This document shows positions 1 to 33,270 of a stretch of 33,270 nucleotides of DNA, piece by piece. The notes beneath the pieces are model-generated. The model was not told where the DNA came from. It was given only the letters and a program-made list of their open reading frames with translations, and ran no database searches. This DNA comes from Bacteroidia bacterium (GTDB lineage: Bacteria; Bacteroidota; Bacteroidia; Chitinophagales; UBA2359), in the NCBI GenBank assembly GCA_030427245.1, contig JAUHXA010000075.1, forward strand, positions 1 to 33,270, in the 5' to 3' direction. How positions within the stretch are numbered: the first letter of the stretch is position 1; the number at the start of each line of letters is the position of its first letter. The position numbers and the translations under genes were made by a program.

Positions 1-643
1 ACTCCTTCCAACCCAAAAGCGATTCTTCAACCAAGACCTCTGTTGTCAAACTATCAGTTAAGCCTTGTGTAGCTATTTTGGTGAATTGCTGTTGATTGTA
101 AGCAATTCCTCCACCTGTTCCACCCAGCGTATAAGAAGGGCGAATCACACAGGGAAAGCCCAATATTTCCACCGCTTTTTGGGCATCTTCAATCGTATTG
201 ACTGTAAAAGATTTGGCTACCTCCAATCCGATTTCTTGAGCAATCACCTTGAACGTTTCCCGACTTTCGGCACGTTCAATCACTTCAACAGATGCGCCAA
301 TCAACTCCACATCAAAACGTGCCAAAATGCCTTGTTCCGACAATTCAGTTGCCAAGTTCAATGCCGTCTGTCCACCCAAAGTCGCCAACAATGCATCGGG
401 GCGTTCCTTGTCAATGATAGTCGTCAAAACTTCCACATCCAAAGGTTCGATGTAAATATGGTCGGCAGTTGCAGGGTCGGTCATAATCGTTGCAGGATTG
501 GAGTTGACCAATACGATTTCATAACCTTCTTCCTTCAATGCTCGACAGGCTTGTGTGCCAGAATAGTCAAATTCGCAGGCTTGTCCGATGACAATGGGAC
601 CTGCACCAATAATTAGGATTTTATGTAAATCGGTTCGTTTCAT
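1..643 (-). CDS. carB: carbamoyl-phosphate synthase large subunit, N-terminal part (runs off left edge)
   Basis: The reading frame starts at the ATG complementary to 641-643 and stays open to base 1, giving about 214 residues of a protein normally about 940-1070 long. The N-terminus has the biotin-carboxylase-like fold signature of Car[21 protein letters not shown] near residues 9-28, then [20 protein letters not shown] near 36-57, and [11 protein letters not shown] further on. The enzyme forms carbamoyl phosphate from bicarbonate, ATP and glutamine-derived ammonia, with carA supplying ammonia, for arginine and pyrimidine synthesis in the cytoplasm. carA lies upstream on the same strand but is separated by about 290 bp of repeat-rich DNA, so the two may not be tightly coupled. 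The identification is firm; the rest of the gene is outside the window. Confidence 0.96.
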
Positions 644-669
644 GGAGATTTTATGATTTATGTATTGTT

Positions 670-703
670 TTTTTTGAACAGGAACGGCTAGATGGAAAGG
701 AAC
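670..703 (-). repeat. 34-bp GTTCC-family intergenic repeat, copy A
   Basis: On the plus strand this begins TTTTTTGAACAGGAAC and ends AAAGGAAC. It aligns without gaps to 15074-15107, with the first 16 bases identical, and in opposite orientation to 15170-15202 and 15225-15281. It lies just upstream of carB. Confidence 0.7.
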
Positions 704-792
704 TCCACAGTTTCTTGATTTTATGTCTGACTCATATTTGAAAGTAAGAAGCTCCGACCCTTCTTTTTTTGCGTTAAGCAATCAAGTCAGGT

Positions 793-808
793 TCCCGAGG
801 TCTCGGGA
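793..808. repeat. palindromic TCCCGAG/CTCGGGA hairpin
   Basis: Perfect 7-bp arms (793-799 and 802-808) flank a 2-bp centre. The flank that follows, ACAAGCTTTG, resembles the GCAGGCTATG that follows the palindrome at 15246-15264, which suggests one family of small palindromic units. Confidence 0.65.
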
Positions 809-824
809 CAAGCTTTGATTTTTG

Positions 825-881
825 GTTCTTTTCATCAAGTTGAGCGCAAGCAAAATCCCGATGCAATCGGGGGAAAAGAAC
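825..881. repeat. nested inverted repeat with CCCGAT/ATCGGG core
   Basis: Outer arms GTTCTTTTC (825-833) and GAAAAGAAC (873-881) enclose an inner hairpin, CCCGAT (857-862) and ATCGGG (866-871) with a 3-base loop. It lies 53 bp beyond the carA stop on the transcribed strand and could act as a 3' stabilising or terminating structure, or be a REP-like element. Confidence 0.6.
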
Positions 882-933
882 AGGTAAAGTACCTACGTCA
901 ATACAAGAAAATAGAGGAACGCCGCAAAGTCGG

Positions 934-2073
934 CTACACCAAAACCACTCTTTTCTTCTTCAAGAATAATTTCCCTTTCAGCCCATTTTTCCCCTTAAAC
1001 TCCTCCATCATTCCCACAAAATCCTCAAACAAATAACGAGAATCCAAGGGACCTGGAGCCGCTTCAGGATGGTACTGAACCGAAAAAGCAGGATATTCTG
1101 TATGCCGAATTCCTGCTATCGTATTGTCTAATAAATTGATGTGCGTTACCGTCACCTTGTTTTCATCGAAGGAATTGGGCGCAATCACATAATTGTGGTT
1201 TTGTGAGGTAATTTCCACCGCTTGCGTTTGTAGGTTTTTGATGGGGTGATTGATGCCATGATGCCCAAATTTGAGTTTTTCGATTTTCGCACCCAGAGCC
1301 AAGCCCAAAATTTGATGTCCCAAACAAATGCCAAAAATGGGCAACTTACCCACCAATTGACGCACCGTTTTTACCAAGTCTTGCAAATCTCTTGGGTCGC
1401 CTGGTCCATTGGAAAGCAATACGCCATCGAAGTTTTGTGATAAAATTTCATCCACTTTTGCATTGAAGGGAAAAACGGTGTAACTGCAATCGTGTTGTTG
1501 TAAAATTCTCAAAATGTTTTGTTTGGCACCGCCATCAATGACCGCTACTCTGAGAGATTTTTGTGTGCCGATGTGTTGGTAGGTATTGGAGCAAGTCACT
1601 TCTGCCACCAAATCTAAATCTTTCACTAAATTGGTCGCTTTCAGATGGGTTATCAACTGCTCAGCAGGTGCATCAGAGGTGGTTAAAATGGCTTTGGCTA
1701 CACCGAATTGGCGTAAATATTTGGTAATTGCTCTTGTATCGAAACCTTCAACGCCTATGACTTGATGGGCTTCAAGGTATTGTTTTAGGGTTTGGGTGCT
1801 GCGCCAATTGGAGGGGAAATCTATATATTCTTTGACCAATAAGGCTTTGACGTGAATTTCTTTGGATTCGACATCTTCTTCGTTGATGCCATAATTGCCC
1901 ATCATGGGGTAGGTCATTACGACCATTTGTCCTCGATAAGAAGGGTCGGTTAGTACTTCTTGATAGCCTACCATTGCCGTATTGAAGACGACTTCGGCAG
2001 TGCAATTTTCGCCTTGTGCAAATACTCTGCCGTAGAAGATTTTGCCGTCTGGAAATATTAATCTTGCGGTCAT
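934..2073 (-). CDS. carA: carbamoyl-phosphate synthase small subunit (glutamine amidotransferase)
   Basis: CarA hydrolyses glutamine and feeds ammonia to CarB. With the start at 2073 (MTARLIFPDG...) the protein has 379 residues, close to the 382 of E. coli CarA. The N-terminal CPSase small domain shows FNTAMVGYQEVLTDPSY near 30-46. The C-terminal class I amidotransferase domain shows the oxyanion loop SNGPGDP (221-227), the nucleophile in GICLGHQ (Cys250) and the catalytic pair in QYHPEAA (His335, Glu337). An upstream in-frame start at 2157 would add 28 residues with a HEHEHEHE run encoded by a GTGTTC microsatellite. That extension is outside the conserved domain, so I reject it as the start. 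The last ~18 residues are basic and hydrophobic and extend beyond the usual C-terminus. argE lies upstream and carB downstream. Confidence 0.95.
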   Translation of the reverse strand: MTARLIFPDGKIFYGRVFAQGENCTAEVVFNTAMVGYQEVLTDPSYRGQMVVMTYPMMGNYGINEEDVESKEIHVKALLVKEYIDFPSNWRSTQTLKQYLEAHQVIGVEGFDTRAITKYLRQFGVAKAILTTSDAPAEQLITHLKATNLVKDLDLVAEVTCSNTYQHIGTQKSLRVAVIDGGAKQNILRILQQHDCSYTVFPFNAKVDEILSQNFDGVLLSNGPGDPRDLQDLVKTVRQLVGKLPIFGICLGHQILGLALGAKIEKLKFGHHGINHPIKNLQTQAVEITSQNHNYVIAPNSFDENKVTVTHINLLDNTIAGIRHTEYPAFSVQYHPEAAPGPLDSRYLFEDFVGMMEEFKGKNGLKGKLFLKKKRVVLV

Positions 2074-2109
2074 TGTGTTTGATGTTAAAGCGTTTGTATT
2101 TAGGCGTTT

Positions 2110-2139
2110 GTGTTCGTGTTCGTGTTCGTGTTCGTGTTT
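2110..2139. repeat. GTGTTC hexamer microsatellite upstream of carA
   Basis: Four perfect GTGTTC units (2110-2133) and a fifth imperfect one (GTGTTT) lie 37 bp or more before the carA start on the transcribed strand. A hexamer keeps reading frame, so copy-number changes would lengthen or shorten the leader or an alternative N-terminal HE repeat without a frameshift. Confidence 0.85.
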
Positions 2140-2201
2140 TCGTTTGTGTGGAGACACTTCACTTCAATGGAGAAACGTCTCTACGTGTTCGTATGTATTT
2201 A

Positions 2202-3308
2202 TTAATTGTCAATTGTGAATTTTTCAAGTAATTTTATATAAATGTCAATTCCTGTTTTAATTTCGTCTAAGTAAATAAACTCATTTGCTGTATGGGATCT
2301 TTCGGATTTTCCTGGCCCCATTTTGATGCTGTTGAAGGGCATCAATGCTTGGTCGGAAAGTGTGGGAGAACCAAAATGTTGCAAATCCATTTTTTTACCC
2401 GCTTTCACAATCGGATGCTTCAAAGAAATACCCGACGAATTGAGCCGCAAAGAACGAGTCGTCACCTGACTTTCCAAGTAGTCGTCCAACATCCCCAAAA
2501 TCATTGCATTGTTGTAAAATTCATTCGAGCGTACATCCACCACAAAAGAACATCGGTCGGGAACGACATTGTGTTGATAACCTGCATTGATTTGAGTAAC
2601 AGATAGTTTCACTGCTCCCAATAGATTGGATTTTTCGGGAAACTCAAATTGTTGGATGCGCTCAATGTCTTTCAAGGCTTTGTAAATCGCATTTTCGCCT
2701 TCTTCTCTTGCTGCGTGTCCTGCCACACCTACCGACATACAATCTAAGACCATCAATCCTTTTTCAGCGACTGCCATTCGCATTTGTGTAGGTTCGCCCA
2801 CAATTGCCAAGTCAATTTTTCCCAATTCGTCGAGTATGCTTGCAACTCCATTTTGTCCTGAAATCTCTTCCTCTGCTGATGCTGCAAAAATCAAATTGAA
2901 GGGCAAGTTGGATTTGTCATTGAAGTGAAGAAACGTTGCCAATAGACTCACCAAAGCTCCTCCTGCATCGTTGCTGCCCAAACCATGCAATTTCCCACCT
3001 TCAAGCAGGGGATTGAAAGGGTCTAAAGTCCAGGCTTCTACAGGTTTGACCGTATCTAAGTGTGAATTGAGTAGAATGGTGTATTTTTCTTCTTCAAAAT
3101 ACCGATTCTTTGTCCAAACATTGTTGCCTTTTCGGTTGGTTTTCAAACCTCTCGAAGTCAAAAAGTATTCCATCAAATCGGCTACTCTGTCCTCATTTCT
3201 ACTGAAAGAAGGAGTAGAAATCAGTTGCTTCAATAATTCAATTGCCTCTTGCTTCAATGTAGGAGAGGCGATACTTTTGTGACTATATGTATAGGTCATA
3301 AGTAGCAA
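2202..3308 (-). CDS. argE: ArgE-type M20 deacylase (predicted N-acylcitrulline deacylase)
   Basis: This is a 368-residue M20 zinc hydrolase. It would remove the N-acyl group at the penultimate part of the acylated route, here expected to be N-acylcitrulline rather than acetylornithine. Metal and catalytic residues are visible: SHLDT (His83, Asp85), GSNDAGG (Asp114), SAEEE (catalytic Glu147, metal Glu148), GEPT (Glu172) and a C-terminal SERSHTANEF (His339). The start may be the fourth residue instead (MTYTYS, 3299); there is no Shine-Dalgarno sequence to decide. It lies immediately upstream of carA and downstream of the glycan island, which separates it from argB. The family is certain. The exact acyl group, acetyl or succinyl, is inferred from the pathway and not from this protein itself. 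Confidence 0.88.
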   Translation of the reverse strand: MLLMTYTYSHKSIASPTLKQEAIELLKQLISTPSFSRNEDRVADLMEYFLTSRGLKTNRKGNNVWTKNRYFEEEKYTILLNSHLDTVKPVEAWTLDPFNPLLEGGKLHGLGSNDAGGALVSLLATFLHFNDKSNLPFNLIFAASAEEEISGQNGVASILDELGKIDLAIVGEPTQMRMAVAEKGLMVLDCMSVGVAGHAAREEGENAIYKALKDIERIQQFEFPEKSNLLGAVKLSVTQINAGYQHNVVPDRCSFVVDVRSNEFYNNAMILGMLDDYLESQVTTRSLRLNSSGISLKHPIVKAGKKMDLQHFGSPTLSDQALMPFNSIKMGPGKSERSHTANEFIYLDEIKTGIDIYIKLLEKFTIDN

Positions 3309-3379
3309 ATCAAAATTAAAAACTCATTTGATAAAAACAAATTTTTGTAAAACTTCAATTGTCAAATTACTTAAAATTG

Positions 3380-4120
3380 TTAGACTTTTACGGCTGCAAA
3401 AACAAAATGTTTACTATAAAATTTACTGCCGTTGTAGCCATCTGTCAAAAAGACCTCAAATCCAATATTTTCGAGTAGTTGAACGACTTCGTTTATATTG
3501 AAGAATTGCAGGCGGTGTATCTCGTTGCTTTTTTGGTACAATTCACCTATTTTGTGAAATGCAGTAAATTTTTTTGTAAAGGTAGCTTTTTTTAAGTTTT
3601 CTTCTCGTTCTGTTAATACAAACCAGTTTTCATCTTCACGAATACGGTTTTTGGGATTTTCGGGGCCGAGTCGTTTTCCCTCTTCTTGAATATCAAAAAG
3701 CAGTACGCCTCCATGTTCTAAAGCCTGATAAATTTTTGGAAAAAGAAGTTCCAAATTTTTCAATCCTGGTGCGTCTTCAAAATAATAATTTAATACTTCG
3801 CCTATACATGCTACCCCTACGCAAGGTGGAAATTCGTAATCATAGATAGACTGAACGACAAATTGGGCGTTGGGAACATTTTTTTCTGCCATGTTGATGA
3901 ATTCGGCAGAGTAATCTACTCCAATAACATCGTATTCATGCTGGGCTACAATTTCGGCGAGGATGCCACTGCCACATCCCAAATCAATAACACTGCCTTG
4001 ATGAATGTTCTGCTCATCAAGTAATCGGAGTAAGTGTTGGGCAGCATTTTGAGTGATGTAACCAAAACGTTCATGGTGTACTCTCACCAATGCTTCTGCT
4101 TGATATAAATCTTGCGACAT
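3380..4120 (-). CDS. class I SAM-dependent methyltransferase
   Basis: The 246-residue protein has the Rossmann-fold methyltransferase motif I VIDLGCGSG at 44-52 and an acidic motif II residue in VIGVDYSAEF (Asp69), followed by VACIGEVLNYY and GGVLLFDIQEEGKR, which match the later strands of the fold. It transfers a methyl group from SAM to an unknown acceptor. It is the last gene of the glycan island, 32 bp after the deacetylase-like gene, so a sugar or a small metabolite of the same pathway is a reasonable acceptor (inference). It is soluble, with no signal peptide. The substrate cannot be read from the sequence. A role in lipid or ubiquinone methylation is not excluded. Confidence 0.85.
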   Translation of the reverse strand: MSQDLYQAEALVRVHHERFGYITQNAAQHLLRLLDEQNIHQGSVIDLGCGSGILAEIVAQHEYDVIGVDYSAEFINMAEKNVPNAQFVVQSIYDYEFPPCVGVACIGEVLNYYFEDAPGLKNLELLFPKIYQALEHGGVLLFDIQEEGKRLGPENPKNRIREDENWFVLTEREENLKKATFTKKFTAFHKIGELYQKSNEIHRLQFFNINEVVQLLENIGFEVFLTDGYNGSKFYSKHFVFAAVKV

Positions 4121-4152
4121 GGTTTTTTAATTTTTCTTTTTTACTAAACACT

Positions 4153-5013
4153 TCAAATTTGTAAGGTCGTTCTGTTGTAAATCCGTTCTCCTATGAAACC
4201 TCTATAAAATCTGGAGTCTTCTAAAAAGAACAGCTTGGCTGAAAGTTTGCAGCTATCAGGAACTATTTGGTCACCAAAAGGAATCACATAATATACAGGT
4301 TTTTGGTGACAATTGGCTTCTATCCAATCTTGTGATTTTTGGACTTCTTCTTGTATTTCCTCCTCCTTTAAGACGGAAATGCAGGTATGTGTCCATCCAT
4401 GATTTTCTATTCTGACATAAGGATTGGCAGCCAATTCAGATAGTTGGTTTTTTGTAAGGGTTTGGGCGCAACGAGGAAGCTGTTCCATCGTCATTTTCAG
4501 TCCTATTTGTTGAGCAATGTTTTGGAGTAGTTTTTTTCTTTCTTCTTCTGTTTTTAATTGTCGAAGTTGGTGTTTGAGTATTTGTCGAAGCCTGTATTTG
4601 TCATTTATTTCTTTGATGAAATATGTTTTTCCACTCCATTTAAGAGATGCTGTTTGGGGTATATTTTCGAGCAAATAATTCAAATAAGAAAAATAATAAG
4701 CCTGTTGATTTTCTATGTAATAAGGATTGATAAACAAACTGACATGGTGTTGGTGTTTAGCAGCCAACAAAGCAGCATCTCCACCTCCAATGCACGCATC
4801 GTCTATCGTCAATACTTCTCCTTTCCCTTCTGCAATGGCTTCGTCAATATCTATAAATTTTGCAGGGCGATTTTTCAGGTATTCTTCAAATTGGTCAAAA
4901 TCTAAAAAGATTCTTTGGCTAAAGTTGAACGCATCTGCCTTTTTGTTTTTCACCACTCCGTGCATACAGTATATTAAAGTTTCATTCATGTTTTTTGTGC
5001 TGTCTTTATACAA
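4153..5013 (-). CDS. polysaccharide deacetylase (NodB-like) family protein
   Basis: The protein is 286 residues from 5013; an internal start at 4989 (MNETLIYCMHGV) is equally plausible and sits directly before the first strand. NodB-homology motifs are present: TIDD (69-72, motif 1 with the catalytic base and metal Asp), NHGWTH (His205 and His209, the H-x3-H of motif 2) and VIPFGD (near 243-248, motif 3). Such enzymes remove N- or O-acetyl groups from sugars using a divalent metal. A long insertion rich in Lys, Gln and Glu (about 130-190) separates motifs 1 and 2. No signal peptide is seen, so it would act in the cytoplasm on a precursor. It is 20 bp downstream of the GT4 gene. Family confidence is good; the substrate is unknown. 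Confidence 0.8.
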   Translation of the reverse strand: MYKDSTKNMNETLIYCMHGVVKNKKADAFNFSQRIFLDFDQFEEYLKNRPAKFIDIDEAIAEGKGEVLTIDDACIGGGDAALLAAKHQHHVSLFINPYYIENQQAYYFSYLNYLLENIPQTASLKWSGKTYFIKEINDKYRLRQILKHQLRQLKTEEERKKLLQNIAQQIGLKMTMEQLPRCAQTLTKNQLSELAANPYVRIENHGWTHTCISVLKEEEIQEEVQKSQDWIEANCHQKPVYYVIPFGDQIVPDSCKLSAKLFFLEDSRFYRGFIGERIYNRTTLQI

Positions 5014-5033
5014 TGTTTTATCAAGTTTAAATT

Positions 5034-6161
5034 CTAAAACTCGGGTATTTGAACAGACATATTGCGATTTTTCAACTTACTCAAAAGGCGAACATACACA
5101 TCTGCTACTCGGTCAATGCTGTAATCTTCAAGAATGGTATTTCGTGCATTTTCAGAAAGCCAATTGTGTTGAGCTTGATGTTTGATAAACCATTTGATTC
5201 CTTCAAGCAGCGAATCTGTATTTTCGGACTTGAAAAAAAAGCCATTTTCGCCAGCATTGATGGGCTGTTGATGTCCTTCAATATCGGAAACCAAAGCAGG
5301 CAGTCCACAAGACATGGCTTCTAAGAGCGAGTTGGACATTCCTTCGCTGCGTGAAGCAGACACATAAACGTCTGCTGCTTGTAGGAAGGGCAGAATGTTG
5401 GTCGTAGGTTTGAACCAGTGAATATGGGTACTGCTTGGAGGAATGGTAAAAGAATATCCCTTTGCAAAACGACTGTCGAAATCTCCTACCAATACCAAGT
5501 TGACCGATTCTACTTTGGAGAAAGCTTCTACCAATAAATCTACTCTTTTGACGAAGGAAAAACGCCCTGTAAATACAAAAGTCAATTTACCATCAATGCC
5601 CAATTTTTTTCGGATGGCTTTTTTATGATTTTCAGTGGCAGCAGGCACAAAATAATGTGCGGGTACTCCGTTGGTTCGTGAAACCAATTTCTCTTGAGGA
5701 ATACCTTTTCCTACTAAGTCTCTCTTAATCTTTGCATTGAGGCAGATGATATAATCCACCCTCATGAATTTCTTCAATCTTTCTTCGTTGTGAATAAAAT
5801 TGGAGAAACTGTCAACCGAAGGAATTTTAAAAGAAATTTTGCAGTCAAATTGATTTTTTAAATATTGAATAAACTCCAATAGTTCTTCTGTCCACTGTTC
5901 AGAAAAGCCCATGAAACAGACTGCAAATTCTTCGCCTTCCTGTCCGATGTATTTAGCCATTTCTTTGTAAGATTCATTTCCAAGACCATTGAATCTTCTG
6001 ATTTGGTAGCTTGTGTTCAGTTCTTCCCCTTGATTAGCCGTTATGGTAAAGACTTCGACTGCAGAAATCTTCTGTTGAAGGGAGGCTGAAAGATAAGCAG
6101 TGCTGTTTTCCAGCCCTCCCATACTCGGAAAAAAGTAATCGGTGATGATGTAAAATTTCAT
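5034..6161 (-). CDS. GT4 family glycosyltransferase
   Basis: With the start at 6161 (MKFYIITDYFFPSMGGLEN) the protein has 375 residues and a GT-B fold. The N-terminal MGGLE loop near residues 14-18 and the C-terminal donor-binding region are clear: FVFTGRFSFVKRVD (about 195-208) and the E-x7-E motif in SEGMSNSLLEAMSCGLP (Glu273, Glu281). It moves a sugar from an NDP-sugar to a growing glycan at the cytoplasmic side. A GTG start at 6242, overlapping the sulfotransferase stop, would add a hydrophobic stretch of 27 residues before the first strand. I consider that unlikely but it could serve as a membrane anchor. The ASRSEG and GLPALVSD motifs are typical of GT4. The sugar specificity is unknown. 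Confidence 0.9.
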   Translation of the reverse strand: MKFYIITDYFFPSMGGLENSTAYLSASLQQKISAVEVFTITANQGEELNTSYQIRRFNGLGNESYKEMAKYIGQEGEEFAVCFMGFSEQWTEELLEFIQYLKNQFDCKISFKIPSVDSFSNFIHNEERLKKFMRVDYIICLNAKIKRDLVGKGIPQEKLVSRTNGVPAHYFVPAATENHKKAIRKKLGIDGKLTFVFTGRFSFVKRVDLLVEAFSKVESVNLVLVGDFDSRFAKGYSFTIPPSSTHIHWFKPTTNILPFLQAADVYVSASRSEGMSNSLLEAMSCGLPALVSDIEGHQQPINAGENGFFFKSENTDSLLEGIKWFIKHQAQHNWLSENARNTILEDYSIDRVADVYVRLLSKLKNRNMSVQIPEF

Positions 6162-6238
6162 ACATTTTCTCGCAAAGGTGTTTTTGAAATAATTATGCAA
6201 AAAGAATATGGGCTTCAGAATGAAAATGATAAACCATT

Positions 6239-7036
6239 TCACATAAAAAGCCAGCTATTTTTCTCGTACCCATACAGTTCGAAGTCGCTTTTATAGTATT
6301 CATATACCCTTTCTGCTAACTCCCAGTCATAAAAAGCCGCCAAAGGAATTTGCTGCACACTGCTCCGATTAATGGGCTTGAGGAAATCTGTCATCAAGGT
6401 TTTCGAGGCTTCAAGACGTTGCAGTACATATTTAAAATCTCGTTCAAAATGCTCAAAGTAGCCTACAAAATCATACGCAATCAAATCGGGTCGAAGTCCT
6501 GCCTGCATAGGACACCAATGATAATCCATCTTTCTGTCTTGTGTATGTAGCACATATTCTACAAAATCCCGAAAACTGACAGTTCCCCCTTTTCGACCAC
6601 TCCGCTTTTCATAACCAAATTGATGTCGTATTTTGTCTTTAATCCCATTGTAAATTGCAGAAGGCGGATTCATTTCCTGCATCATACTGAACTTATAGCT
6701 TGCCAATAGACGGTCATAAGGATTGCGTACAAAACAAAAGCGGAACCAATTTGGAGAAGTCAAGACCGTAGCGGCTGTTTCTAAGTCCAAATCAGCCAGT
6801 TTTGGTACAAAAGATGCGCCCTTCCTATCTCTTGCATGAAGCCAAGGAAAAGGGCGCTCCAATATTGGATAGCCCTCCAAAACATGCAAACTAAGCTTGA
6901 TGCGTGTACTTGCTATCTTGCCAAGTCCCACAAAAAAATACTGATGAGTAGGAGAAACCCAACTGCTTCTCGTTGGGTCTTGTCTATCCCACTCCATCAA
7001 TTCGACCAATTGATTTTTTTCTATTATAGAACTCAT
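6239..7036 (-). CDS. sulfotransferase (Sulfotransfer_2-like)
   Basis: The 265-residue protein carries both PAPS-binding signatures: the 5'-phosphosulfate loop in VGLGKIASTRIK (36-47) and the 3'-phosphate motif FVRNPYDRLLASY (102-114). It also has DYHWCPM near 171-177 and YDFVGYFEHFERDF near 188-201, both typical of the carbohydrate sulfotransferase branch. It would transfer sulfate from PAPS to a hydroxyl or amino group of a glycan. No signal peptide or membrane segment is evident, so modification of a cytoplasmic precursor is expected. It sits between a GT2 polymerase-like gene and a GT4 gene inside the island. Genes for PAPS synthesis are not in the window. The family is confident and the acceptor unknown. 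Confidence 0.87.
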   Translation of the reverse strand: MSSIIEKNQLVELMEWDRQDPTRSSWVSPTHQYFFVGLGKIASTRIKLSLHVLEGYPILERPFPWLHARDRKGASFVPKLADLDLETAATVLTSPNWFRFCFVRNPYDRLLASYKFSMMQEMNPPSAIYNGIKDKIRHQFGYEKRSGRKGGTVSFRDFVEYVLHTQDRKMDYHWCPMQAGLRPDLIAYDFVGYFEHFERDFKYVLQRLEASKTLMTDFLKPINRSSVQQIPLAAFYDWELAERVYEYYKSDFELYGYEKNSWLFM

Positions 7037-7076
7037 CTAATATAGTACGCTAAGTTTTGTTGCAATTGATAAAAAA

Positions 7077-8021
7077 TTATTCCTGTACCACAAGTTCTTT
7101 TTCTTTCATCATTGCAATGAAAGCCTCATGAAAATCTGTGTATTCATGATGATCACTGTGGTTTTCCAAATCCTTTAGATGAAACTCAAGAAACATCTCG
7201 GTTTCAGGCGTTTGGAATTTTTTGTGTAAATATCTAGCATTCTTAGTACCCTGTTCGGTTCTCCACTCCAATAGTTCTTCTCCCTCCAATACTTCATGCG
7301 GTAAGTGCAATACACAAGCCTCTCGGCACAAGACAATGCCATGATTTGCTTTGTGTAGGCGATAGCCTATATCAATGTCTTCATTGCCCCAAGTACCATC
7401 AAAATTTTCGTCAAACAAACCGATTTCGTGCAATGATTGGGTTTTAACAGAAAAATGTCCTCCCAAAAAGTAAGCCCACGGCACAGACAATTCTTCAATT
7501 TTATCGTTGTATTTTTGGAAAATATTTTCCCTCAAATCCCACACCCAATCTTTACCAGTTTCTATCAACTTTGCAATAGAGCTATCTGCGTCATTTGGAT
7601 CGACCAAAGTCTTCAATTCCACCTCATTGGTTCCGCCTCCGTAACCGTAAATATAGCCCATCACTGCCACTTCATTTTCCCATTTTTCATGACAAAGAAT
7701 GTGCTGTTCAAGGCAATCGCTTTTCACCACAATTCCAGAATCAATAAACAGGCAATAAGTTCCTTCCGACAACTTGATTCCCATATTTCGGGCTGCCCCT
7801 GGGCGATAACCATCATCAATTTGATAAGCATATCGGATGTTGATTTTATCTTCAAATGTTTTCACCATTTCAAAAGTATCATCAGAAGAACCATCATCTC
7901 CAATGACGACTTCATAATCCGATTTATCCATCGTTTGATCCACCAAGGAATTGAGGGTATGCTCCAAAAGTTGCCGCCGATTGTAGGTAGGAATGATAAC
8001 AGAAATAAGAAACTTGCTCAT
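7077..8021 (-). CDS. GT2 glycosyltransferase with C-terminal galactosyltransferase-type (GT7C) domain
   Basis: The start at 8021 (MSKFLISVIIPTYNRR) gives 314 residues; an upstream start at 8072 would add an unconserved 17-residue tail. The GT-A nucleotide-binding start ISVIIPTYNRR and VVIGDDGSSDDT (about 39-50) are followed by GARNMG and FIDSGIVV at the DxD position. The C-terminal segment GTWGNEDIDIGYRLHKA matches the W-G-x-E-D-x-D motif of the Glyco_transf_7C domain found in chondroitin-polymerase-like enzymes. It adds hexose or N-acetylhexosamine units to a glycan. The middle Asp of the usual DxD is replaced by Gly (DSG), a minor oddity. A 307-bp gap upstream may contain its own promoter. 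Confidence 0.87.
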   Translation of the reverse strand: MSKFLISVIIPTYNRRQLLEHTLNSLVDQTMDKSDYEVVIGDDGSSDDTFEMVKTFEDKINIRYAYQIDDGYRPGAARNMGIKLSEGTYCLFIDSGIVVKSDCLEQHILCHEKWENEVAVMGYIYGYGGGTNEVELKTLVDPNDADSSIAKLIETGKDWVWDLRENIFQKYNDKIEELSVPWAYFLGGHFSVKTQSLHEIGLFDENFDGTWGNEDIDIGYRLHKANHGIVLCREACVLHLPHEVLEGEELLEWRTEQGTKNARYLHKKFQTPETEMFLEFHLKDLENHSDHHEYTDFHEAFIAMMKEKELVVQE

Positions 8022-8076
8022 AAGTACAAAATTTATGGGTTTAATAAATACAAATGAAACGTCCATGTCCATGATT

Positions 8077-8169
8077 AAATCATCGTTTTGAACGCAAAGA
8101 GAAATGATGCTTTAACTTGTTCTGACCTTCAAAAAAGAAAAATAAACAGATGAAATCATCGTTTTGAAC
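8077..8169. repeat. 17-bp exact direct repeat pair
   Basis: AAATCATCGTTTTGAAC occurs at 8077-8093 and again at 8153-8169. The 76-bp spacing is about seven helical turns. Confidence 0.75.
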
Positions 8170-8239
8170 TTCATTTAAAAAAGTATCCAGATTAAGAATC
8201 AGTGAGTTGATTTCTAATCTACAATACTACTCTATAATT

Positions 8240-8274
8240 AGCGTGACCTTAAGATTCAAAAGTGTGACCTAATT
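8240..8274 (-). promoter_or_regulatory. candidate shared regulatory motif, copy 1
   Basis: The segment contains GTGACCT twice (8243-8249 and 8263-8269), 20 bp apart. It aligns without gaps to 14234-14268 at about 25 of 35 positions, including AGCGTG at the start and TGTGACC near the end. Its function is not known. Confidence 0.35.
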
Positions 8275-8328
8275 ACATGAAAAAATAAAAATTTGTTTTT
8301 TAAGTATAATAATATTATTTGTATAAAT

Positions 8329-9240
8329 TCATTGGAATCTATATTTTAGCTTTGAATCTGCCTTTATTTTTGTTTTTCTACCCGCCCAATATCCCCTATA
8401 CGTACCTATACCTTTTACCAAGCTATAGCAAGCCATCCGCCAATCTCCCTTAAAAAGTTTGGGAAACACCTGACTGAGTTCATCGTTGAGTTCTGCTTTA
8501 AGCATTTTTGAAGATAAAAAATCATGAGTCGCCAAAAAATAGCCATGTCCTATTCCATAAGGATAGGCTCTTTTTATTAACTTTCTAAAAGCCACTTTTT
8601 TGAGTGGATTTGGATGTCTGACAATCAAATCCACTGAATAATAAAACTTATAGCCTTTCTTAATAGCACGAAAGACAAAATCTGTTTCGTCACCAGTTTG
8701 CCAAATAGTTTCAGCACCAACACCTAGTTTTTCATCAAAACGCAGGGTATCTACAACATTAGCTCGAATAAATATTCCACACGATACTGCCACACGATAA
8801 GCCTTCCAATAATCTACTTCTGCTGCTTGGTCGTCACCACAGTTTTTGAAGGCATTTTCGTCTTCTTCCAAATCAAAAATTCTGGTTATAAGACCTTGTC
8901 GCTGCGGATTTTGGTCAAAAAACTGAGCAACATTCCTTAATAATCCATTGGAATAAATACAATCATCGTCTGGAAATGCAACTAAATCTCCTTGAATATA
9001 TTGAAGTGCTTTATTTCGAGCTCTCGATAAACCTCGTTTAGATTCCCGAAGATGTAAAATGGGAAAATGTTTTTGATAAGATTGAATTAAATCTACCAAT
9101 CGATCATCCGTATTTTGATCTACTACAATTACTTCGAACTTGTTATAATTTTGAAGTAATAAAGATTCAAAAAAACTTTCTAACTCTTGAACTCGATTTA
9201 ATGTAGGAAGTACTAAAGAAAATTCTATATTGTGATTCAT
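8329..9240 (-). CDS. GT2 family glycosyltransferase
   Basis: The 303-residue protein opens directly with the GT-A fold: FSLVLPTLNRVQELESFFESLL (7-28), then FEVIVVDQNTDD (about 35-46), GLSRARNKAL (about 70-79) and the metal-binding DDD in VAFPDDDCIY (about 91-100). After the catalytic half there is AETIWQTGDETDFVFRAIKKG, whose ED/ET-type motif corresponds to the acceptor-binding region. It would use an NDP-sugar on the cytoplasmic face. No transmembrane helices are apparent, so it is not a processive synthase. It is 31 bp downstream of the gene ending at 9272. The family is certain; donor and acceptor are unknown. Confidence 0.9.
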   Translation of the reverse strand: MNHNIEFSLVLPTLNRVQELESFFESLLLQNYNKFEVIVVDQNTDDRLVDLIQSYQKHFPILHLRESKRGLSRARNKALQYIQGDLVAFPDDDCIYSNGLLRNVAQFFDQNPQRQGLITRIFDLEEDENAFKNCGDDQAAEVDYWKAYRVAVSCGIFIRANVVDTLRFDEKLGVGAETIWQTGDETDFVFRAIKKGYKFYYSVDLIVRHPNPLKKVAFRKLIKRAYPYGIGHGYFLATHDFLSSKMLKAELNDELSQVFPKLFKGDWRMACYSLVKGIGTYRGYWAGRKTKIKADSKLKYRFQ

Positions 9241-9271
9241 TTTTTATAAAACAATTATTCAATATCTAAAA

Positions 9272-10093
9272 TCAATGTAAAATACAACCATTTGCTTCTG
9301 CATGTGCTTTCATACTCGCAATTTCTTCACTACTAACCATATCGGATTTTTCTTCGACCCCCAATGCCCAAAATGCCTTGTCAACATCAGTATGCAGTAA
9401 TCCTTGGCTTTGTGTAAAATTCTCAAGAGGATTTTCCAATCCCCATTTCAGACCTTCTCGGGCTACAAAAAAATCTTTATCCGTAGTATGCTCCCATTGA
9501 CCAATATGTTTTGCAGCCCTATCTTCAGTTACCCTCCAACTGCGATATACATACTTGTAAAAAATATCTTTAAAATATTGATTGTAATCATGAAGAGCTG
9601 CTGTTTGGTCTCTTTTAAAAAATCCTCCAATCCGCTCTTTTTCCCCATAACCATTTTCTATACAGTACCGCCGAATAGTCGCCCATTCTGCATCCTCCAA
9701 CCATTCTTTGGATGCCATAAAATCTTTGTCCGTCATATATTCAGCCATACCATCCATTGTTGGCTTGTTGTAGTAGTGAAACCCACAAACTCGAGGACCT
9801 GTAAATTTATCATGGACTTCAAATTCTAAATAAAAATCTGTGTTCAAACATTCTTGGACATACTCCCCGTTTATGATGTAAATGTCTGAATCCACCATAA
9901 AACAATGTTCAAAGTCTTTTTCTTTGGCAATTTCCAAACACCGCTTCCAAGTTTTGGTAAATGGCTCATCGCTCACATATACCACTTCATCTGGCTTCAA
10001 TACTTTTACATTATGTTCCATGTATTTAGCCATTGTGCGTTCCGGTTTTTTGCGATGTCTAACCATCACAATGGTTCTTTCGTTTGTTCCCAT
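9272..10093 (-). CDS. uncharacterised protein, possible GT-A-type glycosyltransferase
   Basis: I do not recognise a named family for this 273-residue protein. It begins with a short strand, ERTIVMVRHRKKPERT, then VLKPDEVVYVSDEP and TWKRCLEIAKEKDFEHCFMVDSDIYI. The VDSD (67-70) preceded by hydrophobic residues resembles the DxD metal site of a GT-A fold, and TWKRCLEIA resembles the helix before it. The C-terminal half is rich in aromatic residues and charges (YKYVYRSWRVTEDRAAKHIGQWEH). There is no signal peptide or membrane helix. It lies between the GT2 gene and the carbamoyltransferase gene, so a sugar transfer role fits. It could instead be a conserved accessory protein. Its existence as a gene is well supported by length and tight spacing. 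Confidence 0.72.
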   Translation of the reverse strand: MGTNERTIVMVRHRKKPERTMAKYMEHNVKVLKPDEVVYVSDEPFTKTWKRCLEIAKEKDFEHCFMVDSDIYIINGEYVQECLNTDFYLEFEVHDKFTGPRVCGFHYYNKPTMDGMAEYMTDKDFMASKEWLEDAEWATIRRYCIENGYGEKERIGGFFKRDQTAALHDYNQYFKDIFYKYVYRSWRVTEDRAAKHIGQWEHTTDKDFFVAREGLKWGLENPLENFTQSQGLLHTDVDKAFWALGVEEKSDMVSSEEIASMKAHAEANGCILH

Positions 10094-10143
10094 ATCGCTT
10101 CTATTAATTTGTATTTTTTATTCTTCAAGAAATTCTAAATAAC

Positions 10144-11901
10144 TTAGGCTTTATCCAAAACCTCTCTTCTCACCTCCACCTCTTTTCTTGAGGGTTGGTT
10201 TTTGGTTAAATAAAAATTGCCCAATACCAATGTTTGAACATCCTCACGCTCAATGAAAACAGACAATACTTCTTCGGGCTTGTGGACAAGCGGCTGGCCT
10301 GCTACGTTTAGTGAGGTATTGCAGACCAAAGGAATGTCTGTCTTTTCGTAAAATCGCTGAATCACTTCCCAATAAATCCCATCTCGTTCTTTTTGCACAA
10401 AATGTGGACGGGTCGTAAAATCTACATGCACAACCGCAGGTACTTTTGCCTGCCATTCAGGGCGAATACTTGCTACCCCCAACATGTATCGGTGCAAACC
10501 TCGTTCGATAGAACCTTCCAAAACCATTTCTGCAGCTTCATCCAAAATACTTGGAGCAAGCGGTCGCCACATTTCCCGCCCTTTGATGACATTCAACCGC
10601 CCCAAAGTCTCTCGTTTTGAAGGATTTGCCATAAAACTACGCCGACCCAGCGCACGTGGACCAAACTCATCTTTCCCATTGAACCAAGCCACAATTTTAT
10701 CAGCTTCCAAATCAGCCGCTACCCGTTCCACCAACTCCTTATCAGACAACCTTTGTGGAGACAAACCATGATTCGCAATTGCAACCCTGATTTCTTCGTC
10801 TGTATAGGCTCGACCAAAAGCAGGCGCATCCAATCTTGGAGGGGGTGTTTTTGGAGGATTCAATTGATAATTCAATGCCAATGCTGCTCCAATACTGCAA
10901 CCTGCATCATTGGCAGCGGGAAAAACATATAGATTTTCAAAAATATTTTGACGACTTAAATAGGCGTTCATACTGCAATTGAGGGCGCATCCTCCACTCA
11001 ACACCAGATTTTTTTCGCCCGTCAATTTTTTCACCCGTTCCGCCAATCCATGGCAAATTCGCTCCAATTTGTGTTGAACACTTGCCGCTAAATCTACATA
11101 GTTCAAGATGGTATAAGCTGCCGAATCGTGCCAGTGTTGTTCATTGTAGGGATAGAAGTATTCTTCAAAATAATCTCGCCAAAAGCCCCACATCTTTCCT
11201 GCAAGAGGTGGTTTAGTGGCTTCTTCTACTCTTTTTTGTATGGAAGGAGGGAGCGTAAAAACTCCAGTATTCGCATCAAAAGAAAAGTCGATTTCTTGTC
11301 GAACATTTCCGAAGGGAGACAATCCCATCAATTTTCCTGGTCCTGAATGTCCAGTAGGCCCTCCTAAACCTGCCAAGTCTGCTGCCGAAGAATAAAAAAC
11401 ACCCAACGAATACACCATTGGATAGCTCTCAATCAGTTCAATTTGATTGCCCTTAGCATGATAGAGGGAAATAGATTCTCCTTCTCCACGTCCATCTACT
11501 ACTAAAATAGCCGCACTCTCAAAACCACTCGTAAAATAAGTGACAGCCGCATGTGTATAATGGTGTTGGACAAAATGTATGGGCGGAGGATTCTTAAGTT
11601 CAGGCGGCAGTATAACATCCGTCAATTCATCTGATGAACTAATAATTGGTGAAAGAGGAATCCCGTTTTGAAGCTCAGGAAGCCATCCATAGGCAATGTA
11701 ATCAATATCCGAAATCTGCGTGTTGGTATCTCGCAAACAAGCTCGAATAGCTTCTCTTGCACCTTCTCCAAGTGCGTAACGATTTCTCGAAAGTCTTTCT
11801 TGTTCAATCGCATACACAATCTTTCCGTCCTTTATCAAAGCAGCCGAACCATCATGTATCAAAGGGGTGTCGGTTCGACCAATAATTCCTAAAATAGTCA
11901 T
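10144..11901 (-). CDS. NodU/CmcH-type O-carbamoyltransferase
   Basis: The 585-residue length fits the NodU/CmcH/TobZ family. The N-terminal ASKHA/Kae1-like domain shows IHDGSAALIKDGKIVYAIE (15-33), HHYTHA (113-118, metal-binding His114 and His117), LVVDGRGEGES (133-143) and LSGGCALNCSMN (301-312). The C-terminal carbamoyltransferase domain shows NGKDEFGPRALGRRSFMANP (408-427) and VCNTSLNVAGQPLV. These enzymes make a carbamoyl-adenylate from carbamoyl phosphate and ATP and transfer the carbamoyl group to a hydroxyl of a sugar or antibiotic. The flanking carA/carB make carbamoyl phosphate, and argF' competes for it. The neighbours are glycosyltransferases, so a glycan or its NDP-sugar precursor is the likely acceptor (inference). 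Confidence 0.93.
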   Translation of the reverse strand: MTILGIIGRTDTPLIHDGSAALIKDGKIVYAIEQERLSRNRYALGEGAREAIRACLRDTNTQISDIDYIAYGWLPELQNGIPLSPIISSSDELTDVILPPELKNPPPIHFVQHHYTHAAVTYFTSGFESAAILVVDGRGEGESISLYHAKGNQIELIESYPMVYSLGVFYSSAADLAGLGGPTGHSGPGKLMGLSPFGNVRQEIDFSFDANTGVFTLPPSIQKRVEEATKPPLAGKMWGFWRDYFEEYFYPYNEQHWHDSAAYTILNYVDLAASVQHKLERICHGLAERVKKLTGEKNLVLSGGCALNCSMNAYLSRQNIFENLYVFPAANDAGCSIGAALALNYQLNPPKTPPPRLDAPAFGRAYTDEEIRVAIANHGLSPQRLSDKELVERVAADLEADKIVAWFNGKDEFGPRALGRRSFMANPSKRETLGRLNVIKGREMWRPLAPSILDEAAEMVLEGSIERGLHRYMLGVASIRPEWQAKVPAVVHVDFTTRPHFVQKERDGIYWEVIQRFYEKTDIPLVCNTSLNVAGQPLVHKPEEVLSVFIEREDVQTLVLGNFYLTKNQPSRKEVEVRREVLDKA

Positions 11902-11994
11902 TGTTTTTTTATTTGTTTATATTGTTCGGTAATCAAGTTTGTTGACTTTTCCAATATTCTAACTCTACTTTTTAGAAGCTACTATTCCAATTAT

Positions 11995-13077
11995 TTACAA
12001 ATTATTCAATTCATTTATAAAACCCTCAATTCTACTATCTATTGAAGCAAGTTGGGAAAAGTATTCGGTATAAGCATTGTCCGCCATCTTATCATACTCT
12101 TCTAGGTTTTCAAGAATATTTTCGCAGGTTTCTGTAAAATTTTTCCCCATCCAATCAATGCTGATATACGTGTGATTTGGATGATAAATGTCGGGCCATG
12201 TCTCCAAATGAGACATATCTGGCTTAATGAGAATAGCCCCATAGATAATAGATTCAAAGTCCCGAAAACAAATCTCTCCCCAACCAAATGGACTAAGAAC
12301 GGCTGCTATATCCTCCAACTCCTTGTAGTAAGCACCCATCTGTATGTATTCCGTATAGAAGTTATCTTTGTTTTTAGCAATTTTATCTATAAATAACTGT
12401 CTTTGATAATCAATACTCTTAAGGCGGCGACCTGCATAAAATCTAGCTTGAATTTTTTTCAGATTTCTTTTGGAGGGAAGGATTCTTTTTTTAGGAATTT
12501 CCCGAGGACGAAAAAGAAACCCATATTGAGGAAAATTAATGTAAGGAGTCAGTCGCTCCAACAGTCTCCTAGTCCGAAACGACATGGGAAAAGATCCAAC
12601 TCCCAGATTCCAAAATATCCGCAACTTTTCCAATTGATTAGAATCCTCTATTCTTTCTCTTATGTCAGGATGAGTATCAATTACATTACATTTTTCATGG
12701 TAATAATCTGAAAAGAATTGTTGTCCATACATATCCTTAAAAAAGAGCGACCTATCCCTTACCAACTGACTTTTGTAATACAAATCAAACAAGTCAATCA
12801 ACTCAAAATGAGCAGAATCTGCCCCATCACTGTCATCTATATAAATTACTTTCTCATAAATTTGGCGTAATTTTTCTAAGACTTCCCTATTTTCTTTCAC
12901 ATACTTAGATTTCTCTTTAAAATAGCGAGACAAAACAATGATTTTAGATTTGGGTCTTTTCAAAACCTTGTCCAAATCTTTTTCAAAATGAAATTCTTTG
13001 TAATGTTTGCTCAATACCAAAGGATACAAAGTATGCAGTATGCTCCTTACTTCGGGTCTATATAAAATTGTAATCAT
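11995..13077 (-). CDS. glycosyltransferase-like protein (GT-B-type C-terminal domain)
   Basis: The protein is 360 residues. The N-terminal half (about 1-150) has IIVLSRYFK and VIYIDDSDGADSAHF. The C-terminal part shows LSPFGWGEICFRDFESIIYGAILIKPDMSHLETWPDIY and TYISIDWMG, a pattern seen in glycosyl transferase group 1-like proteins where the conserved acidic residues of the donor site lie in the E-x-x-x-R-D-F-E segment. It starts inside the upstream GT4 gene with a 4-bp ATGA overlap (13074-13077), so it is probably translationally coupled to it. It has no signal peptide and many basic residues in the middle. Assignment to a GT family is moderate. Sugar specificity cannot be inferred. Confidence 0.72.
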   Translation of the reverse strand: MITILYRPEVRSILHTLYPLVLSKHYKEFHFEKDLDKVLKRPKSKIIVLSRYFKEKSKYVKENREVLEKLRQIYEKVIYIDDSDGADSAHFELIDLFDLYYKSQLVRDRSLFFKDMYGQQFFSDYYHEKCNVIDTHPDIRERIEDSNQLEKLRIFWNLGVGSFPMSFRTRRLLERLTPYINFPQYGFLFRPREIPKKRILPSKRNLKKIQARFYAGRRLKSIDYQRQLFIDKIAKNKDNFYTEYIQMGAYYKELEDIAAVLSPFGWGEICFRDFESIIYGAILIKPDMSHLETWPDIYHPNHTYISIDWMGKNFTETCENILENLEEYDKMADNAYTEYFSQLASIDSRIEGFINELNNL

Positions 13078-14186
13078 TTGATTATCGGTTGATTATCCAA
13101 GGAATGTAAAATATCAGAAAGTTTTTTCATAGAGAGGGCAGGCTCGCAAATATTGACAAACCCTTCTTGAACATTTTTTGATATTTGCTTCCGATAAACC
13201 TCATCCTCAATGTATTTTTTCAATACGGCTGCCAAACTTTCCACATCATTTGGCGGCACTAAATCTCCCATTTTTAGGGATTGTGTGTTCAATATCTCTC
13301 TTGCACCTCCAATGTTAGTCGCTACTACAGGAAGCCCTGCAAGCAAAGCCTCTATAAAAACCAGCCCTAAAGGTTCTGGCAGTTTGTTTGGATGCACAAA
13401 CACATCTGCGGTCATCAACAAATCAAATACTTTTTTTTGATGACCAACAAACTCCACCTTATCTTCAATATTTAGCTCTTTGACTCTTTCGATATTTTGT
13501 TTCATATAGCGCTGTTCTCGTTCCATTTTTTGACCTCCAACTGCAATAAAACGAAAAGGGAGATGCGAGATGCGTCCCAAAGCCTCTACAATATCCGACA
13601 AGCCTTTGTAATCTACCATTCGACCAACATACATAAATGTCACCGTTTTTTCTAGTCCGCTTGACTTTGGTTTGAATTGAAGTTTGGACTTTTCGTATGG
13701 AGGATACAAATAATTTGTTTTAAGTGTGGGCCACAGTTCATTCACTTCTGCTTGAACATGACGACTCGTACAGATTGCAACATCGGGTATTCTATCTCTT
13801 AGCTGCTGATATACGGGCTGCCTCAAGCGAAAGCCAGAAGAATGAATCCACAATACGCTTTTTATTTCGCCATGTTTTTCGACGGGCCAAGCCACTACGT
13901 GATTGTCAATTTCATGACTTACTACGACATGACACTCGTATTTCTTCAAAATTTCCCACAGTTTTAGTCTTGTAGAAAAAAGTGTCCACGGTTTTGACTC
14001 TTCGGGTGAAGGCACCAATTCAACAATAGCTCCTCTTTTTTTCAACTCACGACTAAGTATCCCTTCATAACACAAAACAAAAACAGGCTCAATCTCAGGA
14101 GTAAATTCTTGATAGTCAAATAAATAAACTAAAAGTTTTTCAACTCCTCCATACCAATTGCCCGTGTGGAAATAAACGACTTTCAT
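13074..14186 (-). CDS. GT4 family glycosyltransferase
   Basis: The 370-residue protein has a GT-B fold: the N-terminal loop WYGGVEKLLVYL (11-22), the interdomain segment MYVGRMVDYKGLSDIVEAL (185-203), and the donor-site motif EPLGLVFIEALLAGLPVVAT (271-290) with Glu271 and Glu279 in the E-x7-E arrangement. It would transfer a sugar from an NDP-sugar to a lipid-linked or growing glycan. It is the first gene of the island, 106 bp downstream of argB, and overlaps the next gene by 4 bp. The start at 14186 begins directly with the first beta strand (MKVVYFHTGNW). The family is confident; the sugar is unknown. Confidence 0.91.
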   Translation of the reverse strand: MKVVYFHTGNWYGGVEKLLVYLFDYQEFTPEIEPVFVLCYEGILSRELKKRGAIVELVPSPEESKPWTLFSTRLKLWEILKKYECHVVVSHEIDNHVVAWPVEKHGEIKSVLWIHSSGFRLRQPVYQQLRDRIPDVAICTSRHVQAEVNELWPTLKTNYLYPPYEKSKLQFKPKSSGLEKTVTFMYVGRMVDYKGLSDIVEALGRISHLPFRFIAVGGQKMEREQRYMKQNIERVKELNIEDKVEFVGHQKKVFDLLMTADVFVHPNKLPEPLGLVFIEALLAGLPVVATNIGGAREILNTQSLKMGDLVPPNDVESLAAVLKKYIEDEVYRKQISKNVQEGFVNICEPALSMKKLSDILHSLDNQPIIK

Positions 14187-14233
14187 ATTCTAAAAATGTA
14201 GTTCTACTTAATTTTTATGATTCTACTATTTAA

Positions 14234-14268
14234 AGCGTGTACTTTTGAGTAAAAAATGTGACCAATTT
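14234..14268 (-). promoter_or_regulatory. candidate shared regulatory motif, copy 2
   Basis: The segment begins AGCGTGTAC and contains TGTGACC. It aligns without gaps to 8240-8274. It lies 48-82 bp upstream of the first gene of the glycan island, in the argB-GT4 gap, so it could contribute to island-specific expression. Confidence 0.35.
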
Positions 14269-14292
14269 TAAAAAAAAACAGAAATTTTATTT

Positions 14293-15066
14293 TCATAGAA
14301 CCAACTTCGTTCCTTTCAATTCCTCCACATCCAACCCCTCCGCCGAACAAATCACCACCTTCTCCACACCTTCCTTCAATGCCTCAAAACCCGTTGTCAA
14401 TTTCGGAATCATCCCATCTTTCACAATTCCATTTTTTTGGTAGCCTCCAAACTCCTCCAATGACATCTGTGGAACAAAAGAATTGTCATCCTCCACATCC
14501 AGCAAAACCCCATTCTTCTCAAAGCAATACATCAAATTCACCTCATAGTGAATCGCCATTGCCTTCGCCAAACTTGCCGCAACCGTATCTGCATTTGTGT
14601 TCAACAATTGCCCGTGTTTATCATGCGTCAAAGGCGCAACAATTGGGCTGATATTCAGATTCAGCAGGTTCTTCAATTGCAGGTGATTCACTCCAATCAC
14701 ATCTCCCACAAAACCATAATCAATCGTTTGAACAGGTCTTTTCACCGCCCGAATCAAATTCAAATCCGCCCCCGTCAAACCCAAAGCATTGCAGTTCATT
14801 CCCTGCAATTTCGCTACAATTTGTTTGTTCACCCCCGCAAAAACCATCGTCACCACCTCCAACATTTCCGCACTCGTAATCCGACGACCACCCACCATTT
14901 GCGTTTCAACTCCCAACTTTTTGGCGATATCCGTTGCAGAACGCCCACCTCCATGCACCAAGATTTTCAAGCCCTTGATTGCTGCAAATTTTTGGAGAAA
15001 AGCCTCCAATTTTGCAGAGTCGTTGATGATGTTGCCACCGATTTTTAAGATGTTTAGTTGCTGCAT
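14293..15066 (-). CDS. argB: N-acylglutamate kinase (ArgB)
   Basis: With the start at 15066 (MQQLNILKIGGN) the protein has 257 residues, as in E. coli ArgB (258). Amino acid kinase motifs are clear: KIGGN (8-12), the glycine loop ILVHGGGRSATD (35-46), GGRRIT (59-64), the LNTNADTVAASLA segment and the late KDGMIPKL. It phosphorylates the gamma-carboxyl of N-acylglutamate. In this organism the acyl group may be succinyl, judging from ArgF'. A longer frame from 15135 would add a Ser/Lys-rich 23-residue extension encoded by repeat DNA and is rejected. It is 224 bp downstream of argF', across a block of small repeats, and is followed by the glycan island instead of argE. Confidence 0.95.
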   Translation of the reverse strand: MQQLNILKIGGNIINDSAKLEAFLQKFAAIKGLKILVHGGGRSATDIAKKLGVETQMVGGRRITSAEMLEVVTMVFAGVNKQIVAKLQGMNCNALGLTGADLNLIRAVKRPVQTIDYGFVGDVIGVNHLQLKNLLNLNISPIVAPLTHDKHGQLLNTNADTVAASLAKAMAIHYEVNLMYCFEKNGVLLDVEDDNSFVPQMSLEEFGGYQKNGIVKDGMIPKLTTGFEALKEGVEKVVICSAEGLDVEELKGTKLVL

Positions 15067-15073
15067 TTTTTTA

Positions 15074-15107
15074 TTTTTTGAACAGGAACTGGTAGATAAA
15101 AAAGAAC
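15074..15107 (-). repeat. 34-bp GTTCC-family repeat, copy B
   Basis: It starts TTTTTTGAACAGGAAC on the plus strand, identical for 16 bp to copy A at 670-703, and ends AAAAGAAC. It lies 8 bp upstream of the argB start. Confidence 0.7.
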
Positions 15108-15169
15108 TTTTCTTACTTGATTTTGAACAAAACAATTACTAAAAAATATAAGTCCATTACTAAATGTGC

Positions 15170-15202
15170 GTTCCTTTTCATCTACAAGTTCTTGTTCAAA
15201 AA
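15170..15202 (+). repeat. GTTCC-family repeat, copy C (inverted relative to B)
   Basis: It reads GTTCCTTTTCATCTACAAG and then TTCTTGTTCAAAAA, the reverse complement of the pattern in copies A and B. Together with copy B it forms a large imperfect inverted repeat upstream of argB. Confidence 0.7.
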
Positions 15203-15224
15203 CTTAAACCATTATCCAGTGTGA

Positions 15225-15281
15225 GTTCCTTTCCATCTAGAAGTTCCCCGATGAAAAATCGGGGCAGGCTATGTTCAAAAA
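15225..15281 (+). repeat. GTTCC-family repeat, copy D, interrupted by a palindrome
   Basis: GTTCCTTTCCATCTAG followed by AAGTTC matches copy C. Then about 25 bp containing the CCCCGAT/ATCGGGG hairpin (15246-15264) and GCAGGCTA intervene before the repeat resumes as TGTTCAAAAA. This looks like a small palindromic unit inserted in an existing repeat. Confidence 0.65.
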
Positions 15282-15290
15282 GACCAAGCC

Positions 15291-16241
15291 TCAAATCATC
15301 CCTTCCAACATCCCCTTCAAAACCGTCTGTACCGACACCACCCGATTCTTCGCCTGTTCCAAAACCAAGGAATTAGCACTATCAATCACATCATCTGCCA
15401 CCACCACATTTCGACGAACAGGCAAACAGTGCATAAATTTTGCGTTGTTGGTCAAAGCCATTTTGTCAGCCGACACTGTCCAATCCAGTTCTTTGTGCAG
15501 CACCTTGCCGTAGTCACTATAAGAAGACCAGTTTTTGGCATACACAAAATCCGCTCCTTCAAAAGCCTTCGTTTGGTCATATTCCACTTTCACCCCATCC
15601 GAAAATTCACTTGCCAACTCATAACCCTTTGGGTGTGTTATCGTCAAGTCCACATCTGCCACTTTCATCCATTCCGTAAAGGAGTTCGCAACCGCTTGCG
15701 GCAATGCTTTGGGATGTGGTGCCCAAGTCAAAACAACTTTGGGTTTAGCTGTCGTTTTGTGTTCTTCAATCGTGATTAAATCTGCGAAAGATTGCAGTGG
15801 ATGACGAGTTGCAGACTCCAAACTCACAATCGGTACACCTGCATATTTCTGAAACTGCGATTGCACAAAATCTTGGTAATCTTTCGCTCTATCCTTAAAA
15901 GTCGCAAAAGACCGAATCCCGATAATGTCGCAATATCCTCCAATTACCGCTGCCGCATCTTTGATATGCTCCGCTTTATCACCATCCATAATCACCCCAT
16001 CCTCCGTTTCGATTTTCCAACCATCTTCGTTGATATTCAAAACAATGGCATTTAATCCCAGATTCTGCGCTGCCTTTTGGGTACTCAATCGGGTTCGCAA
16101 ACTTGGATTGAAAAATATCAAACCGAGTGTCCGACCAAATCCCAAATTGGTGTCGGCAAAAGGGCTGCGCTTGACTTCAAAAGCGGATTGAAGCAAGTTT
16201 TGAAGATTCGGAACGTCTTTTATGGAAGTGAAATGGTTCAT
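15291..16241 (-). CDS. argF': N-acylornithine carbamoyltransferase, predicted N-succinylornithine type
   Basis: The 316-residue protein belongs to the AOTCase/SOTCase branch and not to ordinary OTCase. It has the carbamoyl-phosphate motif FFNPSLRTRLST (43-54), WKIETEDGVIMDGDKAEH (75-92), ATRHPLQSFADL and HCLPVRRN. It transfers the carbamoyl group to N-acylornithine, giving N-acylcitrulline. The residue following MDGDK is Ala90, which aligns with Pro90 of Bacteroides fragilis SOTCase and Glu92 of Xanthomonas AOTCase. Published mutants (E92A, P, S or V) convert AOTCase to SOTCase, so succinylornithine is predicted. I aligned from memory. It lies between argD and argB, each across more than 200 bp of repeat-rich DNA. 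Confidence 0.93.
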   Translation of the reverse strand: MNHFTSIKDVPNLQNLLQSAFEVKRSPFADTNLGFGRTLGLIFFNPSLRTRLSTQKAAQNLGLNAIVLNINEDGWKIETEDGVIMDGDKAEHIKDAAAVIGGYCDIIGIRSFATFKDRAKDYQDFVQSQFQKYAGVPIVSLESATRHPLQSFADLITIEEHKTTAKPKVVLTWAPHPKALPQAVANSFTEWMKVADVDLTITHPKGYELASEFSDGVKVEYDQTKAFEGADFVYAKNWSSYSDYGKVLHKELDWTVSADKMALTNNAKFMHCLPVRRNVVVADDVIDSANSLVLEQAKNRVVSVQTVLKGMLEGMI

Positions 16242-16245
16242 ACTA

Positions 16246-16384
16246 TGGATGCTTTTTGATTCAGTTGTTTCTTGGTTGATGCTATGGATGTTGTTGATAC
16301 TATTGGTTCTTGGTTGATGTTCTTTTTTCCTGTCATTCCGTAGGAATCTTGTGAGTAATTACTACAAAATGAATTTATTATCAA
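16246..16384 (-). repeat. arg intergenic repeat E1 with ATTCC/GGAAT hairpin
   Basis: It contains several TTGATRCTATGGAT-type units and TGTCATTCCGTAGGAATCTT with a 5-bp hairpin at 16335-16347, then a GTAATTAC...ACAAAAT tail. It lies directly upstream of argF'. The same pattern recurs upstream of argD and argC. Confidence 0.7.
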
Positions 16385-16429
16385 TTATTTTTGATTATAT
16401 CGAATTTCATTTTCTACTTCGGTTAAATT

Positions 16430-16453
16430 CGCCGACACCTGCAAGGTTCGGCG
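16430..16453 (-). terminator. imperfect hairpin 3' of argD
   Basis: CGCCGA (16430-16435) and TCGGCG (16448-16453), extended by ACCT/AGGT with one bulge around a GCA loop, form a strong hairpin 20 bp after the argD stop. It is not followed by a T-tract on the minus strand, so mRNA stabilisation or partial attenuation is as likely as termination. Confidence 0.4.
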
Positions 16454-16473
16454 ACATTTGTCCACACAAGCGT

Positions 16474-17616
16474 TCAATTCACCAATGAAGCCTCCAAAAC
16501 TTTCGACAAAATCCCCACAAAAACATCTGCTTCTCGCTCTGTAATATTCAAAGGCGGCAATAAGCGCATCACATTCGGATTAGAAGCCGAACCTGTAAAC
16601 AATTTTTCCCCAAAAAGCAATCGTTTACGCAAATCACCAATCGGATAATCAAACTCCAAACCAATCATCAAACCTTTTCCCCTGACTTCTTTTATCGCTT
16701 CAATCTCCTTCAATTGTGCCATCAAATACGCACCAACTTTTGCCGAATTTTCTACCAAATTTTCTTGTTCCATCACCTCCAAAACCGCCAATCCAGCCGC
16801 ACATGCCAAGTGATTCCCACCAAAAGTTGTCCCCAACAAGCCATATTTAGCTTCAAATTTTGAAGAAATCAAAACCCCTCCAATCGGAAAACCATTGCCC
16901 ATGCCTTTTGCGATGGTAATTAAATCGGGCTGAATATCAGCGTATTGATAGGCAAAGAATTTCCCACTTCTGCCATAACCCGACTGAATTTCATCCAAAA
17001 TCAAAACCACATCGTACATTTTGCAAAGACGAGACAAGCTCTCCAAAAAATCAGGTTTGGGTATTTGAATTCCTCCTATTCCTTGAATACCTTCAATAAT
17101 GACTGCACACACATTTCCTTCCTTCAAACTTTTTTCAACCGTTTCCAAATTGCCCCATTCATGCAGTTCCGCTTCAAAAGTCTTGTTGATAGGAGCTTGG
17201 ATTTTGGGATTGTCGGTGATATTGACGGCTGCCGAAGTTCGCCCATGAAAACCCTTTTCAAAAGCAATGATTTTGGTTTTGCCTGTCTCGAAAGAAGCCA
17301 ATTTCAAGGCATTTTCGTTGGCTTCTGCGCCCGAATTGCAGAGAAACAAATCGTAGTCATTGCAGCCCGACAATTCACCCAATTTTTCTGCCAATTCTAC
17401 TTGCAGTGGATTCTGTACCGAATTGGAGTAAAATCCCAATTTGGCGACTTGCTCCGAAATTCTTTGGACATAGTGCGGATGACTGTGTCCTATCGAAATA
17501 ACGGCATGACCTCCATAAAAATCTAAGTATTGATTGCCCTGTTTGTCAAAGACATAGCAGCCTTCTCCTTTGATGGGTTCGATGTCAAATAATGGATATA
17601 CGTCGAAAAGATTCAT
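16474..17616 (-). CDS. argD: N-acylornithine aminotransferase (class III PLP enzyme)
   Basis: The 380-residue protein has class III aminotransferase features: FYGGHAVISIGHSHP (33-47), the cofactor loop LCNSGAEANENALKLA (92-107), FHGRTSAA (123-130), the LILDEIQSGYGRSG motif (205-218) with Asp208, and the Schiff-base lysine in TIAKGMGNGFPIGG (Lys237), followed by GTTFGGNHLACAAG. It converts N-acylglutamate semialdehyde to N-acylornithine using glutamate. It lies between argC and argF' in the expected order. Other class III enzymes such as ornithine aminotransferase share the motifs, but the neighbours and length fit ArgD. The start at 17616 begins two helical turns before the conserved YPLFDIEPIKGEG. 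Confidence 0.95.
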   Translation of the reverse strand: MNLFDVYPLFDIEPIKGEGCYVFDKQGNQYLDFYGGHAVISIGHSHPHYVQRISEQVAKLGFYSNSVQNPLQVELAEKLGELSGCNDYDLFLCNSGAEANENALKLASFETGKTKIIAFEKGFHGRTSAAVNITDNPKIQAPINKTFEAELHEWGNLETVEKSLKEGNVCAVIIEGIQGIGGIQIPKPDFLESLSRLCKMYDVVLILDEIQSGYGRSGKFFAYQYADIQPDLITIAKGMGNGFPIGGVLISSKFEAKYGLLGTTFGGNHLACAAGLAVLEVMEQENLVENSAKVGAYLMAQLKEIEAIKEVRGKGLMIGLEFDYPIGDLRKRLLFGEKLFTGSASNPNVMRLLPPLNITEREADVFVGILSKVLEASLVN

Positions 17617-17705
17617 TTCTATTGATGCTTTTGTTTCTTAGTTGATACTATGGATTCTTGGTTGATGCTTTCTCACTATTCTGTCATTCCGTAGGAATCG
17701 TGTTT
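17617..17705 (-). repeat. arg intergenic repeat E2
   Basis: It contains TTGATACTATGGATTCTTGG, then TGTCATTCCGTAGGAATC with the hairpin at 17686-17698. It is adjacent to the argD start and matches E1 (16246-16384) and E3 (18788-18890). Confidence 0.7.
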
Positions 17706-17806
17706 GTTTTTTCTATTAAATTTTGCCCAAATAAACGGGTTTAAAAAAATATCAATACCATGACAACAAGATAAAGTGTGATTCCTCCGAATCCCCAAAT
17801 TCCTGT

Positions 17807-18787
17807 TCAGAATCCCACTCCCTTCAATCCCAATCCCGTCCTTTCCTCCAATCCAAACAGCAAATTCATATTTTGAACCGCCTGTCCAGATGCGCCCTTC
17901 AATAAATTGTCAATCATGCTGATAACCAGCAATATATTGTCGTGTTTCTCCAAATACAAGATGCACTTATTCGTATTGACCACCTGTTTTAAGTGTGGAT
18001 TGTTTTCACTCACCCATACAAAAGGATGGTCTGCATAATACTCTTCAAAAAGTGTTTTCGCTTCCTCCAATGTTCCTTCAAGTTCAGTATAAACCGTCGC
18101 CATAATTCCCCTCGAAAAATTGCCTCGAACAGGAATGAAATAGAGTTCTTGGTCAAAATCCGATTGAAGTTGCTGCAAACTTTGTTTGATTTCTGCAATG
18201 TGTTGGTGTTGAAAGGCTTTGTAAACCGACACATTGTTGTTTCTCCAGCTAAAATGCCCCGTTGCAGTGGGTTGTTGACCTGCGCCTGTCGAACCTGTAA
18301 TCGCTTGAATGTGAACGCTGTTTTTCAATAACTGCTCTTTGGCTAAGGGCAACAATGCCAATTGAATAGCGGTTGCAAAACAACCAGGATTGGCAACTTT
18401 TGACTGTTGCAGGATTTGCTCTTTTTGCAGCTCGGGCAATCCATAGATGAAATCATTGCCTGCTCTTTTGTGGCGAAAATCGCTGCTGAGGTCAATGATT
18501 TTTAAGTTTTTCTGCTCTTCAATTGCAGTTTGATGTAGCTCCAAAAACTCTTTGGATTTTCCATGTCCTGAACACAAAAATAATGCATCAATATTGAAGT
18601 CCACAGTGTTTGAAAAATGCAAATCGGTTTCTCCCAATAGGTCTTGGTGAACAGAATACACTGCTTCGTTTGCATGGCTATTGCTATGAATCCAAGTGAT
18701 TTGTGTGTTTGGATGGTGCAACAACAAGCGCAGCAATTCTCCTGCTGTGTAACCTGCTCCGCCGACTATGCCTATTTTTATACTCAT
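17807..18787 (-). CDS. argC: N-acyl-gamma-glutamyl-phosphate reductase
   Basis: The 326-residue protein starts with the Rossmann NADP-binding motif IGIVGGAGYTAGELLRLL (5-22). The catalytic cysteine is in VANPGCFATAIQLALLPL (Cys136). The general-base histidine region FQHQHIAEIKQ and the PVRGNFSRGIMATVY segment follow. It reduces N-acylglutamyl phosphate to the semialdehyde with NADPH. It sits between argG and argD on the same strand. The C-terminus GLLGLEERTGLG-type helix (here LLFGLEERTGLGLKGVGF) is typical of ArgC. The assignment is firm; whether its in vivo substrate is acetylated or succinylated depends on the pathway question raised by ArgF'. Confidence 0.96.
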   Translation of the reverse strand: MSIKIGIVGGAGYTAGELLRLLLHHPNTQITWIHSNSHANEAVYSVHQDLLGETDLHFSNTVDFNIDALFLCSGHGKSKEFLELHQTAIEEQKNLKIIDLSSDFRHKRAGNDFIYGLPELQKEQILQQSKVANPGCFATAIQLALLPLAKEQLLKNSVHIQAITGSTGAGQQPTATGHFSWRNNNVSVYKAFQHQHIAEIKQSLQQLQSDFDQELYFIPVRGNFSRGIMATVYTELEGTLEEAKTLFEEYYADHPFVWVSENNPHLKQVVNTNKCILYLEKHDNILLVISMIDNLLKGASGQAVQNMNLLFGLEERTGLGLKGVGF

Positions 18788-18890
18788 TGTTTCTTTATTG
18801 ATACTATGGATTTTTGGTGGATACCTTTTTGGATTGTCATTCCGCAGGAATCTTGTCGGTAATTATCACAAAATAGATTGATAATCAACC
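18788..18890 (-). repeat. arg intergenic repeat E3
   Basis: It contains TTGATACTATGGATTTTTGG, TGTCATTCCGCAGGAATCTT with the hairpin at 18839-18851, and a GTAATTATCACAAAAT tail resembling the E1 tail. It is adjacent to the argC start. Confidence 0.7.
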
Positions 18891-18963
18891 GTTTTAGAAT
18901 GTATCGGATTTCTGCCTTCAAAACTACAAGATGCTTACAGCATGGCAATATAAAACCTCTGTG

Positions 18964-20163
18964 TCACTGTGCCTCTGTGTTCAATTTGTTCACCGCCTGA
19001 TGAATCTTCAGTGGCGTACCCAATATTTTGATAAACCCTTTGGCATCATCTGCTGTCCACGCCTTGTTCATTTCACCATAGGACCCAAATTTGGCATTCA
19101 TCAAATCGTGAGGTGACTCAATTCCTTGCAGTTCAAAACGGTAAGGAAACAATTTGATGAAAACCTTACCCGAAACGGTTTCTTGCGAATTGTCCAAAAA
19201 GACTTCAATGTCTCTCATTACAGGCTCTAAATATTGCCCTTCGTGCAGCAACATTCCGTACCAGTTGCCCAATTGTTCTTTCCAATGTAATTGCCATTTT
19301 GAAAGTGTATGTTTTTCGAGAAGGTGGTGAGCCTTGAGGATGAGGGTAGAAGCAGCGGCTTCAAAACCAACCCGTCCTTTGATGCCAATGATGGTGTCTC
19401 CAACGTGAATATCTCGACCAATTGCATAGGCACTTCCTAATTTTTCGACCTCTTGAATGGCAGCTACGGAGTCCTCAAAATACGCTCCATTGACTCCTTT
19501 CAATTCACCTTTCACAAACTCCAATTCCAAGTCACTTGGTTCATTTTCTTGCAGTTGGCTTGGAAATGCTTCATTGGGCAGTCCCTCATTGGAGGTCAAA
19601 GTTTCCTTGCCGCCAACGCTTGTTCCCCACAATCCTTTATTGATGGAGTAAAGCGACTTTTCCCAATTTCCAGCTACGCCCAAATTTTGAAGGTATTCGA
19701 TTTCGGCTTGACGGGAGAGTTTTTGGTCACGGATAGGAGTGAGGATTTCGATTTCGGGAGCTAATATTTGAAAAGCCATATCGAAACGTACTTGGTCGTT
19801 GCCTGCGCCCGTGCTACCGTGTGCAATGTATTTTGCACCAATCAGTTGAGCGTATTTGATGGTTGCCATTGCCTGAAACATTCGCTCGGAACTCACTGAA
19901 AGCGGGTAAGTTCCATTTCGGAGAATGTTGCCGAAAATGAGGTATTTGATGCAGTTTCGATAATAGTTATCGGTTTCGTCCAAGCAGACGTGACTTTTGA
20001 CTCCCAAATTGTATGCTTTTGCTTCAATTTCTTCCAGTTCGGCTTCAGAAAAACCTCCTGTATTGACGATGGCAGAATGTACTTCTAAGCCTTTTTCTTG
20101 ACTCAAATATTTGACACAATAAGAAGTGTCCAATCCTCCACTGAATGCTAATACGACTTTCAT
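18964..20163 (-). CDS. argG: argininosuccinate synthase
   Basis: The 399-residue protein opens with the PP-loop ATP pyrophosphatase motif VLAFSGGLDTSYC (4-16), followed by the IVNTGGFSEAE region and IAHGSTGAGNDQVRFD, both characteristic of ArgG, then TPIRD and WGTSVGGKETL. It joins citrulline and aspartate with ATP in the cytoplasm. It lies 57 bp downstream of the GNAT gene, and argC follows. argH is not in the window. The length matches the family. The start at 20163 begins directly with the first beta strand. No anomalies were seen. Confidence 0.96.
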   Translation of the reverse strand: MKVVLAFSGGLDTSYCVKYLSQEKGLEVHSAIVNTGGFSEAELEEIEAKAYNLGVKSHVCLDETDNYYRNCIKYLIFGNILRNGTYPLSVSSERMFQAMATIKYAQLIGAKYIAHGSTGAGNDQVRFDMAFQILAPEIEILTPIRDQKLSRQAEIEYLQNLGVAGNWEKSLYSINKGLWGTSVGGKETLTSNEGLPNEAFPSQLQENEPSDLELEFVKGELKGVNGAYFEDSVAAIQEVEKLGSAYAIGRDIHVGDTIIGIKGRVGFEAAASTLILKAHHLLEKHTLSKWQLHWKEQLGNWYGMLLHEGQYLEPVMRDIEVFLDNSQETVSGKVFIKLFPYRFELQGIESPHDLMNAKFGSYGEMNKAWTADDAKGFIKILGTPLKIHQAVNKLNTEAQ

Positions 20164-20220
20164 ATTATTGATTTTTTATCACAGATTTATTTGATTGCAC
20201 AGATAAAGCGCAGATGTAGA

Positions 20221-20850
20221 TTATGACACTAATAATGGTTCAATTTTTTTTTCTTTTGATTCGATGCGACTGTATTTCATTTCTTTATTTTTCTGAATTC
20301 CCAACTCTTGTTTCTGTTCTTTTTCTGGGTCAAATAACATGGCCGTACACAAACAATGCTTTCTGCCCATTCGCATCAAAATATCGTGATTGACACAGCC
20401 CTTACAGCCTTCCCAGAACTTATCTTCGGATGGTATCAAGTTGAAAGTGACGGGTTTGTAGCCCAGTTCCGAATTGATTTTGAGAACAGGCAAACTGGTG
20501 GTCAAACCAAACAGTTTGGCGCTCGGATATTTTTTACGTGCCAATTCAAAAGCTTTTTCTTTGATGGCTTTGGCTACTCCCATTCCTCTGTATTTGGGAT
20601 TGACTATAAGTGCAGAGTTGGAGCTAAATTCACCATCTTGCCATATTTCTGCATAACAAAAACCCACCAAATCTTCACCACAGAGTGCAATTACAGCCTT
20701 GCCCGCTTCAATTTTGCCAGTAATCATTTCGGGAGGTCGTTTGGCAATGCCTGTGCCTCTTTGAGCAGCAGATTCTGCAATCAGTTGGCAGATGGCATGT
20801 GCATATACCGCATGATGCTTTTCAGCTACCATTATTTCGATAGTTTGCAT
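20221..20850 (-). CDS. GNAT acyltransferase, likely first enzyme of the acylated arginine pathway
   Basis: The 209-residue protein has the GNAT acyl-CoA-binding motif A in LIVNPKYRGMGVAKAIKEKAF (81-101; R-x-x-G-x-G/A pattern). After the GNAT core there is a cysteine-rich segment with Cys149, Cys152, Cys166 and Cys168 and a charged tail, unusual for a plain GNAT. Genes of this kind head the arginine cluster in Bacteroidota and are thought to make N-acylglutamate in place of ArgA. The arrangement here (first gene, 57 bp before argG) supports that role. The acyl donor may be succinyl-CoA if ArgF' is a SOTCase. The family is clear; the reaction is inferred from context. Confidence 0.82.
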   Translation of the reverse strand: MQTIEIMVAEKHHAVYAHAICQLIAESAAQRGTGIAKRPPEMITGKIEAGKAVIALCGEDLVGFCYAEIWQDGEFSSNSALIVNPKYRGMGVAKAIKEKAFELARKKYPSAKLFGLTTSLPVLKINSELGYKPVTFNLIPSEDKFWEGCKGCVNHDILMRMGRKHCLCTAMLFDPEKEQKQELGIQKNKEMKYSRIESKEKKIEPLLVS

Positions 20851-20870
20851 TGGCTTACATTTATCAAAAC

Positions 20871-20878
20871 CAAAAATA
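20871..20878 (-). promoter_or_regulatory. candidate -7 element for the arginine transcription unit
   Basis: On the minus strand this reads TATTTTTG, matching the Bacteroidota TAnnTTTG -7 element, about 20 bp upstream of the GNAT start. No convincing TTTG -33 element is found at the right spacing, so the call is weak. Confidence 0.3.
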
Positions 20879-21109
20879 CATAAGTCTATTATTGCCGACT
20901 CATAGAAGATTTCGGTTTCTATTGTTGTTAATAAGGTTTGTAGCTAGGTAGAGTTATTGCCATTTTATGTGCTAACTCATTGAAAGCTAATAAAAAATTG
21001 TTTGTTTGTTTTGTAGGAATAATATCAGCGAAGCCGCCGACAACAGCGTTGCCGCCTACAGATAGAAGTGTGTAAATGAGAATTGGGTATGGGAAGATAA
21101 AGCTCTGTT

Positions 21110-21121
21110 AAACAATTGTTT
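21110..21121. promoter_or_regulatory. 12-bp perfect palindrome
   Basis: AAACAATTGTTT is a perfect palindrome in the divergent control region. Its role is unknown; a dimeric regulator site is possible. Confidence 0.3.
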
Positions 21122-21236
21122 GTTGATAACATGGCAAAAAAAATTGAAAATAAGTTAAAAGAATAGAAAATCAGAAAGATGTCAATGTCACCTCTTTGTT
21201 ATGAGAAAGGAATATCATTACCGCCGCCGACGGAAT

Positions 21237-21258
21237 TTATGAAAAATAGTATTCATAA
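21237..21258. promoter_or_regulatory. candidate operator, inverted repeat TTATGAA-N8-TTCATAA
   Basis: Perfect 7-bp arms TTATGAA (21237-21243) and TTCATAA (21252-21258) are separated by 8 bp. The TGAA/TTCA core resembles ArgR-type ARG boxes, but the spacer is two bases longer than in the E. coli consensus. It lies about 390 bp upstream of the arginine gene set. Confidence 0.4.
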
Positions 21259-21633
21259 GGTAAATTCTTTTGTGTTTATGTACCTCTAAATTAATGCAAA
21301 TCTAAACCAAATTTAGTTATTCACCAAAATTATCTTTCTTTTTTGAGAAAAAAATAAGAAAAGAGGGTTTCTTTTGCAGAAATGAAAATAAAAGCTCGAT
21401 TAATTTAAATAATTCAATATTTGACTTACTTTTGCCTCTTATCCCATAACTTTTCAAAAGTATTTTGGTCCAAATTTCAATGCCGGTCCTTTTTTCCGAT
21501 GCTATTCGCCCGATGTGTTCTGCAAATTGAAGGCAATCCCTCCAGACTAATTAATGTCCACTTTGAAACATCACATATACTTGTTTTCCATCAAATCTCG
21601 TGGGTAATTTATCTTACTTGGATACAAAACTCC

Positions 21634-21641
21634 TATATTTG
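21634..21641 (+). promoter_or_regulatory. candidate -7 element upstream of the dipeptidase gene
   Basis: TATATTTG fits TAnnTTTG and lies about 100 bp before the dipeptidase start. No good -33 element is seen at the expected distance, so this is tentative. Confidence 0.25.
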
Positions 21642-21743
21642 TGTTTTTACCAACTTCCATTCGTGGAACAAATTTTGCACCGCCTCAAAGTGCCTACAAA
21701 TAAACAGGTTTTTCCAAATTAAAAAGAAATCCAACAGAAACAA

Positions 21744-23129
21744 ATGCAAACAACAATAGAAATGAACACTTCCAAATTTATAGAAGCCAATCAACAGCGA
21801 TTTTTAGACGAACTATTTGATTTATTGCGTATCCCATCAATCAGTACTGACAGTAATTACAAAGAAGCCGTTCACAAAGCAGGTGAATTTATAGCCGAAA
21901 AATTGAAGGAAGCAGGCGCAGACAACGTGGAAATTTTTGAAACCAAAGGCAATCCAATAGCTTATGGCGAAAAAATCATAGACAAATCTCTGCCCACTAT
22001 TTTGGTTTATGGACACTATGATGTTCAGCCACCCGATCCGCTGGATTTGTGGACGACTCCACCTTTTGAGCCAACGATTCGAGACGAGAAAATTTATGCA
22101 CGAGGGGCTTGTGACGACAAAGGACAGATGTTTTCACACTTGAAAGCATTTGAGGCAATGATGCAAACCAATACACTTCCTTGCAATGTCAAATTCCTCA
22201 TTGAAGGCGAAGAAGAAATCGGTTCTCCCAACTTGTTACCTTTTGTCCGTGAAAATATTGAGAAATTGAAGGCAGATGTAGTTTTGATATCCGATACTTC
22301 AATGGTCGCAAACGATTGTCCTTCGATTACAGTCGGAACAAGAGGTATTGCAGCAGCCGAAATCGAATTGACAGGGCCTAATCGAGATTTACATTCAGGC
22401 ACTTATGGCGGTGCAGTAGGAAACCCTCTCAATGTTTTGAGTAAAATGATGGCTTCACTTCACGATGAAAACAAACATATTACCATCCCTGGATTTTACG
22501 ACAATGTAGAAGAACTTAGCCAAGCAGAAAGAGCAGAAATGGCAAAACGTCCTTTCAGTTTGAAGGCATACGAAAACTATTTGGAAATTGGTTCGGTGCA
22601 AGGGGAAGAAGGATTCAGTACCATCGAACGGGCTTCAATTCGCCCTACTCTGGATTTGAATGGTATGTGGGGAGGTTATTTGGGAGAAGGCACCAAAACC
22701 GTTTTGCCGTCTAAAGCCTACGCTAAAATTACGATGCGCCTCGTTCCCAATCAAAAGCCTGAGCGCATCATGGAGCTTTTCAAAAAGCACATTGAGAACA
22801 TTGCCCCCGATTCGGTCAAAGTAAAAGTCACCTTGGGACATGGCGCACCTCCAGCCGTTACCCCGACCGATTCGATTGCTTATCAAGCAGCTGCAAAAGC
22901 AATGGAAGCCACTTTTGGGAAAAAACCGATTCCAACACGTATGGGAGGAAGTATTCCAATTGTTGCGCTGTTTGAATATGAAATGGGCATCAAAACCGTC
23001 TTGATGGGCTTTGGCTTGAACGAAGATGCCATACATTCACCCAATGAATCTTATGGCCTGTTCAACTACTTCAAAGGAATAGAAACGATTCCGTACTACT
23101 ACCAATATTTTACGGAGTTGTCTAAATAA
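21744..23129 (+). CDS. M20 family dipeptidase
   Basis: The 461-residue metallopeptidase belongs to the M20 dipeptidase/carnosinase-like group. Metal and catalytic residues are visible: YGHYDVQPPDP (His91, Asp93), GACDDKGQ (Asp124), EGEEEIG (catalytic Glu157, metal Glu158) and a late EDAIHSPNESYG containing the final histidine ligand. The large dimerisation insert lies between about 215 and 350. It would cleave dipeptides to amino acids in the cytoplasm; no signal peptide is seen. A second start seven residues in (MNTSKFIEANQQRF) fits the domain equally well. It stands alone after a long control region, and an imperfect hairpin follows its stop. Specificity is unknown. Confidence 0.92.
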   Translation: MQTTIEMNTSKFIEANQQRFLDELFDLLRIPSISTDSNYKEAVHKAGEFIAEKLKEAGADNVEIFETKGNPIAYGEKIIDKSLPTILVYGHYDVQPPDPLDLWTTPPFEPTIRDEKIYARGACDDKGQMFSHLKAFEAMMQTNTLPCNVKFLIEGEEEIGSPNLLPFVRENIEKLKADVVLISDTSMVANDCPSITVGTRGIAAAEIELTGPNRDLHSGTYGGAVGNPLNVLSKMMASLHDENKHITIPGFYDNVEELSQAERAEMAKRPFSLKAYENYLEIGSVQGEEGFSTIERASIRPTLDLNGMWGGYLGEGTKTVLPSKAYAKITMRLVPNQKPERIMELFKKHIENIAPDSVKVKVTLGHGAPPAVTPTDSIAYQAAAKAMEATFGKKPIPTRMGGSIPIVALFEYEMGIKTVLMGFGLNEDAIHSPNESYGLFNYFKGIETIPYYYQYFTELSK

Positions 23130-23142
23130 TTGGATTTTGGAT

Positions 23143-23200
23143 GTGAGAGGAGGGAAGTGGGATGTAATATTACAATATGAAATCTCACTTTTTCCCTCAC
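23143..23200. terminator. imperfect hairpin between convergent genes
   Basis: GTGAGAGGAGGGAAGTGGGAT (from 23143) pairs imperfectly with ATCTCACTTTTTCCCTCAC (to 23200). It fills the gap between the convergent dipeptidase and DHFR-like genes and could terminate both. Confidence 0.4.
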
Positions 23201-23204
23201 TGCC

Positions 23205-23738
23205 TCAATATAGAATGTTGTAGGTCAAAATTTGTAATCCTTCTTCAAAAGATTCTCTTTCCTGCAACTCCAATTGATAATGTTTGGATATATTTCCGAA
23301 AAGTCCGATTCCACCTCCCAAAATCAAAGGATTGAGTTTGACCTTCAATACATCAATTAATTCGTTCTCGAGCAACCAACCTGCAAATTGTCCACCTCCA
23401 CAAAGGTAAATAGGTGTTCCATCCTCTTGCTTCAAGGCTTCTATTACCGACAAATCGGGTTTGCAGACTTTCACTTTATCATTTGGAGTGTTAAAAACCA
23501 AAGTATTGGAGAATATGTAGTGCTTCATGTGAGGGTAAGCAGGTTCTCCAGCTTTCAGCCCATATTGATAACCAAACTCATAAGTTTTTCTGCCCATAAT
23601 GACGGTATCAAAATCCTGTAAATCATTCAAGTACTTTTCTACTCCCTTTCCGCTTTGAACAAAACCACTGATGTCGCCGTTTTTTCCTTCAATAAAGCCA
23701 TCAATAGAAATGGCTACATAGTAAATTATTTTTCGCAT
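23205..23738 (-). CDS. dihydrofolate reductase/RibD-C family protein
   Basis: The 177-residue protein has the start YYVAISIDGFIEGKNGDISGF (6-26), VIMGRKTYEFGYQYG (46-60) and the nucleotide-binding IYLCGGGQFAGWLL (110-123), then VKLNPLILGGGIGLF. This is the YyaP/YwjB-type NADPH-binding fold, related to the RibD reductase domain and to DHFR, but it lacks an obvious folate-site signature. The specific reduction is unknown. It is a single gene, convergent with the dipeptidase gene and divergent from the ATP-grasp unit. The family is confident. Confidence 0.88.
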   Translation of the reverse strand: MRKIIYYVAISIDGFIEGKNGDISGFVQSGKGVEKYLNDLQDFDTVIMGRKTYEFGYQYGLKAGEPAYPHMKHYIFSNTLVFNTPNDKVKVCKPDLSVIEALKQEDGTPIYLCGGGQFAGWLLENELIDVLKVKLNPLILGGGIGLFGNISKHYQLELQERESFEEGLQILTYNILY

Positions 23739-23831
23739 TTGTTTGAACGTTAATTTCTAAATTAAACTCTTATCTAAGCAGATAAGTTCCAAAAAGAAAG
23801 GAAAACCTTCACTTCAAACAAGCTGAATATT

Positions 23832-23839
23832 TACTTTTG
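23832..23839 (+). promoter_or_regulatory. candidate -7 element for the ATP-grasp unit
   Basis: TACTTTTG fits TAnnTTTG, about 148 bp before the start of the first gene of the unit. No clear -33 element is seen. Confidence 0.25.
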
Positions 23840-23986
23840 ACGCTCAAATTATAATTGATTTCTAATCGTCATTTATTTTAATGTTAATTTTCATTTTTTT
23901 GAAAAAAATAGTGACTAATTCAGTTATTAAAGTCTATTATTGCGGCTTAAAAAATAGCACAAAACCCCAAATTAATAACAAGATTT

Positions 23987-25450
23987 ATGTCAAACGAAGG
24001 AACTACTAAACATCATGCCCAAATCATTGAAGGAGGAACGTTTGAAGCAGAAGATCATTGGTATCCCAAAGCCTTAAATTCTACGATACACCCCATGATC
24101 AACTTCTTTTTGAATTTGGACAAGGAGCGTATTGTCAATCGTTACTGTCATTTGCATCCGATGGTAAAGCGTGAGAAGTTAGCAGAATTGTTAGACTACG
24201 AATGTAAATATTTTATGTGGGCAGGGGCAGACCTTATCAATGTGACCTCCGCAAAAGGAAAGCGACAAATGGTTGTCATCGAAAACAACTCTTGTCCTTC
24301 GGGTCAAAAATCCATGCCCTTGCGAGACGATCATCAAGAAGAAGGAAGCTACCGACTTTTGATAGAGCGTACTTTCAAGCCATTTTTGAAATCTAAGCGA
24401 GGCGCACCCAGAATTAAAGGTGGATTGGCAGTCATTCATGACAAAAACCCAATGGAAACTTTGGGCTATGCCAAAGTGATTGCCGACGTATTTGAAGAGC
24501 CTGTTTATTATGTCAGTTTTCACGAAGATGACTTAGATCCTCCCGTGAAATTTGAAGATGGAATTATGTTTGTGCGAACCGAAGATGGGGAATGGCATCA
24601 AATCAGAGCTGCCTTTCGCTATGTCACCCAACGCCCCTGGAATCGCATTCCCCTGCATACCAAAACCCGAATATTAAACCCCATTATTGCTTGTTTGACA
24701 GGTGGAAGAAACAAAATGGTCGCAGCAAAGGCTTACGATTTTTTCAATTCCGAAATTCGAGAATATGGATTGAAAATCATTACTCCCGAAACCATCTGGG
24801 ATGTCAGCAAAGCCGAAATTCCACTATGGGTTAGAAAAATGGGTGGCCAAGCGGTTATCAAAATTCCCTATAGCAATGCAGGGCAAGGCGTTTTTACGAT
24901 TGTCACCGAAAAAGAATTGGAGGCTTTCATGGCACAGGAGTTCAAATACGAGCGATTCATTGTCCAAAGTTTGATAGGTAACTATCAGTGGAGCTCTACA
25001 AGTTCGGAAGGCAAGTTTTACCATGTCGGAACAATTCCCAATGCCAAAGGAAACACCTTTGTGTTTGACCTTCGGATGATGGTCAGTAGCACCAAAAAAG
25101 GAATTCGACCACTAGTTGTTTATTCTCGAAGAGCGGCCAAACCTTTGGTCGACTACATTGAAGCGAGCAGCGATTCTTGGGAAATGTTGGGAACGAATCT
25201 TTCTGTCAAGAATCCAGATGGAGGTTGGGGAAGTGATACCAACCGATTATTGCTGACCGACCGCCGAGACTTCAATAAATTGGGCATTGGTTTGGACGAT
25301 TTGATAGAAGCTTATATCCAAACCCTGTTGTCCACTATTGCCATCGACAAAATGGCACAAACGCTCACCAATGCCAAAGGCAGGTTCAGTATGCGACTCT
25401 TCAAACCCTTGAACGATGACAAGACATTGGTGGACGAAATAACCCTTTGA
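23987..25450 (+). CDS. ATP-grasp-like protein of unknown substrate
   Basis: I do not recognise a named family for this 487-residue protein, but it has the texture of an ATP-grasp ligase: MVVIENNSCPSGQKSM (95-110), NKMVAAKAYDFF (242-253), a lysine in AVIKIPYSNAGQGVF (289-303; cf. the nucleotide-binding Lys of ATP-grasp), ERFIVQSLIG (322-331) and a late VFDLRMMVS (359-367) with LGTNLS (401-406). No signal peptide is present. It heads a three-gene unit with a GshB-type ligase 48 bp downstream and an AstE/AspA-type deacylase 32 bp after that, so a shared amide- or peptide-bond chemistry is suggested. The ATP-grasp call is an inference from motif order and is unverified. Confidence 0.65.
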   Translation: MSNEGTTKHHAQIIEGGTFEAEDHWYPKALNSTIHPMINFFLNLDKERIVNRYCHLHPMVKREKLAELLDYECKYFMWAGADLINVTSAKGKRQMVVIENNSCPSGQKSMPLRDDHQEEGSYRLLIERTFKPFLKSKRGAPRIKGGLAVIHDKNPMETLGYAKVIADVFEEPVYYVSFHEDDLDPPVKFEDGIMFVRTEDGEWHQIRAAFRYVTQRPWNRIPLHTKTRILNPIIACLTGGRNKMVAAKAYDFFNSEIREYGLKIITPETIWDVSKAEIPLWVRKMGGQAVIKIPYSNAGQGVFTIVTEKELEAFMAQEFKYERFIVQSLIGNYQWSSTSSEGKFYHVGTIPNAKGNTFVFDLRMMVSSTKKGIRPLVVYSRRAAKPLVDYIEASSDSWEMLGTNLSVKNPDGGWGSDTNRLLLTDRRDFNKLGIGLDDLIEAYIQTLLSTIAIDKMAQTLTNAKGRFSMRLFKPLNDDKTLVDEITL

Positions 25451-25498
25451 AAACTTCAAAATTCACTCCTTACACCTAAATTTCTGACTTTTTAATTT

Positions 25499-26506
25499 AT
25501 GAAATACAAAATCCTGAGTCTCACAGACCATAGCGGACACAGCGCAGAAAATTCGTTGTATGCTCTCATGCGAACGATGCTTCAACACCCTGACTGTAAA
25601 AGTATTGATGTGGTTAGTCGTGGGAATTCTGCAAACAATGCTTTTTTCTATGACTTCAATAGTACCCAACTTCAAGGTACAAGAATAGATAAAAATTTTG
25701 ATTTCCAGACAGATGGCAGGCAGTTTTTGCAGGAGACGATTACCTGTGATTTGAAGGACTACGATGTCGTTATGATGCGATTGCCGAGACCAATACCTGC
25801 TGGTTTTTTTGACTTTTTGAAGCAAAGTTTTCCCGAAAAATACATCATCAATCGCCCAAGTGGAATCAAAACGACAAGCTCCAAACAGTACTTGCTCAAC
25901 TTTCCCGAAGTCTGTGCCCCGATGCAATTGTGTGAAACCGTAGAGGATATTCTTCGCTTCAAAGAGCGTTTTCCCATTGTATTGAAGCCCTTACGAAATT
26001 ATGGTGGAAAAGGGATTGTAAGAATAGAAGGCGAGCAAGTTTTTTACGAAGATTCGGTGATAAATTTTGACACTTTTTTACCGACTCTGCAAGAGAATTT
26101 GGCAACAGATGGGGCGTATTTGGGCATGAAATTTTTGAAAAATGTCAGTCAAGGCGACAAACGAGTTATTTTAGTGAATGGACAAATTTTGGGTGCTTCT
26201 TTGCGTTTGCCTCCCAAAGATTCGTGGATGTGCAATGTGGCTCAAGGAGGAAGTTCGGTTGGCTCAGAAGCGGATGAGGAGGAACAATTGATTGCCCAAA
26301 CTATTAGTCCTCATTTGTTGAAGGAAGGTATAGTGGTTTGTGGCTTTGATACTTTGGTAAACGATGAAGGAAAACGCGTTTTATCCGAAATCAATACGCT
26401 AAGTGTGGGCGGATTGCCGCAAGCGGCGCAACAATCTGGGCGACCTATAGTAAAACAAGCAGTAGATTTGATTTTTGATTATATCAGAAGTCAGTGGAAT
26501 AACTAA
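25499..26506 (+). CDS. ATP-grasp ligase of the glutathione synthetase/RimK type
   Basis: The 335-residue protein has a GshB-like layout: an N-terminal pre-ATP-grasp domain ending in VVMMRLPRPIP (90-100), INRPSGIKTTSSKQYLLNF (117-135) as the substrate-linked NPxGI-type motif, VLKPLRNYGGKGI (161-173, Lys163), FLKNVSQGDKRVILVNGQ (212-229, Arg222), CGFDTLVN (281-288) and the metal ligands in LSEINTLSVGG (Glu297, Asn299). It would activate a carboxylate as an acyl phosphate and join it to an amine. The substrate is not glutathione by necessity; no GshA is seen here. It is the second gene of a compact unit, followed 32 bp later by a zinc deacylase. Confidence 0.88.
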   Translation: MKYKILSLTDHSGHSAENSLYALMRTMLQHPDCKSIDVVSRGNSANNAFFYDFNSTQLQGTRIDKNFDFQTDGRQFLQETITCDLKDYDVVMMRLPRPIPAGFFDFLKQSFPEKYIINRPSGIKTTSSKQYLLNFPEVCAPMQLCETVEDILRFKERFPIVLKPLRNYGGKGIVRIEGEQVFYEDSVINFDTFLPTLQENLATDGAYLGMKFLKNVSQGDKRVILVNGQILGASLRLPPKDSWMCNVAQGGSSVGSEADEEEQLIAQTISPHLLKEGIVVCGFDTLVNDEGKRVLSEINTLSVGGLPQAAQQSGRPIVKQAVDLIFDYIRSQWNN

Positions 26507-26538
26507 AATAACATTTATAAACATCAAAATACAACTAA

Positions 26539-27510
26539 ATGGACATAAAAGTAATAGACAAATTAGACATTGAGAAAGCTCCAAAAGGAAAGATTACCCG
26601 TTTTTGGGTACATTTAATTTCTGATGGAATGGGCAATGGAATGAATGTTCCTGTAATTGTGGCAAGAGGTATGGAAGATGGACCTGTATTGGGAGTGACA
26701 GCAGCTGTACATGGGGATGAACTCAATGGAATTCCTGCGATTCAGAGGTTGTTTGGCGAATTGGATGTGACCGAACTTCGAGGAACGGTCGTTGGAGTAC
26801 CTGTTGTGAATGTGCCAAGTTTTATGCGTAAACAGAGACGCTTCAACGATGGGACAGATCTCAATCACATCATGCCTGGTAAAATAGATGGCAATGTCAG
26901 TCAAGTCTATGCTTACCGAGTTTTTCACCGCATCATACACCAGTTTGAGTATCTATTGGATTTACATACGGCAAGTTTGGGGCGGGTTAATTCCTATTAT
27001 GTTCGAGCAGATATGAGTGAGCCAATTACAGCAAAAATGGCTGAGCTTCAACACGCTCAAATCGTGGTTGACAATCCTCCTTCCGACGGAACATTGAGGG
27101 GTGCAGCCAACGAAGCGGGGATTCACGCTATTACCCTAGAAGTGGGCAATCCTAATCGTTTTCAAAAAGGTATGATTCGTTCTGGATTGATTGGGATTCA
27201 CAATGTTTTGGCTTACTTAAAAATGACGGACGATACCATCGAAACGCCCGAAACCCCGACTGTTTACTGCAAAGATTCTAAATGGATCTATACCGATACA
27301 GGCGGCTTGCTTTCGGTGATTCCAGAGGTGACTCAACTGGTACAAGCAGGGGAGTTAATTGCCACGATTCGCAATGTATTTGGCGACATAAGACAGAATT
27401 ATTACGCTCCCAATGATGGGATTGTGATTGGTAAAAGCGTGAGTCCTGTGAATCAATCGGGCGGAAGAGTCCTACACCTAGGCGGATTTGAGTTTTTGAG
27501 AGAAGTGTGA
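26539..27510 (+). CDS. succinylglutamate desuccinylase/aspartoacylase family zinc deacylase
   Basis: The 323-residue protein belongs to the AstE/AspA branch of M14-like enzymes. The zinc motif is in VTAAVHGDELNGIPA (His58, Glu61) with the third ligand in LLDLHTASLG (His143). The likely catalytic glutamate is in ITLEVGNPNRFQK (Glu201), and DLNHIMPG (107-114) lies at the substrate-binding site. It would remove an acyl group from an N-acyl amino acid or hydrolyse a related amide. It follows two ATP-grasp genes closely, so it may trim or recycle their product. A role in N-succinyl amino acid metabolism is possible given the neighbouring arginine pathway, but that is speculation. The C-terminus carries an extra all-beta segment (YYAPNDGIVIGKSVSPV). 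Confidence 0.87.
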   Translation: MDIKVIDKLDIEKAPKGKITRFWVHLISDGMGNGMNVPVIVARGMEDGPVLGVTAAVHGDELNGIPAIQRLFGELDVTELRGTVVGVPVVNVPSFMRKQRRFNDGTDLNHIMPGKIDGNVSQVYAYRVFHRIIHQFEYLLDLHTASLGRVNSYYVRADMSEPITAKMAELQHAQIVVDNPPSDGTLRGAANEAGIHAITLEVGNPNRFQKGMIRSGLIGIHNVLAYLKMTDDTIETPETPTVYCKDSKWIYTDTGGLLSVIPEVTQLVQAGELIATIRNVFGDIRQNYYAPNDGIVIGKSVSPVNQSGGRVLHLGGFEFLREV

Positions 27511-27542
27511 AGGCAGGATATTTGAGTTTGTCTTATTTTATT

Positions 27543-30263
27543 CTACAAGAACAACTTTCCTTGTTCTATTCCTCCCTTCACATCTTCTTCCTCCACCTTC
27601 TTTTTTGCAGCTGCAGCTTTCTTCTTTGCCTCTGCTTCCTTAGCGACCTCCTCGTGTTTATTCTTTGCCGAAACCAATGTCACTTCATATACTTTATGAA
27701 AGTTCCCCAATTTATTACCTATCGCAGAGCGACCTTTGATGTCAATAAACTCCGAAACATTCAGGCGTTCGGTCATTTTTTCACCCCGTAGTTTTTCATT
27801 GTAGAGATAATCCACAATCACCTCATCTCCAATGGCCGCAAGAAGCAGGTAAGACCCATGATTTTCGGGCAAAAAGCTAAATTTTTCGCTCAAAGTAGTC
27901 GTGTCAATTTGGAAGCGTTTGACGTAGTAGGTTTTGTTTGATGCTCGATAATAGATAGCATTGACCACCATATCGGGATGGAATTTGCGAATGTCAATCG
28001 TCTTTTTCATATCAAAGCGGTTGGTCAATTCAAAGTCGGTCATTTCGTAAGAACCGTCCTCGTGCAAGACCAAAATCGTGTCTCCTGTATCAAATTCGCC
28101 TAACAATCTGCCACGTTGTTTGGTGTTCAATCGTCCGACTGATTCGTCTAACCAAATCTTGCGTCCGCCCAAAGTCGCAGTACCAACTTCCATTTGTCGA
28201 ACCTTGGCTATGGGATATTTCGTAAGGACATTTCCTCTCGAAGTGCGCCCCTTTATCGCCAAATCTGCAAAATCGTATTCCAATGTTTTCACCTTTGCCT
28301 TGCTGCGGGGATGCAGTTTGATTTCTACCATTTCGGATTCGCTATTGGGATGCACTTCAAAGTAGTGCAATTTGGAACGAGAATGATTGGTCATCATATT
28401 GTACTCTCGGTCACGCGTGACAGCCGTCACTGCAAAGCGTTTGACATAGCACCTTTCGCTCTTTCCATCAAAATAAATGGCGTGGTAAATGCGCCTTTCT
28501 TCGCCTTTTTTCCAAACCGCAACATGGATAATGTCTTTGCCCACAAAGGCTTTGTCCGAAATCTTAGTGACCAAATAATTGCCATCTTTGCGGAACACGA
28601 TGATGTCGTCAATGTCCGAACAGTCACACACATATTCTTCCTTCTTCAATCCATAGCCAATAAATCCGCCCTTTCTATCGACATAGAGTTTCTCGTTGGC
28701 AACCGCAACCGTAGCGATTTGAATGGTATCAAAATTGGCGATTTCGGTTTTGCGTTCTCTGCCTTTGCCGTATTTTTTCAGCAAATTGTTGAAGTAGTCC
28801 ACCGCAAATTGCACCAAATTGGCGAGATGGTGTTTGATTTCTGCAATCTGCTCCTCCAATGCCTTAATCGCATCTTTGGCTTTGAAGGTATCGTATTTGG
28901 AGATTCGTTTGATGCGTATTTCTATCAGTCGCAAAATATCGTCACGAGTCACCTCTCTTACAAAATGTTTGGTGTATCGCTTCAAGGATTTATCAATGAT
29001 TTCGATAACCTCCTCAAAAGTCTCTGCTACTTCAATCTTGCGGTAGATGCGTTTTTCGATGAAAATCTGCTCCAATGACGCAAAATGCAGCTTTTCGAGT
29101 AGTGCCGCCAAGTTGATTTCCAATTCGCTTTTGAGCAAACCAACTGTGTATTCTGTAGAACGACGCAGCAAATCATTGGTGCTGGTAAACACGGGTTTGT
29201 CGTCAATAATCACACAACAGTTTGGCGCAATCGAGACCTCACAATCCGTAAACGCATAAAGTGCATCCATCGTCACATCAGGCGATACGCCTGCGGGCAA
29301 TTCTACCAAAATTTCTACATCTTTGGCAGTATTGTCGGTGACACGTTTGATTTTGATTTTGCCCTTTTCATTTGCCTTCACAATCGAGTCCATCACACTC
29401 GAAGTCGTCTTGCTATATGGAATCTCGCGGATAATCAAAGTGCGCTTATCGGGAGATTCGATTTTGGCTCGAACCCGCACACGACCTCCGCTTTGTCCTT
29501 CTTTGTAGTTGGAAAAATCAGCCGAACCGCCAGTATCAAAATCGGGCAAAACTTGCACCGTTTTTCCCTTCAATATGTCAATCGAAGCCTTAATCAACTC
29601 GATGAAATTGTGCGGCAATATGCGAGTCGACAAACCCACTGCAATCCCTTCTACTCCCTGCGCCAACAAAAGCGGAAACTTCATCGGCAAATAAACAGGC
29701 TCTTGCTTTCGACCATCGTAGGACAACTGCCATTCAGTGTTTTCCTTGTTGAACGCCACTTCAAGGGCAAACTTGGACAATCGCCCTTCAATGTATCGAG
29801 CTGCCGCCGCACTGTCCCCTGTTCGGTAATCTCCCCAGTTTCCCTGTGTTTCGACCAACAAATCTTTCTGCCCCAATTTGACCAAGGCATCGTAAATCGA
29901 AGCATCCCCATGCGGATGATACTGCATCGTCTGCCCAACGACATTGGCGATTTTGTGAAACCGTCCATCGTCCATCTGCTTCAATGCATGAAGGAGGCGA
30001 CGCTGTACGGGCTTCAATCCGTCCTCCATATACGGAACGGCTCTATCCAAAATCACATAAGAGGCATAGTCCAAAAACCAATTTTCGTACAATCCCTTCA
30101 AGGAGGTGATGTTCTGCAATTCGCCATCTTCTTCGTCTTCCTCCGACAAATTGTCCTCATTTTCGTTGACTTCCGTTGGCTTCAATTCGCCATTGTTGCT
30201 GTGATGGTTATTTTCTTCTGAGTTATTTAGTTCTGTATTGTTATTGTTGTTTTCTTCTGACAT
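27543..30263 (-). CDS. parC: DNA topoisomerase IV subunit A
   Basis: The 906-residue protein is a type IIA topoisomerase A subunit, which breaks and rejoins DNA to unlink chromosomes. After a low-complexity acidic N-terminus (1-50, rich in Asn, Glu and Asp) comes the breakage-reunion domain: ILDRAVPYMEDGLKPVQRR (71-89), QYHPHGDASIYDALV (114-128), and the catalytic tyrosine in AAARYIEGRLS (Tyr157). The C-terminal domain has beta-propeller blades and a Lys/Ala/Glu-rich tail. The YIEGR sequence favours ParC over GyrA, but GyrA cannot be ruled out by motif alone. No parE/gyrB is adjacent; a repeat-rich gap lies upstream. It converges with the zinc deacylase gene. Confidence 0.9.
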   Translation of the reverse strand: MSEENNNNNTELNNSEENNHHSNNGELKPTEVNENEDNLSEEDEEDGELQNITSLKGLYENWFLDYASYVILDRAVPYMEDGLKPVQRRLLHALKQMDDGRFHKIANVVGQTMQYHPHGDASIYDALVKLGQKDLLVETQGNWGDYRTGDSAAAARYIEGRLSKFALEVAFNKENTEWQLSYDGRKQEPVYLPMKFPLLLAQGVEGIAVGLSTRILPHNFIELIKASIDILKGKTVQVLPDFDTGGSADFSNYKEGQSGGRVRVRAKIESPDKRTLIIREIPYSKTTSSVMDSIVKANEKGKIKIKRVTDNTAKDVEILVELPAGVSPDVTMDALYAFTDCEVSIAPNCCVIIDDKPVFTSTNDLLRRSTEYTVGLLKSELEINLAALLEKLHFASLEQIFIEKRIYRKIEVAETFEEVIEIIDKSLKRYTKHFVREVTRDDILRLIEIRIKRISKYDTFKAKDAIKALEEQIAEIKHHLANLVQFAVDYFNNLLKKYGKGRERKTEIANFDTIQIATVAVANEKLYVDRKGGFIGYGLKKEEYVCDCSDIDDIIVFRKDGNYLVTKISDKAFVGKDIIHVAVWKKGEERRIYHAIYFDGKSERCYVKRFAVTAVTRDREYNMMTNHSRSKLHYFEVHPNSESEMVEIKLHPRSKAKVKTLEYDFADLAIKGRTSRGNVLTKYPIAKVRQMEVGTATLGGRKIWLDESVGRLNTKQRGRLLGEFDTGDTILVLHEDGSYEMTDFELTNRFDMKKTIDIRKFHPDMVVNAIYYRASNKTYYVKRFQIDTTTLSEKFSFLPENHGSYLLLAAIGDEVIVDYLYNEKLRGEKMTERLNVSEFIDIKGRSAIGNKLGNFHKVYEVTLVSAKNKHEEVAKEAEAKKKAAAAKKKVEEEDVKGGIEQGKLFL

Positions 30264-30676
30264 TTACTTTTTGGGGTTTTGCGGCTCAATAAAATTGGTT
30301 CTTTGAAAATTTGCTTGGTTTTACTAAAAGGCTTTTGAAGTTTTATGTATTGTAATAGAAATTTCTTAACATCGTTCTATGACCAAATTCGTCAATTTAC
30401 ATCCCCCTCGCCCCCTTCAAAGGGGGAATACACGCATAGTCAAGGATATTCCCCTTAAAGGGGAATAAATTCATAGTGAGGGAAATCCCCCTTTGAAGGG
30501 GGACTTAGGGGGATGTTACGTTAGTTTGGATTTCATGTTAAATAACTTTCCAAAAAGAAAAAATCAAAAGCTATAGCCCATCCTATTCTACAAAGAACCA
30601 AAAAAATAAAATTATTGGCAAATATACTAAATTTTTTAGCAATTCTGCAATAGTATTTTGGGCTGCAAAGATAAAA
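30264..30676. other. 413-bp intergenic region with an inverted-repeat element
   Basis: No gene is seen. It holds the C-run/G-run inverted repeat at 30400-30515. The stretches 30264-30399 and 30516-30676 show nothing recognisable apart from AT-rich runs. Confidence 0.6.
30400..30515. repeat. C-run/G-run inverted-repeat element (MITE-like)
   Basis: The element starts CATCCCCC (30400-30407) and ends GGGGGATG (30508-30515). Inside are two near-palindromic units, CCCCCTTCAAAGGGGG (30411-30426) and CCCCCTTTGAAGGGGG (30487-30502), around a central ATTCCCCTTAAAGGGGAAT (30448-30466). It has no coding capacity. It may be a small non-autonomous repeat, but I saw no target-site duplication. Confidence 0.75.
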
Positions 30677-32326
30677 TTATTTACTCAACACCTCAACCTC
30701 CCAATCGCTCACGTTTCGTTTGTGGTTGTCAAAACAAATACCCATCAAGATAATTTGCTTAGAGGCATTGCGGAAAGAAGCAGCGTATTCTCGTTCCCTA
30801 ATTTGAGTCATTGCAGTTTTGGCCGTTCCTCCCAGTTTAAATTCGATGATATAGAGGTAGTCGTCCACTTCAATTTTGGCATCCATTCGCCCTTGATGCT
30901 TGCTGACTTCACAATCTATGTGTAAACCAATGTATTTGATAGTCAAGTAAATAACAGTTTGAAAATAGCCTTCCCATGCTTTGAAATAATCTTGTTTGTC
31001 TTCTTCGGTGGGTTCTTTTTTGTTCAAGGTCGGCAATAGGTGATGGGAAATATCTGCAAAAATGACCTTCAATTGCTCGATAAATTCGTGGGTATCTCCA
31101 TTTATCAGAGCATCCTCCAAAAACTCCAATGCTGTACCCAAATTACCTGCTGTTTTGTTGGAATAGACCTCCAAGAGATGGTGTAAAAAAGAGCCTTTGA
31201 CCTCCAAGTTTGGATAGCCCAAATGATAGTTTTGTTTTCGTCGCTGTTTGTCATAGTCCGTTTTTTTTATGGTCAAATAACCTGTTTGAAACAACAACAT
31301 TTGCACGTCCAAGGTTTCTTTTTTATCAGAGGAAGGTTTTAATTCAAATTTATTGAAGAATTGGCTATTGACTTTTAGGTTTTCCAAATCTCCCAAGTTC
31401 GCTTTTTGCCTTTTTAGTCGTTTGACCAAAAAAGTGGGCGTTCCAGACTGAAACCAATAATTGTCAAAGCGGTGCTTTCTAAGAAAGTTCATCAAAGATT
31501 GTGGATTATATACATAAACTTCTCCATCCCAAGAATAGCCATCGTACCAAGCTTTTATGTGTTTCAAAAGTTCGGCTTCGTCCATATTGGTGTGCTTTCC
31601 TGCCACTTCCAAATATCCTTTGAAATAATGCTTCAACTCAGATTCCGTGATTCCCAACAAGTCTGTGGTTGATTCATCCAATGTCAAATCTGTCAGATTG
31701 TTCAAGTCTGAAAAAATAGACACTTTTGAGAATTTGGTCACGCCTGTAATGAACACCATTTGAAGACAGTCCATTATCTTTAAATCCTTCAATACCCCAA
31801 AAAAACCTTTCAATATTTCTCGATTGGCATCTGCCTTTGGAAAATCGTCTATGAAGTCAATGATGGGTTTGTCGTACTCATCAATCAATACGGCTACTGT
31901 TCCTTTTTTGGCATATAATTTTTGAATGAGTTCTGAAAATTGACTTTGGACAGTTTCATCCTCCAATTGTAGGTCGTATTCTATTGCAATGTCTTTCAAC
32001 GATTTTTTCAAGCCTTCTACCAAACCCAAATCCCGATAGTCCACACCATTGAAAGACAACAAGATAACGGGATATTCTTCCCAATTCCAACGCTCCTCTT
32101 CTCCTATCCACAAACCTTCAAATAATTCTTTTTTGCCCTTGAAAATGGCATTCATGGTAGAAAGCAAGAGGGATTTTCCGAAACGTCGAGGGCGAGAGAG
32201 AAAATAGTATTTTCCGCCTGTCAAAAGTTGGTGAATTTGACGGGTTTTGTCGACATACAACCAGTTTCTGGTTCTAATGACCTTAAAACTGGCTTCTCCT
32301 AATGGTAAGACTTGTAAGTTTTGCAT
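30677..32326 (-). CDS. predicted AAA-ATPase with C-terminal PD-(D/E)XK nuclease domain
   Basis: With the start at 32326 (MQNLQVLPLGEASF) the protein has 549 residues; a frame from 32479 would add an unconserved 51-residue leader. The N-terminal ATPase shows a Walker A-like RPRRFGKS (45-52) and Walker B in AVLIDEYDKPII (145-156). The C-terminal nuclease-like domain shows GRMDAKIEVDDYLYIIEFKLGG (about 506-527), with the D...E-x-K core. This matches the DUF1703/PDDEXK_9 type of protein, expanded in many Bacteroidota with no known function; a mobile or defence link is speculative. It lies between the topoisomerase and TPR genes with no operon partner. Confidence 0.87.
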   Translation of the reverse strand: MQNLQVLPLGEASFKVIRTRNWLYVDKTRQIHQLLTGGKYYFLSRPRRFGKSLLLSTMNAIFKGKKELFEGLWIGEEERWNWEEYPVILLSFNGVDYRDLGLVEGLKKSLKDIAIEYDLQLEDETVQSQFSELIQKLYAKKGTVAVLIDEYDKPIIDFIDDFPKADANREILKGFFGVLKDLKIMDCLQMVFITGVTKFSKVSIFSDLNNLTDLTLDESTTDLLGITESELKHYFKGYLEVAGKHTNMDEAELLKHIKAWYDGYSWDGEVYVYNPQSLMNFLRKHRFDNYWFQSGTPTFLVKRLKRQKANLGDLENLKVNSQFFNKFELKPSSDKKETLDVQMLLFQTGYLTIKKTDYDKQRRKQNYHLGYPNLEVKGSFLHHLLEVYSNKTAGNLGTALEFLEDALINGDTHEFIEQLKVIFADISHHLLPTLNKKEPTEEDKQDYFKAWEGYFQTVIYLTIKYIGLHIDCEVSKHQGRMDAKIEVDDYLYIIEFKLGGTAKTAMTQIREREYAASFRNASKQIILMGICFDNHKRNVSDWEVEVLSK

Positions 32327-32468
32327 GGTTTGGTTTGAAGGTTTTGGTGGGTGAAGATACGCAAAAAAAACTGCCTTGAAACAGGAAGGCTTAATGAAAA
32401 AGAAGCATATTGGGTGTTGGTGTTTTCCGTGTTCAGTTAAGAAATTCCTTTCTATTAAACCTTCTTGT

Positions 32469-33270
32469 TCAAAAACCAATCCCCTTTTCCTTCAATACCG
32501 CCTCTACATCGACCTCCCAAGCCTTCAAAACCTGTATTGCTGTCTTAGCACACTGCATCACAACAGGCACCTGCTGAAAACGAAGCGCTATCAACACCAC
32601 CTCCGTAGCCAATTCCACCGAAACCTTTTTATCGGGCTGAGATTGCAGATAAAAAATGCTGAGGTTCACCATCGTCATCGCTACATAAGGTAAAAAAGCT
32701 TGTGGATTTGCCTCGGCTAATCTTCTTCTGATGTCTAATGCTTCGGTGTAGGCTTGAAGGGCTTGGGGGAACTCATTTTTAGCCTTGTGTAAAACCGCCA
32801 AATTATTCAAGGTAGTAGCGACATAAGGTAAAAAAGCTTGTGGATTTGCCTCGGCTAATCTTCGATATATGTCTAATGCTTCGGTGTAGGCTTGAAGGGC
32901 TTGGGGGAACTCATTTTTATCACTGTGTAAAACCGCCAAATTATTCAAGGTTCCAGCGACATCTGGTAAAAAAGCTTGTGGATTTGCCTCGGCTAATCTT
33001 CTTCTGATGTCTAATGCTTCGGTGTAGGCTTGAAGGGCTTGGGGGAACTCATTTTTAGCCCTGTGTAAATTAGCCAAATTATTCAAGGTAGTAGCGACAG
33101 AAGGTAAAAAAGCTTGTGGATTTGCCTCGGCTAATCTTCTTCTGATGTCTAATGCTTCGGTGTAGGCTTGAAGGGCTTGGGGGAACTCATTTTTATCACT
33201 GTGTAAAACCGCCAAATTATTCAAGGTAGTAGCGACATCTGGTAAAAAAGCTTGTGGATTTGCCTCGGCT
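32469..33270 (-). CDS. TPR repeat protein, C-terminal part (runs off right edge)
   Basis: The frame is open to base 33270, so the N-terminus is missing; 267 residues are visible. Four or more 46-residue units of the form LNNLAVLHSDKNEFPQALQA, then YTEALDIRRRLAEANPQAFL, occur in tandem. They match tetratricopeptide helices with a spacer, and pack as a protein-protein interaction solenoid. The C-terminus is a different helical segment (TMVNLSIFYLQSQPDKKVSV and beyond to GIGF). The repeats are nearly identical at the DNA level (138-bp period), which implies recent duplication or gene conversion. The partner is unknown. Related proteins in this phylum often carry N-terminal effector domains, which cannot be checked here. 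Confidence 0.88.
   Translation of the reverse strand, partial: AEANPQAFLPDVATTLNNLAVLHSDKNEFPQALQAYTEALDIRRRLAEANPQAFLPSVATTLNNLANLHRAKNEFPQALQAYTEALDIRRRLAEANPQAFLPDVAGTLNNLAVLHSDKNEFPQALQAYTEALDIYRRLAEANPQAFLPYVATTLNNLAVLHKAKNEFPQALQAYTEALDIRRRLAEANPQAFLPYVAMTMVNLSIFYLQSQPDKKVSVELATEVVLIALRFQQVPVVMQCAKTAIQVLKAWEVDVEAVLKEKGIGF
32683..33270 (-). repeat. 138-bp tandem repeats inside the TPR gene
   Basis: The same landmark (GCG before AC) recurs at 32818, 32956, 33094 and 33232, exactly 138 bp apart. The units differ by only a few bases, for instance at CACTG/CCCTG/CTTGTG and ATCT/AAGG/GAAG positions. The array continues beyond the window. Confidence 0.85.

Follow-up and report, generated by a model that had tools for sequence, protein, structure and literature searches.

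The bifunctional GspS/amidase of Escherichia coli (GspSA) combines a synthetase with a hydrolase, a cysteine amidase, and is tied to polyamine biosynthesis. A reference given in the accessible part of PMC12568646 describes YgiC and YjfC as peptide-spermidine ligases, and homospermidine synthase (HSS) genes are clustered with glutathionylspermidine synthetase genes (PMC9992855, available portion). In the RimK/RimB and Rlo systems, an ATP-grasp ligase gene accompanies the gene of a retropepsin-like hydrolase, and the Rlo proteases are required during hypo-osmotic stress (PMC12239564, available portion). In fungal E-64 biosynthesis, the Cp1B pathway links three building blocks (an acid, an amino acid and an amine, for example putrescine or agmatine), but the amine is added by an enzyme of another class, Cp1D, and the accessible part of PMC12568646 mentions no AstE/AspA enzyme. 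None of the titles and abstract beginnings searched describes the gene combination reported here, which may be mentioned in the amidoligase study of Iyer et al. 2009.

The locus lies in a 33,270-nucleotide stretch of contig JAUHXA010000075.1 (the window, i.e. the whole stretch analyzed) from a Bacteroidia bacterium that is probably aquatic. ORF calls confirmed three genes at positions 23,987–27,510, all beginning with ATG on the forward strand, with 48 and 32 bp between them, as anticipated in the original prediction. Protein A (487 aa; pos. 23,987–25,450, + strand) is an ATP-grasp ligase by predicted fold, Protein B (335 aa; pos. 25,499–26,506, + strand) is a GSH-synthase-like ATP-grasp ligase, accessory and variable, and Protein C (323 aa; pos. 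26,539–27,510, + strand) is an AstE/AspA-type zinc deacylase or amidase and the core partner of A. As in GspSA, a candidate synthetase is thus paired with a hydrolase, but the activities lie on separate genes and the putative eraser is a zinc enzyme of another fold. A scan of pos. 23,700–27,600 counted 7 promoter-like elements versus 8.6 in shuffled sequence, and 7 terminator-like elements versus 4.2. An M20 dipeptidase gene upstream (pos. 21,744–23,129) was considered as a fourth member and rejected, since no counterpart was found close to A in any of the other 65 loci listed.

Protein A had no Pfam or NCBIfam match above cut-off, so that HMM searches placed it in no known unrelated family. 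Among 27 members of its family, the best Pfam E-value was 0.025, seen in 3 of 27; the score against the RimK family TIGR00768 was 14.6 bits (cut-off 143.4), and hhalign gave probabilities of 1.5 and 19.5%, over short segments only. These profile matches are too weak to prove ATP-grasp membership, and that line of argument was abandoned. The GSP synthase profile was not among the five Pfam families found in the 27 members at E ≤ 0.1, and PDB sequence searches with A returned no significant match. The AlphaFold2 model (pLDDT 94.1, pTM 0.94) gave 28 Foldseek matches in the PDB at E ≤ 0.001, and those listed were ATP-grasp proteins or synapsin C domains, headed by 3n6x (E 5.8e-09), yeast and human glutathione synthetase and Cp1B (9cjn, of the E-64 pathway; E 8.4e-08); the best-ranked matches were small-molecule ligases, at low TM-scores of 0.37–0.42 and rmsd of 11–15. 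VIA-align placed 3k1t first (Z 17.5 over 331 residues, rmsd 4.1, 11% identity), with YjfC (7uk6, Z 13.7), E. coli GspS/amidase (2ioa, 13.5) and YgiC (7uka, 12.9) level with LysX/ArgX and Ddl, and with TTLL6 and RimK structures at Z 11.6–12.2; a family missing from such lists is not thereby excluded. An ATP-grasp fold of A, nearest to 3k1t and the glutathione and glutathionylspermidine synthetases, is therefore well supported by the predicted structure, and the earlier label “ATP-grasp-like” was right. The protein is probably circularly permuted. E99, N101, K292, D361, R363 and N404 were invariant in 89 sequences, and by their positions they would be the conserved ATP/Mg residues; A in the 88 other loci was 49–72% identical to that of the window.

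Protein B matched GSH-S_ATP at 2e-26 (92.9 bits, gathering threshold 23) and RimK at 1.2e-07 in Pfam, and its sequence resembles 1gsa (E 1.5e-12); the GshB/RimK-type assignment made from the sequence thus held, although B fell well short of both GshB equivalog cut-offs (127.7 versus 272 and 117.7 versus 299.05 bits). Because the annotation of 3k1t, a Methylobacillus flagellatus protein, is that of a putative gamma-glutamylcysteine synthetase, the structural likeness of A to 3k1t and the sequence likeness of B to 1gsa could indicate an alternative low-molecular-weight thiol pathway, with A as the gamma-glutamylcysteine synthetase and B as the glutathione synthase. However, the GshA family PF08886, to which we take 3k1t to belong, had no match up to E = 10 in the window's genome and was not among the families found in the 27 A members at E ≤ 0.1; the scores of B argue against a glutathione synthase, many loci lack B but retain C, and we know of no role for a deacylase in ordinary glutathione synthesis. 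We regard such a pathway as very improbable.

Protein C matched AstE_AspA_cat at 1.8e-32 (112.9 bits, gathering threshold 25), which confirmed its expected AstE/AspA type, and H58, E61, H143 and E201, presumably the zinc ligands and catalytic Glu of this family, were invariant in 18 sequences. The equivalog cut-offs for DoeB (69.9 versus 402.7 bits) and AstE (18.8 versus 305.65 bits) were missed. The PDB entries related to C in sequence comprise small-molecule deacylases and a handful of peptidases, and the nearest of them include DoeB deacetylases acting on N-acetyl-diaminobutyrate.

Comparison of neighborhoods revealed that the three-gene arrangement is not due to chance. Neighbors were mechanical ORFs of at least 60 aa with approximate starts, identified by BLAST against a single reference protein per gene (E ≤ 1e-6), so that the counts miss divergent members. 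Loci whose A was at least 95% identical to that of another locus were dropped (78 loci with A reduced to 66; L123 in the 88-locus count), as were L024 and L027 (by hand), the short loci L029–L065, and L113, which has no A. In the order sample, the neighborhoods of all 40 A-carriers were examined (window + 16 + 20 + 3), four further neighborhoods came from genomes outside the order, and the 23 Bdellovibrionota loci are all A-carriers of that sample except G583 and G584, whose loci were already in the set. In 75 of 88 non-redundant loci, C and A were no more than six ORFs apart, and C was absent from the stretch in 8 of 88. Of 66 loci, 57 had C on the same strand within three ORFs of A, 39 had a ligase of the B type there (either GSH-S-like or RimK), 38 had the two together, and 27 had no such ligase. 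The predicted trio therefore does recur elsewhere, for example at L004 of the cultured Neolewinella persica DSM 23188, which has all three genes, but the conserved unit is an A-C pair with a variable B, which evolves faster and is frequently absent. The A-C pairing is well supported: the two genes travel together across several bacterial phyla, and C was detected in 16 of 18 genomes with A, although one of these detections is a weak match. The searched genomes of L010 and L028 yielded no C. Distances of A and C correlated at r = 0.876, calculated with no control gene, so that shared ancestry alone could give part of this value. A 709-aa open frame in G462 that resembled a C-A fusion was rejected, as it comprises separate genes in different frames. 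A occurred in 1 of 244 cyanobacterial genomes, the chosen center of that sample; no copy was found in plasmid, phage and viral-contig collections, and PADLOC gave no anti-phage defence match.

RimK-type proteins occupy the place of B in two loci (L018 and L028), and small acidic-tailed proteins lie near A in 8 of 66. These observations would suit modification of a protein tail, in which A and B or RimK add residues and C removes them, and a precedent exists in RimK/RimB acting on ribosomal protein S6 (PMC12239564, available portion). Against this, the best-ranked Foldseek matches of A are small-molecule ligases, even though TTLL6 and RimK appear in the VIA-align list; BLAST as applied here found the acidic protein in none of the remaining 58 loci; and the PDB relatives of C act mostly on small molecules. 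Tail modification thus appears improbable, if less so than the thiol pathway.

A link to polyamine genes was observed in some genomes. Of 66 A stretches, 10 contained an arginine-decarboxylase-like gene (SpeA), accompanied by agmatinase in 8 and a DHS-like gene in 6. In L079, A-SpeA-SpeB-DHS-B-C form one same-strand run with gaps of 23, −20, −4, 13 and 4 bp, and the placements of SpeA, SpeB and DHS vary among L070, L078, L098, L100 and L105. Within the order sample, 35 genomes have both SpeA and A, and in 7 of them, from 7 genera, the two genes lie no more than 10 kb apart; for DHS and A this holds in 6 of 13. Both proximities are far above random placement, with P values that assume independent random placement of one copy in a 5.4-Mb genome. 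In L134 (Bdellovibrionota), RimK and DHS are 16 bp apart and 2.1 kb before A. A ligase of A's structural group beside homospermidine genes recalls the HSS–glutathionylspermidine synthetase clusters (PMC9992855, available portion), except that a DHS-like (SpeY-type) protein takes the place of HSS and A belongs to a different ligase family. The original prediction proposed synthesis and trimming of a peptide, an amino-acid conjugate or a modified protein tail; the pairing of amide ligases with a deacylase stands, given the fold of A and the co-occurrence, and among the products the neighborhoods favor small-molecule conjugation involving polyamines, with substrates that we infer.

Other counts weigh against a role in polyamine conjugation. 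DHS was rarer in A-bearing genomes, both in the order (13/40 versus 108/158 without A; Fisher P 5e-05) and in the Bdellovibrionota (10/25 versus 119/166; Fisher P 0.003), where L134 was the only one of the 23 loci with a DHS match among those listed. Homospermidine is thus not required, and a strict dependence of the module on it was rejected. SpeA is widespread in the order (181 of 198 genomes); at L147 and L150–L152, SpeA and DHS stand together although no A was found in the genome; in 28 of the 35 genomes with both, that of the window among them, the 10 kb on either side of A contain no SpeA, and L066, the stretch of G462, has no SpeA.

The absence of DHS from most A-bearing genomes would suit another reading, in which A and B synthesize an N-acyl amino acid or a short peptide (a compatible solute of two or three residues, for instance), C breaks it down or trims off an acyl group, and polyamine genes lie nearby only through a shared salt or osmotic response. 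The annotation of 3k1t as an amino-acid ligase and the DoeB deacetylases among the relatives of C are consistent with this. MscS genes were found in 8 of 50 Bacteroidota loci versus 0.64 expected, a conservative comparison since loci were scored by BLAST to one protein and the background by a Pfam model. In addition, a LysR gene directly precedes A in 11 of 23 Bdellovibrionota loci, and the best NCBIfam match of the LysR copy in L014 is NhaR, below cut-off. A peptide solute alone, however, leaves unexplained why L079 carries SpeA, SpeB and DHS inside the module, after A and before B, and why their placement varies elsewhere, and we consider it somewhat unlikely.

The reading that we tentatively prefer, and that is quite possibly correct, is that A and C are the writer and eraser of a reversible polyamine-conjugating pair that would operate in the manner of GspSA, with B or RimK as an accessory ligase. 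A would use ATP to phosphorylate a carboxylate, on an amino acid or a short peptide, by the usual acyl-phosphate route of ATP-grasp enzymes, and join it to an amine. The amine would most likely be one of the polyamines or of their precursors (agmatine, putrescine, homospermidine or spermidine) such as SpeA-SpeB-SpeY (DHS-like) enzymes make. B or RimK, where present, may add a further amino acid or ready the peptide donor, and C would hydrolyze the amide; the role may perhaps be salt or osmotic adjustment. The direction in which C acts, like the substrates and this role, is inferred. The fuller picture is more doubtful: a glutathione-independent polyamine conjugation module, patchy and probably moving horizontally, in which A represents a new ATP-grasp family of writers, C is the eraser, GSH-S and RimK proteins serve as interchangeable extenders, and activity is tuned to osmotic or sodium conditions.

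The analysis provides A, a highly conserved family unnamed in the Pfam and NCBIfam collections searched, with a fold and with a substrate class open to testing. Operons like that of L079 bring the enzymes that make the amine together with the candidate ligases and the hydrolase, so one reconstitution could test the entire proposal. If the proposal is true, reversible polyamine conjugation would not be confined to glutathionylspermidine and trypanothione but would also occur, in several phyla, as a second form of different construction, and bacteria would possess a set of peptidyl-polyamines not yet described.

The unit comprises three plus-strand ORFs, A (23987–25450), B (25499–26506, 48 bp after A) and C (26539–27510, 32 bp after B), flanked by two minus-strand genes identified by Pfam: a RibD_C-domain gene on the A side (23205–23738) and a gene for topoisomerase subunit A on the C side (27543–30263). 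Elsewhere on the minus strand, 30677–33224 encodes a 600-aa AAA-ATPase_like/PDDEXK_9 protein together with a TPR-repeat protein whose repeats are nearly identical among themselves. The region 14293–20850 (−) appears to be an arginine-biosynthesis cluster, with Pfam matches to amino-acid kinase, the ornithine/aspartate carbamoyltransferase family and GNAT; its argD, argC and argG were identified by reading ORF sequences only. Pfam also revealed sulfotransferase (PF03567) and carbamoyltransferase (PF02543/PF16861) genes at 6239–11901 (−), among ORFs that read as glycosyltransferase-like.

Family searches with A gave a top Pfam E-value of just 0.025 among 27 members, and PDB sequence searches returned no match. 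AlphaFold2 models of A reached a pLDDT of 81.8 with 27 sequences, and a pLDDT of 94.1 and pTM of 0.94 with 89 sequences. Foldseek matched the model to 3n6x, yeast and human glutathione synthetase and Cp1B (E 5.8e-09 to 8.4e-08), at TM-scores of just 0.37–0.42 and rmsd of 11–15; VIA-align ranked 3k1t best (Z 17.5, 331 residues, rmsd 4.1), followed by LysX/ArgX, YjfC, D-Ala ligases, GspS/amidase and GSS, mutually tied at Z 13–14. An E99-x-N101 motif lies N-terminal to the K292...NAGQGV stretch, and in profile alignments the former weakly matched RimK's C-terminal E-x-N (probability 19.5%), and the latter the ATP loop of B (probability 1.5%). This motif order, together with the weak profile matches and the full-length GSS-type structure matches, suggests that A is a circularly permuted ATP-grasp enzyme; because of this ATP-grasp evidence, A is very probably an amide ligase.

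Pfam places B among the ATP-grasp ligases (GSH-S_ATP, 2e-26; RimK, 1.2e-07), and its closest solved structure in the PDB sequence search was 1gsa (1.5e-12). Its scores against the GshB equivalogs of NCBIfam fell far short of both cut-offs (127.7 against 272 bits and 117.7 against 299.05 bits). A different route to glutathione is one of the less likely explanations of the unit. C is an AstE/AspA catalytic-domain protein (Pfam, 1.8e-32), with 3cdx, 3na6 and the DoeB deacetylases 6twm and 6twl as PDB relatives by sequence search, and scored below both the DoeB and AstE equivalog cut-offs of NCBIfam. H58, E61, H143 and E201, taken to be the family's zinc ligands and catalytic glutamate, were unchanged across 18 C sequences. 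The residue following the conserved DLN was Arg in 47, His in 35 and Ala in 1 of the 88 ORFs assigned to C (redundant loci kept), the motif being missing in 5. In aspartoacylase this Arg contacts the substrate carboxylate; its replacement by His in many C ORFs hints that the leaving group of C may not always bear a carboxylate.

Near relatives of A occurred in records labelled Lewinella and Saprospiraceae, so the window probably originates in this part of Bacteroidota. One scan recovered 28 loci at 55–70% identity, labelled as Bacteroidota groups, Bdellovibrionota groups, Cyanobacteria, Cloacimonadota and Patescibacteria. Carriers were found in 9 of 395 genomes of the phylum sample and 40 of 198 of the window's order, in 25 of 191 from the phylum of the Bacteriovoracaceae genome G583, and in 1 of 244 from that of the Leptolyngbya genome G582, which was itself the single carrier. 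That such similar proteins are so patchily spread suggests horizontal transfer. In the set of 66 non-redundant loci, 57 have C on the same strand within three ORFs of A, 39 have a B-type ligase there and 38 have both; C lies five ORFs off in L079, which was scored as a miss. When C of at least 250 aa on either strand was accepted, it lay within six ORFs of A in 75 of 88 loci, Bdellovibrionota loci included. As for the other 13, the contig end cuts C in L002, C is short (237 aa) in L089 and seven ORFs away in L139, the sequence stops shortly past A in L010 and L132, and C was not found within the stretch at eight loci (L028, L067, L108, L109, L110, L121, L126 and L135). Whole-genome searches detected C in 16 of 18 A-bearing genomes, one match being weak; those of L010 and L028 yielded none. 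Across 75 loci, pairwise distances in A correlated with those in C (r = 0.876); in the 34 trio loci the correlations were 0.83 for A–C, 0.76 for B–C and 0.71 for A–B, with mean identities of 66% (A), 60% (C) and 43% (B). The conserved core is A and C, with B looser. At L018 and L028 a RimK-type protein occupies the position of B; modification of a protein tail is a less likely account of the unit. RimK with a second AstE/AspA-type gene forms a further ligase–deacylase pair close to A–C in L014 (2359–4310), L018 (3–2068) and L119.

Clustering of neighbours revealed a PLP decarboxylase whose top NCBIfam match, under cut-off, was biosynthetic arginine decarboxylase (SpeA), an agmatinase over its cut-off (SpeB), and a deoxyhypusine-synthase-family protein (PF01916; DHS). 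SpeY, a bacterial DHS homologue, converts putrescine to homospermidine, and the glutathionylspermidine synthetase gene clusters with a homospermidine synthase of HSS type, a parallel to the linkage seen here (PMC9992855). SpeA, SpeB and DHS were present in 10, 8 and 6 of the 66 stretches. The order in L079 is A, SpeA, SpeB, DHS, B, C on a single strand, with gaps of 23, −20, −4, 13 and 4 bp; polyamine genes follow C in L078 and L100 and precede A in L070, L098 and L105 (L070, like L068, is from outside the window's order). In Bdellovibrionota L134, a RimK–DHS pair with a 16-bp gap lies 2.1 kb before A. Among order genomes having both genes, SpeA lay <10 kb from A in 7 of 35, representing seven genera (G395, G470, G509, G530, G554, G567 and G573), and DHS in 6 of 13; under random placement the chances are ~9e-11 and ~6e-12, values that overstate the linkage, since related genomes have gene order in common. 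A small protein (90–145 aa), with a strongly acidic C-terminal tail in most copies, is found close to A at eight of the 66 loci (L070, L074, L076, L081, L082, L100, L102 and L105), often adjoining DHS; the L082 and L100 copies had no Pfam match. Another protein, of ~505–517 aa, whose L018 copy (10937–12457) has a CN_hydrolase domain at its C terminus, adjoins the A region at three loci; in two A-bearing genomes it occurs at a distance from A, with SpeB on one side and DHS on the other (listed loci: L018, L023, L109, L142 and L143).

Several observations count against the polyamine link. DHS was rarer with A, both in the order (13/40 vs 108/158 genomes without A; Fisher P 5e-05) and in Bdellovibrionota (10/25 vs 119/166; P 0.003); thus the A module does not require homospermidine. 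G567 carries SpeA immediately upstream of A–B–C and had no DHS match. Of the 198 order genomes, 181 have SpeA; SpeA and DHS adjoin in genomes without detected A (L147, L150–L152), and in the window's own genome both are on contig C150, apart from A–B–C.

The main rival is a small-peptide solute pathway co-regulated with polyamine genes. Neighbours of A give osmotic hints: MscS genes occurred in 8 of 50 Bacteroidota stretches, against an expectation of 0.64 based on seven genomes that carry A, and a gene for a calcium/sodium antiporter is found in L019. One source terms polyamines osmolytes and reports glutamate-modification genes, including K05844, as commoner in brackish genomes (PMC10219603). 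A LysR gene lies immediately upstream of A in 11 of 23 Bdellovibrionota loci (the one tested, from L014, had NhaR as top NCBIfam match, under cut-off), and kinase and PP2C phosphatase genes are close to A in L018, L019, L021 and some of these 23. Relatives (~200 aa) of a SET-domain protein (PF00856 in L008) occur near A in Bacteroidota loci L005, L008, L094 and L108.

The proposed logic of making and removing a conjugate is that of glutathionylspermidine synthetase/amidase; A and C would work like that enzyme rather than be it, because A does not match the synthetase Pfam family and C belongs to a different family from the amidase. YgiC/YjfC are peptide–spermidine ligases according to a work cited in PMC12568646. 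The most economical reading is that A and C act as writer and eraser of amide conjugates: A would couple an acyl donor to an amine, which is probably a polyamine, and C would undo the coupling.
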